Origin: Oscillibacter valericigenes
GTDB taxonomy: Bacteria; Bacillota; Clostridia; Oscillospirales; Oscillospiraceae
Direction of reading: 5' to 3'
Assembly: GCF_021531315.1 (NCBI RefSeq)
Contig: NZ_JAFBIQ010000003.1
Location: 1 to 64,000, forward strand
Length of the DNA stretch: 64,000 bases
Shown here: positions 1 to 64,000 of the stretch, in pieces
Numbering within the stretch: position 1 is the first letter of the stretch
Layout: every line of letters begins with the position of its first letter
Program-made: the position numbers and the translations under genes
Notes under the pieces: model-generated
What the model saw: the letters and a program-made list of their open reading frames with translations, nothing else
Databases searched by the model: none
What the model was told of the DNA's origin: nothing

Positions 1-17
1 GGCTTTTTCTTTTCCGA

Positions 18-683
18 CTATTTTTGGCTGCAAACTCCCGACGTCTGGCGGTTAGTTACGCCCGACGCGAACAGCTTGCCATAATCGGCGACATAATACA
101 TAGAGCCGGGGAAACAAATTCCCGTGCCGTCGTCGCAGAGAATCGACACCCAGTTGTAACCGCTGTCTTTCACGACAGATTCGGCAAACTCTTTATAATT
201 TTCCTCCGTGATCTCTTCAAGCTGTTTTTTCATAATGCGAATATAAGCATATTCGCCGATCACGTCGCCGGAGCCGCTTTTAACATCTTTTACGATCAAA
301 TCATAGTCCATCAAAACATTGTGCTTTGAGAATTCCGGGTAAAGCGTGTCTTGCCCCTGCTGGACCGTATCAACCGCGCCGCCGTTTAATGTAACGTCGA
401 GAGAATCGCCGCCGAAATTAACCGTATAAACGCCGCTGTTCTCATAAATGCTGGTGATTTTTTCATCAAGGCCGCAGGACACAAGAATTATAAATACCTC
501 GTCGGCCTGTTCGGGGGTGATCTTCATATCAGCCCGAATTATGTTCATGGAATCCGCGTAATAATCATACTGCGCGGATAACTCTTCCGATTTGGGCGTG
601 TCAAGATCGACCAGCCCGCCGCCACACCCCGCAAGAGATAACGCAAGGTAGGCCGCAAGGCAAAGGGAAAGAAAGCGTTTCAT
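18..683 (-). CDS. Secreted lipoprotein of unknown function
   Basis: A 221-residue protein. The N-terminus is a lipoprotein signal peptide: MKRF, a hydrophobic stretch, then the lipobox LAGC followed by glycines, so it should be lipid-anchored outside the membrane. I chose the ATG at 683 because it has a good ribosome site (GGAGGA) just upstream and gives a proper signal peptide; an ORF open to 731 would add a non-signal extension. The mature part is acidic, with no motif I recognise. It faces the XRE gene across a region with three operator-like repeats, so both may be controlled by that regulator (inference). Base composition is lower in GC than the chromosome from 2.4 kb on, which fits acquired DNA. 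Confidence 0.8.
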   Translation of the reverse strand: MKRFLSLCLAAYLALSLAGCGGGLVDLDTPKSEELSAQYDYYADSMNIIRADMKITPEQADEVFIILVSCGLDEKITSIYENSGVYTVNFGGDSLDVTLNGGAVDTVQQGQDTLYPEFSKHNVLMDYDLIVKDVKSGSGDVIGEYAYIRIMKKQLEEITEENYKEFAESVVKDSGYNWVSILCDDGTGICFPGSMYYVADYGKLFASGVTNRQTSGVCSQK

Positions 684-765
684 AAATCCTCCGTTCCGCC
701 GTCCGAAACCGGGCGGCTTTATGTTTTTCAAAGGCTGAACCGCTTGAAAATGCTGGGGTTCTGAC

Positions 766-826
766 CTTTAACACAATTATGCGTGCTGGTCGTGTTAAAG
801 TCAAGAAAAATGCAGACCTTTAACAC
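766..826. promoter_or_regulatory. Three evenly spaced CTTTAACAC operator-like sites
   Basis: CTTTAACAC occurs at 766-774 and 818-826, and its inverse GTGTTAAAG at 792-800, so copies start exactly 26 bp apart with the middle one inverted. The array fills the gap between the divergent lipoprotein and XRE genes and ends just before the XRE ribosome site. It is a natural binding array for the adjacent XRE regulator; binding is inferred. Confidence 0.5.
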
Positions 827-842
827 AAAAGGAGGAACGCCG

Positions 843-1091
843 ATGAAAATATACGACTATAAAGGCCGGAAGAACCTTTGCGGGGACCGCGTGAAAGAAG
901 CCCGCGCCCGCCGCAAAATCACACAAGAGGACCTCGCCGCCCAGTTGCAGATCGAGGGCGTAACAATGGAGCGGGACAGCGTAAGCCGAATTGAAATCGG
1001 AACGCGATTCGTGGCAGATTACGAACTTGTTGTGCTTTCGCAGGTTTTAGGCGTGTCTATGGAATGGCTGACAGGGCAAGACGATAAATAA
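843..1091 (+). CDS. XRE-family helix-turn-helix regulator
   Basis: An 82-residue protein that is essentially one Cro/cI-type HTH domain: VKEARARRKITQEDLAAQLQ forms the first helices and the recognition segment, followed by RDSVSRIEIGTRFVADYEL and a final LGVSMEWLTG helix typical of XRE proteins. The start at 843 follows AAAGGAGG with good spacing; an ATG at 783 is in frame but has no ribosome site. It has no sensor domain, so it is probably a simple repressor of its own gene and perhaps of the divergent lipoprotein gene through the repeats at 766-826 (inference). Confidence 0.85.
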   Translation: MKIYDYKGRKNLCGDRVKEARARRKITQEDLAAQLQIEGVTMERDSVSRIEIGTRFVADYELVVLSQVLGVSMEWLTGQDDK

Positions 1092-1096
1092 TATAC

Positions 1097-1125
1097 TTGC
1101 GTTAGTATAATAAATTTGTTAAAAT
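1097..1125 (+). promoter_or_regulatory. Promoter for the IS30 transposase
   Basis: TTGCGT (1097-1102) and TAAAAT (1120-1125) are separated by 17 bp, in the gap after the XRE stop codon. The transcript would run through the hairpin at 1162-1194 before reaching the transposase. Confidence 0.5.
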
Positions 1126-1161
1126 GGCTTTGCGGGTACACCGCGTCCAGCAATAACGCAC

Positions 1162-1194
1162 AAACCCGCCTTTGCATTACGCAAGGGCGGGTTT
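1162..1194 (+). terminator. Leader hairpin, possible attenuator of the transposase
   Basis: AAACCCGCC at 1162-1170 pairs with GGCGGGTTT at 1186-1194, extended inward by TTGC/GCAA around a five-base loop. The T content after the stem is weak. It lies between the promoter and the transposase start, so it may end readthrough from upstream or limit transposase expression. Confidence 0.5.
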
Positions 1195-1213
1195 TGCTTT
1201 CGGAGGGTATAGC

Positions 1214-2257
1214 ATGGGACATTATTACAGCCATTTGAGCAAAACAGACCGTTATAAAATCGAAGCTATGTTGAATTCGCATTGTTCAAAGAAAGAGATT
1301 GCCGCAGAACTTCACGTGCATATCAGCACGGTTTACCGCGAGATTAAGCGCGCCCGTTGGGTCCATCTGGACGGCGACACGTGGATTGAAGAAGAACGGT
1401 ATAACCCGGACGGAGCAGAAAAGCGGTATCGGGACAACCTCGCCGCGAAAGGCGCGCCGCTGAAAATCGGAAACGACTTTGAATTTGCGGGCTACATCGA
1501 AAATAAGATTCTGAACGAAGATCGTTCGCCCGCCGCCGCCCTTGCTGACGCGAAGCTGGAGGGAAAGCAATTCAAAACAAGTATTTGCGTAAGCACCCTT
1601 TACAGTTACATTTCAAAGGGCGTTTTCCTGACGATCACAAATAAAGACTTGCCGGAAAAGCCGAAACGGAAGCGGCAGTATCACAAGGTAAAGACCATGA
1701 AGCGCCCGCCCCGCGGCGAAAGCATAGAGAAGCGCCCGGCGGAGGTTGACAGCCGAACCACGTTCGGACATTGGGAAATGGACACCGTATATTCAAAGAA
1801 AAAGGGGTCAAAGGCCCTGTTGGTGCTGACAGAGCGATTGACCCGTAAAGAGATTATAGAGAAAATGCCGGACAGGACGGCAGAAAGCACCGTGCGGGCG
1901 CTTGACCGTATTGAACGCCGATTCGGGGCGCGCTTCCGCCTGATCTTTAAGACGATCACTGTTGACAACGGCGGAGAATTCGCCGACGTTGAGCGGCTGG
2001 AGCGGTCCGCAATCAGAAAGGGCAAGCGAACGAAGTTTTACTATTGCCACCCGTACAGCAGTTTTGAACGGGGTTCAAATGAATGTCAGAACAAAATGAT
2101 TAGGCGGAAGTACCCAAAGGGGACGGATTTTGGAAAAGTCACCGCGGCGGCGGTAAAGGAAGTCGAAGAGTGGGTGAACAATTATCCCCGTGAAATCTTG
2201 GGGTGGAGAACGTCCGAAACCCTGTTTCAAGAGTGCGTCGCCGCCCTTGGGTTTTAG
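1214..2257 (+). CDS. IS30-family transposase
   Basis: A 347-residue DDE transposase. The N-terminal HTH (GHYYSHLSKTDRYKIEAM, then KKEIAAELHVHISTVYREIKR) is the IS30 DNA-binding signature. The catalytic core has D in HWEMDTVYS, D in TVDNGGEFAD and E in YSSFERGSNE, followed by MIRRKYPKGTDF, all as in the family. The ATG at 1214 follows GGAGGG; an upstream ATG at 1172 lies inside the hairpin and lacks a ribosome site. The reading frame is intact with all three acidic residues, so it may be active, although I could not find terminal repeats. Confidence 0.92.
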   Translation: MGHYYSHLSKTDRYKIEAMLNSHCSKKEIAAELHVHISTVYREIKRARWVHLDGDTWIEEERYNPDGAEKRYRDNLAAKGAPLKIGNDFEFAGYIENKILNEDRSPAAALADAKLEGKQFKTSICVSTLYSYISKGVFLTITNKDLPEKPKRKRQYHKVKTMKRPPRGESIEKRPAEVDSRTTFGHWEMDTVYSKKKGSKALLVLTERLTRKEIIEKMPDRTAESTVRALDRIERRFGARFRLIFKTITVDNGGEFADVERLERSAIRKGKRTKFYYCHPYSSFERGSNECQNKMIRRKYPKGTDFGKVTAAAVKEVEEWVNNYPREILGWRTSETLFQECVAALGF

Positions 2258-2350
2258 TCAAATATATTTTTTTATATTTTTTTCGCATTTACTATTGACA
2301 TTTTCGCAAAAAATCAAAAAACCGTGCAGCCTCCCGTCTGATATTTTCTC

Positions 2351-2379
2351 TTTACCTTTCCGCCCTTGTTTGCTATAAT
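2351..2379 (+). promoter_or_regulatory. Promoter for the recJ-rel operon
   Basis: TTTACC (2351-2356), a 17-bp spacer and a perfect TATAAT (2374-2379), about 56 bp before the recJ start. Confidence 0.7.
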
Positions 2380-2434
2380 ATTAGATTGAATTAGTATCCG
2401 CGGCTCTCTTGCCGTTTCGATTGGAGGTCTCAGC

Positions 2435-4540
2435 ATGAAATACGAACGCTGGCACATTCGTGAAGCGAATGACGCCGCGGTCGAGGCGCTGATGGACGCA
2501 GGCTATCCCTATCTGGTATCGACCGTTCTGGCCGCGCGCGGCGTCACCACGCCCGAGCAGGCTGCCGCGCACCTTGACCGCGAGCGTGCGCTCCTCTATT
2601 CTCCCTTCCTTCTGCGCGACATGGACAAGGCGGTCGGGCGCATCGACCGCGCCCTCGCAGGCGGCGAGACCGTCGCCGTGTTCGGCGACTACGATGTGGA
2701 CGGCATCACCTCCACCTGCCTTCTGACCGATTATCTCCGCTCCCGCGGCGCGAAGGTGCTCATGCACATCCCCCGCCGCGTCGAAGAGGGCTACGGCCTC
2801 GGCTGCGACGCGATCCGCGCACTCGCCGCGCAGGGCGTCACGCTCATCATCACCGTCGACTGCGGCATCACCGGCGTGGAGGAAACCGCCTTCGCCGCCT
2901 CCCTCGGCGTCGATCTCGTCATCACCGACCACCACGAGTGTAAGGACGCGCTGCCCGCCGCCTGCGCCGTCGTCGATCCCCACCGGCCCGACTGCACCTT
3001 TCCCTTCAAGCACCTCGCGGGCGTCGGCGTGGCGTTAGAGCTGGTGCTTGCCCTCGGCGGGGCCGAGCGTGAAAGCGCGCTCTTCTCACGCTACTGCACC
3101 CTCGCCGCCATCGGCACCATCGCCGATGTCATGCGCATGGAGGGTGAAAACCGCACCATCGTCCAATGCGGGCTTGCAAGCATCGACCGCAGCGATTTCA
3201 CCGGCCTTCACGCCCTGCTGCGCGAGGCGGGCCTGACCGGCCGCCCGCTCTCCTCCGTGCAGATCGGCTTCGTCCTCGCGCCCCGCATCAACGCCGCGGG
3301 CCGCATGGGACGCGCGGAGCTGGCCGCCGAGCTCCTGCTCACGCAGGACCCCGCCAAGGCGGAGGCACTCGCCCGCGAGCTGTGCGACCTCAACCGCGAG
3401 CGTCAAAGCGTCGAGCAGGACATTTTCCGCTGCGCCATCGAGCAGATGGAGACCCTTGCCCCCACCGAGCGCAACGCGCTCGTTCTCTCGAGCGAGGAAT
3501 GGCATCAGGGCGTCGTTGGCATCGTCGCCTCGCGCCTTTCCGAGAAATTCTCCTGCCCCAGCTTTATGATCCACCTCGCCGGCGGTATGGGCAAGGGCTC
3601 GTGCCGCAGCTACGGCGGCTTTAACCTCTTCGCCGCGCTCGAAGCCTGCGGCGACCTGCTCGCCGGCTTCGGCGGGCACGAGCTCGCCGCCGGCTTCACC
3701 ATCAAGGAGGAAAATATCCCCGCCTTCCGCAAGCGCATCAACCAGTATGTCCGCAGCCATTGCGGCGACTCCGCTCCCGTCTCCTCGCTGGAGCTGGACG
3801 CTGCCCTCGCCCACCCCGACCTCGTCACCTTACAGGAGGTCGAGGAGCTCGCGCGCCTCGAGCCCTACGGCGCGGGCAACGAGCGCCCCGTTTTCTGTCT
3901 GCGCGGCGCGCGGCTGGAGTCCTTGCAGGGCGTGGGGCAGAATAAGCACCTCAAGCTCCGCCTCCGCAAGGGCCGCGCGAGCTTCGACGGCATTTTCTTC
4001 TCCGTCACCCCCGCCGAGTGCGCCCTGGCGGTCGGCGAGCGCGTGGACGCCGCCTTCTACCTTCAGATCAACGAATTTCGCGGCAGCCGCTCCCTCCAGC
4101 TCCAGCTCATCGACCTACGCAGCGCGCACGAGCCGGGCGCGCGCGAGGCTGAGCAGCTTGCCCTCTGCCGTACGCTGCTGCACGGCGGCGGCCTGAGCGC
4201 CAGGGACGCCGCGCGGCTCCTCCCCTCGCGTGAGCAGTTCGTGCGCGTCTGGCGCGCGCTTGAGCGCGAGGTGAACGGCACCCTCACCGTGCCGGAGCTG
4301 CCGCTGCTGCGGCATCTCGCCGCCGAGAGCGCCGGAACGGAGAGCTTTCTGCGCGCGGCCGTGTGCCTTGCGGTCTTTGCCGAGCGCGGCCTCGTGACCC
4401 TTGAGCATACAGACGATGATACCGACAGCAGCGTCACGCTCCGCCTCACCGGCGGCAAGCGTGTCGATCTTGATGCCAGCCCCTATTTGCGCGCCCTGCG
4501 CGCGGGGCTGGAGAAAACGAAAGGAGGCGGCAGCGCATGA
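2435..4540 (+). CDS. recJ: Single-stranded-DNA-specific exonuclease RecJ
   Basis: RecJ degrades single-stranded DNA 5' to 3' in recombination and mismatch repair. The DHH domain shows the metal motifs FGDYDVDG (83-90), VDCG (141-144) and DHHE (165-168); the DHHA1 domain has GFGGHELAAG (411-420), and an OB-like region follows. At 701 residues it is longer than E. coli RecJ and carries a C-terminal extension, as is common in Firmicutes. The start follows TTGGAGGT. It is the first gene of a long plus-strand run and overlaps rel by four bases (ATGA), which suggests translational coupling. Codons end mostly in C. Confidence 0.95.
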   Translation: MKYERWHIREANDAAVEALMDAGYPYLVSTVLAARGVTTPEQAAAHLDRERALLYSPFLLRDMDKAVGRIDRALAGGETVAVFGDYDVDGITSTCLLTDYLRSRGAKVLMHIPRRVEEGYGLGCDAIRALAAQGVTLIITVDCGITGVEETAFAASLGVDLVITDHHECKDALPAACAVVDPHRPDCTFPFKHLAGVGVALELVLALGGAERESALFSRYCTLAAIGTIADVMRMEGENRTIVQCGLASIDRSDFTGLHALLREAGLTGRPLSSVQIGFVLAPRINAAGRMGRAELAAELLLTQDPAKAEALARELCDLNRERQSVEQDIFRCAIEQMETLAPTERNALVLSSEEWHQGVVGIVASRLSEKFSCPSFMIHLAGGMGKGSCRSYGGFNLFAALEACGDLLAGFGGHELAAGFTIKEENIPAFRKRINQYVRSHCGDSAPVSSLELDAALAHPDLVTLQEVEELARLEPYGAGNERPVFCLRGARLESLQGVGQNKHLKLRLRKGRASFDGIFFSVTPAECALAVGERVDAAFYLQINEFRGSRSLQLQLIDLRSAHEPGAREAEQLALCRTLLHGGGLSARDAARLLPSREQFVRVWRALEREVNGTLTVPELPLLRHLAAESAGTESFLRAAVCLAVFAERGLVTLEHTDDDTDSSVTLRLTGGKRVDLDASPYLRALRAGLEKTKGGGSA

Positions 4541-6807
4541 GCGAGACAAAGTCCACCGAAGTAACCGCCATCACCGAACCCGCCGCGCAGCCGATCCCCG
4601 AAGCGGTGCAGCGGCAGTACGACCATCTGGTCGAAACCATCCGCGCCTACAACCCCGGCGCCGATTTCGCGCAGATCGACGCCGCCTTCCGCTATGCCGC
4701 CGCGCACCACGGCGCGCAAAAGCGCAAGGACGGCTCGCCCTTCGTCACCCACCCCATCGCCGTCGCGCAGATCGTCGCGGAAGAGCTGCACCTTGACAGT
4801 GAATCCATCATCGCCGCTCTCCTGCACGACTGCATCGAGGACACCGACGCGACCTACGACGACATCGCCAAGCGCTTCTCCCCCACCGTCGCCGCCCTCG
4901 TCGAGGGCGTCTCCAAGCTCACCCGTGTACACTACACCAGCAAGGAAGAGGAGCAGATGGAAAATCTGCGCAAGATGCTCATGGCCATGGCCAAGGACAT
5001 CCGCGTCATCCTCATCAAGATCGCCGACCGCACGCACAATATGCGCACGATGGAGTATCAGTCCACCGACAAGCAGCGTCAAAAGTCGCTCGAAACGATG
5101 GAGATCTACGCCCCCATCGCCCACCGCCTCGGTATGCAGCGCATGAAGTGGGAGCTCGAGGACCTCTCCCTCAAATACCTCGACCCCACCGCCTTCAACG
5201 AGATCACCCGCTCGCTCGAGGCCAAGTCGCGCGAATACGGCTCGTTCATGGAGCGTATCCAAAAGCAGATCGAGGATAAGCTCACCAAGGACCATATCCC
5301 CTTCCGCCGCGTCTACGGCCGCATGAAGCACCCTTACAGCATCTACCGCAAGATGTACGCCCAGAGCAAGACCATGGACGAGGTCTTTGACCTCTTCGCC
5401 TTCCGCGTCATCGTCGACACCGTCGCGGACTGCTACAATGTCCTCGGCGTCATCCACGACCTCTACCGCCCCGTGCTCGGCCGCTTCAAGGACTATATCG
5501 GCACGCCCAAGCCAAACGGCTACCAGTCACTCCACACCACGGTCATGGGCCCCGACGGCGTGATGTTTGAGGTGCAGATCCGCACCCAGCAGATGCACGA
5601 TATCGCCGAATACGGCATCGCCGCCCACTGGAAGTATAAGCAGGGCATCTCCGGCAGCGCCAACGAGCAGAACTACGAGTGGGTGCGCCGCCTGCTGGAA
5701 AATCAGGAGAATACGGACGCCGAGGAATTTATCCACACCCTCAAGGTCGATATGTTCGCCGACGAGGTCTTCGTCTTTACCCCCCGCGGCGATGTGACGA
5801 ACCTCCCCACCGGCGCCACCCCCATCGACTTCGCCTACTCCGTCCACTCCGCCGTCGGCAACTCCATGGTCGGCGCAAAGGTCAACGGGCGCATCGTCCC
5901 GCTCGACTACCAGCTCAAAAACGGCGATGTGGTCGAGGTCCTCACCAGCAAATCCGCGCACGGCCCCAGCCGCGACTGGCTTCAGATCGCCAAGAGCAAC
6001 GAGGCCCGCGGCAAGATCCGCCAGTGGTTCAAGAAGGAGCGCCGCGAGGAGAACATCGTCACCGGCCGCGCGTCCTTTGAATCCGCGCTCAAGCACTGCG
6101 GCATCCCCCTCGCCACCGTCGCCGGCGACGATATGCGCTCCACCCTGCTCAAAAAGACCGGCTTCGGCACCCTTGACGATATGTACGCCGCCATCGGCTA
6201 CGGCGGTTTCTCCGCGCAGAAGGCCGTCAACCGCATCCGCGACGAGCTGCGCGCCATCGAGCGTCAGCAGCAGACTGAGCGCGCCGCCACCGTCCCCCTC
6301 GCGGACGACCCGGAAAAGACGCGCCCCGCCATCCCCGTGCGCGAAAAGAGCGAGAACGGCATCATCGTGCAGGGACTTTCCAACTGCCTCGTCAAGTTCT
6401 CCAAGTGCTGCTCCCCCGTCCCCGGCGACGACATCGTCGGCTTCATCACGCGCGGCTACGGCGTTTCCGTCCACCGCACCGACTGTCCCAACGCCGCGCC
6501 CGAGCGCCGCACGCCGGAGGAGGCGGGCCGCTGGGTCAAGGTCAGCTGGGGCAGCGACGTGCAGCAGTCCTACCGCACCTCGCTCGACATCTACGCCAAG
6601 GATCGGATCGACATCGTGCTCGATGTCTCCGCCGTCCTCTCGACCACGCAGACGCGCGTGGCGGGCCTCAACGCCAAAACCACGGCGGACGGCTTCGCCC
6701 TCATCCATCTCGACATCTTTGTGTCCAACAGCACACAGCTTGCCGCCGTCATGCGCAAGCTCCACCAGATCAGCGGCGTGATGAAGGTCGACCGCCCCGC
6801 GGGCTGA
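4537..6807 (+). CDS. rel: Bifunctional (p)ppGpp synthetase/hydrolase
   Basis: A long RSH protein that makes and breaks the stringent-response alarmone. The HD hydrolase domain carries HDCIED (97-102) and KIADRTHN (161-168). The synthetase domain follows, including GRMKHPYSIYRKM (261-273) and FRVIVD. A TGS domain (about 407-470; TGATPIDFAYSVHS) and a C-terminal zinc-finger/ACT region, for ribosome sensing, complete the usual order. The key HD motif is intact, so both activities are expected. It overlaps recJ by four bases, and the recJ-rel pairing is common in Firmicutes. A gap of 33 bases with an AGGAGG site leads to pgi. Confidence 0.96.
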   Translation: MSETKSTEVTAITEPAAQPIPEAVQRQYDHLVETIRAYNPGADFAQIDAAFRYAAAHHGAQKRKDGSPFVTHPIAVAQIVAEELHLDSESIIAALLHDCIEDTDATYDDIAKRFSPTVAALVEGVSKLTRVHYTSKEEEQMENLRKMLMAMAKDIRVILIKIADRTHNMRTMEYQSTDKQRQKSLETMEIYAPIAHRLGMQRMKWELEDLSLKYLDPTAFNEITRSLEAKSREYGSFMERIQKQIEDKLTKDHIPFRRVYGRMKHPYSIYRKMYAQSKTMDEVFDLFAFRVIVDTVADCYNVLGVIHDLYRPVLGRFKDYIGTPKPNGYQSLHTTVMGPDGVMFEVQIRTQQMHDIAEYGIAAHWKYKQGISGSANEQNYEWVRRLLENQENTDAEEFIHTLKVDMFADEVFVFTPRGDVTNLPTGATPIDFAYSVHSAVGNSMVGAKVNGRIVPLDYQLKNGDVVEVLTSKSAHGPSRDWLQIAKSNEARGKIRQWFKKERREENIVTGRASFESALKHCGIPLATVAGDDMRSTLLKKTGFGTLDDMYAAIGYGGFSAQKAVNRIRDELRAIERQQQTERAATVPLADDPEKTRPAIPVREKSENGIIVQGLSNCLVKFSKCCSPVPGDDIVGFITRGYGVSVHRTDCPNAAPERRTPEEAGRWVKVSWGSDVQQSYRTSLDIYAKDRIDIVLDVSAVLSTTQTRVAGLNAKTTADGFALIHLDIFVSNSTQLAAVMRKLHQISGVMKVDRPAG

Positions 6808-6840
6808 CCGCCTCGAATCGCCATTAGGAGGAATTCGATC

Positions 6841-8175
6841 ATGCTCTCTCTCGACATTTCCCATGCAAAGCCTTTTTTGCCCTACCCCTACGAGGAAGTC
6901 CTCCGTCCCCGCCTTGAGCGCGCGCAGCGCGAGCTTCTCGGCGGCGGCGGCAAGGGTGACGATTTCATTGGTTGGGTCCACCTGCCCCGTCAGTACGACC
7001 GCGCGGAGTACGCGCGCATCCTCGCCGCGGCGAAAAAGATCCAAAGCGACTCCAAATCCCTCGTCGTCATCGGCATCGGCGGCAGCTACCTCGGCGCGCG
7101 CGGCGTGATCGACTGCCTCTGCTCGCCGAACTACAACCTGAAGAAAAAGGCAACCCCCAACATTTACTTCATCGGCAACGGCCTCTCCTCCGCCGCGCTG
7201 CGCGAGGTGATGGAGCTTGTCGGCGACGAGGATCTCTCCGTCAATGTCATCTCCAAGTCCGGCACGACCACCGAGCCCGCCGTCGCCTTCCGCTTCTTCC
7301 GCGAACTGCTTGAGCGGAAATACGGCAGAGAGAGCGCGGCGAAGCGCATCTACGCCACCACCGACGCACACCGTGGCGCGCTCAAAGCCCTCGCCGACGC
7401 CGAGGGCTACGAAACCTTTGTCGTGCCCGACAATGTCGGCGGGCGATACAGCGTCCTCACCGCCGTCGGCCTCCTCCCCATCGCCGTCGCGGGCGTCGAC
7501 ACCGACGCCCTGCTCGCAGGCGCGCAGGAGATGGAAACGCTCTGCGAGACCGCCGACTATACCAACCCCGCATGGCAGTATGCCGCCATGCGCCACGAGC
7601 TCTACCGCGTCGGCAAGAAAATCGAGCTGCTCGCCTGCTTTGAGCCCTCCTTCCGCTTCATGGCGGAGTGGTGGAAGCAGCTCTACGGCGAGAGCGAGGG
7701 CAAGGACGGCAAGGGCCTCTTCCCCGCGAGCGTCGATTTCACCGCCGACCTGCACTCGATGGGCCAGTATATCCAGCAGGGCGAGCGCACGCTGCTGGAA
7801 ACGGTCGTCCGCTTCGCCGCCGACCCCGACCTGCTCACCGTTCCGCACGACGATGGGAACGGCGACGGTCTCAACTTCCTCGCGGGCAGGAGCGTGGACT
7901 TCATCAACCGTCAGGCGATGGACGGCACGCTTCTCGCCCATGTTGAGGGCGGCGTCCCCAACCTCATCCTCTCCGCAGGCGCGCGCGATGCGCACACGCT
8001 CGGCGAGCTGATCTATTTCTTCGAGTTCGCCTGCGGCCTGTCCGGTTATCTGCTCGGCGTCAATCCCTTCGATCAGCCCGGCGTCGAGGCTTACAAGAAA
8101 AATATGTTCGCGCTGCTCGGCAAGCCAGGCTATGAAGAGGCCGGCGAGACCCTGCGCGCCAAGCTCGCAAAGTAA
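6841..8175 (+). CDS. pgi: Glucose-6-phosphate isomerase
   Basis: Interconverts glucose 6-phosphate and fructose 6-phosphate. It is the short, 444-residue bacterial form common in Firmicutes. The sugar-phosphate-binding motifs VIGIGGSYLGAR (76-87) and SKSGTTTEPA (138-147) are present, and ESEGKDGKGLFP provides the conserved glutamate region. The start follows AGGAGG. It is followed after 12 bases by dtd, so the two are probably co-transcribed. Confidence 0.96.
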   Translation: MLSLDISHAKPFLPYPYEEVLRPRLERAQRELLGGGGKGDDFIGWVHLPRQYDRAEYARILAAAKKIQSDSKSLVVIGIGGSYLGARGVIDCLCSPNYNLKKKATPNIYFIGNGLSSAALREVMELVGDEDLSVNVISKSGTTTEPAVAFRFFRELLERKYGRESAAKRIYATTDAHRGALKALADAEGYETFVVPDNVGGRYSVLTAVGLLPIAVAGVDTDALLAGAQEMETLCETADYTNPAWQYAAMRHELYRVGKKIELLACFEPSFRFMAEWWKQLYGESEGKDGKGLFPASVDFTADLHSMGQYIQQGERTLLETVVRFAADPDLLTVPHDDGNGDGLNFLAGRSVDFINRQAMDGTLLAHVEGGVPNLILSAGARDAHTLGELIYFFEFACGLSGYLLGVNPFDQPGVEAYKKNMFALLGKPGYEEAGETLRAKLAK

Positions 8176-8187
8176 GGAGAAAACAGC

Positions 8188-8646
8188 ATGAAAGCAGTCC
8201 TCACGCGCGTCAAGCGCGCCAGCGTCACCATCGACGAAATAGAGACCCGCTCCATCGGCAGGGGCTTTTTGATCCTGCTTGCCGTCACGCACGACGATAC
8301 CGAGGCGCAGGCCGTCAAGCTCGCCGACAAGCTCTGCTCGCTCCGCCTCTTTGAAGATGCGGAGGGCAAGATCAACCTCGGGCTCGACGAGGTCGGCGGC
8401 GAAATTATGGTCATCTCGCAGTTCACGCTCTACGGCAACTGCCGCAAGGGCCGCCGCCCCGAGTTTTTAAACGCCGCCCGCCCCGAGACCGCCATCCCCC
8501 TCTATGAAAAATTTGTCTCCCTCGTCCGCGCCAAGGGCTACCGCGTCGAGACCGGCGAGTTCGGCGCCTACATGGCGGTCGATTCCGTCAACGACGGCCC
8601 CTTCACCCTCATCGTGGACACGAAGGACCTGGAAGCCCCCAAATAA
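8188..8646 (+). CDS. dtd: D-aminoacyl-tRNA deacylase
   Basis: Removes D-amino acids, and glycine from tRNA-Ala, that have been mischarged onto tRNA. The 152-residue length is typical. The two signature loops are present: SQFTLYG (77-83) and NDGPFT (135-140). The second usually reads GPVT, so a phenylalanine replaces the valine next to the cis-proline motif; this is a small variation and not evidence of lost function. It lies between pgi and a metallo-hydrolase in one run. Confidence 0.94.
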   Translation: MKAVLTRVKRASVTIDEIETRSIGRGFLILLAVTHDDTEAQAVKLADKLCSLRLFEDAEGKINLGLDEVGGEIMVISQFTLYGNCRKGRRPEFLNAARPETAIPLYEKFVSLVRAKGYRVETGEFGAYMAVDSVNDGPFTLIVDTKDLEAPK

Positions 8647-8666
8647 CTTCTCTCGGAGGTCATTTT

Positions 8667-9278
8667 ATGAAAGTCATCACCACCGTCGTCGGCGAGCTCT
8701 CCACCAACTGCTACCTCGTCATCGACGAAAAAACGCGCGAGGCCGCGCTCATCGACCCCGCCGACTCCCCCGACCGTCTCTCCGCCCTCATCGAGCGCGA
8801 GGGCGTCACGCTGCGCTATATCCTCCTCACCCACGGCCACCGCGACCACACGCTCGCAGCTCCCGCCATGCACGAGCGCTTTCCCGACGCCGCGGTCTAT
8901 ATTCACCGCCTCGACGCAAGCGGCTCGGGCATCTATCACTACCCCCTCGAGGGCGTCATTGACGGTCTCAAATACTACGACGAGGGCGACACGCTTCCCC
9001 TCGGCTCGCTGACCGTCACCGTCCTCTACACCCCCGGCCACACCGCAGGCAGCGTCACGCTCCAAATCGGCGACGCCCTCTTTGTCGGCGATACCCTCTT
9101 TGCAGGCTCCTATGGCCGCACCGACCTCCCCGGCGGCGACCCGATGGAGATGCTCGCCTCCCTGCGCCGCCTCGGCAAGCTCGAGGGCGGCTACACCGTC
9201 TACCCCGGCCACATGGAGTCCACCACCCTCGCGCGCGAAAAGCAGTTCAACCCCTTTATCCGTCAGGCACTACGATAA
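8667..9278 (+). CDS. Metallo-beta-lactamase-fold hydrolase (YqgX/glyoxalase II-like)
   Basis: A 203-residue MBL-fold enzyme with the zinc motif THGHRDH (55-61, giving H56, H58, D60 and H61), a second metal histidine in TPGHTAG, the bridging aspartate in VGDTLF and a final YPGHM. The short length without the C-terminal glyoxalase II extension fits the YqgX group seen in many Firmicutes, whose substrate is usually uncertain; hydroxyacylglutathione-type thioesters are one guess. The start follows CGGAGGT. It ends 18 bases before hemZ. Confidence 0.88.
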   Translation: MKVITTVVGELSTNCYLVIDEKTREAALIDPADSPDRLSALIEREGVTLRYILLTHGHRDHTLAAPAMHERFPDAAVYIHRLDASGSGIYHYPLEGVIDGLKYYDEGDTLPLGSLTVTVLYTPGHTAGSVTLQIGDALFVGDTLFAGSYGRTDLPGGDPMEMLASLRRLGKLEGGYTVYPGHMESTTLAREKQFNPFIRQALR

Positions 9279-9296
9279 AAAGGAGCGCACCCCCTC

Positions 9297-10772
9297 ATGA
9301 AGCTTGAGCTCATTGGGCATGATGAAAAATACGCGGTCGAGCAGAGCCTTCTCACCCTCTTCCCCGACGAGCGCCCCGTCTACGGCCCCGTCACGGACGC
9401 GGACGAGAGCGCCGCGCGCATCACGATGGGCGAGGACGCAGGCTCCGTCTGCGTCACCACCGAGCTGCGCTGCGGCGGTAAGACCTGCACCGACTGCTGC
9501 CGCTGCCCCCTCGAGGGCACGGACTATGAAAAGGAGGGTCAGCGCCGCCACGCGCTCGGCCTGAGCTTCTTCCGTGCCGCGCGTCAGGTCCTCGGCACCT
9601 CCCCCGCATGGGGCAGCCTCACAGGCGTGCGCCCGAGCAAGGTCGCCGTGTCGCTTTTGCGCGAGGGCAAGTCCCCCGCCGCCGTCCTTGCCGAGCTGGA
9701 GGATACCTATTTCGTCACGCCGCGCCGCGCCCGCCTTGCGCTCGAGGCCGCCGAAACGGGGCTTCGCGTGCAGCGAGAGCTCAAGCCGAACGACATCTCG
9801 CTCTATGTCGGCATTCCCTTCTGCCCGACCCGCTGCGCCTATTGCAGCTTTGTCGCGCAGAGTGTGGAGAAGTCCTTCGCCCTCGTCGAGCCCTACCTCG
9901 CCGCCCTCTTCGACGAGATCGGGCAGGCGGGCGCGACGATCCGCTCCCTCGGTCTTTCCGTCAAGTCCTTCTACATGGGCGGCGGCACGCCGACCACCTT
10001 GAGCGCCGAACAGATGGACCGCCTGCTCACAAGGCTCGAGCAGAGCTTTGACCTCTCCTCCCTCGCGGAGTCCACCATCGAGGCGGGCCGCCCCGACACC
10101 ATCGACCCCGAAAAGCTCTCCGTCCTGCGCGCCCACGGCGTCACGCGCGTCTCCGTCAACCCGCAGACGATGGAGGACCATGTCCTTGCGGCCATCGGCC
10201 GCCGCCACAGCGCCGACGACATCCGCCGCGCCATGCGCGAGGTGATGGATGCGGGCTTCCCCCATGTCAACATGGACCTCATCGCGGGCCTTCCCGCGGA
10301 CACGCCCGCGGGCTTCCGCCGCAGCCTCGACGAGGTCATCGCCATGGGCGCGGACAACATCACCGTCCACACCCTGTCGCTCAAAAAGGGCAGCCGCCTC
10401 ACGCTCGAGGGCAGCCGCATCCCGTCCGCGGACGAGGTCGCGCAAATGCTGGACTATGCCGACCCCGCGCTGCGTAAACATGGCTTTGAGCCCTACTACC
10501 TCTACCGCCAGAAATATATGTCCGGCAGCTTTGAGAATGTCGGCTGGACGAAGCCGGGCGGCGAAGGGCTTTACAATATCTATATCATGGAGGAGCTGCA
10601 CTCCATTCTCTCCCTCGGCGCGGGCGGCTCGACCAAGATGGTCGGCGGCGGGCTGATCCGCCGCGCCTTCAACGCCAAATATCCCAAGGAGTACATCGAC
10701 CTTGCCGGCAAGCGCGCCGCCAACCTCGCGGCCTTTGCCGATTTTTATCAAAAGGAAGGAGACACACCATGA
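9297..10772 (+). CDS. hemZ: Coproporphyrinogen dehydrogenase HemZ-like radical SAM protein
   Basis: A 491-residue radical SAM protein. An N-terminal domain of about 165 residues, including GSLTGVRPSK, is followed by GIPFCPTRCAYC with the iron-sulfur cysteines C176, C180 and C183, then MGGGTPTTL and the HemN-type TIEAGRPDTI. The long N-terminal region and the length match HemZ rather than HemN or HemW. HemZ is proposed to oxidise coproporphyrinogen III without oxygen, but no other haem-synthesis gene is visible here, so the true substrate in this organism is uncertain. It overlaps the next gene by four bases (ATGA). Confidence 0.88.
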   Translation: MKLELIGHDEKYAVEQSLLTLFPDERPVYGPVTDADESAARITMGEDAGSVCVTTELRCGGKTCTDCCRCPLEGTDYEKEGQRRHALGLSFFRAARQVLGTSPAWGSLTGVRPSKVAVSLLREGKSPAAVLAELEDTYFVTPRRARLALEAAETGLRVQRELKPNDISLYVGIPFCPTRCAYCSFVAQSVEKSFALVEPYLAALFDEIGQAGATIRSLGLSVKSFYMGGGTPTTLSAEQMDRLLTRLEQSFDLSSLAESTIEAGRPDTIDPEKLSVLRAHGVTRVSVNPQTMEDHVLAAIGRRHSADDIRRAMREVMDAGFPHVNMDLIAGLPADTPAGFRRSLDEVIAMGADNITVHTLSLKKGSRLTLEGSRIPSADEVAQMLDYADPALRKHGFEPYYLYRQKYMSGSFENVGWTKPGGEGLYNIYIMEELHSILSLGAGGSTKMVGGGLIRRAFNAKYPKEYIDLAGKRAANLAAFADFYQKEGDTP

Positions 10773-11641
10773 TCTACACCGCTCATCCCTCCCGTCCCAC
10801 CGCGGACGACGCCGCGCCGCACTTCACCTACGCCGACTACTGCGAAAGCGCGGATGTGCTCGCCTCCCGCACGCAGGATTTCTGCCCCGAGGCGCTTCTG
10901 ATCCTCGGCAGCGGGCTGGGCTTCCTCGGCGACAGGGTCGAGGAAGCGATCTTCGTCGATTACGGCAGCATCCCTCACTTCCGCCCCTCCACCGCCCCCG
11001 GCCACAAGGGCCGCTTCGTGTTCGGTACGCTCCGCGGCAAGCGCGTCGCGGTCATGCAGGGCAGGATGCACTGCTACGAGGGCTACACGATGGAGCAGGC
11101 GGCCTACGCCGTGCGCGTCGTGCGCCTGCTCGGCGCAAAGACGCTCTTCGTCACCAACGCCGCAGGCTGCGTCAACACCGACTGGAGCGCGGGCGAGCTC
11201 ATGCTCATCAACGACCACATCAAGCTCTTTGACTTCGGCCCCCTCTATGGCCCCAACCTTGAGGAATTCGGCACCCGCTTCCCCGATATGACCACCGTTT
11301 ACACCCCGCGCCTTCAGTCCATCGCCCGCGAGACCGCAAAGGCGCAGAATATCCCCCTGCGCGAGGGCGTTTATATGTACTTCCCCGGTCCCCAGTTTGA
11401 AACGCCCGCCGAGGTCCGCGCCGCGCGCATCCTCGGCGCGGATGCGGTCGGTATGTCCACCGTGCCCGAGACCATCGCCGCCGCGCACTGCGGCATGGAG
11501 GTCATGGGCGTCACGCTCCTTGCCAACATGGCGGCGGGCGTCCTGCCCCAGCCGCTCTCCGGCGCGGAGGTCAACGCGGCCGCCGAGGCCTCAGCCCCTG
11601 TCTTTTCCGAGTTTATTCTCTCCTGTCTGGAATCTCTCTGA
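10769..11641 (+). CDS. punA: Purine-nucleoside phosphorylase (trimeric type)
   Basis: Phosphorolyses inosine and guanosine for purine salvage. The GSGLG phosphate loop near residue 48, the segment HKGRFVFGTLRGK, the MQGRMHCYEGY motif and FVTNAAGCVN mark the trimeric PNP family, and the late VGMSTVPE segment matches the base-binding region. At 290 residues it is slightly longer than B. subtilis PunA. It is translationally coupled to hemZ. Confidence 0.94.
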   Translation: MIYTAHPSRPTADDAAPHFTYADYCESADVLASRTQDFCPEALLILGSGLGFLGDRVEEAIFVDYGSIPHFRPSTAPGHKGRFVFGTLRGKRVAVMQGRMHCYEGYTMEQAAYAVRVVRLLGAKTLFVTNAAGCVNTDWSAGELMLINDHIKLFDFGPLYGPNLEEFGTRFPDMTTVYTPRLQSIARETAKAQNIPLREGVYMYFPGPQFETPAEVRAARILGADAVGMSTVPETIAAAHCGMEVMGVTLLANMAAGVLPQPLSGAEVNAAAEASAPVFSEFILSCLESL

Positions 11642-11664
11642 TTTGATTTTGAAAGGGCCTTCCT

Positions 11665-13278
11665 ATGGCTACTGAGAAAAAGCAATCCTTCCTCGGCGGT
11701 GCCGCCGTCCTCGCCTTCGGCATCGTCGCGGTCAAGATCATCGGCGCGGTGTTCAAGATCCCCCTGCGCAACATCCTCGGCGAGGGCGGCAGCGCGGACT
11801 TCTCCAACGCCTATAATATCTACGCCACGCTCCTGACGATCTCCACCGCAGGGCTTCCCGTCGCGCTCTCCAAGCTCGTGAGCGAGTCCTACGCCCTCGG
11901 CCGCACCCGTCAGGCGCACCGCACTTTCCGCGTCTCGCTCTCGGTCTTTCTCGCGCTGGGGCTCGCCTCCTTCGCGCTCATGTGGTGGGGCAGCGACCTG
12001 CTCGCGGGCTTTCTCAACAACCCCCGCGCCGCCTACGGCATCCGCGCCCTCGCGCCCGCCGTGGTGTGCGTGGGCTGCCTGTCCGCCTTTCGCGGCTACG
12101 CGCAGGGCCGGCAGTACATGACGCCCACCGCCGTTTCTCAGATCATCGAGGCCCTCTGCAAGCTCGCCCTCGGCCTTGCGCTCTCCCTGTGGCTTTTGCG
12201 GCAGGGGCAGCCGGACTATGTCGCCGCCGCGGGCGCCATCGCAGGCGTCACCGCGGGCACCATCCTCTCGCTCGTCTATATGGCGTTCGACTATCTGCGC
12301 CACCGCCCCGCCGTACGGCGGGGCGAGCGCTGCGCGTCGGACGGCGCGATCCTCCGCCGCCTTTTGGCCCTCGCCGTCCCCATCACGCTCTCCTCGTCGA
12401 TGGTCTCTCTCATCACGCTCATCGACACCAAGCTCGTCCAGGGCAGGCTGCAGGACGCCCTCGGCTACACGCTCGACCAGATGCGCGCGGCCTACGGCAA
12501 CTACTCCGCCTGCATGGACCTTTATAACCTGCCCTCCTCGCTCATGGTCGCGCTCACCGCCTCGGTCATTCCCGCCGTCTCCGCCGCCGTCACGCAGCGC
12601 GACCGCCGCCAGACCGCGCGCATCGTGCGCTCGTCCCTGCGCGTCACAGCACTGCTCTCCTTCCCGATGGGCCTCGGCCTCTGGGCGCTCAGCGGCCCGC
12701 TCTTCCGCCTTTTCTACCGCAGCTACAATGCCGAGCTCGGCGGCGCGCTGCTCGCGGTGCTCGGCATCGCCAGCATCTTCGTCTGCCTCATGCTTGTCAC
12801 CAACTCCATCCTGCAAGCCTACGGCCGCGTCAGCATCCCCATCGTCACCATGCTCGCCGGCGGCGTCATAAAGATCGTGCTCAACTACAATCTCGTCGCC
12901 CGCCCCGCCGTCAACATCCACGGCGCGCCCATCGGCACGCTCGTCTGCTTCGCCTTCACCGCGCTTTTGAACCTCATCGCCGTCGCGCGCATCGCACCCT
13001 TCCGGCTCAACTACCCCGGCTACTTCCTGCGCCCGCTGCTCGCCGCGCTGGTCATGGCCTTCGCCGCCCGCGGCACCTACGCCCTCGCCGCGCACTTCCT
13101 CATTCCCTCGCCCGACGAGGCGAGCCGCCTCACGCTGCTTTTGTGCGTCGGCGCTGCCATCGGCGTCGCCGTGGTGATCTACGGCGCGCTCGTGCTCGCC
13201 CTGCATTGCATCCGCCGCAGCGACCTCGAGCTGCTCCCCCGCGGCGATAAGCTCGCCAAACTCCTGCATATTTCTTAA
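11665..13278 (+). CDS. SpoVB/YabM-like polysaccharide flippase
   Basis: A 537-residue multipass membrane protein of the MOP exporter superfamily with around 14 hydrophobic segments. The N-terminus AVKIIGAVFKIPLRNILG is characteristic of SpoVB/YabM proteins, which move lipid-linked peptidoglycan precursors or related lipids across the membrane, SpoVB in cortex synthesis. Its place directly before mazG, hup, rqcP, yabP, yabQ and divIC matches the B. subtilis order yabM-yabN-yabO-yabP-yabQ-divIC, so it is the positional equivalent of yabM. Whether it acts in sporulation, growth or both cannot be read from sequence. Confidence 0.9.
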   Translation: MATEKKQSFLGGAAVLAFGIVAVKIIGAVFKIPLRNILGEGGSADFSNAYNIYATLLTISTAGLPVALSKLVSESYALGRTRQAHRTFRVSLSVFLALGLASFALMWWGSDLLAGFLNNPRAAYGIRALAPAVVCVGCLSAFRGYAQGRQYMTPTAVSQIIEALCKLALGLALSLWLLRQGQPDYVAAAGAIAGVTAGTILSLVYMAFDYLRHRPAVRRGERCASDGAILRRLLALAVPITLSSSMVSLITLIDTKLVQGRLQDALGYTLDQMRAAYGNYSACMDLYNLPSSLMVALTASVIPAVSAAVTQRDRRQTARIVRSSLRVTALLSFPMGLGLWALSGPLFRLFYRSYNAELGGALLAVLGIASIFVCLMLVTNSILQAYGRVSIPIVTMLAGGVIKIVLNYNLVARPAVNIHGAPIGTLVCFAFTALLNLIAVARIAPFRLNYPGYFLRPLLAALVMAFAARGTYALAAHFLIPSPDEASRLTLLLCVGAAIGVAVVIYGALVLALHCIRRSDLELLPRGDKLAKLLHIS

Positions 13279-13334
13279 AAAAGGCTGAAAGCCCCTGAAA
13301 AATCGCAGAAAAAACTTGCAATAGGACATAAGAT

Positions 13335-14132
13335 ATGGTAAATTTTGAAAGGAAAGAGACATACTCTTTACAGGACCTCATCGAGATCCTGCGCATCCTG
13401 CGCGCCCCGGGCGGCTGCCCGTGGGACCGTGCGCAGACGCATCAGTCCAACCGCCGCAACTTCCTTGAGGAGGCCTACGAGGCCGCCGAGGCCTTCGACC
13501 GCGATGATCCCGACGCCATGTGCGAGGAGCTGGGCGATATGCTCATGCAGGTCCTCTTCAACATCCACATCGAGGAGGATGCGGGCCGCTTCACCACCGA
13601 CGATGTGACCGATCACATCTGCAAAAAGCTCATCTTCCGTCACCCCCATGTGTTTGCGAATGTCACCGCCGACACGAGCGAGGAGGTTCTCGTCAACTGG
13701 GAGGTGCTCAAGCGGCAGGAAAAGGGCCAGCAGACCACCGCCGACGCGCTCGACGCCGTCGCCCGCTCGCTGCCCGCCCTTTGGCGCGCGGACAAGCTCC
13801 AAAGCAAGGCCGCCAAGGCCGGCTTTGAGTTTGCCGACATCTCCGGCGCGCTCGACAAGCTCGACGAGGAAGCGCGCGAGCTGCGCGAGGCCGCGCTCAA
13901 TGGCACTAACTTCTTTGAAGAGCTGGGCGATGTGCTCTTCGCCGCCGTCAAGGTCGGTCGCTTTTTGGGCGTCGATCCAGAGGATGCGCTGAACGCAGCC
14001 TGCGAGAAATTCATTGCCCGCTTCCGCTCCATGGAGCGTGCCTGCACCGCGCGCGGCACAGCGCCGGACAAGCTTCCGCTCGACGAGCTGACGCGGCTGT
14101 GGGAGCAGGCCAAATCACACCCTGATGAATGA
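13335..14132 (+). CDS. mazG: Nucleoside triphosphate pyrophosphohydrolase MazG
   Basis: Hydrolyses (d)NTPs to monophosphates and cleans the nucleotide pool. The 265-residue protein has two MazG domains. The first carries [16 protein letters not shown], the metal-binding EEAYEAAEA and [10 protein letters not shown]; the second has [21 protein letters not shown] and a shorter helix set. The start ATG at 13335 has only a weak AGGA upstream, and a stronger GGAAAG lies just inside the frame with no start codon after it, so the start carries some doubt. It is the counterpart of B. subtilis yabN. Confidence 0.93.
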
Positions 14133-14206
14133 AAAACGCTCTGCCGTTTTTTGTTTATATTTCGCCGGACTTCCTCCGGCAAAAACAACAAACAGGAGGC
14201 TACACC

Positions 14207-14479
14207 ATGAATAAGACCGAACTCATTGCTGCCGCTGCCGAAAAGGCCGGTGTTTCCAAGAAGGAAGCCGAGGCCGTCGTCACCGCCGCGCTCGACGCCA
14301 TCGGCGCCGCTCTCAAGGAGGGCGACAAGGTCCAGCTCGTCGGCTTTGGCTCTTTCGAGGTCAAGACCCGCGCCGAGCGCATCGGCCGCAACCCCGCCAC
14401 CGGCGCTGAGATCAAGATCGCCGCGTCCAAGGTCCCGACCTTCAAGGCCGGCAAGGCGCTCAAGGACATCGTTGGCTAA
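14207..14479 (+). CDS. hup: DNA-binding protein HU
   Basis: A 90-residue nucleoid protein. [22 protein letters not shown] is the classic HU start, and [21 protein letters not shown] is the DNA-clamping arm with the RNPxTG motif. I start it at 14207, behind CAGGAGG; a longer frame opens at 14129 but overlaps the mazG end and has no ribosome site. A strong terminator follows at 14490. Confidence 0.97.
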
Positions 14480-14489
14480 AACCCCCTTC

Positions 14490-14524
14490 AAGGGAGCGGC
14501 ATGTGCCGCTCCCTTGTCTTTTTG
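14490..14524 (+). terminator. Rho-independent terminator after hup
   Basis: A perfect 12-bp stem (14490-14501 with 14504-14515) with a two-base core is followed by GTCTTTTT. It probably lets hup be expressed far above the genes that follow. Confidence 0.8.
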
Positions 14525-14576
14525 CCGTCCCGCGGCGGCAAGATCCCATACCTTTCGGTATAGAAAGGAGCACCCC

Positions 14577-14825
14577 ATGCGTCTTGACAAATACCTCAAG
14601 GTCTCGCGCCTCATCAAGCGCCGCACCGTGGCGAATGAGGCCTGCGACCTCGGCCGCGTCACGGTCAACGACCGCGTCGCCCGCGCGTCTTATGATGTCA
14701 AGGTCGGCGACCGCATCGCCCTCCACTTCGGCGAGCGCACCCTCACGGTCGAGGTCCTCTCCGTGGCCGACAATGTCGGCAAGGCGGACGCCGCCGCGCT
14801 CTACCGCGAGCTGCCGAACACATAA
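14577..14825 (+). CDS. rqcP: S4-domain RNA-binding protein RqcP
   Basis: An 82-residue protein that is a single S4 domain: MRLDKYLKVSRLIKRRTVAN, then GRVTVNDRVARASYDVKVGD. In B. subtilis the counterpart YabO (RqcP) helps RqcH add alanine tails to stalled nascent chains on the 50S subunit; E. coli Hsp15 is related. The start follows AAAGGAG. It sits between two hairpins in the yabM-divIC block, which supports the orthology. Confidence 0.93.
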   Translation: MRLDKYLKVSRLIKRRTVANEACDLGRVTVNDRVARASYDVKVGDRIALHFGERTLTVEVLSVADNVGKADAAALYRELPNT

Positions 14826-14847
14826 AGCAGGCATATCACGGACACGC

Positions 14848-14885
14848 CTCCCATACACTTCGGTGTATGGGAGATCATTTTTTTG
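14848..14885 (+). terminator. Terminator or attenuator before yabP
   Basis: CTCCCATACAC pairs with GTGTATGGGAG around a TTCG loop, followed by ATCATTTTTTT. It separates rqcP from the sporulation genes yabP and yabQ, which would otherwise be read from the vegetative operon. Confidence 0.75.
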
Positions 14886-14899
14886 CAGGAGGTTCCGTT

Positions 14900-15187
14900 A
14901 TGCCCTACGACACCCTTTCCCCCGCTCCCGCCGCCCATCGCGTTGAGCTGGACGGCCGCGAGCGACTGATCGTCACCGGAGTGGACGATGTCGACCGCTT
15001 TGACGAAAACGAGATCGTCATGTCCACCTCCGCCGGCACGCTCATCGTCACCGGCGAGAGCCTGCACCTCGGCAAGCTCAGCCTCGACGGCGGCGAGCTT
15101 CATGTCGACGGCCACATCGACTCGCTTCTCTATGAGGACGCCGGCCGCTCCTCAGGCGGTTTTCTGAGCCGTCTGCTCGGGGGCTGA
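14900..15187 (+). CDS. yabP: Sporulation protein YabP
   Basis: A 95-residue protein of the YabP family. The core HRVELDGRERLIVTGVDDVDRFDENEIVMST and the LHLGKLSLDGGELHVDGHID segment are typical. YabP is needed for spore formation in B. subtilis, with an unclear biochemical role; a relative, YqfC, is also sporulation-specific. I start it at 14900 behind CAGGAGG. It lies four bases from yabQ. Confidence 0.92.
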   Translation: MPYDTLSPAPAAHRVELDGRERLIVTGVDDVDRFDENEIVMSTSAGTLIVTGESLHLGKLSLDGGELHVDGHIDSLLYEDAGRSSGGFLSRLLGG

Positions 15188-15190
15188 GGC

Positions 15191-15814
15191 ATGGGCGTTG
15201 ACCTCAGCGCCCAGCTCGGCGCCCTCTGGCGCTCGCTCCTGCTCGGCGCGGCCCTCGCCCTGCTCTATGACGGTCTGCGCGCCCTGCGCCTGCGCCGCCG
15301 CAGCCGACGCGCCCTGACCGACCTGCTCGACGCGCTCTACTGCCTCTTTCTCGCCGCCGCGCTCGTCGCCTTCTCTCTGCGCGTCGGACAGGGCGAGCTG
15401 CGGCTCTATATGCTCGCCTTCGCCCTCCTCGGCGCGGTCCTGAGCTTCTCCCTCCTCTCGCCGCTGCTCCGCCCGCTTTGGGATTTTTGGGCCGCCTGCC
15501 TCTTTGCCTTCGCCCGCCTTCTTCGCGCGCCGCTCCTGCTGGCGAAAAAATATTATGGTAAACTGCACAAATTTCTCAAAAGTCTCTTTCTTTTTTCCCG
15601 CCGCACCCTTATAATAGAAAATTACAAATGGTCGGCGCGGCGTTCCCGGCGCGCCGCCGCGCGAAGGGGGAGGACCCGATATGGCAGAGGAAAAGACCGC
15701 GCGCAAAAAAAAGGGCGGCACGGCGCTGGCAAAGCTGCTGCTTCTCGCCCTGCTGCTTCTCGTCGGCGCACAGCTTCTCCGCCTGCGCGAGAGGATCGAC
15801 CAGGCCGAGACTGA
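15191..15814 (+). CDS. yabQ: Spore cortex biosynthesis protein YabQ
   Basis: A 207-residue membrane protein with about four hydrophobic segments in its first 120 residues (LLLGAALALLYDGLRALRL, ALYCLFLAAALVAFSL and others). In B. subtilis YabQ sits in the outer forespore membrane and is required for the cortex. The last 45 or so residues are rich in Arg, Ala and Ser and are encoded by DNA that also encodes the start of DivIC in another frame. Either the tail is a dispensable readthrough extension or the two proteins truly share 134 bp. Confidence 0.85.
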   Translation: MGVDLSAQLGALWRSLLLGAALALLYDGLRALRLRRRSRRALTDLLDALYCLFLAAALVAFSLRVGQGELRLYMLAFALLGAVLSFSLLSPLLRPLWDFWAACLFAFARLLRAPLLLAKKYYGKLHKFLKSLFLFSRRTLIIENYKWSARRSRRAAARRGRTRYGRGKDRAQKKGRHGAGKAAASRPAASRRRTASPPAREDRPGRD

Positions 15815-15974
15815 GCTCAGCACACTCTCCGCGCAGGTCGAGCAGCAGCAGCAGGAGAATGACGCTCTCTCGTCCGCGCTCGACAAGGCGGACGATCCCG
15901 ACTATCTCGAGCAGCTTGCCCGCGACGCGGGCTATGTCAAGCCGGACGAAAAGATCTTCGTCCCCGTCAACTGA
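15681..15974 (+). CDS. divIC: Cell division protein DivIC/FtsB-like (septum formation initiator)
   Basis: A 97-residue bitopic membrane protein with a short Lys-rich cytoplasmic start, one membrane helix (ALAKLLLLALLLLVGAQLL), then a coiled coil (RIDQAETELSTLSAQVEQQQ) and a C-terminal LEQLARDAGYVKPDEKIF motif typical of the DivIC/FtsB family. It would join FtsL and DivIB in the divisome. The start follows GGGGGAGG. It lies inside the 3' end of yabQ and ends the conserved yab block with its own terminator. Confidence 0.93.
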   Translation: MAEEKTARKKKGGTALAKLLLLALLLLVGAQLLRLRERIDQAETELSTLSAQVEQQQQENDALSSALDKADDPDYLEQLARDAGYVKPDEKIFVPVN

Positions 15975-15980
15975 ACAGCC

Positions 15981-16012
15981 AGGGGACGGCGCGCTGCGCC
16001 GTCCCCTTTTTT
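15981..16012 (+). terminator. Terminator after divIC
   Basis: AGGGGACGGCGC pairs with GCGCCGTCCCCT around a short loop and is followed by T residues. It closes the operon that starts at recJ. Confidence 0.85.
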
Positions 16013-16035
16013 CTCTCTCCGCGCCAAGGCATAAA

Positions 16036-16190
16036 AAGGAGCCGCTGCCTCACGACAGCGGCCCAAGCGGGTGGGATATTGGAAAGCTTCCATGAAGTAT
16101 CCTACCACCCTTGTCCACGCTTTGCAACAAAAGCTTTTGTCGAACTCTGCCGCACACGGTCGAAGCGTGTCGCGCCCCTTCATTTTCGTC
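16036..16190 (+). ncRNA. Structured RNA upstream of hpf, candidate raiA motif
   Basis: The gap 16013-16334 has no ORF of substance but is full of stems. GCCGCTG/CAGCGGC pair at 16041-16062. GGTGGGATA (16070-16078) pairs with TATCCTACC (16098-16106) and encloses TGGAA/TTCCA. ACAAAAGC/GCTTTTGT and ACACG/CGTGT hairpins follow. The raiA RNA motif is a known noncoding RNA found before raiA/hpf genes in Firmicutes, and the position fits. I assign it from location and structure, not from a consensus match, and the limits are approximate. Confidence 0.45.
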
Positions 16191-16226
16191 AAAACAGACA
16201 AATCAGAAAATTCACAAATTATCCTA

Positions 16227-16255
16227 TTGGATATTTTCCCGTTTCATGTTATAAT
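16227..16255 (+). promoter_or_regulatory. Promoter for hpf
   Basis: TTGGAT (16227-16232), a 17-bp spacer and TATAAT (16250-16255), 80 bp before the hpf start. It lies downstream of the structured RNA region, so that RNA, if real, needs its own promoter. Confidence 0.65.
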
Positions 16256-16334
16256 CGGTAAAAGTGAAGAGGGAGTCGGGAAGGACTTCCTTTTTGCTTT
16301 CCCTACCCGCAGAAATTGAAAGGAGCGAACCGTT

Positions 16335-16883
16335 ATGAAGTTCACATTTACCTGCAAGAAGATCTCCTTGAACGACTCCGTCAAGGCCTACGCCGAGAAG
16401 AAGATCGGCAAACTGGAAAAGTATTTCAAGGAGGAGCCCGAAGCAACTGTGACCTTCGCCGTGGAGAAGAAGAACCGCTGCATCGTCGAGGTGACGCTCC
16501 GCGGCACCAACGGCACACTGTTCCGCGCTGTTTCTGAGGACGCCGACGGCGATATGCGCAGCGCGATCGACGCTGCGGTCAGCCAGATCGACCGCAAGAT
16601 CCGCAAGAACAAGACTCGCCTTTCCAAGGGCCTGCGCAGCGATGCCATCGTACCCGAGGTCCCCGAGGAGTTCGACATCCACGAGGAGCGCGAGTTCGAG
16701 ATCGTGCGCACCAAGCGCTTTGCCGTCAAGCCCATGAGCCCCGACGAGGCCATTTTGCAGATGAACCTTCTGGGCCACAGCTTCTTTGTCTTCCGCAACA
16801 CGGACGATGGCAACGCCATCTGTGTCGTCTACACGCGCAACCGCGGCGGCTACGGCATCATCGAGACCGGCGAACAGGCTTAA
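16335..16883 (+). CDS. hpf: Ribosome hibernation promoting factor, long form
   Basis: A 182-residue long HPF that joins 70S ribosomes into inactive 100S dimers in stationary phase. The N-terminal domain runs MKFTFTCKKISLNDSVKAYA to about residue 100, ending in the basic SQIDRKIRKNKTRL helix. After a linker, the C-terminal dimerisation domain includes IVRTKRFAVKPMSPDEAILQ, MNLLGHSFFVFRN and ICVVYTRNRGGYGIIE. The start follows AAAGGAG. It has its own promoter and terminator, and possibly a raiA-type RNA upstream. Confidence 0.95.
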   Translation: MKFTFTCKKISLNDSVKAYAEKKIGKLEKYFKEEPEATVTFAVEKKNRCIVEVTLRGTNGTLFRAVSEDADGDMRSAIDAAVSQIDRKIRKNKTRLSKGLRSDAIVPEVPEEFDIHEEREFEIVRTKRFAVKPMSPDEAILQMNLLGHSFFVFRNTDDGNAICVVYTRNRGGYGIIETGEQA

Positions 16884-16916
16884 GGCAACACCGCCTTAAT
16901 ACAAACTTAAACCGCA

Positions 16917-16947
16917 GGGGGTTGACCATTCGGTCAACCCCCTTTTT
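16917..16947 (+). terminator. Terminator after hpf
   Basis: GGGGGTTGACC and GGTCAACCCCC form a perfect 11-bp stem with an ATTC loop, followed by five T. A smaller AAGGC/GCCTT hairpin lies at 16882-16897. Confidence 0.88.
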
Positions 16948-17003
16948 GCGCCTTTTATCGCGCATATCTTCGCAGATGCTTAACATCGCCCTCCGAACTA
17001 TCC

Positions 17004-17032
17004 TTGCATTGCCCGCTGTCCTCTGCTATAAT
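17004..17032 (+). promoter_or_regulatory. Promoter for pssA
   Basis: TTGCAT (17004-17009), a 17-bp spacer and TATAAT (17027-17032), 35 bp before the start codon. Confidence 0.75.
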
Positions 17033-17067
17033 ATTTCCATCAACACTTTAGAAATGAAGGAGCGCCC

Positions 17068-17694
17068 ATGATCGGAGTATATGACTATACCGTCCTCGCC
17101 ACCTATATTTCGCTGGCCTTCGGCGTCAGCGGCCTGCTTGCGGCTATGGGCGGCACGCCTTACGCCGCGCTGCTGTGCCTGATGGTCTCGGGGCTCCTTG
17201 ACGCCTTCGACGGCCGCATCGCCCGCACGAAGAAAAACCGCACCGAGCAGGAAAAGTGCTTCGGCATCCAGATCGATTCGCTCAACGACATCGTCTGCTT
17301 CGGCGTTCTCCCCGCGCTCATCGGCGCTGCGCTCGGCAGCGGCGAATGGTGGCTGCGCGCGTGCATCCTCTTCTACATTCTCGCCGCGCTCATCCGCCTC
17401 GCCTACTTCAATGTCACCGAGGAGGAGCGTCAGAGCGCCACGAACGAGCATCGCCGCTTCTATGTCGGCGTACCGGTCACCTCCGCCGCCTTCGTCATGC
17501 CGTTTTTCTGGCTGCTGCCGGGGCGCTTCGCGCTCAACGGCACCGTTTCCTACGCCGTCGGCCTCACGCTGCTCGGCCTGCTGTTCCTCACGCCGCTGCG
17601 CATCCCCAAGCCGGGACTCAAGGGCATTATCCTGATGACGCTGCTCGGCGCCGCAGAGCTGTATCTGATGTTCTACTCCGTCATGCCCCTTTGA
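17068..17694 (+). CDS. pssA: CDP-diacylglycerol-serine O-phosphatidyltransferase
   Basis: A 208-residue integral membrane enzyme of the CDP-alcohol phosphotransferase family. The catalytic motif is spread over DAFDGRIAR and GIQIDSLND, which supplies the DG, AR, G, D and D residues; the stretch between AR and the following G is longer than in many family members, which fits PssA-type enzymes. It has about six membrane segments. It would make phosphatidylserine on the way to phosphatidylethanolamine. No psd gene is nearby, and other CDP-alcohol substrates remain possible. It stands alone between its own promoter and a bidirectional terminator. Confidence 0.82.
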   Translation: MIGVYDYTVLATYISLAFGVSGLLAAMGGTPYAALLCLMVSGLLDAFDGRIARTKKNRTEQEKCFGIQIDSLNDIVCFGVLPALIGAALGSGEWWLRACILFYILAALIRLAYFNVTEEERQSATNEHRRFYVGVPVTSAAFVMPFFWLLPGRFALNGTVSYAVGLTLLGLLFLTPLRIPKPGLKGIILMTLLGAAELYLMFYSVMPL

Positions 17695-17706
17695 GCTCAA
17701 CAGAAA

Positions 17707-17740
17707 AAGGAAGCGCTGCACACTTGTGCGGCGCTTCCTT
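17707..17740. terminator. Bidirectional terminator between pssA and gapA
   Basis: AAGGAAGCGC and GCGCTTCCTT form the outer stem, with GCACA/TGTGC inside. A-rich and T-rich flanks on both sides suit two convergent genes. Confidence 0.85.
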
Positions 17741-17752
17741 TTCTCTTCTTTT

Positions 17753-18775
17753 TTACTTGACGCCGTCCACGGCGGCCATGTGCTCAAGCAGGCGCACGAC
17801 CATATTGGAATAGCCCCACTCGTTGTCGTACCACGCGATCAGCTTGACAAAGCTGTCGTCGAGCATGATGCCCGCGGTCTCGTCGAAGATGCTCGGATAG
17901 GGGTTCGCGACAAGGTCCTGCGACACGATCTGGTCGCGCGTATGGGTGATGATGCCCTTGAGAGAGCCCTCGCTCGCGCGATGGACGGCCTCGCAGATCT
18001 CCTCATAGTTGGTCTTTTTCTTCAGCTGTGCGGTCAGGTCGACGACGGAAACGTCGGCCGTGGGCACGCGGAAGCTCATGCCGGTCATCTTGCCCTTGAG
18101 CTCGGGAATGACCTTGCCGACGGCCTTGGCCGCACCTGTGGAGGAGGGGATGATGTTGTTGTAGACCGAGCGGCCCGTGCGCCAGTCGCTGCCGCCGCGC
18201 CCGTCAACCGTCTTCTGCTTGGAGGTGGAGGCGTGGATGGTGGACATGAGAGCGCGCTCGATGCCGAATTCATCGTTGATGACCTTGGCCAGCGGCGCAA
18301 GGCAGTTGGTGGTGCAGGAGGCGTTGGAAACGACCTTCATATCGGCGCGCAGCAGCTCATGGTTCACGCCCATAACGAAGGTGGGGGTCTCCTCGTCCTT
18401 GGCGGGCGCGGTCAGGATGACCTTCTTCGCGCCGCCGACAAAGTGCGCGGAGGCCTTTTCGGTGGTGTTGTAAACGCCGGTGGACTCGATGACATACTCC
18501 ACGCCATAGTCGGCCCAGCGGATCAGCGTCGCGTCAGACTCGCTGAACACATGGATCTTGCGGCCGTTGAGGATCAGGTTTTCCCCGTCGTGCTCCACCG
18601 TGCCGGAGAACTGACGGAATACGGAGTCGTACTTGACAAGGTAGACCATATAGTCCAGATCAGCCTTGCGCAGGTTGATGCCGCAGATGTCAAACTGCTC
18701 CGGGCGCTCCGCCAGAATACGCAGCACAACACGACCGATACGGCCGAAGCCGTTGATACCCACTTTGATCGCCAT
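17753..18775 (-). CDS. gapA: Glyceraldehyde-3-phosphate dehydrogenase
   Basis: Oxidises glyceraldehyde 3-phosphate to 1,3-bisphosphoglycerate in glycolysis. The 340 residues show [10 protein letters not shown] (6-15), the catalytic cysteine C154 in SNASCTTNC, the histidine in STIHAS, KTVDG and [10 protein letters not shown]. The sequence resembles the E. coli GapA and eukaryotic GAPDH branch. The cofactor loop is unusual: it reads INLRKAD at 33-39, where E. coli has INDL, so the aspartate that selects NAD is missing and an arginine is near. It starts behind TAGGAGG. Upstream is a repeat of TTTTGTAC that may be an operator. Confidence 0.94.
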
Positions 18776-18865
18776 AGCTGAATTTCCTCCTATAACATTT
18801 CCATATGCTTTCCCGGCGGCTTGCCGCCTTCTTCGGTAACCTTATCGTACCATACTCTTTTCTCT

Positions 18866-18888
18866 TTTTGTACCCCTTTTGTACAAAA
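18866..18888 (-). promoter_or_regulatory. TTTTGTAC repeat upstream of gapA
   Basis: TTTTGTAC occurs at 18866-18873 and again at 18877-18884, one helical turn apart, and the second copy is part of the palindrome TTTTGTACAAAA (18877-18888). It lies about 90-115 bp before gapA, where a promoter should be. A regulator site is plausible; none is known to me with this sequence. Confidence 0.3.
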
Positions 18889-19040
18889 CCGCTGACGAAA
18901 AATCGCTAAATTTCCGCCAAGTTTCACAGCCTTTTCACGAACCGATCGTACAAAGACTTTGCAATGTTCCATACATTCGCTACCGCGCAGGCAGCAAAAA
19001 AGAAAGCGGCGGGAGACCGTCGCTTTCTTTTTTATCCTTT

Positions 19041-19817
19041 TCAGTCCACCACGCGCGTAAAGCTCGTCCCGCTCTTCTGAAAGCGCACATCCAGCTGCAC
19101 ACGGTCGCCGCGCATATAGCTCGAGGTGTACTCGTATATCAGACCGTTCTCCATCGTCGTGCGGCGCTGGTGGTGGAAGGCCGCCGCGCCGGGCACGCAG
19201 TGCAGCAGCCGCGCCTCGTAATCGCCGAGCGTCACCGCGTCGTAGCTGTCCTCCGCCTCAAAGGGCACCACGCCGACATGGTAGATGAGGCTGTAAAAGC
19301 TGTGCGTTTCCAGCATCTCGCGCGTCAGGTTCGGATAGATGTGCTGGGGGTAGTACGAGGTCTCCAAGATCAGCGGCTCGCCGTCCACGTTGCGCACGCG
19401 CGTGAAGCAGTAGACCATCACGCCGTCCTCCAGCGCCATCAGACGCTTGATCTTCGGCGCAGGCTCGATGACATCGAAGCTCACCAGCGTGGACGAGGGG
19501 CGCTTGCCCATCGACGAGATCTCCGTCGTGAACGAATACTGCACACCCTTGCGCCGCGTGCTCGGATCGGAGACGAAGGTGCCCTTGCCGCGCTTGCGCA
19601 CCACAAAGCCGGCCTCCTCCAGCGAGCCGATCGCCTGGCGCACGGTGTTGCGGCTGATCTCAAAGCGCTCGCAAAGCTCCGCCTCGCTCGGCAGCAGATC
19701 TCCCACCTGCAAGGTGCCGGAGGTGATCGCATTCTTGATGATGCCGGTCAGCTGCACATACAGCGGAATGTCGCTCGCCATCGAAAGCGTCGCCTTTAAA
19801 ATCGGATTTTCTCCCAT
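19041..19817 (-). CDS. GntR/HutC-family transcriptional regulator
   Basis: A 258-residue regulator. The N-terminal winged HTH spans about 16-80 (PLYVQLTGIIKNAI, then LPSEAELCERFEISRNTVRQ and the wing RKRGKGTFV). The rest is a UTRA ligand-binding domain of the HutC type (about 95-240), which usually binds sugar phosphates, histidine derivatives or similar small molecules. A GGTA-N5-TACC palindrome overlaps its own -35 region, so autoregulation is likely. The next gene upstream on the same strand is a 2-hydroxyacid dehydrogenase ended by a terminator, so they are separate units. The effector cannot be inferred. Confidence 0.9.
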   Translation of the reverse strand: MGENPILKATLSMASDIPLYVQLTGIIKNAITSGTLQVGDLLPSEAELCERFEISRNTVRQAIGSLEEAGFVVRKRGKGTFVSDPSTRRKGVQYSFTTEISSMGKRPSSTLVSFDVIEPAPKIKRLMALEDGVMVYCFTRVRNVDGEPLILETSYYPQHIYPNLTREMLETHSFYSLIYHVGVVPFEAEDSYDAVTLGDYEARLLHCVPGAAAFHHQRRTTMENGLIYEYTSSYMRGDRVQLDVRFQKSGTSFTRVVD

Positions 19818-19848
19818 ATCTGCCCTCCCTGCGATCCCATTTGTGCCA

Positions 19849-19879
19849 ATTGTATCACAAACATTTGGTATGTTCTACC
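19849..19879 (-). promoter_or_regulatory. Promoter and autoregulatory operator of the GntR gene
   Basis: On the minus strand, a TACAAT -10 element (19849-19854) lies 17 bp from a weak TAGAAC -35 (19872-19877). The palindrome GGTATGTTCTACC (19867-19879), of the shape bound by HutC-type regulators, covers the -35 element. Confidence 0.5.
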
Positions 19880-19966
19880 CTCTTTGAGCACGATTTCCGC
19901 AATTTCGGCGAAACGGCGGAAAATCGCGCGTTTTCTCGTCCTTTTGCCCAATGCAAAAGAGAAGAG

Positions 19967-20004
19967 CAAAAGGAGCAGGCAGCCCTGTTGGGCCACCTGC
20001 TCCT
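19967..20004 (-). terminator. Terminator after the 2-hydroxyacid dehydrogenase
   Basis: On the minus strand AGGAGCAGG and GCCC pair with GGGC and CCTGCTCCT, followed by TTTT. Confidence 0.75.
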
Positions 20005-20025
20005 CTATGAGCAAACTATATGCGC

Positions 20026-21000
20026 TTAGAACTTGGGCTTCTGGGCCTTGACCTGCGGCTCCTTGCCGTTGCAGACCGCGACGATGTCGTTGGCAACGCT
20101 GGTGCAGCAGTTGAGCACGCTCTGCTCGGTGGTGGCGGCCATGTGCGGGGTCATGATGACGTTATCGAGGTCGAACAGCGCGCGGCTGGACTCCTGGATG
20201 GGCTCATGCTCGAACACGTCGAGACCGGCCTGGAACAGCGTGCCGTCCTGCAGGCACTCGACCAGCTCGTTCTCCTTGATGAGGGCGCCGCGCGCGCAGT
20301 TGATGAAAGAAGCGGTGGGCTTCATCATGCTGAACTGCTCACGGCCGATGGAATGCTCGGTGGAGGGAACGACGGGCAGATGCACGGACACGAAGTCGGC
20401 CTCCTTCCAGACCTCCTCAGCGGTGGCCTTGAGCTCGCACAGATCGCCGAGCTTCTCCTGCGTCATGTAGGGGTCATAGCCGATGACCTTCATGCCGAAG
20501 CCGTGCTTGCACTTCTGCATGGCGAGCTGAGAGATGCGGCCGCAGCCGATCATGCCGAGCGTCTTGCCGCCCAGCTCATAGGTGTGCTCCATGCCCATGC
20601 GGACGAGGAAGTTGCCGCCGCGGAACTGCTTGTCAACATAGTTGAAGCGCTTGGCGCACATGAGCATCAGCATGACGGCGTGCTCGGCGACGGCGTTGGC
20701 ATTGCCGGCGGGCGCGTAAACCACGGTGATATCCTTGGCGTGGGCATGGTCCATGTCGATGTTGTCGAGACCGGCGCCCTGCTTGCCGATGACCTTGAGG
20801 TTGGTGCAGGTGTCCATCATCGTGGCGGTGATGGGCTCGGTGCGGCACATGATGGCGTCGGGCTGGAACTCAGCGAGCTCCTTGACATAGGTCTCCTCGT
20901 CGTTGTGGCTGCACAGCTTGACCTCGAAGTCATTGGACTCGAAGATCTGGGTAGCGACCTCGTTGAGCTCGATGGTGTAGTATACCTTAAACTTAGCCAT
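20026..21000 (-). CDS. D-isomer-specific 2-hydroxyacid dehydrogenase
   Basis: A 324-residue NAD-dependent dehydrogenase of the phosphoglycerate/hydroxypyruvate reductase family. The NAD-binding segment reads LGMIGCGRISQLA, with a serine where the third glycine of GxGxxG is usual. The catalytic Arg in CARGALI, Glu in FEHEP and His in TPHMAA are all present. There is no C-terminal ACT domain, so it is not the long serine-pathway SerA; the substrate could be 3-phosphoglycerate, hydroxypyruvate or another 2-oxoacid. It has its own promoter and terminator. The codons are more balanced than those of its neighbours, which suggests high expression. Confidence 0.87.
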   Translation of the reverse strand: MAKFKVYYTIELNEVATQIFESNDFEVKLCSHNDEETYVKELAEFQPDAIMCRTEPITATMMDTCTNLKVIGKQGAGLDNIDMDHAHAKDITVVYAPAGNANAVAEHAVMLMLMCAKRFNYVDKQFRGGNFLVRMGMEHTYELGGKTLGMIGCGRISQLAMQKCKHGFGMKVIGYDPYMTQEKLGDLCELKATAEEVWKEADFVSVHLPVVPSTEHSIGREQFSMMKPTASFINCARGALIKENELVECLQDGTLFQAGLDVFEHEPIQESSRALFDLDNVIMTPHMAATTEQSVLNCCTSVANDIVAVCNGKEPQVKAQKPKF

Positions 21001-21068
21001 GATAAAATACTCCTCTCAATTTCTGTCAGAACCATATTCTCATTGCTTGCTTGATCTCATGTGCGTTC

Positions 21069-21097
21069 ATTTTACACCCCATCTTTCATAATTGCAA
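21069..21097 (-). promoter_or_regulatory. Promoter for the 2-hydroxyacid dehydrogenase
   Basis: On the minus strand, TTGCAA (21092-21097), a 17-bp spacer and TAAAAT (21069-21074), 69 bp before the start. The leader has no obvious riboswitch. Confidence 0.7.
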
Positions 21098-21225
21098 GCC
21101 CATTCCTTACTTTTTTGCAGGATTTTATTCATTTTCACCCCGTAATAACACTTATTTGAAACATATCTATTGATAAAATCGAACGATATGGCTGTTTTTC
21201 ACAAAACCGTCCTATCGTTTCTGTG

Positions 21226-21274
21226 CAAAAAAGAAAGAGGACCTCCTCGCTCCTGCAAGGAGATCCTCTCTTTC
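21226..21274 (-). terminator. Terminator after the VanW gene
   Basis: On the minus strand a long imperfect stem, built from AAAGAGAGGATCTCCTTGC against its near-complement, runs into TTTTTTG. Confidence 0.75.
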
Positions 21275-21278
21275 GCAC

Positions 21279-23093
21279 TCAGTCAGGCATCGGCGCATCG
21301 CCGCTCTCAGGCGGCAGCACCGGCTGCTCTGTCGGTTCGACCGGCGTTTCCGTCGCCCCGGGCTCCGGCGCGGCCGGGTCGATTATCGGCACATTCGGGT
21401 CAAACGCCGGCGCATTCGGGTCGACCGCCGGCTCGGCCGCCTTGCCGACGAGCACGATGCGGTTGCGGCTCTTGTAGCGGCTCGTCGCCTCATAGGTCGA
21501 GGAGAGCAGCGTCCCGTCGCCCGCATACACATTGCGGTAGGTCTTGACCACATAGCCCGTATAGGCCGTCTGCTCCACCTTGCGCTCACCCGGGGCGAGC
21601 GCGTCGGTCTCGACGAGCTCCTCCTCAAAGGGCGTCGTGCTGAGCACCTGCGTCACCATCTTCACATAATGGTCGTCGGTCTTGGTGCCGAGAAGTGTGA
21701 TCTTGAGATAGTCCTTCTTATCCTTCGTGAAAAACTCCGCCTGCACCTTGATGGGGTAGAGCGTATTGTTGCGGAACTCAAACTCCGGCCCGCCGCTCGC
21801 GACCGTCGCGTCGAGACCGAGCCCGATGTAGTCCGAGGCGTAGCCGTGGTTCACGCGCTGTATGATCTCAAGGTTCGCGTACAGCACCGCCGCGTAGAGC
21901 GTGGAGCTTGCCTGACACGCGCCGCCGCCGACCATGTCCACGGTCTTGCCGTTGAGATAGCCCGGCGCGGGAGCGTACCCGTTGTCCGCCGTGAACGGCG
22001 TCACCAGCGGGCCGTACTGCATCGTGTCGCCCGCGTTGAGGATATAGCCCGTGATGCGCTCGGCCGTGAGCCGCACATTCTTGCGCCGCCCGGGTGCGCC
22101 GCCGACGCGCGTGGTGTAGCTGCTCAGCTCGTCGCGGAACAGCCCCGCCTCCAGCTGCGCAGTCGTCACCTCGGGCTGCTCGACCGTCGCCTTGACGGGG
22201 AAAGTCTCCCCCGGTGCCGCCGCATCATAGGCGCTTTGCAGGTCGGCGAGCGTAAAGTGTACGCCCGCATGGCTCGGCACGATCCTCTCATTTTCAATGT
22301 CGTAGCGCGCGTTGACCTTCTCGCCCACGAGCGCCTCCCGCTCCGCCTCCAGATCGACCGCCTGCGCGGGGACGATCTCATACGCGCCCTCCGCGTTGTC
22401 CTCCGACATCGGCTTTAGTATGTATTCCGTCATCTCCCCGCCGCCGAAATAAGCGCGGAAAAGCGCGTCGGCGATCTGCGTTTCCGTGCGGTCCGTCGCC
22501 TTCCGTCCGTCCATCGGCTTGGTCGCGCTGACCCCGCTCTCCGGCGTCAGAGCGATGGAAAACTCCACCGGCTCGCACTCCAGCGCGTTCAGCATCGGCT
22601 CCGCCGCCGCACAAAACGGCTCCTTGCTCACGATGCCCTCCTCATGCTCGGTAAAAAGTGAGAAAAGGAAGCTCGCGCCGCTCTTAAAAAAGCCGTCGCT
22701 CTTCGCGCTGCGCACCCACGCCAGCGTATCCGCGGCCTTCTCGCAGTCGATGTCCGCCGGAATATCGCCCAGCGCCACACCCGCGATCACCCTGCGGCTG
22801 TCTCCCTCCATCACAGCAAAGTCGAGCCGCGCGCCCTGCGCGTCAACGACCCGCCGCGTCAGCTCCGCCGCCGCCTGCTCCTCGGTCATGCCGCCGTAGT
22901 CCACGCCGCCGACCGTTGTGTTGGGATAGATTGTCCCGCTCAGCGTCGCATAGGCGCACAGCCCCAGATACGACGCCGCCAGCACGCCGAGCACGATGAG
23001 CGCGATGAGCCCGGCCCTTTTGCCGCCGCTCTGCGGCACCGACTCTGCCGCCTCGTTTCTCTTTTCCTCAAAGGCACCCTGATTTTCTTCCAT
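21279..23093 (-). CDS. VanW-family protein with peptidoglycan-binding-like region and G5-like tail
   Basis: A 604-residue protein with a short cytoplasmic start, one membrane helix (about 26-50, LIALIVLGVLAASYLGLCAY) and an extracytoplasmic rest. Two repeats of the type found before VanW domains (TVGGVDYGGMTEEQAAAEL is one) precede the VanW core, which includes VDMVGGGACQASSTLYAAVL. After it comes a beta-rich, G5-like region (VEQTAYTGYVVKTYRNVY) and a Pro/Glu-rich end. VanW proteins are common in Firmicutes; most are unrelated to vancomycin resistance, and their role at the wall is unknown. It has an extended -10 promoter and its own terminator. Confidence 0.88.
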   Translation of the reverse strand: MEENQGAFEEKRNEAAESVPQSGGKRAGLIALIVLGVLAASYLGLCAYATLSGTIYPNTTVGGVDYGGMTEEQAAAELTRRVVDAQGARLDFAVMEGDSRRVIAGVALGDIPADIDCEKAADTLAWVRSAKSDGFFKSGASFLFSLFTEHEEGIVSKEPFCAAAEPMLNALECEPVEFSIALTPESGVSATKPMDGRKATDRTETQIADALFRAYFGGGEMTEYILKPMSEDNAEGAYEIVPAQAVDLEAEREALVGEKVNARYDIENERIVPSHAGVHFTLADLQSAYDAAAPGETFPVKATVEQPEVTTAQLEAGLFRDELSSYTTRVGGAPGRRKNVRLTAERITGYILNAGDTMQYGPLVTPFTADNGYAPAPGYLNGKTVDMVGGGACQASSTLYAAVLYANLEIIQRVNHGYASDYIGLGLDATVASGGPEFEFRNNTLYPIKVQAEFFTKDKKDYLKITLLGTKTDDHYVKMVTQVLSTTPFEEELVETDALAPGERKVEQTAYTGYVVKTYRNVYAGDGTLLSSTYEATSRYKSRNRIVLVGKAAEPAVDPNAPAFDPNVPIIDPAAPEPGATETPVEPTEQPVLPPESGDAPMPD

Positions 23094-23125
23094 CTCGGCA
23101 CCCTCCTGCTATTTTTCTGTTCTTC

Positions 23126-23145
23126 CTGGGTGCCATTTCACCCAG
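23126..23145 (-). other. Leader hairpin of the VanW transcript
   Basis: CTGGGTG and CACCCAG pair around a six-base loop within the predicted 5' leader. No T-run follows, so it is not a terminator; mRNA stability is the simplest role. Confidence 0.4.
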
Positions 23146-23153
23146 TATGTTGC

Positions 23154-23185
23154 AGTATAGCATATATTCCGAAAAAAAGAGTAAC
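23154..23185 (-). promoter_or_regulatory. Extended -10 promoter for the VanW gene
   Basis: On the minus strand TGC precedes TATACT (TATACT is 23154-23159). The region 17 bp further up does not resemble TTGACA, as expected for an extended -10 promoter. Confidence 0.5.
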
Positions 23186-23201
23186 GATTTGGTTACAAAT
23201 T

Positions 23202-24023
23202 TTACGCGCTCTTGACGCGCCCCCCGCGCGGGATGCGGATGGTCAGGCGAATTTCATCCTCCGTGTCCTCCCGCTCGCACGCCGCGTCCACACCCGCGCG
23301 GCGCATGATGCCCATGCTCCGCCGGATCGTATTGAGAAACAGCCGCACATCCTTCACGATAAAGACCGGTCTCTCGCGCGGCGGCGTCACCGCCGCGCGG
23401 TGCAGCAGCGATTCGATGTACGCCTCCGTCTGCGCCACATTGTAGCCCCGCTCCGCGACCGTGCGCAGCGCCAGCAGGCGCTCGCTCTCGTCGCTCAGGC
23501 GCAGCAGCGCCCGCGCGTGCCGCTCGGAAAGCCCCCGCTCGCGCAGCAGTGCCGCGCACTCCGGCGAGAGCCGCAGCAGCCGCAGCTTGTTCGCCACTGC
23601 GCTCTGCGACCGCCCCAGCTTCTCCGCCGCCTGCTCCTGCGAGAGCCCGTAGAGCGCTATGAGCTTTGCGATGGCCGCGGCCTCCTCAAAATAGTGCAGG
23701 TCCTGGCGCTGCAAATTCTCCACCAGCGCCAGCAGCGCCGCCTCCTCCCGCTGCGAGCGCAGCAGCAGACACGGCACGGTCCGCAGCCCCGCGAGCCTTG
23801 CCGCCCGCAGCCGCCGCTCTCCCGCGATCAGCTCGTAGCCGTTCTCTCCGCGCCGCACGCTCAGCGGCTGCAAAACGCCGTAGCGCGCGATGCTCTCCGC
23901 CAGCTCCCGCAGCGCCTGCGGCTCAAAGTATTTGCGCGGCTGATCGGGATTCACGCCGATCTCGTCCACGCCCAGCTCCAGCACGCGCCGTGCCGCCCAC
24001 GGCCCCCTGCGCAGCAGCTCCAT
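23202..24023 (-). CDS. noc: ParB/Noc-family DNA-binding protein (second paralogue)
   Basis: A 273-residue ParB-family protein. The N-terminal CTP-binding domain has NPDQPRKYF, GVLQPLSVRR and the GERRLRAARLAG box. The HTH is GLSQEQAAEKLGRSQSAVAN. ENLQRQDLHYFEEA is conserved. It is separate from the parAB operon at 35 kb and has no ParA partner, and its N-terminus MELLRRGPWAARRVLEL could form the short amphipathic helix by which Noc binds membranes. I therefore favour nucleoid-occlusion protein Noc, which keeps the Z-ring off the chromosome. I found no Noc-binding palindrome in this window. It is divergent from dnaD-dnaI. Confidence 0.72.
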   Translation of the reverse strand: MELLRRGPWAARRVLELGVDEIGVNPDQPRKYFEPQALRELAESIARYGVLQPLSVRRGENGYELIAGERRLRAARLAGLRTVPCLLLRSQREEAALLALVENLQRQDLHYFEEAAAIAKLIALYGLSQEQAAEKLGRSQSAVANKLRLLRLSPECAALLRERGLSERHARALLRLSDESERLLALRTVAERGYNVAQTEAYIESLLHRAAVTPPRERPVFIVKDVRLFLNTIRRSMGIMRRAGVDAACEREDTEDEIRLTIRIPRGGRVKSA

Positions 24024-24134
24024 GCCCGTCCCCTCCTTACGGTGATCTTGTCCTCATTGTAGATACGGCGGCGCGCGAAGCCGCGCGGAATTTGTCACCC
24101 GCGCGGGAAAATTTTCATTTCCCCCATCTTCCTA

Positions 24135-24163
24135 TTTACGAACCGCCCCAATTCGTGTAAAAT
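24135..24163 (+). promoter_or_regulatory. Promoter for dnaD-dnaI
   Basis: TTTACG (24135-24140), a 17-bp spacer and TAAAAT (24158-24163), 35 bp before the start of the first gene. Confidence 0.6.
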
Positions 24164-24198
24164 AAAGGCGCTTATGATCGAACGGAAGGAGGCGCGCC

Positions 24199-25104
24199 AT
24201 GTCCGGCTATGTTCTGCACCTGAGCGAGCAGGAGAATATCACCCTTTCCGCCGCCGTGACGCGACGCCTGCTCGACGGCGGCGACGGCGACGCCGCCCTG
24301 CTCTACCTCTGCCTTTTGAAAAACCGCGGCAGCGCCGCGCCCGAAACGCTCTGCGCCGAGCTCAAATGGGACGAGGCGCGCCGCGCACGCGCCGAGGCCG
24401 CTCTCGCCCGCATGGGACTCGTCAGCGCCCCGAAGGTGCCGGAGCCGCCCGCCCCCGCGCCCGCCGAAGAGCGCCCCGCCTACTCGCGCGACGATGTCGC
24501 CCGCAAGTTAGAGCAGGACACCGCCTTTTCCGCGCTCCTGCGCGAGGTCGAGCGCAAGCTCGGCCCGCTCTCCACGCCCTCCGTCGGCAAGCTCCTCGGG
24601 CTCTATGAGGACCTCGGCCTGCCTGCCGATGTCATCTTCCTGCTCGTCAACCACTGCATCGCCCGCCACGCCGCGCAATACGGCGAGGGACGGCTCCCCA
24701 CCATGCGCCGCATCGAGCAGGAGGGCTATGTCTGGGCGCGCAAGGGCCTGCTCTCGTCCGCAAGCGCCAACGACTACCTCAACGCGCTCCACGCGCGCGA
24801 GAGGCAATACCCCGCCTATATGTCCGTCCTTCGGCTCGGCGAGCGCAAGCCCGCCCCGAGCGAGGAAAAATACCTCTCCGCGTGGCTCGAGATGGGCTTC
24901 CCGCCCGAAACGCTCGCCCTCGCCTATGACAAGACCGTCCTGCGCTGTCACGAATTTAAGTGGTCCTACTGCAACGGCATTTTGAAGCGCTGGCACGAAA
25001 AGGGCCTCCACACGCCCGAGGAGACCGCGGCGGAGAACGCCGCACCAAAAAAGAAAGCTGCCGCATCCGGCGGCAAAAACGACTGGATGAAGCAATACCT
25101 GTAA
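24199..25104 (+). CDS. DnaD-domain primosome protein
   Basis: A 301-residue protein with an N-terminal winged-helix-like region (LSEQENITLSAAVTRRLLD), a Pro/Ala linker near residue 90, and two DnaD/DnaB_2 domains: the first includes LGLYEDLGLPADVIFLLVNH, the second EKYLSAWLEMGFPPETLALAY with the YxxxxGI-like end YCNGILKRW. These proteins act with DnaI to load the replicative helicase during restart and initiation. The start follows GGAGG. The next gene, 13 bases on, is an ATPase loader, which supports the assignment. Confidence 0.88.
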   Translation: MSGYVLHLSEQENITLSAAVTRRLLDGGDGDAALLYLCLLKNRGSAAPETLCAELKWDEARRARAEAALARMGLVSAPKVPEPPAPAPAEERPAYSRDDVARKLEQDTAFSALLREVERKLGPLSTPSVGKLLGLYEDLGLPADVIFLLVNHCIARHAAQYGEGRLPTMRRIEQEGYVWARKGLLSSASANDYLNALHARERQYPAYMSVLRLGERKPAPSEEKYLSAWLEMGFPPETLALAYDKTVLRCHEFKWSYCNGILKRWHEKGLHTPEETAAENAAPKKKAAASGGKNDWMKQYL

Positions 25105-25117
25105 GGGAGGTGACCTC

Positions 25118-26104
25118 ATGTCCTATGACGGAAAGCTCATGCGCCGCGCCATGGCCCGCTTTGAGGAGGCCAAGCAGCGCCGCGCGGACGCCCTGCACGC
25201 GCGCTCCCGCGCGGTCTATGCCGCCGTCCCCCGCATCGCGGAGATCGACGCTGCCCTGCGCGAAACGATGTCCAAGCTCATCGCCTCCGCCCTGCGCCGC
25301 GGCACGGACCCCCGCCCTGCCATCGAAGCGCTCAAGGAGGAAAACCTCGCCCTCCAGCGCGAGCGCGCCGCGCTGCTCGCCGCCCACGGCTACCCCGCCG
25401 ACTACCTTGAGGATAAGCCCGCCTGCCCGCTGTGCGGCGACACGGGCTGGCGCGGCGACGAGGTCTGCTCCTGCCTGAACGACTACTATGCCCGCGTCCA
25501 GCTCGAGGAGCTCTCCCAACTCCTCGACCTCGGCACGCAGAGCTTTGAAACCTTCTCCTTCGAGGTCTACTCCCCCTACGCCCCTCTTGATCAGGACATC
25601 TCCCCCCGCTCGAATATGGAGCGCATTTACGATGCCTGCCGCGACTACGCCTACGAGTTTTCCCCCCGCAGCGGCAATCTGCTCCTCTCCGGCGACCCCG
25701 GCCTCGGCAAGACCTTCCTCTCCGCCTGCATTGCCCGCGTCGTGAGCGAAACGGGCCACAGCGTCGTCTACGACACCGCCGCCCACATCTTCGAGCGCTT
25801 TGAGGCACAGAAGTTCTCGCGCGACGAGAGCGGCGGCGCGGACGAGGATGTTTCCCGCCTGCTGCGCTGCGACCTTCTGATCATCGACGACCTCGGCACC
25901 GAGCTGACCACCGAGTTTGTCCGCAGCGCCCTCTATCAACTCGTCAACACGCGTCTGATGACGAATAAAAAGACCATCATCTCTACCAACCTCTCCCCCG
26001 CCGAGCTCTCCCGCCGCTACGGCGCGAACATCCTCTCCCGCATCGAGGGCAGCTACCGCATCCTCCCCTTCTTCGGTGACGACATCCGCAGGCAGAAAAA
26101 GTAA
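25118..26104 (+). CDS. dnaI: Helicase loader DnaI/DnaC-like ATPase
   Basis: A 328-residue AAA+ ATPase. The N-terminal part has four cysteines, C103, C106, C117 and C119 (CPLC and CSC), likely a zinc site as in DnaI helicase-binding domains. The Walker A motif GDPGLGKT is at 192-199, Walker B LLIIDDLG at 253-260, and sensor 1 STN and an arginine (LSRIEGS) follow. It would bring DnaB helicase to DNA. It is paired with the DnaD-domain gene in one operon that ends in a strong terminator. Confidence 0.9.
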   Translation: MSYDGKLMRRAMARFEEAKQRRADALHARSRAVYAAVPRIAEIDAALRETMSKLIASALRRGTDPRPAIEALKEENLALQRERAALLAAHGYPADYLEDKPACPLCGDTGWRGDEVCSCLNDYYARVQLEELSQLLDLGTQSFETFSFEVYSPYAPLDQDISPRSNMERIYDACRDYAYEFSPRSGNLLLSGDPGLGKTFLSACIARVVSETGHSVVYDTAAHIFERFEAQKFSRDESGGADEDVSRLLRCDLLIIDDLGTELTTEFVRSALYQLVNTRLMTNKKTIISTNLSPAELSRRYGANILSRIEGSYRILPFFGDDIRRQKK

Positions 26105-26116
26105 ATCTCACAGCAA

Positions 26117-26145
26117 AAGGCGGTCTCCCGTTGGGAGACCGCCTT
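26117..26145. terminator. Bidirectional terminator between dnaI and the PBP2 gene
   Basis: AAGGCGGTCTCCC pairs perfectly with GGGAGACCGCCTT around a three-base loop. It lies between two convergent genes. Confidence 0.85.
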
Positions 26146-26163
26146 CTCATTTCTCGAACCGAT

Positions 26164-28224
26164 TTACTTGATGAGCACATTTTCGCCCACGACCGCCTTC
26201 TCCGCGTCGGCGGAGGTAAAGTAGGCGTTTAGGATCTGCACCGCGGTCGAGGCCAGCGCGCCGCCGCTGCCGCCCTTTTCGATCATCACCGCCAGTGCGA
26301 TCTGCGGATCGTCGTAGGGCGCAAAGGCCACGAACACACCGTTGCTGACCTTGCCGCCGGTCTGCGCCGTGCCGGTCTTGGCGGCGGCGTCCACCACGCA
26401 GTCCTTGAAGTAATAGGCCACGCTGCCCGATACGACCAGCTCGCGCATCCCCTCGAGCACCGCCTTGAGGTTCTCCGGCTGAATGTCGATGATCTGCGCG
26501 GGCTGCTCGTTGTACACATCCACGATCGCGGCGCTGTCGTAGGTGCGCACCTCCTTTAACAGGTGCGCGTTGCAGCGCGTCCCGCCGCCCGCGAGCGTCG
26601 CGGTATAGTTCGCCAGCTGCAGCGGCGTAAAGAGCGAATACGACTGGCCGATGGCGGCGGTGAGCGTCTGGCCGTCCGTCCAGTAATGCCCCTCGAGCGA
26701 ATTGACATAGTCCGGCGTGGTCATCACGCCGATCTTCTCGGGGATCTCGATGCCCGTCGGCTCGCCGAGCCCGAAGGCGGAGGCGTAGCGCGCGATGGTC
26801 GAAATGCCCGTCATGCGCCCGATGTCGTAGAAGAAGTAGTTGCACGACACCTTGATCGCCTCGGTCACGTCGATGCGCCCGTGCGTGCCGCCGTTCTGGT
26901 TGTAGAGCCAGCACTTATAGGCCCAGTTGCCGTAGTGGTACACACCCTTGGTCAGAATGGTGGACCGCGGCGTGATGACGCCCGTCTCCAGCGCGGCGAC
27001 GGCCGTCACGGGCTTGAAGGTCGAGCCGGGCGCGTAAGTGCCCTGTGTCGCGCGGTTATAGAACGGCTCGAGCGGATTTTCATAGTTTTCCTGATAATCC
27101 TCGTTGTAGGTCTTGAGGGAAAACGTCGGGTACGAGGCGAGCGCAAGCACCTCGCCCGTGCCGACCTGCACCGCCGCCGCGGCTGCGCCGCGGGCGATGC
27201 CGTCGTCCGCCGTCATATCCTCCACCGTCTCGGCAAGGATGCGCTCCACGTCCTCCTGAAAGTCGATGTCCAGTGTCAGCGCCACGGTGTCGCCCGGCTC
27301 CGGCTCCACAGAGTAAATTTCACCCGTCACCTTGCCTGCGGCGTTAGTCTCCACGATGCGGCGGCCGTTCCTGCCGCGCAGATAGTCCTCAAAGGCAAGC
27401 TCCACGCCGTCGCGCCCGACGCGGTCGCCGTATTTGTAGCCCTTTTCTTTATATTCCTCCCACTTCCCGCTCGGGATCTTTGTCACACGCCCGAGGATGT
27501 GCGCCGCCGCGTCGGTCTGATACTCCCGCACCGACGAGGTGCCGATATGGATGGGCGCATACGCGCCGTCCTTGAGCTCCGCGATCAGCTCCACGGATAT
27601 ATCCGAAACGATGGCCGCCGTCGTGAGCTGCTCGAGCTTTGTCACCGCAAGGCAGTAGCGAAGACCTGCAAGCCGCCGCGCCTCCGCGTCGGTCAAGGCT
27701 TCGTCGATCCCAAACGCCTCGCGCAGCCGCGAGAGCAGCGCCTCCGGACGCAGCGGCGGGTCGGCTTCGGTCGTCAGCGCGTCCGCGTCGGCCCACTTCC
27801 TGCTCACCAGAAAGCTGTTGAGCGCGGTGTGCGAGCCCGAGGCGGAAAAATCATAGGCAAAGGGCGCGCGCTCGTTCAGCGGCAGCCCGTCCTCCCACGC
27901 GACGCCGCGCCGATCCAGCAGCTCCATCAGCCGCGTCAGCTCCTCATTGAGCGCCGCGTCGTCCGCCGGCGCGAGCGAGGCGTCCAGCTCCAGCGTATAC
28001 ACGCTCCGGTTCGTCACCAGCGCCTTGCCGTTGCGGTCGGTCAGCACGCCGCGCGAGGTCACAACGGCCTCGCTCTTCGTATTCGCGCGGATCGAGCGCG
28101 CGCGGTACTCCGCGCCGTGGATCAGCTGCGCGTCAACAAGCGTGGCGAAATACATCGCCAGCACCAGCGAAAAGAGCGCGCCGATCGCCACCAGCCGTCG
28201 GTTGAATTGTTTCTTGTCGTCCAC
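26164..28224 (-). CDS. mrdA: Penicillin-binding protein 2 (class B transpeptidase)
   Basis: A 686-residue class B PBP that cross-links lateral-wall peptidoglycan with the RodA/MreBCD elongation machinery. It has a short cytoplasmic start, one membrane helix (about 10-32), a dimerisation domain (RGVLTDRNGKALVTN is its conserved start) and the transpeptidase domain with catalytic S401 in STFK, S460-C-N462 and K616TGT. All three active-site motifs are intact. It is the last gene of the zapA-U32-maf-mreC-mreD run, which fits an elongation role. An interior insertion enlarges the protein relative to E. coli PBP2. Confidence 0.93.
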   Translation of the reverse strand: MDDKKQFNRRLVAIGALFSLVLAMYFATLVDAQLIHGAEYRARSIRANTKSEAVVTSRGVLTDRNGKALVTNRSVYTLELDASLAPADDAALNEELTRLMELLDRRGVAWEDGLPLNERAPFAYDFSASGSHTALNSFLVSRKWADADALTTEADPPLRPEALLSRLREAFGIDEALTDAEARRLAGLRYCLAVTKLEQLTTAAIVSDISVELIAELKDGAYAPIHIGTSSVREYQTDAAAHILGRVTKIPSGKWEEYKEKGYKYGDRVGRDGVELAFEDYLRGRNGRRIVETNAAGKVTGEIYSVEPEPGDTVALTLDIDFQEDVERILAETVEDMTADDGIARGAAAAAVQVGTGEVLALASYPTFSLKTYNEDYQENYENPLEPFYNRATQGTYAPGSTFKPVTAVAALETGVITPRSTILTKGVYHYGNWAYKCWLYNQNGGTHGRIDVTEAIKVSCNYFFYDIGRMTGISTIARYASAFGLGEPTGIEIPEKIGVMTTPDYVNSLEGHYWTDGQTLTAAIGQSYSLFTPLQLANYTATLAGGGTRCNAHLLKEVRTYDSAAIVDVYNEQPAQIIDIQPENLKAVLEGMRELVVSGSVAYYFKDCVVDAAAKTGTAQTGGKVSNGVFVAFAPYDDPQIALAVMIEKGGSGGALASTAVQILNAYFTSADAEKAVVGENVLIK

Positions 28225-28257
28225 GCGGATCCCTCCCTTCGCGCTCGTTCTCCGTCA

Positions 28258-28770
28258 TTACAGCGTAAATTTTCGGTGCAGGAAGGAAAGCAGCGGATGG
28301 CACACAAGCAACAGCGGCAGCGACGCCAGCAGCTCCCGCGCCGCGCGCAGCGCGATGGCCGATACCGCCGCGTGTCCGCCGGAGAGCAGCGCGGCCGCAG
28401 CGATGAGATCGACCGTCAGAAAGGCCGCCGCGCTCACCGCCAGCGAGCAGAGAAAGCCCGGCTGCAAAACGCTTTTTGCCAGCAGCGAGGCGAGCAGCGC
28501 CGCGAGCGGGAACGCCAGCGTGTACTGGCACGGCAGCGGCGCGGTCAGCGCAAGGTCGCACAAAACGCCGAAGGCCAGTGCAAACACAACGCCCTCCAGC
28601 CGATCCTCCATCGAGGCGATCACCGCCGGCAGCAGCGGCGGCAGAAAGGGCGCGACGCCCCACACGCGCAGGCGTGAGAGCGTCAGCGCGTGCGCGAAAA
28701 GCAGCAGCAGGCACGCAGCGCCGTAAGCGGTCCATTTGACCGCTGTATCGCGCGTGGTCGACGGCGACAT
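28258..28770 (-). CDS. mreD: Rod shape-determining protein MreD
   Basis: A 170-residue protein with about five membrane helices and little else, as expected for MreD, for example LPPLLPAVIASMEDRLEGVVFALAFGVLCDL with its conserved acidic turn between helices. MreD links MreC and the MreB filament to the wall-synthesis enzymes. Its identity rests on hydropathy, size and its position between mreC and the PBP2 gene, as the family is poorly conserved. Confidence 0.85.
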   Translation of the reverse strand: MSPSTTRDTAVKWTAYGAACLLLLFAHALTLSRLRVWGVAPFLPPLLPAVIASMEDRLEGVVFALAFGVLCDLALTAPLPCQYTLAFPLAALLASLLAKSVLQPGFLCSLAVSAAAFLTVDLIAAAALLSGGHAAVSAIALRAARELLASLPLLLVCHPLLSFLHRKFTL

Positions 28771-28784
28771 GGCAGCGCCCCCTT

Positions 28785-29624
28785 TCAGTCAACAATGTCG
28801 AATTCCTTCACGATAAATACCTCGCTCAGCTCACCTAAGTGCGCCGAGGGCGCGAGCACCGCGTACCGCGCCAGCCCGTCGTCGCCCGTGCGCACGGCCT
28901 CCACCGTGCCGATCACCAGCCCGCCGGGATAAAACCCGCCGAGCCCCGAGGTCGTCACCACATCGCCCGAGAGCAGCTGCGCATCGGCGGAAAGATAGCT
29001 CAGCTTCAGCCTTCCCTCGCCCATCAGCGCAAGGTCGCCCTCCGCGACCGCGACCTCCTGCGTGCGGAACACCCGCGCGCCCAGCTCGGTATCCGTATCG
29101 ATCACCGTCAGTACCGTGCACCAGTTGTAGCCCACCGCCGACACCACGCCCACGAGATAGCCCTCCGAGGACACCACGCAGTCGTTCTTCTCCACGCCGT
29201 GCACCGTGCCGCGGTTGAGCGTCAGCGCGCTCGTCCAGTTCGTGTTCTCGCGCTCGATGACCGCCGCGGCCTCAAACACAAGGTCGCGCCGCTGCGCGCG
29301 CAGCTCCAAAAGCTCGCGCAGCAGGGCGTTCTCCGCGCGGTCGGCCTCGGCCTGCCGCGCGTCGCGCTCCAGCTCGGCCACGCGCTCGCGCAGCGCCTCA
29401 TTTTCCGCCAGCAGGTCGGAGTAGTCCTTATAGTAATGCTGCTTGTCCTCCACCCAGCCCGCCACCGCCGTCACGGCGGAGCGGAACGGATAGGTCAGCA
29501 CGCCCACCGCGTTCTGCAAAAAGCCCGAGGTCGCGCTCAGATAGCTCAGCACGCTGATGAGCACCGCGCAGAGCGTTGTGACGATCAGCAGCCGCAGACC
29601 GTATTTTTCCAAAAAGTTGCGCAA
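28785..29624 (-). CDS. mreC: Rod shape-determining protein MreC
   Basis: MreC is the periplasmic-side scaffold of the elongasome. I start it at a TTG codon (29624), eight bases after GGGGAGGA; this gives 279 residues beginning RNFLEKYGLRLL. The open frame reaches 29690, but that would overlap the end of maf. After one membrane helix (about 8-28) comes a coiled coil (LLAENEALRERVAELERDA) and the two-barrel MreC domain, with NRGTVHGVEKNDCVV and the conserved FYPGGLVIGTVE. Fifteen bases separate it from mreD. Confidence 0.92.
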   Translation of the reverse strand: MRNFLEKYGLRLLIVTTLCAVLISVLSYLSATSGFLQNAVGVLTYPFRSAVTAVAGWVEDKQHYYKDYSDLLAENEALRERVAELERDARQAEADRAENALLRELLELRAQRRDLVFEAAAVIERENTNWTSALTLNRGTVHGVEKNDCVVSSEGYLVGVVSAVGYNWCTVLTVIDTDTELGARVFRTQEVAVAEGDLALMGEGRLKLSYLSADAQLLSGDVVTTSGLGGFYPGGLVIGTVEAVRTGDDGLARYAVLAPSAHLGELSEVFIVKEFDIVD

Positions 29625-29653
29625 AACGCAGTCCTCCCCTCGCCGCTCGTTTT

Positions 29654-30232
29654 TTAGAAGAAGCGCAGGCCGAAGTGCTTCGTCAGGCACTGCCCCAGCT
29701 TTTCCACCGGCAGCCCCATCACATTATAAAAGTCGCCCTCGATGCGCTCGACGAGCAGCGCCCCAAGGCTCTGTACGCCGTAGGCGCCCGCCTTGTCCAT
29801 CGGCTCGCCGGTGGCGATGTAGGCGCGCAGCTCATCCTCCGTGCAGGGCCGGAAGTAGACCTCCGTCGACACCGTAAAGGCTTCCGCCTTGTCGCCCTGC
29901 CGCACTGTCACGCCCGTGCAGACCGTGTGTCGGTTGCCCGCAAGCTCGGTGAGCATCCGCAGCGCGTCGTCCTCGTCACGCGGCTTGCCGAGCCGGTCGT
30001 TTTCCAAAAACACCATCGTGTCCGCCGTGATGAGAATGTCCTCGGGCGCGACCAGCGGCGCCGCCGCGTCGGACTTCAGGCGCGAGATGTGCGCGACGAT
30101 CTCCCGCGGCGAAAGCCCCTCGGGATAGGTCTCCTCCACCTCGGGGGTGACGATGGAAAAATCGGTAATGCCCATGCGCCGCAGCAGCTCATGGCGGCGC
30201 GGCGACTTCGAAGCCAACACAATATGCGGCAT
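29654..30232 (-). CDS. maf: Maf-family nucleoside triphosphate pyrophosphatase
   Basis: Hydrolyses dTTP/UTP or modified nucleotides and has been linked to septum formation. The 192-residue protein begins MPHIVLASKSPRRHELLRRM, with the SxSPRR motif, and has TADTMV with the catalytic aspartate, and GDFYNVMGLPVEKL near the end. I start it at 30232 behind AGAGGA; two further codons upstream in frame offer nothing better. maf next to mreCD is a common Firmicutes arrangement. Confidence 0.94.
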   Translation of the reverse strand: MPHIVLASKSPRRHELLRRMGITDFSIVTPEVEETYPEGLSPREIVAHISRLKSDAAAPLVAPEDILITADTMVFLENDRLGKPRDEDDALRMLTELAGNRHTVCTGVTVRQGDKAEAFTVSTEVYFRPCTEDELRAYIATGEPMDKAGAYGVQSLGALLVERIEGDFYNVMGLPVEKLGQCLTKHFGLRFF

Positions 30233-30296
30233 GATCCGTCCTCTTTTCAATACGATGTGTAATATAATGCTGTAAAATTACCTTTTGTTTTCGTTT

Positions 30297-32411
30297 TTAT
30301 TCCACGCCGCGGTAGAAAAGTCCGCGCGTGAGGTCCTTGGGCGCGTAGTCCTCGCGCCCCTTGTAGGCGCGCAGCACGCGCAGGCACTCCTCCGGCGACT
30401 CGGTCGTGAAGCGCAGCCGCGCGTAGGTCAAGCCGATTTTCCGATACTCCGGCTTGTCCGCCAGCCACAGCACCTTGCCGTTCTGGAGCTCGCTCCGGCA
30501 GCCGTAGGCGTGCAGCACGGGGAAGCGCTCGCCCACGCGGTCGGTCAGCTCCGGCGCGGCGGCACAGGCGCTGTCCGCGTGGGCTGCGTCGCAGCGCCCC
30601 TTGCCGTAGCGGCAGCCGAATTCGTTCGCCACGATGCAGTTCTCCGTGATCATCAGCGGCAGCCGCCCGTAGACGATGGCCTCGCAGGGGATGCACTTGG
30701 CGATGTCCCGCAGCTGCTCGTGCCGCAGCTCGAAGGAAAGCGTCGCGCTCTCCAGCCCCTGCTCCTTCAGAAACCGCAGCGCCGCGGAGTTGAACACATT
30801 CAGCCCGAAGTCCCCGCGCAGCGCGAAGCCCATCCCCCGCACGAGCGCAAAATGCCCTAAATTTCCGAGCACCGCCGTCTCTACGCCGCGCTCACGCGCG
30901 GCGCGCAGCTGCTCACGCAGCGCCGCCTCATCCGCCGTCCGCCACACGCGCGGCAGCACCGCGGCAAAGTTCGTCTGTCCGCGATATTTTTCAACATCGA
31001 CCGCCTCTATCAGCTCCAGCGGCACATACACCGTCTCCACGCCCTCGTGCACCAGCGCGTCGGTCAGCTGCCCGGGCCGATAGATCGACACCGTAAGGCG
31101 CGGCGGCTCGGTCGGGTTTTTGATCCTCCCGCTCGGAACGAACGCCCCCTCGCGCCGCTCGGGCAGCGCGGTCCGCACCGCCTCCAGCGCCGCGAGCGCC
31201 TCGCGCCGCAGCGCGTTGAGCGCGCTCGCGCTGACAGACAGTCCGTCCTCCAGCGCCACCGCGCAGTCCGACACCGTGAACGCCGTCCCGCCGGTCTTGC
31301 GCAGCCGGGCCTCGACCTCCTCCGCCGTCAACGCGCGGTTTCGCGCCGCCTCGGGCACAGCGCCCGCTGCGGTGACCGTATGCCCGTCCGCGTCCTCGGC
31401 GGTCAGCGTCATCGGTACGCCCGCGCGGATCTCCGCGCGCAGCCTCACAGGTACGAGCCGCAAGTCCTCCCTTTCATACGCCGCCCGCAGCTCGCCGAAC
31501 CATTCCTCCGGCCAGCGCGCGTCCTCGGGACGGACGCCGAACATCTCTTTTCCGCGCGCGCCGCGGTAGTAGCCGTCCGTAAAGCCGTCGCGCGAGAACG
31601 CCAGCGCCAGCTTTTTCTGCTCGTCCGCCGTCGGCGCGCGATGCTCGCGCAGCAGCGCGGCATAGATGCCCGTCACCGCCGCCACATATTCGGGCCGCTT
31701 CATGCGCCCCTCTAACTTCAAACACGCCACGCCCATCTCCGCCATCTCGTCGGCGTAGGCGGCAAGGTTCGCGTCGCGCAGCGAGAGCGGATTGCCGTCC
31801 GCCTTTCCGTGCCAGCCGTAGCGCAGGCGGCAGGGCTGCGCGCACGCGCCGCGGTTCCCGCTTCGGCCGCCGATCACCGCCGACATCTCGCACATCCCCG
31901 AGTAGCACATACAAAGCGCCCCGTGCGCGAAGGTCTCCACCTCGATCGGCGCGCCCGCGACGATGTCTCTGATGTCCTCGCGCGACAGCTCCCGCGCCAG
32001 CACCGCGCGCGTCATGCCGAGCCGCGCGGCCTCCTCTACGCCCGAGAGCGTGTGCAGCGCCATCTGCGTGCTCGCGTGCAGCGGCACATCGGGGATCACC
32101 GCGCGCAGCGTTTCATAAACGCCCCAGTCCTGCACCAGAATCGCGTCCACGCCGTACTCGCTCGCCCTGCGCGCGGTCTCCGCGAGCGCGGGCAGCTCGC
32201 GGTCGGTCACGAGCGTGTTGAGCGTCAGATACACCCTCACGCCCCGCAAATGGCAGTAGCGCACCGCCGCCAGAAATTCCTCATCGCTGAAGTTTCTGGC
32301 GCTGCGGCGCGCATTGAAGCTGCCAAAGCCCATATAAACGGCGTCCGCGCCGCTCTGCACGGCGGCAATGAGCGCCTCGCGTCCGCCCGCGGGAGAGAGC
32401 AGTTCTGCCAT
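30297..32411 (-). CDS. U32-family peptidase
   Basis: A 704-residue protein. The N-terminal two thirds is the U32 barrel: ELLSPAGGREALIAAVQSGADAVY, QDWGVYE, LHASTQM, then the signature ETFAHGALCMCYSGMCEMS, whose cysteines, together with those in GACAQPCR, look able to bind a metal cluster. A C-terminal DUF3656-like part and a second barrel-like region follow. U32 proteins include peptidases and RNA/ubiquinone hydroxylation factors; the exact reaction here is unknown. Its start overlaps the zapA stop by one base (TAATG), so the two are coupled. Confidence 0.88.
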   Translation of the reverse strand: MAELLSPAGGREALIAAVQSGADAVYMGFGSFNARRSARNFSDEEFLAAVRYCHLRGVRVYLTLNTLVTDRELPALAETARRASEYGVDAILVQDWGVYETLRAVIPDVPLHASTQMALHTLSGVEEAARLGMTRAVLARELSREDIRDIVAGAPIEVETFAHGALCMCYSGMCEMSAVIGGRSGNRGACAQPCRLRYGWHGKADGNPLSLRDANLAAYADEMAEMGVACLKLEGRMKRPEYVAAVTGIYAALLREHRAPTADEQKKLALAFSRDGFTDGYYRGARGKEMFGVRPEDARWPEEWFGELRAAYEREDLRLVPVRLRAEIRAGVPMTLTAEDADGHTVTAAGAVPEAARNRALTAEEVEARLRKTGGTAFTVSDCAVALEDGLSVSASALNALRREALAALEAVRTALPERREGAFVPSGRIKNPTEPPRLTVSIYRPGQLTDALVHEGVETVYVPLELIEAVDVEKYRGQTNFAAVLPRVWRTADEAALREQLRAARERGVETAVLGNLGHFALVRGMGFALRGDFGLNVFNSAALRFLKEQGLESATLSFELRHEQLRDIAKCIPCEAIVYGRLPLMITENCIVANEFGCRYGKGRCDAAHADSACAAAPELTDRVGERFPVLHAYGCRSELQNGKVLWLADKPEYRKIGLTYARLRFTTESPEECLRVLRAYKGREDYAPKDLTRGLFYRGVE

Positions 32412-32725
32412 TATTTTCTGTTCTGCAGCTTGAAGAGTTCGCGCTTGAGCTCGCTCACCTCGTTCTTGGCCTGCGCGGCCTCGTCGAGATACTGCTTGAG
32501 CTGGCGGCGCAGCGCCTCGCTGGCCTCGCGCTCCTTAAAAAGCTCGTCTGCGATATTCGCGGCAGCGAGCACGGCGGCGTCGGTGCGGCCGACCTTGGCG
32601 CCGGTGAGCATTTCGTCCATCTTCGTGCCGACATAAGCGCCGACCTTCTGCATGTAGGAGGGCGCTTCCTCGGCGACAAAGGTATATTCCTCCCCGCAGA
32701 TGCTGACGGTAACGCGGTTTTCCAT
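32411..32725 (-). CDS. zapA: Cell division protein ZapA
   Basis: A 104-residue ZapA-like protein that bundles FtsZ filaments at mid-cell. It begins MENRVTVSICGEEYTFVAEE, the usual short beta-hairpin domain, and ends in a long Glu/Lys-rich coiled coil (REASEALRRQLKQYL onward). The ATG at 32725 follows AAAGGAG; the frame is open to 32791 but without a better start. It leads the zapA-U32 gene pair seen in other Clostridia and the cell-shape genes beyond. Confidence 0.9.
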   Translation of the reverse strand: MENRVTVSICGEEYTFVAEEAPSYMQKVGAYVGTKMDEMLTGAKVGRTDAAVLAAANIADELFKEREASEALRRQLKQYLDEAAQAKNEVSELKRELFKLQNRK

Positions 32726-32779
32726 CGTGATCGCTCCTTTCCGTTCCTCCGCGGAACAGCCCGTAGTAATACAGTTTCT

Positions 32780-32808
32780 AATATAGCACAAACTCCGTTT
32801 GGATAAAA
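32780..32808 (-). promoter_or_regulatory. Promoter for the zapA-U32-maf-mre run
   Basis: On the minus strand TATATT (32780-32785), preceded by TGC as in an extended -10, with a poor -35 (TTTTAT) 17 bp up. Confidence 0.5.
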
Positions 32809-32854
32809 GAGGTTTTTGGAAAATTTACAATTTCTCCCGCGCCGCTTTGAAATA

Positions 32855-32883
32855 TTGCATTTTGAGAGAAATGGCCTTAAAAT
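32855..32883 (+). promoter_or_regulatory. Promoter for the GH13 amylase gene
   Basis: TTGCAT (32855-32860), a 17-bp spacer and TAAAAT (32878-32883), 49 bp before the start. No catabolite-repression (cre) site is evident. Confidence 0.6.
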
Positions 32884-32932
32884 AAAATGAGGAACATACC
32901 CTTATCGCATACGAAAGCCGCGAGGTAACATT

Positions 32933-34786
32933 ATGTCAACTTTATTCGATCCCCGCGACGCGCGCTGCAAGTCCCCCTTCGGCGCGGTCACGACCTTCGC
33001 CGCGGTGGACTTCACCCTCTACCCGCGCGAGCACGCCGTCACCGGCTGCACCCTGCTCACCCACCACGAGTTTTCCGACCGCTGGACCGAGACCGAGCTC
33101 CTCCCCACCACGGACGAGGCGGGCGAGCACATCTTCTTTGGTACCTTTTTCGCCCCCTCTCAGCCGGAGCTGATCTGGTATCACTTCCGCCTCCACTGGG
33201 CGGACGGCGGCGTGAGCTGCTATGGCAGGGGCGGCTTTCAGGCTTGGGACAAGGTGACCCCATGGCAGCTCACCGTCTACGACGGCCGCGCCGAAACGCC
33301 CGGCTGGTTCGGCCGCGGCGTCACCTATCAGATCTTCCCCGACCGCTTTTTCCGTGCCAAGGCGCGCAGCGCCGACGGCCTGATCGGACACCGCACCCTC
33401 CACGAAAGCTGGGACGAAGCGCCGCTGCGCGGCCCCAACGAGCGCGGCGACTACTGCGAGGACTTTTTCGGCGGCGACCTCGCCGGCATCACGGAAAAGC
33501 TCGACTACCTCGTCTCGCTCCATGTCACCACGCTCTACCTCAACCCCATTTTCGAGGCCGCCTCCAACCACCGCTACGACACTGCCGACTACGAAACGAT
33601 CGACCCCCTGCTCGGCGACGAGAACGACTTCCGTACCCTCTGCGCGGAGGCGAAAAAGCGCGGCATCCGCGTCATGCTTGACGGCGTGTTCAACCACACG
33701 GGCGCGAAGAGCCGCTACTTTAACGCCGACGGCTTCTACCCAACCCCCGGCGCGGCGCAGGGCCCCGCCTCCCCCTACTATCCGTGGTACCGCTTTCACC
33801 CCTTCCCCACGGATTACGATGCGTGGTGGGGCATCAAGAACCTGCCCGCCGTAAACGAGTTGGACGAAAGTTATGTCAACTACATCGTCACCGGCGAAAA
33901 CTCTGTCATTCGCCGCTGGCTCCGCGCGGGCGCGAGCGCGTGGCGGCTCGATGTCGCCGACGAGCTGCCCGACGAGTTCATCGCGGACATCCGCGCCGTG
34001 ATGCAGCGGGACTTCCCCGACGCCTACCTTCTCGGCGAGGTCTGGGAGGACGGCACCACCAAGGTCGCCTACTCCAAGCGCCGCTGCTACCTGCTCGGCG
34101 GCGAGCTGCACAGCCTGATGAACTACCCCTTCCGCACGGCGCTTTTATCCTACCTCAAGGGCACGACCGGCGCGGAGACCTTCCGCGACGCGATGGAGAC
34201 CCTCCGCGAGAACTATCCCTCACCCGCCTTCTACGGCGCGATGAACTTTCTCTCCACGCACGACACGCCGCGCCTGCTCTCCGTGCTCGGCTGCGGGCGG
34301 CAGCCGGACCGCGCTGACTACCGCCTCTCCCCCGCCGAGCGCGAGCGCGGGACCGCGCTGCTGAAGCTCGCCGCCGCCGTTCTCTACGCCTTTCCCGGCT
34401 CGCCCACCGTCTACTACGGCGACGAGGCGGGCATGGAGGGCTTTGAGGACCCCTTCAACCGCGGCACCTATCCGTGGGGACGCGAGGACGCGGCGCTGCT
34501 CGACTATTTTCGCGCCCTCGGTGCGCTCCGCGCGGCGCGGGCGTCGCTGCAAAGCGGCGGCATCCGCTACCTTTTGGCCGAGGGGCGCACACTCTGCTTT
34601 GAGCGGCGCGCGGGCGATGAGGTGACGCTCTGCGCGGTCAATGCCGGCGCAGAGAGCTTCCGCGTTGACCTGCCGTGGGCAACCGCGCTTGCGCGCGACG
34701 TGCTCAGCGGTCAGGAGTTTCTTGCCGAAAACGGTCGGCTGCGCCTTACCCTCGCGCCCTATGACGCGCTCCTGCTGACCGAGTAG
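32933..34786 (+). CDS. GH13 alpha-amylase/neopullulanase-type glycoside hydrolase
   Basis: A 617-residue cytoplasmic GH13 enzyme (no signal peptide). An N-terminal beta-sandwich domain (about 1-125) precedes the barrel. The GH13 regions are present: DGVFNHTG, the nucleophile D340 in WRLDVADE, the acid/base E369 in LGEVWED and D444 in STHDTPR, with FFGGDLAGI typical of cyclomaltodextrinase/neopullulanase/maltogenic amylase subfamilies. It probably hydrolyses imported maltodextrins. No sugar transporter or regulator is adjacent. Codons end strongly in C, unlike the parA gene 270 bp away. Confidence 0.93.
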   Translation: MSTLFDPRDARCKSPFGAVTTFAAVDFTLYPREHAVTGCTLLTHHEFSDRWTETELLPTTDEAGEHIFFGTFFAPSQPELIWYHFRLHWADGGVSCYGRGGFQAWDKVTPWQLTVYDGRAETPGWFGRGVTYQIFPDRFFRAKARSADGLIGHRTLHESWDEAPLRGPNERGDYCEDFFGGDLAGITEKLDYLVSLHVTTLYLNPIFEAASNHRYDTADYETIDPLLGDENDFRTLCAEAKKRGIRVMLDGVFNHTGAKSRYFNADGFYPTPGAAQGPASPYYPWYRFHPFPTDYDAWWGIKNLPAVNELDESYVNYIVTGENSVIRRWLRAGASAWRLDVADELPDEFIADIRAVMQRDFPDAYLLGEVWEDGTTKVAYSKRRCYLLGGELHSLMNYPFRTALLSYLKGTTGAETFRDAMETLRENYPSPAFYGAMNFLSTHDTPRLLSVLGCGRQPDRADYRLSPAERERGTALLKLAAAVLYAFPGSPTVYYGDEAGMEGFEDPFNRGTYPWGREDAALLDYFRALGALRAARASLQSGGIRYLLAEGRTLCFERRAGDEVTLCAVNAGAESFRVDLPWATALARDVLSGQEFLAENGRLRLTLAPYDALLLTE

Positions 34787-34840
34787 GTCGCGCCGGACGA
34801 TGCTCTCCCCCACCCTGCATTTTCCCGCGCGGGGTCAGAG

Positions 34841-34856
34841 TGTTTCACGTGAAACA
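34841..34856. other. parS: parS site 1
   Basis: TGTTTCACGTGAAACA is the canonical ParB-binding parS sequence without a mismatch. It is nested in a larger perfect palindrome (34836-34861). It lies 203 bp before parA. Confidence 0.97.
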
Positions 34857-34880
34857 CTCTGCCGCCCCACCACCGGGCCG

Positions 34881-34915
34881 AGAGGAATGTTTCACGTGAA
34901 ACATCCCTCTCTTTT
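34881..34915 (+). terminator. Terminator-like hairpin containing parS site 2
   Basis: AGAGG and CCTCT flank an 18-bp palindrome built on parS, with one mismatch pair, and CTTTTTCTTC follows. In RNA this would form a stem of more than ten pairs before a T-run, so it can end the amylase transcript. One sequence would then serve both DNA segregation and transcription termination. Confidence 0.55.
34888..34903. other. parS: parS site 2
   Basis: A second exact TGTTTCACGTGAAACA, 47 bp after the first. Paired parS sites next to parAB mark the origin-proximal nucleation point for ParB spreading. Confidence 0.97.
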
Positions 34916-34960
34916 TCTTCGTGTGCCGCGCAAAATTTTTGCGAGAAATTTCCGCTTTGC

Positions 34961-34988
34961 AGTTGAAATCGCATTGATTTGTGTTATA
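34961..34988 (+). promoter_or_regulatory. Promoter for parA-parB
   Basis: TTGAAA (34961-34966), a 16-bp spacer and TATACT (34983-34988), 70 bp before the parA start and 57 bp after parS site 2. ParB spreading from parS could repress it. Confidence 0.6.
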
Positions 34989-35058
34989 CTGATTTTTGCA
35001 ATTACAGTTTTATGGGCCGAGGCGCTGTCTGTCTTCGGCGGAAAGCGGGTGTCGGTTT

Positions 35059-35814
35059 TTGGCAAAGATCATAGCCATAGTCAATCAGAAGGGCGGCGTC
35101 GGCAAGACGACCACCTGTGTCAACCTGACCGCCGCGCTGCGCGAGCGCGGCAAGCGCGTGCTGCTGTGCGATTTCGATCCGCAGGCGAACTCCACCTCGG
35201 GCATGGGGGTGGACAAAACCGTGTCGCAGGGCGTTTACGATGTGCTCATCAACGGCGCGGACGCAAAAAGCGCGGTGGCCGCTACACGCTACGGCGATGT
35301 GCTGCCCTCGTCAAAGTCGCTCGCGGGCGCGGGCATCGAGATGATCGACCTGCCCGACCGCCAGTTTCGGCTGAAAAAGGCGCTCGACGCCCTCTCCCCA
35401 GACTACGACTTCATTCTCATCGACTGCCCGCCCTCGCTGGAGCTTCTGACGCTCAACGCGCTGTGCGCGGCGGACTCGCTGCTCGTGCCGGTGCAGGGCG
35501 AATACTACGCGCTTGAGGGCCTTTCCGACCTGATGAACACCGTGCGCATCGTGCGCCGCAGCCTCAACCCCAAGCTGGAGCTGGAGGGTGTGCTGCTGAC
35601 GATGTTCGACGCGCGCACCAACCTCGCCATGCAGGTGGCTGAGGAGGTCAAGCGCTACTTCCCCGGCAAGGTGTATGCAGCGGTCATTCCGCGCAATGTG
35701 CGGCTTTCCGAGGCGCCGAGCCATGGCAAGCCCATCAGCGCCTACGACCGTTCCTCCCGCGGTGCAGAGGCCTATGCCGCCTTCGCCGAGGAATTTCTGA
35801 AGCAGAACGGCTGA
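35059..35814 (+). CDS. parA: Chromosome-partitioning ATPase ParA (Soj)
   Basis: A 251-residue ParA ATPase that forms DNA-bound gradients to move ParB-parS complexes and, in Firmicutes, controls DnaA. I start it at a TTG (35059), giving AKIIAIVNQKGGVGKTTT with the deviant Walker A KGGVGKTT at 11-18; longer frames exist upstream but family members begin here. FDPQANSTSG and LIDCPPSL complete the nucleotide site. The ribosome site is weak. Codons end largely in G, a switch from the amylase gene just upstream. Confidence 0.95.
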   Translation: MAKIIAIVNQKGGVGKTTTCVNLTAALRERGKRVLLCDFDPQANSTSGMGVDKTVSQGVYDVLINGADAKSAVAATRYGDVLPSSKSLAGAGIEMIDLPDRQFRLKKALDALSPDYDFILIDCPPSLELLTLNALCAADSLLVPVQGEYYALEGLSDLMNTVRIVRRSLNPKLELEGVLLTMFDARTNLAMQVAEEVKRYFPGKVYAAVIPRNVRLSEAPSHGKPISAYDRSSRGAEAYAAFAEEFLKQNG

Positions 35815-35865
35815 CGCAAAACCATCTTGTTTTTGATCACACCCCAACAGAAAGGAGACTTTTTC

Positions 35866-36756
35866 ATGGCAACCGCGAACCGTGGGCTGGGCAGAGGGCT
35901 CGGCGCGCTGCTCGGCGACGAGGCGCTGCGCACCGAAAGCGCCGACAGCCTTTATCTCCCCATCTCGCAGGTCGAGAGCTGCGCCGCGCAGCCGCGCAAG
36001 TATTTTGACGACGCTGCGCTCGCCGACCTCGCCGACTCCATCCGCGAGCACGGCATCATTCAGCCCCTGACCGTGCGCAAGCTCGCCTCGGGCTACTATC
36101 AGATCATTGCCGGTGAGCGCCGCTGGCGCGCCGCCCGACTGGCAGGGTTGAACGAGGTGCCCGCCATCGTCATCGAGGCGGACGACCGCAAGGCGATGGA
36201 GCTGGCGCTCATTGAAAATTTGCAGCGCGAAGACCTCAACCCCATCGAAGAGGCCGAGGGCTACAAAACGCTGATCGAGACCTATCACATGACGCAGGAG
36301 GACGCCGCCGCGACCGTCGGCAAGTCCCGCCCCACTGTTGCAAACGCGCTGCGCCTGCTCGCGCTGGACGAGGGTGTGCGCGAGGCCGTGAAAAACGGCA
36401 ATCTGTCCGCGGGCCATGCCCGCGCACTGCTCCCCCTCTCCGCCGCCAAGCAGCGCGAGGCCGCGGATCATATCATTGCGCAGAAGCTGAGCGTCCGGCA
36501 GACCGAGGCGCTGGTCAAGCGCATGACGACGCCGAAAAAGCAGAAGCTCTACCCCATCGAGCAGGTGGTGGCAGAGAGCTACGGCGCGGTTGCCGCGCAG
36601 GAGCTTGGCACAAAGCTCGGCCGGGGCGTGAAGATCGTGCCGGGGCGCAAAAAGGGCCGCATCGAGCTGGATTACTACGATCTTGACGACCTCAACGACC
36701 TGCTTGAGGCGCTTGCCACCTTAGAGCAACGCAAAAACGGAGGAAGTAAAAAGTGA
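35866..36756 (+). CDS. parB: Chromosome-partitioning protein ParB (Spo0J)
   Basis: A 296-residue ParB that binds parS, hydrolyses CTP and spreads as a sliding clamp. It starts with ANRGLGRGLGALLG, the ParA-stimulating N-terminal peptide, then QPRKYF, GIIQPLTVRK, the CTP box GERRWRAARLAG and ENLQREDLNPIEEAEGY. The parS-reading HTH is MTQEDAAATVGKSRPTVAN. The C-terminal dimer domain follows. I start it at 35866 behind AAAGGAG. Two perfect parS sites lie just upstream of the operon. Confidence 0.96.
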   Translation: MATANRGLGRGLGALLGDEALRTESADSLYLPISQVESCAAQPRKYFDDAALADLADSIREHGIIQPLTVRKLASGYYQIIAGERRWRAARLAGLNEVPAIVIEADDRKAMELALIENLQREDLNPIEEAEGYKTLIETYHMTQEDAAATVGKSRPTVANALRLLALDEGVREAVKNGNLSAGHARALLPLSAAKQREAADHIIAQKLSVRQTEALVKRMTTPKKQKLYPIEQVVAESYGAVAAQELGTKLGRGVKIVPGRKKGRIELDYYDLDDLNDLLEALATLEQRKNGGSKK

Positions 36757-37319
36757 CCGATCTCATTCATGAGGCACCGCAGCCGGAGGAGCAAAAAAGC
36801 GCGGCGCCGGAAAAGCCGACGACGGAAAAGGAGCGGCAAAAGCGCGTTTACGCCTACATTGCCGTACTCTTCACCGTTGCGTTCATTCTGATTTTGTGGT
36901 CGTTTTTGGCCAATCATCGCGCCAATCAGGAGGTCATCCGCGAGCTGCGCGGCAGCACGAGCCTGGTGCAGTCCACGCTCGAGCAGAACGCCGAGCTGGA
37001 GGGCGAGATCGAGGCGCTCGAAGCACAGATCGAGGAAATGAAGCAGTCGTTCGCCGAGGCCGAGGAGGCATATCGCGCGTCCGGAGACCGGCAGGCGGCC
37101 ATTATCACCGCGCTCGACTGGCTCGGCGAGCTGGAGCGCTACTACAACGCCGGTATGCTGAGCGTGGCACGGCAGACCGTGCAGGCGATCCGCGACAACG
37201 GACTTGAACCGTTTCTGCCTGACTATCCGCTCCACACCTCCGCCGACGGCGACTATGAAGCGCCCGCCGCGCGGTACGAGAAGATCGTGAACAAGCTGTT
37301 CCCCGACGGGCTCGACTGA
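36753..37319 (+). CDS. Unknown bitopic membrane protein with coiled coil
   Basis: A 188-residue protein starting with GTG, overlapping the parB stop by four bases (GTGA), so it is translationally coupled to parB. A charged, proline-containing cytoplasmic segment (1-30) leads to one membrane helix (about 33-50, YIAVLFTVAFILILWSFL), then a coiled coil (TLEQNAELEGEIEALEAQIE, to about 115) and a C-terminal region of about 70 residues with no motif I recognise. The layout resembles divisome proteins such as FtsL/FtsB but is longer. Its coupling to parB suggests a role in segregation or division at the membrane (inference). Confidence 0.8.
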   Translation: MTDLIHEAPQPEEQKSAAPEKPTTEKERQKRVYAYIAVLFTVAFILILWSFLANHRANQEVIRELRGSTSLVQSTLEQNAELEGEIEALEAQIEEMKQSFAEAEEAYRASGDRQAAIITALDWLGELERYYNAGMLSVARQTVQAIRDNGLEPFLPDYPLHTSADGDYEAPAARYEKIVNKLFPDGLD

Positions 37320-37406
37320 GCCGCGCCCGCCGCACAAGGCTTGTGCCGACGCAGTTCCTGTGCAGGGCAAGCCATGCGATAACTTTTGATAACGAGGTAG
37401 AAAACC

Positions 37407-38711
37407 ATGCTGGATATTCGTTTTATCCGTGAAAACCCCGACCTTGTGCGGGAAAACATCAAGAAAAAGTTTCAGGACGCCAAGCTCCCCCTTGTGGACG
37501 AGGTGCTGGAGCTGGACGAAAAAAAGCGCGCCGCCATCACCGAGGCCAGCGAGCTGCGCGCACAGCGCAACGCGCTGAGCAAGCAGGTGGGTATGCTGAT
37601 GGGGCAGGCCAAGAAGGATCCGAGCAAGCTCGAGGAGGCCGAGGCGGTCAAGGCCAAGGTCAAGGCGCAGGCTGAGCGGCTCTCCGAGCTGGAGAAGCTG
37701 GAGGTCGAATATGAGGAAAAGCTGTATCGGGATATGCTGCAGATCCCGAACATCATCGACCCCAGCGTGCCCATCGGCCCCGATGACAGCCACAATGTGG
37801 AGGTGGAGCGCTTCGGCGAGGCGAAAACGCCCGACTTCGACATCCCCTATCACACAGAGATCATGGAGCGCTTTGACGGCGTGGACATGGACGCCGCGGG
37901 GCGCGTGTCCGGCGCGGGCTTCTACTACCTGCTCGGCGACATTGCGCGGCTGCACGCGGGCGTGCTGGCCTATGCGCGCGATTTCATGATCGATAAGGGC
38001 TTCACCTTCTGCATCCCGCCGTATATGATCCACGGCAATGTGGTCGAGGGCGTGATGAGCCAGACCGATATGGACGCGATGATGTATAAGATCGAGGGCG
38101 AGGACCTCTATCTGATCGGCACGAGCGAGCACTCGATGGTCGGCCGCTTCATCGGCGAAATCCTGCCCGAGGAGAGCCTGCCGCAGACGCTGACCTCCTA
38201 CTCCCCCTGTTTCCGCAAGGAGAAGGGCTCCCACGGCATCGAGGAGCGCGGCGTGTACCGCATCCACCAGTTTGAAAAACAGGAAATGATCGTGGTGTGC
38301 AAGCCCGAGGACAGCATGAAGTGGTATGAGCAGATGTGGAGGTGGAGTGTGGAGCTGTTCCGCAGTCTGGACATTCCCGTGCGCCAGTTAGAGTGCTGCT
38401 CCGGCGACCTCGCCGATCTGAAGGTCAAGAGCTGCGACATCGAGGCGTGGTCCCCGCGCCAGCAGAAATACTTCGAGGTCTGCTCCTGCTCCAACCTCGG
38501 CGACGCGCAGGCGCGTCGGCTGAAGATCCGCGTCAAGGGCGCGGACGGCAAGCTGTATCTGCCCCACACGCTCAACAACACTGTGGTCGCGCCGCCGCGT
38601 ATGCTCATCGCGTTTTTGGAGAACAATTTGCAGGCGGACGGCAGCGTGCTCATTCCCGAGGTGCTGCGGCCGTATATGGGCGGCAAGCGCGCTCTGACGT
38701 CGAAGCACTGA
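37407..38711 (+). CDS. serS: Seryl-tRNA synthetase
   Basis: Charges tRNA-Ser, and tRNA-Sec where present. The 434 residues comprise the N-terminal coiled-coil arm (about 30-105, including LDEKKRAAITEASELRAQRN) and a class II core with motif 2 SPCFRKEKGSHG, EDLYLIGTSEHSMVG and motif 3 near the end. There is no T-box leader. Upstream lies only a small GCACAA/TTGTGC hairpin (37332-37346). Serine synthetases near parAB and oriC are common in Firmicutes. Confidence 0.95.
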   Translation: MLDIRFIRENPDLVRENIKKKFQDAKLPLVDEVLELDEKKRAAITEASELRAQRNALSKQVGMLMGQAKKDPSKLEEAEAVKAKVKAQAERLSELEKLEVEYEEKLYRDMLQIPNIIDPSVPIGPDDSHNVEVERFGEAKTPDFDIPYHTEIMERFDGVDMDAAGRVSGAGFYYLLGDIARLHAGVLAYARDFMIDKGFTFCIPPYMIHGNVVEGVMSQTDMDAMMYKIEGEDLYLIGTSEHSMVGRFIGEILPEESLPQTLTSYSPCFRKEKGSHGIEERGVYRIHQFEKQEMIVVCKPEDSMKWYEQMWRWSVELFRSLDIPVRQLECCSGDLADLKVKSCDIEAWSPRQQKYFEVCSCSNLGDAQARRLKIRVKGADGKLYLPHTLNNTVVAPPRMLIAFLENNLQADGSVLIPEVLRPYMGGKRALTSKH

Positions 38712-38789
38712 TTTTTAAATACAAATCGTATTATTTTGTCAATATAATACTTTTTGTTTTGCAAAATGGACGAAGGAGACTTCCTTACT

Positions 38790-39485
38790 GTGAGAGAGCT
38801 TTTGCGCGAGGGACTTCACGCGCTGGGACTGGATGAGGGCCGCGTGGAGACGCTGGAGCGCTTTGCCGCGCTGCTGCTTGAAAAAAACGAGGTGATGAAC
38901 CTCACCGCCATCACGGAGCCGAAGGCGGTCGCGCAGCTCCACCTGCTCGACAGCGCGGCGATCATGCAGTTTGTCGACCTTACGGGGAAAACGGTGGTGG
39001 ATGTCGGCACGGGCGCGGGCTTTCCCGGGATGCCGCTGCGCATTCTGAAGGACGACTTTGACTTGACGCTGCTCGACTCTCTCGGCAAGCGGGTCGCGTG
39101 GCTTGATGAGGTCTGCGGCACGCTGGGCCTGCGGCGCGTGGAGTGCGTCCACGCGCGGGCGGAGGAGTTCGCCGCCGAACGGAGAGAGGCTTACGACCTC
39201 GCGCTCTCGCGCGCGGTCGCGCAGCTCAATGTGCTCTGCGAGCTGGCTCTGCCGCTGGTGAAGGTCGGCGGGCAATTCATCGCCATGAAGAGCGTGGACA
39301 CCGAGGCGGAGATCGCCGCGGCAAAGGGCGCGATCAAAACGCTCGGCGGAAAAATCGCGCGCGTCGAGGACTACACGATCCCGACGAGCGAGGTCGTGCA
39401 TCGCGCGGTGGTGATCGAGAAGGTCTCCCCCACCCCGACGCGGTATCCGCGCGCGTTCGCCAAGATCAAAAAGCAGCCGCTGTGA
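38790..39485 (+). CDS. rsmG: 16S rRNA (guanine-527-N7)-methyltransferase RsmG (GidB)
   Basis: Methylates G527 of 16S rRNA. The SAM-binding segment VVDVGTGAGFPGMPLRI and the LDSLGKRVAWLDEV motif, AVAQLNVLCELALPLVKVGG and the final YPRAFAKIKKQPL are typical. I choose a GTG start at 38790 because AAGGAG precedes it, though the 11-base gap is long; ATG codons at 38754 and 38766 are in frame alternatives without a ribosome site. A TATAAT lies at 38743 with a poor -35. rsmG often lies beside parAB. Confidence 0.93.
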   Translation: MRELLREGLHALGLDEGRVETLERFAALLLEKNEVMNLTAITEPKAVAQLHLLDSAAIMQFVDLTGKTVVDVGTGAGFPGMPLRILKDDFDLTLLDSLGKRVAWLDEVCGTLGLRRVECVHARAEEFAAERREAYDLALSRAVAQLNVLCELALPLVKVGGQFIAMKSVDTEAEIAAAKGAIKTLGGKIARVEDYTIPTSEVVHRAVVIEKVSPTPTRYPRAFAKIKKQPL

Positions 39486-39508
39486 GCGGCTGATGGGAGT
39501 GCAGCAAT

Positions 39509-40255
39509 ATGGGACAGGTCATCGCCGTGGTGTCCGGCAAGGGCGGCACGGGAAAAACTTCATTCACCGCGCTCGTCGGCTCGGCGCTGGCTGAGCTTGG
39601 CTATCGGACGCTCTGTCTCGACTGCGACATCGGGCTGCGGAACCTCGACCTTGCCTTCGGCATGAGCGATTGCGCGCTGATGGACTTTACCGATGTGATC
39701 GCCGGACGCGCGACGCTGGAGCAGGCCGCGGTACGCCACCCGCACGGGAGCCGACTGTATCTGCTGACCGCGCCGGTCGGGCTGCACAAAAACGTTCCCA
39801 CAAGCGAGATGAAGGCGCTGCTCGACGAGGTGCGCGAGAAATTCGACTACTGCCTCATCGACTCCGGCGCGGGGCTGGGCGACGCCTTTCGCCTTGCGAC
39901 CTGCGCGGCGGACCGCGCGGTGGTGGTCGCCACGACCGACCCCACGAGCCTGCGCGACGCGCAGCGGACGGTGATGGAGCTGCGGGAGTATCCGAACGGG
40001 AAGCTGCATTTGGTGGTCAACCGCGTGCGGCGCAAGCTCTTAAAGGCGCTGAGCAGCAACATCGACGACGCCATCGACGTGGCGGGCCTGCCGCTGCTGG
40101 GCGTGATCCCCGAGGACGAGGGCGTTCCCATCGCGCTCGGGCGCAGCGCGCTGACGGTGTTTTCCCACGAGCGCTACGCCGAGATCGCCTGCCGCAACAT
40201 CGCGCGCCGACTGACCGGCGAGCGCGTGCCGCTGATGAAGCTGCCGCGGCGGTAA
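39509..40255 (+). CDS. MinD/ParA-family ATPase, MinD-like
   Basis: A 248-residue deviant Walker A ATPase: GKGGTGKTS (10-18), CLDCDIGLRNLDLAFG, CLIDSGAG and GVIPEDEGVPIALG closely follow MinD. It ends in RRLTGERVPLMKLPRR, which is shorter than the usual MinD C-terminus and lacks a clear amphipathic membrane-targeting helix. No minC or minE lies in this window. Options are a MinD that uses another anchor, or a MinD-derived ATPase with a different cargo. A membrane role similar to septum placement is the best guess. It sits between rsmG and mgsA in a plus-strand run. Confidence 0.8.
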   Translation: MGQVIAVVSGKGGTGKTSFTALVGSALAELGYRTLCLDCDIGLRNLDLAFGMSDCALMDFTDVIAGRATLEQAAVRHPHGSRLYLLTAPVGLHKNVPTSEMKALLDEVREKFDYCLIDSGAGLGDAFRLATCAADRAVVVATTDPTSLRDAQRTVMELREYPNGKLHLVVNRVRRKLLKALSSNIDDAIDVAGLPLLGVIPEDEGVPIALGRSALTVFSHERYAEIACRNIARRLTGERVPLMKLPRR

Positions 40256-40300
40256 AGGAAGAGAATTTAAAAAATTTACGATAGAAAGGGGCGCGGTTAT

Positions 40301-40717
40301 ATGAATATCGCTCTCATGGCACACGACAACAAGAAGGACCTGATGGTGCAGTTCTGCACGGCTTACGCCGGCATCCTCTCCAAGCACACCGTCTGCGCGA
40401 CGAACATCACCGGTAAGCTGATTGCAGAGGCGACGGGCCTGCCCATCCATCTGTTCCTTGCGCGCGTACATGGCGGCGCGGAGCAGATCGGCGCCCGCAT
40501 CGCGTACAACGAGATCGACATGGTGCTCTTTTTCAACGATCCGCACGACGACAAGTCCTGTGAGAGCGTGAGCTATATTTCCCGCCTGTGCGACCAGAAT
40601 AACATCCCCTTTGCCAGCAATGTGGCGACGGCGGAGATGCTCGTGCTCGGCCTCAGCCGCGGCGACCTCGACTGGCGCGACATCGTAAACCCGAAAACCA
40701 AGCCGTTTACGGTCTGA
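40301..40717 (+). CDS. mgsA: Methylglyoxal synthase-like protein with altered active site
   Basis: A 138-residue protein of the methylglyoxal synthase family: MNIALMAHDNKKDLM with the conserved H8-D9, TGKLIAEATGLPIH, then HGGAEQIGARIAYNEIDMVLFF and NIPFASNVATAEML. The family enzyme turns dihydroxyacetone phosphate into methylglyoxal. Here GGDQQ, which holds the catalytic aspartate (Asp71 in E. coli), reads GGAEQ (58-62), and the DPL...PHxxDV segment with His98 and Asp101 reads NDPHDDKSCESV (79-90). The fold should be kept but normal catalysis is doubtful. It may be a regulator or have a new substrate. Confidence 0.82.
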   Translation: MNIALMAHDNKKDLMVQFCTAYAGILSKHTVCATNITGKLIAEATGLPIHLFLARVHGGAEQIGARIAYNEIDMVLFFNDPHDDKSCESVSYISRLCDQNNIPFASNVATAEMLVLGLSRGDLDWRDIVNPKTKPFTV

Positions 40718-40777
40718 TTTTAAATACAGACAGTTTATTATCAACCTGAAATTACAGATAGGAGTTGTTTTAGTCTT

Positions 40778-42544
40778 ATGATGCAGTCCCGTACCCACAA
40801 CTGTAACCAACTGCGCATGGAGAATGTCGGCGAGAAGGTCAAGCTCGTCGGCTGGATGGAGAACGTGCGCGAGGTCGGCGGCAATCTCGCCTTTGTCGTG
40901 CTGCGCGATTTCTACGGCACGACGCAGGTCGTCGTCGAGGACGAGGCCGATCTGAAGCTCATCAAGGAGATCAATAAGGAGTCCACCATCTCCGTCGAGG
41001 GCATCGTGCGTGAGCGCGCGAGCAAGAACAGCAAGCAGGCGACCGGCGATGTCGAGGTCGTGCCCGAGAAGCTCGAGGTGCTCGGCCGCTGCCGCTACAA
41101 TTCCCTGCCCTTCGAGGTCAACCGCAGCCGCGAGGCCGACGAGACGCAGCGCCTTAAGTACCGCTATCTCGACCTGCGCAACCCCGCGGTGAAGAAGAAC
41201 ATCATCCTGCGCTGCCAGGTCATCGCCGCGCTGCGCCAGGCGATGATGGCGCACGACTTCCTTGAGATCACGACGCCGATTCTGACCGCATCCTCCCCCG
41301 AGGGCGCGCGCGACTACCTCGTGCCCGCGCGCAAGCATCCCGGCAAGTTCTACGCGCTGCCGCAGGCGCCGCAGCAGTTCAAGCAGCTTTTGATGACCAG
41401 CGGCTTTGACCGCTATTTCCAGATCGCGCCCTGCTTCCGCGATGAGGACGCGCGCGGCGACCGCAGCCCCGGTGAGTTCTATCAGCTGGATATGGAGATG
41501 GCCTTTGCCACGCAGGAGGACGTGTTTGCCGTGTGCGAGGACGTGCTGCCGCCGATCTTCGCAAAGTTCGGCACCTACGACATTGCCTCCAAGCCGCCGT
41601 TCCGCCGCATCAAGTATCTTGACGCACTCGAGCTCTACGGCAGCGACAAGCCCGATCTGCGCATCGACCTGACCGCGACGGACATCTCTCCCCTCTTTGC
41701 GGGCAGCGCCTTTGAGGTGCTCGCGGACAAGACCGTCAAGGCTGTCGCCATCTCAAATTGCGCGCTCACGCGCAAGCAGATCGATAAGCTGCTGACCGAC
41801 TGTGAGGTGCAGGCGGGCGCGAAGGGCTATTGGTTCAAGGCAGATGAAAACGGCGAGCTTGCCGGCGGCATCGCGAAGTTCGTCGACAAGGACGCGGCCG
41901 CGAAGCTGCTGCCGCTCGCGCCCAATACGCTCGTGCTCGTCGCGGGCGGCGAGCTTGCCACCAAGCTCGTCGGCGTGATGATCAAGACCTTCGGCCCCGC
42001 CTGCGAGGGCCACATGGACAAGGAGCGCTATGAGTTCTGCTGGATCGTCGACTTCCCGATGTATGAGATCGGCGACGAGAGCGGTGAGCTGGAGTTCTGC
42101 CACAACCCGTTCTCGATGCCCAAGGGCGGCATGGAGACGCTGCGCAAGGCCGAGCGCGGCGAGATCGACCCGCTGAGCATCACCGCCGACCAGTACGACC
42201 TCGTGTGCAACGGCGTGGAGCTTTCCTCGGGCGCGGTGCGCAACCACGATCCTGAGATCATGATCAAGGCCTTTGAGATGGTGCGGCTCGGCGAGGACGA
42301 TGTGAAGGCAAAATTCCCCGCCATGTACAACGCCTTCTGCTACGGCGCGCCGCCGCACGCGGGCATCGCGCCGGGCGTGGACCGCATGGTGATGCTGCTC
42401 GCGGGCGAGGATTCTATCCGCGAGATCATTCCCTTCCCGATGAACAAGAACGCGCAGGACATCATGATGGGCGCGCCCTCCGAGGTCACGCAGAAGCAGC
42501 TTGACGAGCTGCACATCGCGGTGACGGCGCGGGAGGAGCAATAA
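40778..42544 (+). CDS. aspS: Aspartyl-tRNA synthetase
   Basis: A 588-residue bacterial-type AspRS with the N-terminal OB fold (VKLVGWMENVREVGG), class II motif 2 (FQIAPCFRDEDARGDRSPGE, which is followed by FYQLDME), the GAD insertion domain (about 290-420) and motif 3 (GIAPGVDRMVMLLAGEDSIRE). The start is one of two tandem ATG codons, with AGGAG 13 or so bases before the first. Without an adjacent gatCAB it is not clear whether it is discriminating. It converges on the LTA-synthase-like gene across a terminator. Confidence 0.95.
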   Translation: MMQSRTHNCNQLRMENVGEKVKLVGWMENVREVGGNLAFVVLRDFYGTTQVVVEDEADLKLIKEINKESTISVEGIVRERASKNSKQATGDVEVVPEKLEVLGRCRYNSLPFEVNRSREADETQRLKYRYLDLRNPAVKKNIILRCQVIAALRQAMMAHDFLEITTPILTASSPEGARDYLVPARKHPGKFYALPQAPQQFKQLLMTSGFDRYFQIAPCFRDEDARGDRSPGEFYQLDMEMAFATQEDVFAVCEDVLPPIFAKFGTYDIASKPPFRRIKYLDALELYGSDKPDLRIDLTATDISPLFAGSAFEVLADKTVKAVAISNCALTRKQIDKLLTDCEVQAGAKGYWFKADENGELAGGIAKFVDKDAAAKLLPLAPNTLVLVAGGELATKLVGVMIKTFGPACEGHMDKERYEFCWIVDFPMYEIGDESGELEFCHNPFSMPKGGMETLRKAERGEIDPLSITADQYDLVCNGVELSSGAVRNHDPEIMIKAFEMVRLGEDDVKAKFPAMYNAFCYGAPPHAGIAPGVDRMVMLLAGEDSIREIIPFPMNKNAQDIMMGAPSEVTQKQLDELHIAVTAREEQ

Positions 42545-42572
42545 AATAAATTGCCGCCGATGGCGGCATATC

Positions 42573-42612
42573 AAAGGGGGGTATTCTCTTAGTTGAAGAG
42601 AATACCCCCTTT
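42573..42612. terminator. Bidirectional terminator after aspS
   Basis: A 17-bp stem of AAAGGGGGTATTCTCTT type with one bulged G and an AGTTG loop, flanked by A and T runs. A TGCCGCC/GGCGGCA hairpin lies just before it (42552-42568). Confidence 0.85.
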
Positions 42613-42639
42613 CATTGTGCCGCGCGGGGCGCGGCGGCG

Positions 42640-44499
42640 CTAATACGCCGCGGTATGCTCGCGGTAATACTGCGCGGCAAGGTAGCTGAGATAAAAGCTG
42701 CGATCGGCGTCGTCGAGTACGGAGGTCAGGACGCCGTTTTGCAAAAACACCTCGTCTATATGCAGCAGCGGCGAAATGTCGCGCATGGCACGGGAGAGCC
42801 GGAGAAAGCCCGGGCCCTCCCAGCCGCACTCGTCGAACAGGCGCGTCATAAGGAAGCAGGGAGAAAATTCGCCGCCGTCGCCGATGAAGTCCGCGCCGAG
42901 CAGCGCCTTGGCGGCGCTGTTCGCCCAGATGAGGTAGGGTGTGGCGTAGTAATTGCGGAAGCCCGAGAGCGTGGAGACATCGAGATCGACGCCCATTTCC
43001 GCGTAGACCGAGGCGCTGTTGCCGAGCCAGGGCTTATGGTCGCCGAAGAGCACCAGCACCGCGGGGCTCTCGCGCATTTCCAGCTCCTGCGTCAGACGGA
43101 CATATTCGCGGACCGTCTCGTTCACGCCGAAGAGATAGCTGTTGAGAATGTGGCAGCCCTCCGCCGACCAGCCAGTATCCTCGGGCGTGACATAGGCGGC
43201 ATGGCTCTCGCTGTCGGAATAGGGGCCGTGGTTCTGATAGCTGACCGCGAAGGAAAAGAGCGGCGTGCCGTTTGCCGCGTCGAAGTCGGAGAGCAGGTAG
43301 TCTACCAGCTCCGCGTCGGAGTGCCACATAGCGATATAAGGGTCGACCAGCTCGCCGAAGCCGTTTTCGGTGAAGAGGCTTTGGTCAAAGCCGAGGTATT
43401 GGTTGACCTTTTCGCGGTCGTAGAACCAGCTGTAACCGGGGTGGGCGTAGTGCGCGGCGTAGCCCTGCGCGGTGAAGTAGCGGACATAGGAGCCTGTCTC
43501 GCGGCGGTAGACATCGTGCCGGCTCGCGCCGGTGAGAAAGCCCCACTCGGTATCGACCGTGCCGCCGGCGAAGATGTTGGTGAGCAGGTCGCCGGAGAGG
43601 CTCTGCGATTCCAGCTCATGCCAGGGAGCGTAGACCTCCTGCACGGCGGGGACGGAGGAGAGCGCGTCGAAGTCGGTGAGGTCGCAGAACGCCTCGAGCA
43701 TGACGCCGAGGACGGCGACCTTCTCCCCCGTCGGAATGTCCGTATCGGGAAAGGACGCGAGCAGCTGCTCCGCCGCGCGGGCGTCATAGCCCTCGGGCTT
43801 TTCGGGAAACAGCTCCGGAACGGAGTGCAGGAAGGAGAACGCAAAGCCGCGCGAGAGATAGACCTCATTCTCCGACCAGAGGTTGATGAGGTCATCATTG
43901 GCGGTCTCTTCATAGACGGCATCGTTGGTGTAGGCGCCGAAATACGCGCCGACGCCCAACAGCACGCAGACCGCCGCACCAAGCGCGCGGGCACGATGGC
44001 GCAGGCGGGCGCGCGGCATGAGCAGGACGGAAAATGCCAGCATCGCGCCGAAGAGCGTGACGGCGGTGTTGACCGGATCGGTCAGCTCGATGTCATATTG
44101 GCTCATGATGCCGCCCGCCGTGCGCAAAAGCAGCAGGTCGCTCGCGCGCATCGGATCGCCGCGCAGGAGCACCTTATAGTAGCTCACGAGCGGAAAGCCC
44201 ACGCCGAAAAGGCCGCTGAGCAGCACGCCGCACCAGCAGTGGCCGAGGAGCAGGTATCCGAGCCATGCGAGCAGGACGGGCGGCAGCAGATTTAGCACGA
44301 GGAGCAGCGTATGGTCCAGATAGGATCGGTAGAGCGCCTCCTGCGGCAGCGAGGCGTCGGCGCAGGAGGTGAGATAGAGTCCCGTTAGGCCGATGAGACA
44401 GCCGAAGAGCGTGAGCAGCGCGCCGAGATAGATGCGGTGGACGCGCCGCTCGGCCTTGCCCGCCATGTTGGACGGGCGGAGGATGTGAGACAGCATCAA
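42640..44499 (-). CDS. LTA synthase-like membrane sulfatase-fold phosphotransferase
   Basis: A 619-residue protein with about five N-terminal membrane helices (to about residue 190) and an extracytoplasmic alkaline-phosphatase-superfamily domain. The likely nucleophile is the threonine in GGTVDTEWGFLTG, matching the Thr-x-D-x-E pattern of lipoteichoic acid synthases; NHGPYSD and FGDHKPWLG supply metal ligands. It may add glycerol phosphate or a related group to a surface polymer, but related enzymes modify other glycans or lipids. It has its own promoter and faces aspS. Confidence 0.85.
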   Translation of the reverse strand: MMLSHILRPSNMAGKAERRVHRIYLGALLTLFGCLIGLTGLYLTSCADASLPQEALYRSYLDHTLLLVLNLLPPVLLAWLGYLLLGHCWCGVLLSGLFGVGFPLVSYYKVLLRGDPMRASDLLLLRTAGGIMSQYDIELTDPVNTAVTLFGAMLAFSVLLMPRARLRHRARALGAAVCVLLGVGAYFGAYTNDAVYEETANDDLINLWSENEVYLSRGFAFSFLHSVPELFPEKPEGYDARAAEQLLASFPDTDIPTGEKVAVLGVMLEAFCDLTDFDALSSVPAVQEVYAPWHELESQSLSGDLLTNIFAGGTVDTEWGFLTGASRHDVYRRETGSYVRYFTAQGYAAHYAHPGYSWFYDREKVNQYLGFDQSLFTENGFGELVDPYIAMWHSDAELVDYLLSDFDAANGTPLFSFAVSYQNHGPYSDSESHAAYVTPEDTGWSAEGCHILNSYLFGVNETVREYVRLTQELEMRESPAVLVLFGDHKPWLGNSASVYAEMGVDLDVSTLSGFRNYYATPYLIWANSAAKALLGADFIGDGGEFSPCFLMTRLFDECGWEGPGFLRLSRAMRDISPLLHIDEVFLQNGVLTSVLDDADRSFYLSYLAAQYYREHTAAY

Positions 44500-44544
44500 G
44501 ACAGGTTTCCTCTCAAAAATCGTAAAAATTATCGGAATGAGGGG

Positions 44545-44573
44545 ATTATAGCATATTTATGCCGAAAAACCAA
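44545..44573 (-). promoter_or_regulatory. Promoter for the LTA synthase-like gene
   Basis: On the minus strand TTGGTT (44568-44573), a 17-bp spacer and TGC-TATAAT (44545-44550), 46 bp before the start. Confidence 0.65.
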
Positions 44574-44644
44574 CCAACAATTCCATCCAGCCGTAATAAA
44601 AACAGGAAAAAAGAAAAATGGCTGGTGAAAATGCACAGAAAGGC

Positions 44645-44673
44645 TTGCTTTTTCTTGGCAATCACTTTATAAT
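44645..44673 (+). promoter_or_regulatory. Promoter for the purine permease gene
   Basis: TTGCTT (44645-44650), a 17-bp spacer and TATAAT (44668-44673). Confidence 0.7.
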
Positions 44674-44690
44674 AATACTAAATCTTCGTT

Positions 44691-44719
44691 ATGCGTGCTA
44701 AAAATTATTTAGCACGCAT
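44691..44719 (+). other. Perfect 12-bp leader hairpin before the purine permease
   Basis: ATGCGTGCTAAA and TTTAGCACGCAT pair perfectly around AATTA, starting about 10 bases after the predicted transcription start and ending 28 bases before the ATG. No T-run follows. I looked for a guanine riboswitch core here and did not find one. Confidence 0.5.
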
Positions 44720-44747
44720 GGCGAAACAAAAAGAAAGGGAGAAAATC

Positions 44748-46169
44748 ATGGAAAAGCTCTTTAAGCTCCAGGAGAACGGCACTACGGTCAAGACCGAGCT
44801 GCTCGCCGGTCTCACCACGTTCATGACGATGGCCTACATCATCGCCCTGAACCCCAATCTGCTCACCGGCTTCGCGGTCGGCACGCCGCTGTGGAACGGC
44901 GTGTTCCTGGCGACCTGCATCGCCTCCGCCATCGGTACCGCCTGCATGGCCTTCCTAGCCAACAAGCCCTTTGCCATGGCACCCGGTATGGGTCTCAACA
45001 GCTTCTTTGCCGTGGTGGTGGCCAACATCGCCGTGCTCAATAGCTGCGACTACACCAGCGCCTTCCAGGCGGGTCTGGTCATCATCCTCATCGAGGGTAT
45101 CGTGTTCCTGATCCTCACCGTGCTGAAGGTGCGCGAGAAAATCGTGGAGGCCATTCCGCTCGGCGTGCGCTACGGCATCGCTCCCGCCATCGGCCTGATG
45201 CTGATGAATGTGGGCCTCGGCTCCAACATCGGTATTTATTCCGAAACCGGCGGCCCGTTCTACATGATGCGCGACTTCTTCGGCGCGCTCACGCCCAGCA
45301 TCATCAAGGACAGCATGGGCTCTGGCTATGACACGATGGTCCTGACCGTCGTGACCGCGTTCCTCGGTGTGTTCGTGATGGTCGTGCTGGCCAAGAAGGG
45401 CATCAAGGCCGCCGTGCTGCTCGGTATGCTCTTCTCCTCCGTCCTTTATTGGATCGGCAGCTTCGCCTTCCTCGGCGTAAATCCCTTTGCGAGCCTTGAG
45501 ACCGCGAGCTTCGTGCCGCCCTTCGCCGACATGGTCTCCACCACGCTCTTCAAGTTTGATTTCGCGGGCTTTGTGAACATCGGCTGGTTCACCGCCATCA
45601 CGCTGGTCATCACCTTCTGCATGATCGATATGTTCGACACCATCGGTACCCTCGTTGGCACCGCCTCCCGCGCCGGCATGGTCGATGAGGACGGCAACAT
45701 GCCCAACATGAAGGAGGCTCTGCTCTCCGACGCCATCGGTACGGTCACGGGCGCTGCCACCGGTACCTCCACCGTCACCACCTTCATCGAGTCCGCCTCC
45801 GGTGTTGAGGCCGGCGGCCGCACCGGCCTGACCGCGCTGACCACCGCCGTGCTGTTCCTCGCCTGCATCTTCCTCGCCCCCGTCGCCGCCATCATCCCCG
45901 GCGCTGCGACCTCCGCCGCGCTGATCTACGTCGGTGTGCTGATGCTCCAGGGCCTGAAGAATGTCAACTTCGACGATATGGATCAGATGCTGCCTGTGTC
46001 CGTCATGCTCATCGGTATGCCGATCTCCGGCTCCATCGGCCACGCCATCGGCCTCGGCCTGATCTCCTTCACGGTAGTCAAGCTCCTCTCCGGCAAGGCC
46101 AAGGAAGTCAGCGCACTGACCTATGTGATCTCCGCGCTGTTCCTCATCAAGTTCTTCGCGGTGGTGTAA
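44748..46169 (+). CDS. pbuG: NCS2-family nucleobase permease (guanine/hypoxanthine type)
   Basis: A 473-residue transporter with 12-14 membrane segments of the AzgA/PbuG branch of the NCS2 family. TTFMTMAYIIALNPNLL near the start, APGMGLNSFFA, DMFDTIGTLVGTASRAGM and TSTVTTFIESASGVEAGGRTGLT are family signatures; the last holds the substrate-site residues. It should import guanine, hypoxanthine or adenine by proton symport. I start it at 44748 behind AAAGGGAG; the frame opens at 44691 but inside the leader hairpin. It serves salvage together with the PNP at 10.8 kb. Confidence 0.92.
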   Translation: MEKLFKLQENGTTVKTELLAGLTTFMTMAYIIALNPNLLTGFAVGTPLWNGVFLATCIASAIGTACMAFLANKPFAMAPGMGLNSFFAVVVANIAVLNSCDYTSAFQAGLVIILIEGIVFLILTVLKVREKIVEAIPLGVRYGIAPAIGLMLMNVGLGSNIGIYSETGGPFYMMRDFFGALTPSIIKDSMGSGYDTMVLTVVTAFLGVFVMVVLAKKGIKAAVLLGMLFSSVLYWIGSFAFLGVNPFASLETASFVPPFADMVSTTLFKFDFAGFVNIGWFTAITLVITFCMIDMFDTIGTLVGTASRAGMVDEDGNMPNMKEALLSDAIGTVTGAATGTSTVTTFIESASGVEAGGRTGLTALTTAVLFLACIFLAPVAAIIPGAATSAALIYVGVLMLQGLKNVNFDDMDQMLPVSVMLIGMPISGSIGHAIGLGLISFTVVKLLSGKAKEVSALTYVISALFLIKFFAVV

Positions 46170-46184
46170 GAGCCATCCGACAGC

Positions 46185-46218
46185 AGGAAAAGAGCACCCG
46201 AACGGGTGCTCTTTTCCT
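46185..46218. terminator. Bidirectional terminator between pbuG and nadE
   Basis: AGGAAAAGAGCACCCG and CGGGTGCTCTTTTCCT form a perfect 16-bp stem with an AA centre. Confidence 0.9.
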
Positions 46219-46227
46219 TGCGCTTTT

Positions 46228-47010
46228 TTACTTGTAGAAGTCGGTGCCGTCCTCGATGACGATAGGGAGACCGTTGTGGTAGACGGGAATGGTTTGGAAT
46301 TTGAAGCGCGAGACGCGGTGCTTGTGGTCGATCTGCGCGCGGAGCGCCTCGTCAACGACGCCCTTGCGGACATATTCGTTGACCGCATGGTAGGTAAAGC
46401 CGAGGTTATCCTCGTCGGTCTTGCCGGTCAAGCCGTCGGACGGAGGCTTGATGAGGAAGCGCTCGGGCAGGCCGAGCGCACGGCCGAGGGCGATGACCTC
46501 CTCGGTGGTGTACATCCCGAGGGGCGAGAAGGCGCCCGCGCTGTCACCATAGACGGTGCAGTAGCCGACCCAGTCCTCGGAAAGGTTGGAGGTGTTGAGG
46601 ACGATACCCGCGTCGACGCTCTGCGCGATGGCATAGAGCGTCGCCATGCGGATGCGGGAGGGGAGGTTCACGGTCGTCTGGCGGCTGGCTTCAATGCCGA
46701 GGCGCGCCATTTCATCGAGGATGCCGCTCGTGCCGCCGTGGATATTGAAGGTATAGCTTCGGATGCCGAGGAGGTCCACGATGCCGTTGGAGTAGTCGAT
46801 GTCGGGCTGGACGCCGTCGGGCATGAGGATGCCGAGGACATTTTCGCGGCCGTAGGCCTCCACGCACAGCGCGGCGACGACCGAGCTGTCCTTGCCGCCG
46901 GAGATGCCGATGACGGCGGTTTTGCCGCCGCAGTTCTTCATCTGCGCGCGCATCCAGTCGAGCAGAGCGGGCAGGTGGTCGGCGGGCTTGAAATCCTTGA
47001 GATCGTACAT
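46228..47010 (-). CDS. nadE: NH3-dependent NAD(+) synthetase
   Basis: Amidates nicotinic acid adenine dinucleotide to NAD. The 260-residue form, with no glutaminase domain, uses ammonia. The P-loop is IGISGGKDSS (34-43), with NLPSRIRMATLY, LNTSNLSEDWVGYCTVYGDSAG and PPSDGLTGKTDED typical of the family. I start it at 47010 behind AAAGGAG; the frame open to 47106 would read through its own promoter. Its codons end in C, the lagging-type pattern for this side of the window. Confidence 0.94.
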   Translation of the reverse strand: MYDLKDFKPADHLPALLDWMRAQMKNCGGKTAVIGISGGKDSSVVAALCVEAYGRENVLGILMPDGVQPDIDYSNGIVDLLGIRSYTFNIHGGTSGILDEMARLGIEASRQTTVNLPSRIRMATLYAIAQSVDAGIVLNTSNLSEDWVGYCTVYGDSAGAFSPLGMYTTEEVIALGRALGLPERFLIKPPSDGLTGKTDEDNLGFTYHAVNEYVRKGVVDEALRAQIDHKHRVSRFKFQTIPVYHNGLPIVIEDGTDFYK

Positions 47011-47041
47011 AGCTTGCACTCCTTTGTCGGGATTTGCCGCC

Positions 47042-47070
47042 ATTGTAGCACAAAAAAAGTCAAATCGCAA
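47042..47070 (-). promoter_or_regulatory. Promoter for nadE
   Basis: On the minus strand TTGCGA (47065-47070), a 17-bp spacer and TACAAT (47042-47047), 31 bp before the start at 47010. It separates nadE from the sporulation gene gpr. Confidence 0.7.
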
Positions 47071-47114
47071 TGGAGGGCGGGCAGAAATCCGCATTTTTGC
47101 CGCCAAAAGGCGGC

Positions 47115-48005
47115 TCAGTCGATCAGGGCGCGCAGCTCGTCGAGCGAGAGCGCGCGCTGGAGGGCAAGGCCGACGCCGAAGCCGACGATGCGGGAAAGCT
47201 CCTCCACGCGCGCGTCGATGTCGCGCGGCGTGACCATGACACGCTCGTGACCGCGCAGAGCGTCTGGCTCCGGGAGCGAGGCGCCCGCCTCGTCCAAAAG
47301 GTCGAGCGCGAGGGTGGCGGCATCCACCACGGTGGGGACGCCGACGGCGAGAACGGGAACGCCGAGCGTTTCGCGCGTGAGCGCCCCGCGGTGGTTGCCG
47401 ACGCCCGAGCCGGGGACGATGCCCGCGTCGCTGAGCTGGACGGTGGTGCAGACACGCTCCAAACGCTGGGAGGCGAGGGCGTCGATGGCGACGACGAGGT
47501 CGGGGCGGACGGCCTCTACCGCGCCGCGCACCTGCTCGGCGGCCTCAAGCCCCGTCGTACCGAGGACGCCGGGTGTCAGTACGCTGACCGCCGCGAGCGA
47601 GGAAAACGCCGCCTCGCTCTTGAGATGGCGCGTGGCGGGGATGTGCTCGGCGGCGCGGGGGCCGAGCAGGTCGGGCGTCATGGCGCGGTTGCCGAGCCCC
47701 ACAACGAGCGCGGTCTTAGCCGGAGGGCCGATGAGGGAGCGCAGAGCCTCGCTCAGCGCGAGCGCGGCACGCTCGGTGCGCGCGGCGGGGTCGTCGGGGA
47801 GCGTACGCAGGTCGAGCGTGAGGTAGGCGCCGCGCGGCTTGCCGAGGGCGCGGGAGGCGCCCTCGCTCTCGACGCGCACCTCTGTGACGGCGCAGCCGTG
47901 AAGGCGGCGCTCGGTGAGGCTGAGGCCGTTGATGCGCCCCTCTCCGCGCGCGGCACGGAGCAGCGCGTGCGCCTCCAGCGCGAGGTCGGTGCGGCGGGTG
48001 GTCAT
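47115..48005 (-). CDS. gpr: Germination protease Gpr
   Basis: An aspartic-type endopeptidase, unique to spore formers, that degrades small acid-soluble spore proteins at germination. The 296 residues begin near RTDLALEAHAL, close to the propeptide cleavage region, and include VVGLGNRAMTPDLLGPRA, DALASQRLERVCTTVQLSDAG and GSGVGNHRG, all well conserved. I start it at 48005 after GGAAGG. It is made in the forespore, and a candidate sigma-G promoter lies at 48045-48073. It follows directly on from nadE in direction but nadE has its own promoter. Confidence 0.93.
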   Translation of the reverse strand: MTTRRTDLALEAHALLRAARGEGRINGLSLTERRLHGCAVTEVRVESEGASRALGKPRGAYLTLDLRTLPDDPAARTERAALALSEALRSLIGPPAKTALVVGLGNRAMTPDLLGPRAAEHIPATRHLKSEAAFSSLAAVSVLTPGVLGTTGLEAAEQVRGAVEAVRPDLVVAIDALASQRLERVCTTVQLSDAGIVPGSGVGNHRGALTRETLGVPVLAVGVPTVVDAATLALDLLDEAGASLPEPDALRGHERVMVTPRDIDARVEELSRIVGFGVGLALQRALSLDELRALID

Positions 48006-48044
48006 AAAATCGCCTTCCTTCCACAAAATCTTGTGTATTGCCCT

Positions 48045-48073
48045 CAGTATGTCCCCCAAGTTTTGAAGCATAC
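48045..48073 (-). promoter_or_regulatory. Candidate sigma-G promoter for gpr
   Basis: On the minus strand GTATG (48069-48073) and CATACTG (48045-48051) are 17 bp apart. The sigma-G consensus is roughly GHATR and CATNNTA with 17-18 bp, so only the last base of the -10 element differs. The next 40 bases lead to the gpr start. Confidence 0.5.
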
Positions 48074-48103
48074 AAAAAAGTGGAGAAAATCTGAAAAAAG
48101 TGC

Positions 48104-48132
48104 TTGCAATTCCTTGAAAACTTTGTTAAAAT
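48104..48132 (+). promoter_or_regulatory. Promoter for rpsT
   Basis: TTGCAA (48104-48109), a 17-bp spacer and TAAAAT (48127-48132). The leader to the start is about 57 bases. Confidence 0.75.
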
Positions 48133-48195
48133 ACCATTCTGCACGGTGGATTTTTTATGTTCGCCGTCAAATCCCAACCGGAGGAGGTGTTTGGT

Positions 48196-48459
48196 TTGCC
48201 GAATATTAAGTCTGCCAAGAAGCGCGTTCAGATCACTGCGGTGCGCAACGCCCGCAACAAGGCCGACAAGTCCGCACTGAAGACCGCACTCAAGAAGTTC
48301 GAGGCGGCTGCCGCTGAAGGCAATCGCACCGAGGCCGAGGGTGCTTACAAGGTCGCTGTGAAGCTCGTGGACAAGTCCGCTGCGAAGGGTCTGCTGCACA
48401 AGAACAACGCGGCCCACAAGAAGAGCGCCATGACCGTCAAGCTCAACAGCATTGGCTGA
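48196..48459 (+). CDS. rpsT: 30S ribosomal protein S20
   Basis: An 87-residue, lysine- and alanine-rich three-helix protein. PNIKSAKKRVQITAVRNARN is the standard S20 start and LHKNNAAHKKSAMTVKLN the standard end. Translation begins at TTG (48196) after GGAGGAGGTG; an ATG at 48157 is in frame but would add 13 foreign residues. A TTG start is usual for rpsT, where it helps autoregulation in E. coli. It is divergent from gpr, a pairing common in Firmicutes. Confidence 0.96.
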   Translation: MPNIKSAKKRVQITAVRNARNKADKSALKTALKKFEAAAAEGNRTEAEGAYKVAVKLVDKSAAKGLLHKNNAAHKKSAMTVKLNSIG

Positions 48460-48474
48460 TCAAACCGAAACACG

Positions 48475-48502
48475 AGAGACATCCGAAAGGATGTCTCTTT
48501 TC
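48475..48502 (+). terminator. Terminator after rpsT
   Basis: AGAGACATCC and GGATGTCTCT pair with a GAAA loop, followed by TTTCTC. Confidence 0.85.
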
Positions 48503-48631
48503 TCTTATTTACAAATTGTTCATACGATTTTCAAGCTTTGGTCATAAATCGCTGGTATCTTAATACTTGCAAAGGGGTTCCACCCCGATGTGATTTTCTC
48601 CCTCCTAAAAATACACACACAACACACAGCC

Positions 48632-48661
48632 AAAGACCCCCGTCGAAGGACGGGGGTCTTT
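48632..48661 (-). terminator. Hairpin terminator after the 87-residue protein gene
   Basis: AAAGACCCCCGTC pairs perfectly with GACGGGGGTCTTT around GAAG. It stands alone 27 bases beyond the stop codon of the minus-strand small gene; the T-rich side on the minus strand is short. The rest of 48503-48631 shows only low-GC sequence with no gene. Confidence 0.65.
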
Positions 48662-48688
48662 GGTGTTTTGCGGGGGGCAAAGCAGAAT

Positions 48689-48952
48689 TTAACGCTCCCA
48701 CCCTGCAACTTGAATTCCAAAAACCTTGAACTCGCCAGACACAAATGAATCAGGATATGTGAGATAATAGGTTTGTGAGAAACCCAAACTGCTATAAGCA
48801 TCAATTTCATCAGCAATATGTGCGCCGCCAAGCACTATAAGCGGAGCTTTTCCGGGGTTTGTGCTTCCAATTAAAAGCAAGCCCTCAAGGGCAACAAAAA
48901 ATACCCAGCAAATAAAAAGTGCTAAAGCTGCTTTCAAAGCTTTCTTTTTCAT
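48689..48952 (-). CDS. Small exported or membrane-anchored protein, unknown
   Basis: An 87-residue protein with a clear export signal (MKKKALKAALALFICWVFFVALEGLLLIG) and a small polar domain of about 55 residues rich in Ser, Tyr and Gly, with no motif I recognise. The start follows GGAGGGGG, a strong ribosome site, and codon use is low in GC compared with its neighbours, which suggests recent acquisition. I see no related gene near. The hydrophobic part has no lipobox, so a single membrane anchor or a cleaved signal are both possible. Confidence 0.65.
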   Translation of the reverse strand: MKKKALKAALALFICWVFFVALEGLLLIGSTNPGKAPLIVLGGAHIADEIDAYSSLGFSQTYYLTYPDSFVSGEFKVFGIQVAGWER

Positions 48953-49111
48953 ATCTCCCCCTCCAGATTAAATCCCGATCCGTCTTATTCCGATACAGAC
49001 GGTTTTGCACAAAAGGGTTCTGTGGGTATTTTATCATGTTCGGCTTGCGGGCGCAAGGACTTCCTGCCGGTTTGCCGTTGGCGGCGCGCCAAAGCGGATG
49101 TAGCGGGCGGC

Positions 49112-49140
49112 TTGCGTTTGGGCGCGGGGCATGGTAAAAT
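49112..49140 (+). promoter_or_regulatory. Promoter for the GH3 lipoprotein gene
   Basis: TTGCGT (49112-49117), a 17-bp spacer and TAAAAT (49135-49140), 57 bp before the start. Confidence 0.6.
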
Positions 49141-49196
49141 GAGGAAAATCGCCGCGGGGCGCGGCGAGAGACCATGCATTGAGCGAGGAACAGACG

Positions 49197-50369
49197 ATGA
49201 AATGCAGAATTTTTGCGCTGCTTGCGGCGCTGTGCCTGCTCGCGGGCTGCGCGGGCGAAAAGGAGCCGGACGCGCCGGTCATTGCGCCGGAGCCGCCGAT
49301 GGTCGAGCCTATGCCGCAGACGCCCGCGGAGCCGAGTGAGGCCGAGCGCGCCGAGGCGCGGCTGCGTGAGCGCGTCGCGGGCATGACGATGGAGGAAAAG
49401 GTGGGGCAGCTCTTTTTCGTGCGCTGTCCCGAGCGGGGCGCGGAGGGTGACATTGAAGCCTACCGCCTTGGCGGGCTGCTGCTCTTCGGGCGGGACTACA
49501 AGGACGCAGACGGCGGTTGGCTGGGCGCGGAGGAGCTGACGGAAAAGATTGCGGGCTATCAGGCCGCGGCGGAGCTTCCGCTCTTCATCGGCAGCGACGA
49601 GGAGGGCGGCACGGTAACGCGAGCGAGCCGCGACCCGAAGCTCTTCGCGCAGCCGCTGCCCTCGCCGCAGGAGCTGTATGCCGCGCGCGGCATGGACGGT
49701 CTTGCCGCGAAGACGCTGGACTATAACAAGCAGCTTCTGGCGCTCGGCATCAATGTAAACCTTGCGCCGGTGTGCGACGTTTCCACCGACGCGGGGGACT
49801 TCATCTATGCGCGCTCGTTCGGCGGAGACGCCGCGGCGACGAGCGAATTTGTGACGGCGGCGGTCGGCGCGATCAGGGACGCGGGGGTGGCGGCGGTCCT
49901 CAAGCACTTCCCCGGCTATGGGAACAACACCGACACGCACACGGGCGTCGCCATCGACAAGCGGCCCTATGAGACCTTTGAGGAGAGCGATTTTCTGCCC
50001 TTTGAGGCGGGCATCGCGGCGGGCGCGCCCTTCGTGCTGGTGAGCCACAATGTGGTGGAGTGCATGGACGCGGCGCTGCCGGCGTCCCTCTCCCCCGCCG
50101 TGCATGAGGTGCTGCGGGAGACGTTGGGCTTCGACGGCATCGTGATCACGGACGATCTGGCGATGGACGCGGTGAAGCAGTACGCGAACGGCGAGGCCGC
50201 GGTGCTCGCGGTGCTGGCGGGAAACGATATGCTCATCACGAGCGACTATCAAAGCGACATTCCCGCCGTGCTTGCGGCGGTGGCGGACGGGCGCATCGCG
50301 GAGCGCGAGATCGACGCGCATGTGCTGCGTATTCTGCGCTACAAGCAGGCGCAGGGGTGGATCGAATAG
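49197..50369 (+). CDS. nagZ: GH3 beta-N-acetylhexosaminidase lipoprotein (NagZ-like)
   Basis: A 390-residue lipoprotein that should trim N-acetylglucosamine from peptidoglycan fragments outside the cell. MKCRIFALLAALCLLAGCAG is a lipoprotein signal with the lipobox LAGC; a Pro-rich linker follows. The GH3 barrel shows MTMEEKVGQLFFV, DEEGG, the VLKHFPGYGNNTDTH motif that holds the catalytic His/Asp dyad, and the nucleophile region ITDDLAMDA. It has a barrel only, as in NagZ enzymes. The start at 49197 follows GAGGA. Codons end strongly in G. Confidence 0.92.
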   Translation: MKCRIFALLAALCLLAGCAGEKEPDAPVIAPEPPMVEPMPQTPAEPSEAERAEARLRERVAGMTMEEKVGQLFFVRCPERGAEGDIEAYRLGGLLLFGRDYKDADGGWLGAEELTEKIAGYQAAAELPLFIGSDEEGGTVTRASRDPKLFAQPLPSPQELYAARGMDGLAAKTLDYNKQLLALGINVNLAPVCDVSTDAGDFIYARSFGGDAAATSEFVTAAVGAIRDAGVAAVLKHFPGYGNNTDTHTGVAIDKRPYETFEESDFLPFEAGIAAGAPFVLVSHNVVECMDAALPASLSPAVHEVLRETLGFDGIVITDDLAMDAVKQYANGEAAVLAVLAGNDMLITSDYQSDIPAVLAAVADGRIAEREIDAHVLRILRYKQAQGWIE

Positions 50370-50472
50370 GAATTTTTGGAATTTGGGAACAAAACGGCGC
50401 GGTTTTGCGTCAAAAGGAGCAGAAGTCCTGCTTTTGGAAGAGGCGGGACGGAAACAGAAAGGAGCGAAAGAA

Positions 50473-51369
50473 ATGAAAATGTCTCTGCGAAACAGTATTC
50501 TCTTGCTGCTGACGGCGATGCTGCTGACGGTATCGGCCCTTGCCGACTCAGGGCCGAAGCCCCAGCTGACGGTGCGGGTAAAAAGCGCGCCGGACGAGCC
50601 GTATTACCTCGACCTGCTGGCCGAGGGGGCGTTTGAGCACGAGGACGATGTCGATTACAGCGGCGTCGACTGGAGCTACCACGGCGAAAAGCGTGCGCTG
50701 CTCGACGACGGGCTGCTCGAGGCCATGCGCGCGGCGGTGCCCGAGGGCTGGCACGCCTGCACCGCGCAGGGCACCAACGGTGCGCCCATGTGGGGCGACC
50801 TGATCGGCAGCGACGCAGGCGGCGCAAGGCTGCACAGCTTCCGTTACTATGGCGTACCGGATACATATCGGATCATTCTGGTAACAAAGAGCGGCGAGAG
50901 CTGGGTGTCCGATACGCTGCACCGCGCGACGCTGCAATCGAGCGTGAGGGTGGACTGGGCGAAAAGGACCGCGAGCGCGCCGAGCGCGGCGGTTGCCTAT
51001 CTGCTGCAATTTTTCTGCACCCTCCTCCCTACCCTGCTCATTGAGGGCGTACTGCTGCTCGCCTTCGGCTATCGGAGCCGCCGGAGCTTGCTGGTGTTTC
51101 TGCTCGTGAACCTTGTGACGCAGGGCGGCTTTGCGGTCTTCCTTGCCGTGACGGTGCTCAACCACGGCGTGAGCGGCTGGTCGCTGCTCTTCTACCTCCC
51201 CATTGAGCTGATCATCACGGTGGTCGAGCTGCTTGCCTACCGCTGGCTGCTGACGGAGAAGAGCCGAGGGCGCGCGATGGGCTACGCCGTCGTCGCAAAT
51301 GTCTGCTCGGCTGTGGTGGGGCTTTGGCTCATTGACCCGCTGTGGCATTTTATCGCGAGCATTTCTTAA
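50473..51369 (+). CDS. Membrane protein with N-terminal exported domain, unknown
   Basis: A 298-residue protein. A signal peptide (1 to about 23, ending SALAD) precedes an exported domain of about 135 residues, with pairs of acidic residues and aromatic strands (LHSFRYYGVPDTYRIILVT), then four membrane helices (about 170-295) joined by short basic loops (YRSRRS, TEKSRGRAMG). No family comes to mind; an extracellular sensor or binding domain feeding a membrane bundle is a fair description. I start it at 50473 after AAAGGAG; the frame opens 67 codons earlier inside nagZ. It follows nagZ by 103 bases and may be co-transcribed. Confidence 0.82.
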   Translation: MKMSLRNSILLLLTAMLLTVSALADSGPKPQLTVRVKSAPDEPYYLDLLAEGAFEHEDDVDYSGVDWSYHGEKRALLDDGLLEAMRAAVPEGWHACTAQGTNGAPMWGDLIGSDAGGARLHSFRYYGVPDTYRIILVTKSGESWVSDTLHRATLQSSVRVDWAKRTASAPSAAVAYLLQFFCTLLPTLLIEGVLLLAFGYRSRRSLLVFLLVNLVTQGGFAVFLAVTVLNHGVSGWSLLFYLPIELIITVVELLAYRWLLTEKSRGRAMGYAVVANVCSAVVGLWLIDPLWHFIASIS

Positions 51370-51420
51370 AGGCGATTATGCGCGCCGAGCGCGGGCGCGG
51401 GAACGAAAGGAATTTTTTGC

Positions 51421-52569
51421 ATGGAAACCGAAAAGCTATTCTACGCCGACCCCTTTCTGACGGAATTTGACGCGCGGGTGCTTGCCTGCGAGGAGGAAAA
51501 GGGCGGCTATGCCGTGGTGCTCGACCGCACGGCGTTCTATCCCGAGGGCGGCGGGCAGCCGTATGACACCGGCGTGCTCGGCGGCGTCGAGGTAAGCGAG
51601 GTACATGAAAAGGCGGGCGTCGTCACGCACAAATGCGCCGCTCCCCTGCCCGTTGGCGAGACGGTGCATGGGAAGCTCGATTGGGCGCGGCGCTTCGACC
51701 ACATGCAGCAGCACTCCGGCGAGCACATCTGCTCGGGGCTGATCTGCGCGCGCTACGGCTGCGACAATGTGGGCTTTCACATGGGCGCGGAGAGCGTGAC
51801 CATCGACTTCAACGCCGACATTCCGTGGGAGGAGCTGTTGGAGCTCGAGGCGGCAGCGAACCGATATATCTATGAGGATCACGCCATCGACATTCAGCTC
51901 CACCGCGGCGCGGAGCTGGACGCGATCGACTACCGGAGCAAAAAGGCGCTCGAGGGCGACGTGCGCATCGTGACCTTCCCAGAGGCGGACTGCTGCGCCT
52001 GCTGCGGCACGCACGTTGCGCGGAGCGGGCAGGTCGGCATTGTGAAGTTCCTTTCGGTGCAGAAATTCCGCGAGGGCGTGCGCATCGAGCTGCTGTGCGG
52101 CGGGCGGGCATACCGCTATCTTTCCGCCTGCTGGGCGCAGGACGTGGCGGCCGCGCAGGCGCTCTCCGTCAAGCCGACGGCTGCCGCTGCGGCGGTCGAG
52201 CGCTTGCAGGGCGAGCTTTCCGCGCTCAAGCTGCGCTGCGCAAAATTGGAGGAGAGCGTGTTTGCGGGCGTCGCGGCGCGGTATGCGGGCAGCGGCGATG
52301 TGCTGCTCTTTGAGGACGAGATGAGCGGCGACAGCGTGCGCAGGCTCTGCGACGCGGTGGCGGAGACCTGCGGCGGGCGCTGCGCGGTGTTCGCCGGCGC
52401 GGGCAGTGCGTGGAAGTACGCCATCGGGCAGCGCGGGGGCGATCTGCGGGGGCTGACGAAGGAGCTGAACGCGGCGCTTTCCGGGCGCGGCGGCGGCAAG
52501 CCCGAGTTCGTGCAGGGCAGCGTCGGCGCGGAGCGCGGCGCCATTGAGAGCTTCTTTGCGGAAAAGTGA
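51421..52569 (+). CDS. alaX: Alanyl-tRNA editing protein AlaX (long form)
   Basis: A 382-residue free-standing editing factor that hydrolyses Ser-tRNA-Ala. The N-terminal part (YPEGGGQPYDTG) resembles the AlaRS editing core entry; zinc ligands are in HMQQHSGEH (about 98-106) and in CCACCGTH near residue 200. After a helical linker with heptads (about 262-290), a DHHA1-type C-terminal domain ends in GGGKPEFVQGS. The order matches AlaX-L proteins. It sits just before the T-box leader of glyS but is not under its control. Confidence 0.93.
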   Translation: METEKLFYADPFLTEFDARVLACEEEKGGYAVVLDRTAFYPEGGGQPYDTGVLGGVEVSEVHEKAGVVTHKCAAPLPVGETVHGKLDWARRFDHMQQHSGEHICSGLICARYGCDNVGFHMGAESVTIDFNADIPWEELLELEAAANRYIYEDHAIDIQLHRGAELDAIDYRSKKALEGDVRIVTFPEADCCACCGTHVARSGQVGIVKFLSVQKFREGVRIELLCGGRAYRYLSACWAQDVAAAQALSVKPTAAAAAVERLQGELSALKLRCAKLEESVFAGVAARYAGSGDVLLFEDEMSGDSVRRLCDAVAETCGGRCAVFAGAGSAWKYAIGQRGGDLRGLTKELNAALSGRGGGKPEFVQGSVGAERGAIESFFAEK

Positions 52570-52570
52570 C

Positions 52571-52599
52571 TTGACAAGCGCGGCGCGGCGTGCTATGCT
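52571..52599 (+). promoter_or_regulatory. Promoter for the T-box/glyS transcript
   Basis: A perfect TTGACA (52571-52576), a 17-bp spacer and TATGCT (52594-52599). It begins two bases after the alaX stop codon. Confidence 0.8.
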
Positions 52600-52605
52600 A
52601 CGCAC

Positions 52606-52835
52606 AACAAAAGGCTGTGAGAAAGAGGCTTTTTCTTGCTGCGTTTCAGAGAGGGGACGGTCGGTGCGAGTCCCCGCGCGAGAGGAAAAGCGGCGCTTTT
52701 GAGCCGCGCGGCGGAAATGCCGCGCCGGTCCCCGCCGTTATCGGGAATGAAGTGCCCCGCCTCCAACGGGGAATTCAGGTGGAACCACGGACATTATGTT
52801 CGCCCTGAGCCGAATACCGGCTCAGGGCGTTTTTT
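52606..52835 (+). ncRNA. Glycine T-box riboswitch with terminator
   Basis: The leader of glyS. AGAGAG near 52650 and GGTCGGTGCGAGTCC form the conserved stem I upper region; a G/C-rich stem III follows; AGGTGGAACCACGG (52777-52790) is the T-box proper; CGCCCTGAGCCG pairs with CGGCTCAGGGCG (52801-52829) and T6 ends the terminator. Uncharged tRNA would pair with TGGA in the T-box; this suits UCCA ends, as in tRNA-Gly. Several GGC triplets lie on the 3' side of stem I, for example 52692-52694; I could not fix the specifier with certainty. Confidence 0.93.
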
Positions 52836-52880
52836 CTGCGAAAAAGCGCATGGGCCACCAAACGAAAAGGAGAAGAAAGC

Positions 52881-54323
52881 ATGAAAAACACCGAAAAGAC
52901 GATGGAAAAGATCGTCGCCCTGTGCAAAAACCGCGGCTTTGTGTTCCCCGGCAGCGAGATCTACGGCGGCCTTGCCAACACTTGGGACTACGGTCCCTTG
53001 GGCGCGGAGCTGAAGAAGAACATCAAGAACGCCTGGTGGAAGAAGTTCGTGCAGGAGAACCCCTACAACGTGGGCCTCGACGCGGCAATTTTGATGAACC
53101 CGCAGACCTGGGTCGCGAGCGGACACCTCAGCGGCTTCTCCGATCCCCTGATGGACTGCCGCGAGTGCCACGAGCGCTTCCGCGCGGATAAGCTCATCGA
53201 GGACTGGTGCGCCGAGAACAGCTTTGTGCTGCCCAAGCCCATCGACGCCTTCTCGCAGGCCGAGATGAAGGATTTTGTCGAGGAGCACAACATTCCCTGC
53301 CCCACCTGCGGCAAGCACAACTTCACCGACATCCGTCAGTTCAACCTGATGTTCAAGACCTTCCAGGGCGTCACCGAGGACGCGAAAAACACCGTCTATC
53401 TCCGTCCCGAGACGGCGCAGGGCATTTTCGTCAACTTCAATAACGTCCAGCGCACGACGCGCAAGAAGCTGCCCTTCGGCATCGGACAGATCGGCAAGAG
53501 CTTCCGTAACGAGATTACCCCGGGCAACTTCATCTTCCGCGTGCGCGAGTTTGAGCAGATGGAGCTGGAATTCTTCTGCAAGCCCGGCACCGACCTTGAG
53601 TGGTTCAACTACTGGCGTACCTTCTGCCACAACTGGCTGCTCGCCATCGGCCTGAAGGATGAGAACCTACGCCTGCGCGACCACGATCCCGAGGAGCTGT
53701 GCTTCTACTCCAAGGCGACGACGGACTTCGAGTTCCTCTTCCCCTTTGGCTGGGGCGAGCTGTGGGGCGTTGCCGACCGCACGGATTATGACCTCACGCA
53801 GCACCAGAACACGAGCGGCGAAAAGCTGGTCTACCGCGAGGGCGAGGGCAAGGACATGGTGGAGTATATCCCCTATGTTATCGAGCCGAGCCTCGGCGTG
53901 GAGCGCAGCGTGCTGGCCGTTTTGTGCGACGCCTACGACGAGGAGGTCGTGGGGCAGGACAAGAACGGCAAGGACGATGTGCGCATCGTGCTGCACTTCC
54001 ATCCCGCGCTCGCGCCCTTCAAGGCCGCCATCCTGCCGCTGAGCAAGAAGGAGGTCCTTACCGGCCCCGCGCAGGAGCTGTATGCCGAGCTGAGCAAGGA
54101 GTTCATGGTCGATTACGACGAGACCGGCTCGATCGGCAAGCGCTATCGCCGCGAGGACGAGATCGGCACGCCGTATTGCATCACCTTTGACTTTGAGACC
54201 GTCGGCGACGAGAACACGCCCGCCGACCACTGCGTGACCGTACGCGAGCGCGACACGATGCAGCAGGTGCGTATGCCGATCTCCGAGGTGAAGGATTATC
54301 TGCGCGAGAAGTGCGCGTTCTGA
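52881..54323 (+). CDS. glyS: Glycyl-tRNA synthetase, class II dimeric
   Basis: A 480-residue single-chain GlyRS of the type shared with archaea and eukaryotes, as opposed to the two-subunit Gly[24 protein letters not shown] is the classic opening; CRECHERF and CPTCGKHNF make a zinc-ribbon pair; motif 2 is [21 protein letters not shown]; motif 3 includes [10 protein letters not shown]; the anticodon-binding domain follows from about 380. Expression depends on the T-box leader. It ends in a strong terminator shared with rnhA. Confidence 0.96.
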
Positions 54324-54354
54324 GAGAATTTTGCCGCTGACGGCGGCACACAAT

Positions 54355-54382
54355 AAAAAGAGGGCCGAAAGGCCCTCTTTTT
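54355..54382. terminator. Bidirectional terminator between glyS and rnhA
   Basis: AAAAAGAGGGCC and GGCCCTCTTTTT pair perfectly with a GAAA loop. Confidence 0.92.
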
Positions 54383-54420
54383 GATGCAAATAGTATGGGT
54401 TGCCGCGCGGGGGCGCGGCT

Positions 54421-54858
54421 TTATTTGAACTTCCGGCTCTCCGCGACGGCGAGCTCGTCGCAGCGGTTGTTGTATTCGTTCTCGGCGTGGCCCTTGACCC
54501 AATGGCAGCGGAGGTCGTGCGCAGCGACGAGCGGGAGAAGCTGCTCCCAAAGGTCCACGTTCAGCGCGGGCTTTTTGTCGCTCTTGACCCAGCCCTTTTT
54601 CTGCCAGCCGTAGACCCAGCCCTTGCTCAAGGCGTCGATGACATACTTGGAGTCGGAGTACAGCTCGACCGCGCAGGGCTCCTTGAGCAGGCGGAGCGCC
54701 TCGATGACGGCGGTGAGCTCCATGCGGTTGTTGGTGGTCTGCGCCGCGCCGCCGGAAAGCTCGCGCTCGTGCGCGCCGTAGCGCAGCACCGCGCCCCATC
54801 CCCCCGGCCCCGGGTTGCCGCTGCACGCGCCGTCTGTATAAATGGTAACGGTTTTCAC
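54421..54858 (-). CDS. rnhA: Ribonuclease HI
   Basis: Cleaves RNA in RNA-DNA hybrids. The 145 residues carry the catalytic carboxylates D9 ([15 protein letters not shown]), E47 (NNRMELTA), D69 (YSDSKYV) and D134 (RCDELA), plus the basic protrusion [14 protein letters not shown]. It resembles the E. coli RnhA type. The start codon is GTG. It is the last gene of a four-gene minus-strand run with three small genes of unknown role. Confidence 0.95.
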
Positions 54859-54871
54859 TGTGGGCCTCCGT

Positions 54872-55381
54872 TCAGATGTGCGCGTGGCGGGATTTGACGC
54901 GCTCGACGCGCTGGAGGTATTCGTCGCGGTCGAGAATACCTGCGTCGTAGAGCACCTTCAGGCTCTCCAAGCGGCCCTCGCAGCTATCGACGCCCGCGGC
55001 ATGGACGCGCAGGGCGTCTGCCTGCTGGCGGCGCGCCTCCGCCCATCGTTTTTCGCTGTGGCGGCGCTCGGCGGCGTGCTCACGCGCCTGCTCGGCGGCG
55101 GCATCGCGCGGCTCATGGCGGCGAAATTTCTTACCCCATACATTCGTCTCGTCTGAAGCACTGCCGCCTTCAAAGGTGCGGCGAAGCTCCGCGGCGGAGA
55201 GGGGCGTCTTCTTTTCCCTGTTGCGATCGACGGCGGGCCGATTGAGCGTTTCCGCCCACTCTGCGCTCGTGGGGCCGACATTTTTCGTTTCCTTTTCTGT
55301 TTTTTCGTCCTTCTCCGAATTCTTTATGGCGGACTTGACGAGGGCATAGCCGATGGCAAAGAGTAGCATTAAAAATCTCAT
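54872..55381 (-). CDS. SHOCT-domain protein with N-terminal membrane segment
   Basis: A 169-residue protein. It starts with a short hydrophobic segment ([14 protein letters not shown]), followed by a long charged, Lys/Glu/Arg-rich middle (30-135) and a C-terminal SHOCT-type helical hairpin ([20 protein letters not shown]). SHOCT modules are short C-terminal oligomerisation helices found in many unrelated proteins. The start follows AAAGGAG. The neighbour upstream ends with a second SHOCT module, so the two may interact through these ends (inference). Confidence 0.75.
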
Positions 55382-55394
55382 GTGTCCGCTCCTT

Positions 55395-55757
55395 TCAAAG
55401 CTCGCCGAGAATGTCGCGGCGCTTGGCCTCATACTCCTCGGCGGTGATGAGGCTGCGGTCATAGAGGCTTTTCAGCTCCGTCAGCCGCGCCTGCGCATCG
55501 GAGCCGCCGCGGGGCGTGGGCGCATCCTCGTCCGTGATCTCGTAGCCGCCCATTCTGACCTTGCCTGCGGCGACAAGAAAATTATAAATCCCCATGCCGA
55601 AGGCCAGCAGGCACCAAAGGACCGTGAAGGCCGTGATGGCCGGGTCGAAGCCTATGGGCATCACAAAAAGGCCGAAGCAGCCCATGATGCAGGCGACGAT
55701 GCCGCCGAAGATGCTCTCGCCCCTGGTCGGGCGGCGGGTGATGCGCCGTCTTCTCAT
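55395..55757 (-). CDS. Two-helix membrane protein with SHOCT domain
   Basis: A 120-residue protein with a basic N-terminus (MRRRRITRRPTRGE), two membrane helices (about 18-38 and 44-63), a short linker rich in Gly/Asp, and a C-terminal SHOCT hairpin (AQARLTELKSLYDRSLITAE). The ATG at 55757 follows GAGGAGG. It starts one base after the stop codon of the previous gene (TGAgATG), which points to translational coupling. Function unknown. Confidence 0.75.
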   Translation of the reverse strand: MRRRRITRRPTRGESIFGGIVACIMGCFGLFVMPIGFDPAITAFTVLWCLLAFGMGIYNFLVAAGKVRMGGYEITDEDAPTPRGGSDAQARLTELKSLYDRSLITAEEYEAKRRDILGEL

Positions 55758-55758
55758 C

Positions 55759-55953
55759 TCATACCTCCTCAGTCGGTTCCTCAGACGCAGTGTGCATACT
55801 GCCCTGAATATCGGGGTCTTCATCGAGCGCCGGCTTGCGCTTGCCCTGCCACTTTGCGCGGCGCTCGTCCTCCGCGGGGCCTACGCCGCTGCCGATGAGC
55901 TTGCCGAAGGCGGCGAAGGCAAGGAGCAGAACGGCGATCAGAAGGTACTTCAT
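55759..55953 (-). CDS. Small single-pass membrane protein, unknown
   Basis: A 64-residue protein with one N-terminal membrane helix (YLLIAVLLLAFAAFGKLIG) and an acidic, Ser/Thr-rich tail. Ribosome site AAAGGAG is well placed. It is the first gene of the small-gene run. No family is recognisable at this size; the case for it as a real gene rests on the ribosome site, tight spacing and the downstream coupled genes. Confidence 0.65.
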   Translation of the reverse strand: MKYLLIAVLLLAFAAFGKLIGSGVGPAEDERRAKWQGKRKPALDEDPDIQGSMHTASEEPTEEV

Positions 55954-56003
55954 GGCGTCTTCTCCTTTCTTCGTTTGGTGGGTCTTGGTGGTTTCCTATC
56001 CAC

Positions 56004-56032
56004 AGTATCGCAGAAAAAGAGGAAAAAGTCTA
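56004..56032 (-). promoter_or_regulatory. Promoter for the SHOCT-rnhA run
   Basis: On the minus strand TAGACT (56027-56032), a 17-bp spacer and GATACT preceded by TGC (56004-56009). A CTATCCACA DnaA-box-like site (55996-56004) abuts the -10 element. Confidence 0.45.
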
Positions 56033-56040
56033 CAAAAATA

Positions 56041-56070
56041 AAGTTGCGCCGAAAAATTTCGGCGCAACTT
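56041..56070 (-). terminator. Terminator after gyrA
   Basis: AAGTTGCGCCGAAA pairs with TTTCGGCGCAACTT, followed on the minus strand by TATTTTTG. Confidence 0.85.
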
Positions 56071-56086
56071 CTATTTTACACCGCCC

Positions 56087-58615
56087 TTACTCCGCGGGAT
56101 TTTCCACAGGGTCGGGGATTTCTGTGGGCGCAGCGTCGGACGCGGGCGCGTCCTCGTGCTCGGCGAGCGCCATGGAGATGACCTGATCGCCCTCCTCCTT
56201 AAAGCGCATGACGATGACGCCCTGCGTGGCGCGGCCTGTGGAGCGGATGTCCGCGACGGGGGTGCGGATCAAAATGCCCGCGCGGGTGACGAGGAGCAGG
56301 TCCTCGCTGCCGTCCACGACCTTGACGCCCACGACGCCGCCGGTCTTTTCCGTAACCATATAGTTCTTGATGCCGAGGCCGCCGCGGTTGGTAATGCGGT
56401 ATTCCTCGACCGGTGTCTGCTTGCCGAAGCCGTTGGCGGTGATGGAGAGAACCTGCTTGCCCTCCTGCGCACGCTCCGCGCCGACGACATAGTCGCCCGC
56501 GCGCAGGCGGATGCCGCGCACGCCCATGGCAGTGCGGCCCATGGCGCGCACATCGGTCTCGTCAAAGACGCAGGCCATGCCGTCGTGCGTGGCGATGAGG
56601 ATACGCTGGCTGCCGTCGGTCTCGCGGACGCTCACCAACTCGTCGCCCTCGTCGAGATTCAGCGCGCGGATGCCGTTACTGCGCAGGTTCTTGAGCGTTT
56701 CGACCGGCAGGCGCTTGACTGTGCCGTGGCGCGTGACCATGGTGAGGTAAAGCTCCTCGCCGCCCGCCTCGCGGTAGTGGAGCATCGCCTGCACGCGCTC
56801 GCCGCTCTCGACCGGGATGATGTTGATGATGTTGGTACCCTTGGCCGCCTTGCCGCTCTCTGGGATCTGATAGCCCTTTTTGCGGTAGACCTTGCCGGTA
56901 TCGGTAAAGAAGAGGATATAGTCGTGCGTGGAGGCGGTGAAGACATCGACGACGGTGTCCTCCTCGCGGGTGGTGATGCCCTTTTTCCCCATGCCGCCCT
57001 TGCCCTGCGCGGCATACTCGCTTGCGCTCGTGCGCTTGATGTAGCCGTTTTGGGTGAGGGTGAAGACGCACTGCTCCTCCTCGATGAGGTCCTCGATGTC
57101 GATCTCGTCCTCGACATCCTGAATTTCGGTGCGGCGCTCGTCGCCGTACTTTTCGCGGATTTCAATGAGCTCGTCCTTGAGGACGCCGCGCAGCATCGTC
57201 TCATTGGAGAGGAGCTCGACAAAGTAGGCGATGCGCTTTTCCAGTTCGTCGTACTCCGCCTGAAGCTTTTCGCGGTCGAGGCCTTGCAGGGCCTTGAGGC
57301 GCATTTCAAGAATGGCCTGCGCCTGAATGTCGGAGAGCGAAAAGCGCGCCATGAGCTTTTCCTTGGCGTCGTCGTAGCTGGTGCGGATGATGTGGATGAC
57401 CTCGTCGATATTGTCCTGCGCGATGAGGAGGCCCTGAAGCAGATGCTCGCGCTCGCGCGCTTTTTTGAGGTCGTACTGCGTGCGGCGGGTGATGAGCTGC
57501 TCCTGATAGGCAAGGTACTCGTCGAGAATGTGGCGCAGGGAAAGAATTTTCGGCTGCTTTTGGTTATCGACCAGCGCGAGCATATTGATGGCAAAGCTGG
57601 TCTGGAGCTGCGTTTGGGCAAAGAGGCGGTTTAAAACGACCTGCGGGTTCGCGTCGCGCTTGACCTCGATGACGATGCGCATACCTGTGCGGTCGGTCTC
57701 GTCGCGGATGTCGGAGATCCCCTCCAACCGCTTGTCGTTGACCTGATCGGCCATGCTCTTGATGAGCATACGCTTGTTGACCTGATAGGGAAGCTCGGTG
57801 ACGATGATGCGCACGCGGTCCTTGCCGAAGTCTTCAAATTCCGTGCGGGCGCGGAGGATGAGCTTGCCGCGGCCTGTGGCGTAGGCGGCGCGGATGCCCG
57901 CGCGCCCCATGATGATGCCGCGCGTCGGGAAGTCGGGGCCTGTGACATGCTGCATGAGGTCGGCAAGCGTCGCCTCGGGATCGTCGAGCACGCAAATGCA
58001 GGCGTTGATGACCTCGGTGAGGTTGTGCGGCGGGATATTGGTCGCCATGCCGACGGCAATGCCGCTCGAGCCGTTGACAAGCAGGTTCGGGAAGCGGCTC
58101 GGGAGCACGCGCGGCTCCTTGCGGGACTCATCAAAGTTGGGGTCCCAGTCGACCGTTTCCTTGTCGATGTCGCGCAGCATTTCGTTCGCGAGCTTGGACA
58201 TACGCGCCTCGGTGTAGCGGTAGGCCGCGGGGGGGTCGCCATCGACCGAGCCGAAGTTGCCGTGGCCGTCGACGAGCATATAGCGCATGGAAAAGTCCTG
58301 CGCGAGACGCACGAGGGCGTCGTAGACCGATGCGTCGCCATGGGGGTGATAGCGGCCGAGCACATCGCCGACGCAGGTGGCGGATTTCTTGAAGGGCTTG
58401 TCGCTCGTCAAGCCGTCCTCATACATGGCGTAGAGAATGCGGCGGTGGACGGGCTTGAGGCCGTCGCGCACATCGGGCAGGGCGCGGCCGACGATGACGG
58501 ACATGGCGTATTCGATATAGGAGGACTTCATCTCGTGCACGAGCTCGCTCGTGACGATCTTCTGGTCGGGAAAGCGAATGTCCTCGGGCTTGTAGTCTAC
58601 ATTTTTATGAGCCAT
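56087..58615 (-). CDS. gyrA: DNA gyrase subunit A
   Basis: An 842-residue GyrA. The winged-helix domain carries R133-Y134 in [11 protein letters not shown], the tyrosine that cuts DNA. The quinolone-determining segment reads [10 protein letters not shown], so the residue at E. coli position 83 is alanine (A95) rather than serine or threonine. The C-terminal pinwheel contains a degenerate GyrA box (QGKGGMG), and the acidic tail ends in Glu/Pro-rich sequence. It follows gyrB by 20 bases in one operon. Coding sequence is C-rich at third positions despite high expected expression. Confidence 0.96.
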
Positions 58616-58635
58616 TTTATTGTGTCCTCCCTTCC

Positions 58636-60944
<2,309 letters not shown>

Positions 60945-60945
60945 T

Positions 60946-62049
60946 TCAGACCACCCTTCCGTTTTCGACATGGAGGACCTTGCCGCCGAGCAGGGACTCT
61001 AATCTGTCCTCCTCGCAGCAGGTGATGAAGACCTGACCGCCTGAGATGCGGTTCAAAACAAATTCCTGCCGGCGGGGGTCGAGCTCGGAGAGCACATCAT
61101 CGAGCAGGAGGACGGGCGAAAAGCCCGTCAGCTCGCGGAAAATGTCGCGCTCGGCGAGCTTCAAGGCAAGCGCCGCGGTGCGCGTCTGCCCCTGCGAGGA
61201 ATAGGCGCGGGCGGCGGTGCCGCCGATGGAGACGGCGAGATCGTCCTTATGCGGACCCGAGAGGCACAGGCGCGAGGCCAGCTCGGCGCGGTAGTGCTCG
61301 CGCTGGTGCGCCATGAGCTGCTCGAAAACCACCTCCTGCGGGGCAAGAGGATCGGCGACGGTGCCGACCGTTTCATAACGGAGCATAAGCTCTTCCCTGC
61401 CGCCGGAGCATTCGCGGTGGGCGCTCGCGGCATAATCCGCAAGGAGCCTGCAAAAGCGCGCGCGGTAGTAGATGAGCACCGCGCCGCACTGCGCCATGCG
61501 GAGATTGAAGTCCGGCAGGGCGTCGAGCAGCGAGGGGTGTTCCTCCGCGTCGCGCAGGATGCGGGTCTTGTGCTCATAGAGGCGGTTATATTCGCCCAGC
61601 GTTTCGGCGTAGCGCGGGCGGAGCTGAGAGAGCGCAAGGTCCATGAAGCGGCGGCGTGCCGACGCGCCGTCGCGGATGAGCAGGAGGTCGTCAGGACAGA
61701 AATAGACCGTGTTGAGGACGCCCGAAAGCTCACCCGCCTTTTTGCAGGGGACGCGGTTGACGCTCATCTTCCGGCGCTTGCCGCGGGAGAGCTCGATCTC
61801 CACGGAAAAGTCGCGGCTGCGGGAAAAGACACTGCCCGTAAGCTTTGCCGCATCGGCGCTAAAGGAGATCATCTCCTTGTCCGCGCGGGCACGGGGCGAG
61901 TGGGCGCAGGAGAGGTAGACGGCGGCCTCTAAGAGGTTCGTTTTGCCCTGCGCGTTTTCGCCGACGATGACATTGACCGAGGGGTCGAAGGTCACGCGCT
62001 CGCTCTCGTAGTTGCGGAAATGCTCGAGCGTGAGGGAGTCAAGACGCAT
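60946..62049 (-). CDS. recF: DNA replication and repair protein RecF
   Basis: A 367-residue SMC-like ATPase that helps load RecA at gaps. Walker A is GENAQGKTNLLEA (30-42), the signature is YSSQGQTRTAALALKLAE and Walker B is VLLLDDVLSELD. I start it at 62049 (MRLDSLTLEHFRNYESE); an in-frame TTG lies upstream at 62076 but family members start here. It overlaps the 3' end of the S4 gene by 11 bases, as often found in this cluster. Confidence 0.95.
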   Translation of the reverse strand: MRLDSLTLEHFRNYESERVTFDPSVNVIVGENAQGKTNLLEAAVYLSCAHSPRARADKEMISFSADAAKLTGSVFSRSRDFSVEIELSRGKRRKMSVNRVPCKKAGELSGVLNTVYFCPDDLLLIRDGASARRRFMDLALSQLRPRYAETLGEYNRLYEHKTRILRDAEEHPSLLDALPDFNLRMAQCGAVLIYYRARFCRLLADYAASAHRECSGGREELMLRYETVGTVADPLAPQEVVFEQLMAHQREHYRAELASRLCLSGPHKDDLAVSIGGTAARAYSSQGQTRTAALALKLAERDIFRELTGFSPVLLLDDVLSELDPRRQEFVLNRISGGQVFITCCEEDRLESLLGGKVLHVENGRVV

Positions 62050-62254
62050 GGCTGACGGTGAGCTCGCGGTTTTCAAAGGTGACGATGTCGCCCGGGCGGA
62101 GCTTTTTGCCGCGCTGCGTACAAATCTCTCCGTTGACCTTGACCTCGCCGTCTAAAATGCGGAGCTTGGCCTCGCCGCCGGTGGAGACGAGATCGGCGAG
62201 TTTCAAAAGATCCTGGAGCTTGATAAATTCGGTGGTGATGGGAATGGTGGTCAT
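62039..62254 (-). CDS. yaaA: S4-domain protein YaaA/YlmH-like
   Basis: A 71-residue S4 RNA-binding protein (FIKLQDLLKLADLVSTGGEA, VNGEICTQRGKKLRPGD). The B. subtilis homologue YaaA sits in the same place between dnaN and recF; it has been linked to 50S assembly. Starts behind AGAGG. Its last codons overlap recF. Confidence 0.92.
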   Translation of the reverse strand: MTTIPITTEFIKLQDLLKLADLVSTGGEAKLRILDGEVKVNGEICTQRGKKLRPGDIVTFENRELTVSHAS

Positions 62255-62281
62255 AAAGGGACCTCTTTTCTTCTTATTGCG

Positions 62282-63394
62282 TTATTGCGCCTTCAGACGG
62301 ACGGGCAGGACCATATAAAGGAAGCTCTCCTCCCCTTCGGTGGGGACGAGAATGGCGGGAGAGATACCTGTATTGAGCTCAAGCTTCACCTCGTCGGCGG
62401 GGGCGTAGCGCAGCGCGTCCATGAGGTAGCGGTTGTTGAAGCCGATCTCAAGGCCCTGCCCGTCGCCATCGATGCGGCAGACATCCTTGGCGTCGCCGTT
62501 GGCGGTTTTGGCGGAGAGGAGCACCTTATCCTCTTCAAAGATGCAGCGCACGGGGCTTTTGAGCTTTTCGGAGATGACGACGCTCACGCGGTCGAGGCTT
62601 TCGAGCATGGCCTTGCTGTCGATGGTGACGGTGATGGGATTGCGGCGCGGAATGGCGTTTTTATAATCGAGAAATTCACCCTCAAGGCGGCGGCAGATCA
62701 GCTCCGTTTCGCCTATTTCAAAGAGGATGTGGCGCTGGCCGAGGGTGATGACGGCGAGGGCGTCGATGTCCTCACAGATCTTCTCGACCTCGTTGAGCGC
62801 GGTACCCGGCGCGACGAAGGAGAAAGCGCCGCCCTCAATGCGCTCAAGCGGCTCGCGACGCAGGGCGAGTCGAAAGCCGTCGACCGCGACGACGGTGAGA
62901 CCGTTTTCGCCGATCTCGAAAAGCTCGCCCATGTGGACGGGGCGCGCCTCGTTTGTGGAAACGGCAAAGGAGGTCTGCTGGATCATGGCGCGGAGCGTCT
63001 TTTCGGGAAGGGAGACAGAATATTTCTCCTCGACTTCGGGGAGCTCCGGAAAATCGGCGGCGGAGAGGGCCAAAACATCGAAGTCGGCATCGCCGCAGGA
63101 GAGGTGGACCATGAGCTTTTCGTCGGCGGAGAAGGTGATCATGTCGTCGGGCATACGGCGGATGATGTCGCCGAAGAGGCGCGCGGAGAGGACCAGCTCG
63201 CCGCTCTCCTGCTCTTCGACGGAAAAGCGGGTGCGGATGCCCGTTTGCATATTGTAGCCGGAAACGGTGAGCACACCATCCTCACAGCGCAGGAGCAGCC
63301 CCTCGAGCGCGGGGATGGAGCTTTTTGCGGCGACCGCGCGGGAGGCGGTGTTGATGGCATTTTGAAGGAGAAGCTTCTCGCAGGAAAATTTCAT
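62282..63394 (-). CDS. dnaN: DNA polymerase III sliding clamp (beta subunit)
   Basis: A 370-residue beta clamp with three homologous domains: MKFSCEKLLLQNAINTASRAV opens the first, LLRAMIQQTSFAVSTNEARP the second, and the third ends in ILVPTEGEESFLYMVLPVRL, which holds the MPMR-equivalent hydrophobic tail. It tethers the polymerase to DNA. It starts behind AAGGAAG and follows dnaA across a 217-bp gap with DnaA-box-like repeats. Confidence 0.96.
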   Translation of the reverse strand: MKFSCEKLLLQNAINTASRAVAAKSSIPALEGLLLRCEDGVLTVSGYNMQTGIRTRFSVEEQESGELVLSARLFGDIIRRMPDDMITFSADEKLMVHLSCGDADFDVLALSAADFPELPEVEEKYSVSLPEKTLRAMIQQTSFAVSTNEARPVHMGELFEIGENGLTVVAVDGFRLALRREPLERIEGGAFSFVAPGTALNEVEKICEDIDALAVITLGQRHILFEIGETELICRRLEGEFLDYKNAIPRRNPITVTIDSKAMLESLDRVSVVISEKLKSPVRCIFEEDKVLLSAKTANGDAKDVCRIDGDGQGLEIGFNNRYLMDALRYAPADEVKLELNTGISPAILVPTEGEESFLYMVLPVRLKAQ

Positions 63395-63611
63395 GATGCG
63401 CTTCCTTTCTTAAAAAAGAATAGAATATTTCGTCGTTTTCGTAGTAGAGAAGGAAAGGTGTGGAAAAGTGGCAGGAGCCGTAGAAAAACAAGGAAATGGG
63501 AGTGTGGAAAAAGCTGTGGGAAAAGAGGCGGGATTTTCCGCGGCTGTGGAAAGAATGGGATATCCACAGCCGTCGTCGCAGTCGTCTTGTTAACTGTGGG
63601 GAGAAGGGGCG
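63395..63611. other. oriC: dnaA-dnaN intergenic region with DnaA-box-like cluster
   Basis: Sites resembling the DnaA box TTATCCACA or its inverse lie at 63459-63467 and 63503-63511 (both TGTGGAAAA), 63515-63523 (TGTGGGAAA), 63545-63553 (TGTGGAAAG) and 63560-63568 (ATATCCACA). The last two lie in a perfect inverted repeat (CGGCTGTGGA 63541-63550 with TCCACAGCCG 63563-63572). No AT-rich unwinding element is plain. This could be oriC or a dnaA autoregulation site; strand composition points elsewhere. Confidence 0.55.
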
Positions 63612-64000
63612 TTATTTTTTGGAGTTGATGTTGATGGTGATGTCCTTGATCGTTTGGGCAAAGGCGGGATCGCTCTGAAGCTTGCTTTCGACCTGCTCGA
63701 GCGCGTGGAGGACGGTGGTGTGGTCGCGTCCGCCAAAGGCGCGGCCGATGTCGGGCGTTGAGAGGTTCGTCATGCGGCGGACGAGGTACATCGCCGCCTG
63801 ACGGGCGGTGACGGCCTCGCGGCTGCGGGAGGGACCCTTGACGACCGATTCGTCGATGCCGAAAAAGCGCGAGACCTCGTCGATGATCGAGGCGGCGGTG
63901 GGAATGTATTCATTGGACTTGCGCAGCATATCGCGCACGGCGCGGTTGGCGCTCTCCTCGTCCATCTCCTTGCCAATGAGGTCGCGGTAAGCGAGGATCT
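63612..64000 (-). CDS. dnaA: Chromosomal replication initiator DnaA, 3' part (partial)
   Basis: The C-terminal 128 residues of DnaA; the gene runs off the right edge of the window. Domain IV, which reads the DnaA box, is complete: PSRSREAVTARQAAMYLVRR contains the first helices, and NLSTPDIGRAFGGRDHTTVLHA is the DnaA signature. EYIPTAASIIDEVSRFFGI is the linker region. It is transcribed leftward towards dnaN. Confidence 0.96.
   Translation of the reverse strand, partial: ILAYRDLIGKEMDEESANRAVRDMLRKSNEYIPTAASIIDEVSRFFGIDESVVKGPSRSREAVTARQAAMYLVRRMTNLSTPDIGRAFGGRDHTTVLHALEQVESKLQSDPAFAQTIKDITININSKK

Follow-up and report, generated by a model that had tools for sequence, protein, structure and literature searches.

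Strand composition switches polarity near parS rather than at dnaA-dnaN in two Oscillibacter species

Where does replication start when the usual marks of a bacterial origin point to different places? The dnaA-dnaN operon and the skew minimum are jointly used to place bacterial origins, as set out in the portion of PMC7198777 drawn on here. In the gut lineage described below, dnaA-dnaN and the switch in strand composition disagree by about 29 kb, with evidence behind each. The conflict can be used to ask whether initiation is able to move away from the DnaA-box cluster, and what price head-on replication of dnaA-gyrA carries; should initiation take place at dnaA after all, the lesson would be that origin prediction can be misled by a sharp local skew. 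Among the literature matches listed, none has a title on the origin of replication in Oscillospiraceae.

The window, the whole stretch of DNA analysed, comprises bases 1-64,000 of a 205,068-bp contig (C56) of an Oscillibacter valericigenes genome (G000; Oscillospiraceae; 2.48 Mb in 122 contigs). By ParA, the nearest named relative is Oscillibacter sp. MSJ-31 (G150; ParA 93% and DnaN 94% identical), whose contig 3 has the gene order of the window, with parA near 49.0 kb, parS at 48.9 kb and dnaN at 78.2-79.3 kb. Genes were predicted with a home-made codon-model caller and G-C skew was taken at four-fold sites on the coding strand. The change-point model, one baseline plus one polarity switch, was fitted to 79 genes for the window and 83 for MSJ-31, with a minimum of 20 four-fold G+C sites per gene, as in the uncorrected fits of relatives and the fits within 10 kb of parA. 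Orthologue-corrected fits required 30 such sites, and the corrected gene series also three other genomes per gene. The orthologue-based effects (35 genes, each from 4 to 80 genomes or loci) are a gene's average deviation, and are relative values only, the source relatives having mixed polarity of their own.

The composition switch and its controls

In both species, composition switches polarity near parS rather than at dnaA-dnaN. A preliminary description of the window had reported such a switch beside parS, citing G and C counts of four plus-strand samples, and we confirm both: the counts are exact on recount, the cumulative skew minimum of the 205-kb contig lies at 36,447 (-2437, versus -1329 at 63,500, in a genome itself in 122 contigs), and the best four-fold change-point is 34,648 (R2 0.63). 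Between 2 and 34 kb, raw skew in windows of 2 kb is either negative or close to zero; between 36 and 64 kb it is positive for the most part, with exceptions near 40-42 and 44-47 kb. In 60-nt bins, G is below C in 406 of 541 between 2.3 and 34.8 kb and above C in 290 of 472 between 35.06 and 63.4 kb; beyond 89 kb the bins are even (887 versus 908 among 1929). At four-fold sites, plus- and minus-strand genes stand at -0.52 and +0.11 left of parS, at -0.07 and -0.49 from 35 to 65 kb, at +0.05 and -0.57 from 65 to 90 kb, and at -0.26 and -0.24 beyond 89 kb, that is, with a C bias on either strand. Since most genes are C-biased regardless of strand, the signal is the difference between the strands, and MSJ-31 shows the same pattern of strand classes.

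Placing the switch at dnaA-dnaN lowers the R2 to 0.13 in the window; in MSJ-31 the best switch, at 48,613, adjoins parS (R2 0.56, versus 0.18 at dnaA-dnaN). None of 300 circular shifts matched the best fit in either genome, and the switch fell nearer to dnaA than to parS in one of 400 block bootstraps of the window and none of 400 of MSJ-31, where the 95% interval is 40.7-61.6 kb. Intergenic skew strongly supports the left side (-0.16 over 2.3-34.8 kb) and weakly supports the right (+0.054 over 35.06-63.4 kb, z 1.9, with the DnaA-box region left out); over 54.4-63.4 kb it has no G excess (-0.055, z -0.7, 165 G+C sites). The resulting regions are the following.

24,100-37,500, no strand: bootstrap interval of the switch, where fork polarity would change; the best corrected step lies between the genes at 30,297 and 32,411
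2,301-64,000, no strand: window part of a strongly strand-asymmetric block (contig 2.3-93.5 kb), delimited by collinearity with MSJ-31 and by skew

Neither codon selection nor gene identity explains the switch. Over 35 genes, a pivot at parS gives an R2 of 0.63 from polarity alone and of 0.79 once the orthologue-based gene effects are included; a pivot at dnaA-dnaN with gene effects gives 0.06, the value obtained without any pivot. In the gene-corrected series of the window, all eight genes from 23.2 to 30.3 kb are negative, and positive values are found for all 23 from 35.06 to 65.5 kb, which take in the dnaA-gyrA operon; of the two genes in between, the amylase gene is negative and the short one at 32.4 kb positive, and further right come values of +0.11 at 66.1 kb and -0.05 at 67.3 kb. 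The MSJ-31 counterparts of the two groups are negative in 8/8 and positive in 21/23, the exceptions being -0.02 and -0.03. In the window, the gene at 30.3 kb and the one at 32.4 kb flank the best corrected step (p 0.002 by block permutation; 0.004 in MSJ-31), and the corrected means within 12 kb of dnaA-dnaN, +0.29 to its left and +0.15 to its right, reveal no switch there. The ribosomal operon is C-biased too (four-fold skew -0.61), with Leu CTN skew of +0.10 and a T fraction of 0.181 at four-fold sites. The dnaA-gyrA group (-0.56, -0.46 and 0.075, respectively) differs from this codon fingerprint and matches that of the plus-strand genes on the left (Leu CTN -0.37, 6.3% T). Expression-driven codon choice as the cause is rejected by this fingerprint together with the orthologue-corrected fits.

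The parS locus and the dnaA-dnaN site

The interval of the switch holds the following features.

23,202-23,984, minus strand: second ParB-family gene, probably noc (Pfam ParB_N and HTH_ParB; the genus has further, weaker ParB matches of its type)
24,199-25,104, plus strand: DnaD/DnaB-like replication initiation protein (Pfam DnaB_2, 1.2e-20)
25,118-26,104, plus strand: DnaI-like helicase-loader ATPase (Pfam IstB_IS21, 4e-14, and Bac_DnaA)
24,199-32,725, no strand: inverted segment (DnaD-like, DnaI-like, PBP through to U32 peptidase and ZapA), by gene order and strands relative to G125, G036 and G082
32,933-34,786, plus strand: alpha-amylase gene upstream of parS, with lagging-type composition (-0.41)
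34,787-35,058, plus strand: intergenic region with two parS sites and, by eye, an AT-rich parA promoter; motif scans found no DnaA boxes in it
34,841-34,856, plus strand: parS 1, TGTTTCACGTGAAACA, exact match
34,888-34,903, plus strand: parS 2, TGTTTCACGTGAAACA, exact match
35,059-35,814, plus strand: parA (soj; Pfam AAA_31/CbiA)
35,866-36,756, plus strand: parB (spo0J; Pfam ParB_N, HTH_ParB, ParB_C)

The parS consensus adjoins parA and parB, as in chromosomal ParABS systems. Within 3 mismatches, 0.10 parS matches are expected in the window; the two exact sites at 34,841 and 34,888 are the only exact ones genome-wide, and their palindromes fold (z -4.07). By their predicted products, the noc-like, DnaD-like, DnaI-like and ParAB genes make up a typical origin neighbourhood. 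Our scans of the interval for boxes, trios and repeats found no initiator site. No DnaA box (CCACA core, at most 2 mismatches) occurs between 33,690 and 37,493; within 1 mismatch, boxes in 17-38 kb are confined to 25,408 and 32,798, with no cluster near parS. A DnaA-trio beside a box with an AT-rich unwinding element is absent at 34,787-35,058. An AT-rich stretch had been described beside parS; it is present, though modest: when 100-bp windows across the first 100 kb are ranked by AT content, it is not in the top 25. A plasmid-like origin was rejected, no iteron-like array being found among the best 20 of 29 repeat families in 23-37 kb.

The neighbourhood has itself been rearranged. In most named relatives the genes left of parA run co-directionally with parA, and the breakpoint of the inverted segment (32,726-32,932) falls inside the pivot interval. 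Given this inversion of 24.2-32.7 kb, the pivot may have been near 24 kb earlier; both places are inside the interval. A flip-flopping segment was rejected, no inverted repeat of at least 28 nt being found to flank 35 and 63 kb in a search of 23-64 kb.

At the other end of the window lies the dnaA-gyrA operon.

56,087-58,615, minus strand: gyrA (Pfam search), lagging-type composition (-0.53)
58,636-60,585, minus strand: gyrB (Pfam search), lagging-type composition (-0.62)
60,946-62,049, minus strand: recF (Pfam SMC_N and synteny), composition -0.41
62,282-63,394, minus strand: dnaN (named from its translation and its place beside dnaA), composition -0.63
63,395-63,611, minus strand: dnaA-dnaN intergenic region of oriC2 type, with five DnaA boxes (at most 2 mismatches, CCACA core), a DnaA-trio and an AT-rich stretch
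63,442-63,467, minus strand: DnaA box TTTTCCACA, 11-nt spacer and CTACTA (DnaA-trio start), once in the genome
63,612-64,000, minus strand: window part of dnaA (gene 63,612-64,901 on the contig; PF00308 match at C56:64146-64622)

A DnaA-box cluster noted earlier near 63.5 kb is real and spans 63.46-63.57 kb. Five boxes, the last being TTTTCCACA, are followed by an 11-nt spacer, CTACTACGA and an AT-rich stretch, so that the region at 63,395-63,611 has the box cluster, trio and AT-rich stretch expected of an oriC; it lacks a local composition switch (R2 0.13, or 0.06 gene-corrected). The pattern of a box followed by CTA[N]CTA matches once in the 205-kb contig, at 63,459. MSJ-31 has three boxes at dnaA-dnaN and keeps the last box, the spacer length, the trio and the AT-rich stretch. 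In each of the seven other relatives read, the region holds 2 to 7 boxes; the CTACTA trio is clear in three of them (G086, G071 and G080) and less distinct in G082, G036, G125 and G078. Four of 18 genomes of the genus carry the exact box-trio motif, namely G155, G158, the window genome and G160 (with the coordinates of MSJ-31). Each match lies directly upstream of dnaN, and the exact spelling is missing in the other 14; the reversed control pattern gave one match in these 18, in G157. The rpmH-dnaA region (C56 64902-65264, just past the window) is without DnaA boxes in 7 of 9 family genomes, so a DnaA-dependent origin would be monopartite here, and a bipartite origin is rejected. Among the clostridia compared in the part of PMC7561715 drawn on here, rpmH-dnaA holds 9 to 19 DnaA boxes, under a box definition that differs from ours.

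As had been supposed from their strand, gyrA, gyrB, recF, dnaN and dnaA have lagging-type composition. This matters since dnaN, recF, gyrB and gyrA adjoin the dnaA-dnaN site in 8/8 relatives read: an operon that adjoins oriC would always be leading whatever inversions occurred, had dnaA-dnaN always been the origin. A simple recent inversion of parS-dnaA is rejected by the same gene-order reasoning, as it cannot give a lagging-type gyrA if oriC always adjoined it. Thus, either forks have long come from the left or composition does not track forks here. In a comparison that is indirect because every differing site also holds one ancestral base, four-fold sites at which the window genome and MSJ-31 differ have a skew of -0.20 in the dnaA-gyrA group, beside -0.18 in the left plus-strand genes, -0.20 in the right minus-strand genes and 0.01, -0.06 and -0.05 in the leading-type classes; the other minus-strand genes of the middle zone are intermediate (-0.10). 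Gene bootstraps of these sites give -0.16 (-0.22 to -0.11) for the pooled middle minus-strand genes, about -0.19 (-0.23 to -0.14) for the left plus-strand genes and -0.06 (-0.12 to 0.00) for the middle plus-strand genes. Had forks through dnaA-gyrA recently reversed, the differing sites should have shifted toward leading type; the composition of the group suggests no clear relaxation since the split of both species.

A collinear block and its relatives

Aligned pieces from 2301 to 93532 match positions 12093 to 109871 of MSJ-31 contig 3 in order, a block of about 91 kb. Beyond 93.5 kb, gene order relative to MSJ-31 (1.06 Mb of which was sampled) is broken by inversions and relocations, and the strand asymmetry is lost at about 90 kb, about where synteny breaks. 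When 53 MSJ-31 stretches of 20 kb were compared, the plus-strand skew at Leu/Val/Ala/Pro sites had a size of at least 0.24 in six: four from or edging the collinear block, one over a prophage-like operon and one at the start of contig 1. It is possible that the block kept its orientation long enough for full asymmetry while other regions flip.

Several other elements were seen along the way. The strongest skew among the 53 stretches (+0.52, plus strand, Leu/Val/Ala/Pro sites) belongs to a stretch of MSJ-31 contig 4 (L178) whose ~6-20 kb part appears, from the translations, to be a prophage-like structural operon. A palindrome, GGGGGTATTCTCTT, at 42563-42623 of the window recurs at the edge of an extra stretch of about 1 kb in MSJ-31 (L165, ~5860-5900), which contains a small ORF and lies between the zapA-like and amylase genes; one arm of GGGGGTATTCTCTT has a near copy at one other place of the window genome (C11:40151), and the palindrome is perhaps a small mobile repeat. 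A T-box leader (RF00230) at 52608-52810 precedes the plus-strand gene at 52881.

The switch at parS is not a regular trait of the family. Of 150 family genomes, ParB could be placed in 147 and DnaN in 139, and where the dnaA and parAB blocks share a contig their order and orientation vary; gene blocks around the origin flip often in Oscillospiraceae. G166, G159 and G151 are further close genomes, at 81-83% DnaN identity. An exact parS core lies beside parA in most named relatives. Raw skew around parA was weak across 80 named loci; in 68 of them the sequence extends 3 kb or more to either side, and 11 of these 68 show a change at parA from negative to positive. Gene-level fits within 10 kb of parA at 75 loci yielded the sign pattern of the window in 5, the reverse in 8 and none passing +-0.1 on both sides; they are too short-ranged to judge, since MSJ-31 itself (L042, -0.34 and +0.03) fails. 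In longer pivot fits before gene correction, from which G005 was left out, G036 had a reversed step near parS and G125 no notable or significant pivot; the step of G086 lay about 16 kb from dnaA-dnaN, 8 kb to the right of parA. In G071 the step was equally weak all the way from parS to dnaA, and G082 had a weak one at dnaA-dnaN (R2 0.10). After correction, eight genomes could be compared and significance was confined to the window genome and MSJ-31 (G086 p 0.062, others at least 0.18); the corrected mean left of dnaA-dnaN within 12 kb was negative in none of the eight.

The single-contig genome G078 has the gene order of the window. Starting at dnaA and passing parS, its raw skew is positive in 10/10 bins of 10 kb up to 100 kb; it is also positive in 6 of 7 farther samples from 0.15 to 1.9 Mb, and negative or near zero from 2.2 to 4.22 Mb, a pattern that places its raw-skew origin at or near (just before) dnaA; its gene-level skew near dnaA is small. 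Could polarity itself be reversed in this family? In G125 and G078, where skew was sampled around the 16S genes, each of the five complete copies occupies the strand that most nearby samples show to be G-rich on that arm, with one sample near the 903-kb 16S gene of G078 slightly negative; 16S matches were also found in G128, and G000, G150 and G098 gave none. From the 16S strands, the usual polarity, with a G-rich leading strand, appears to apply in the family, and a reversed polarity is rejected as the cause.

Competing readings and known systems

We infer that strand composition reflects fork polarity, and tentatively propose, at a confidence just short of even, that forks diverge near parS (~24-37 kb) in the lineage of the window genome and MSJ-31. 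They would diverge roughly 30 kb from the DnaA-box cluster, moving leftward through 2-34 kb and rightward through 35-90 kb, and dnaA-dnaN-recF-gyrB-gyrA would be replicated as lagging-strand, head-on genes, with a mostly passive dnaA-dnaN site. The asymmetry would be strong only in the 91-kb block because orientation was kept there and reshuffling dilutes it elsewhere. At ordinary fork speeds, the stretch from 35 to 63.5 kb would take a fork no more than about a minute; over so short a distance, an intact dnaA-dnaN site that is not used would be replicated passively. The fuller proposition, in which a start near parS without canonical DnaA boxes is combined with an intact, passively replicated dnaA-dnaN and a head-on dnaA-gyrA, is more doubtful, though still a possibility that we take seriously.

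Several results count against an origin near parS. The putative unwinding motif of box and trio has its single site at dnaA-dnaN, where both species retain it. Scans near parS turned up neither a DnaA-box cluster nor a trio, and no iteron-like array among the best 20 of 29 repeat families. The asymmetry ends at about 90 kb, so no genome-wide V is seen. Relatives do not follow suit, with a raw switch at parA in 11/68, the opposite sign in G036 before gene correction, a weak step at dnaA-dnaN in G082 and a raw-skew origin at or near dnaA in G078. Intergenic support is weak over 35-63.4 kb and nil over 54.4-63.4 kb, and the other middle-zone minus-strand genes are intermediate at differing sites. 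Of the earlier proposal that the origin sits at 34.8-35.05 kb, the polarity switch near parS stands, whereas the position widens to an interval of about 24-37 kb, the locus is without DnaA boxes, the unwinding motif occurs only at dnaA-dnaN and the switch is not regular in relatives.

It is possible, if rather unlikely, that an ordinary DnaA-dependent oriC has always operated at dnaA-dnaN, that the reversed composition of 35-56 kb is the fossil of a recent inversion of the parAB segment and that the C-rich codons of dnaA-gyrA come from lineage-specific selection. The architecture of dnaA-dnaN, which is that of C. difficile oriC2 as far as it is described in the part of PMC7561715 drawn on here, and the single occurrence of box and trio in the genome argue for it, as do the frequent flips of origin-region blocks in the family, the inversion of 24.2-32.7 kb here, the polarised raw skew of G078 from dnaA onward and the missing G excess in intergenic DNA of 54.4-63.4 kb. 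However, dnaN-gyrA, which adjoin oriC in eight relatives, are of lagging type without clear relaxation, and the dnaA-gyrA genes are near the genome mean in relatives, with a codon fingerprint unlike the ribosomal one. Moreover, the window genome and MSJ-31 share the pattern at a four-fold divergence of 19-28%, so it is not recent. An improbable alternative is that an ectopic origin near parS formerly shaped the composition and that initiation has since returned to dnaA-dnaN. Such a relic would reconcile an intact dnaA-dnaN unwinding site with lagging-type dnaA-gyrA and suits the intermediate value of the other middle-zone minus-strand genes at differing sites (-0.10); yet dnaA-gyrA have not relaxed toward leading type (-0.20, beside -0.18 in the left plus-strand genes), and the unwinding site must have been kept intact though unused.

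Less probable again is an asymmetry created by a process other than replication and centred on parS, for example, by SMC loading through ParB meeting transcription. This would fit the regional extent of the asymmetry, a best change-point that falls at parS in the window and in MSJ-31 alike, and scans that turned up no initiator motif at that place; on the other hand, the exact parS core lies by parA in most named relatives and the raw switch appears in only 11/68, and we know of no mechanism by which SMC loading is strand-mutagenic. An effect of chance, through the way operons of high and low expression happen to be placed on the two strands, might be suggested by the C bias of the ribosomal operon (-0.61) and the small number of independent units that operons represent; it is very improbable and largely refuted by the better fit with orthologue effects (0.63 to 0.79) and the bias of the left intergenic DNA (-0.16).

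How would a divergence of forks near parS compare with known systems? As a ParABS locus the region is alike to other origin-proximal ones, with two perfect parS sites upstream of parA-parB and a noc-like gene nearby; its own anatomy is ordinary and only the overlying composition pivot is unusual. In E. coli-type chromosomes oriC lies tens of kb away from dnaA, and a similar separation of origin and dnaA would apply here. The displaced oriC of E. coli carries its own DnaA boxes, whereas none are clustered near the pivot. The dnaA-dnaN site resembles C. difficile oriC2: its DnaA boxes, TTTTCCACA among them, its CTACTA trio and its AT-rich stretch follow one another as set out in that part of PMC7561715. 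It differs from the Bacillus/Clostridioides type in that the composition of the window does not switch there. In cyanobacteria with DnaA-independent or multi-origin replication, the surroundings of dnaA need not mark the working origin, according to the portion of PMC7198777 drawn on here; in those bacteria skew is irregular, dnaA and dnaN lie apart and the chromosome is often present in many copies, whereas in the window dnaA-dnaN-oriC2 is intact and the local skew is sharp.
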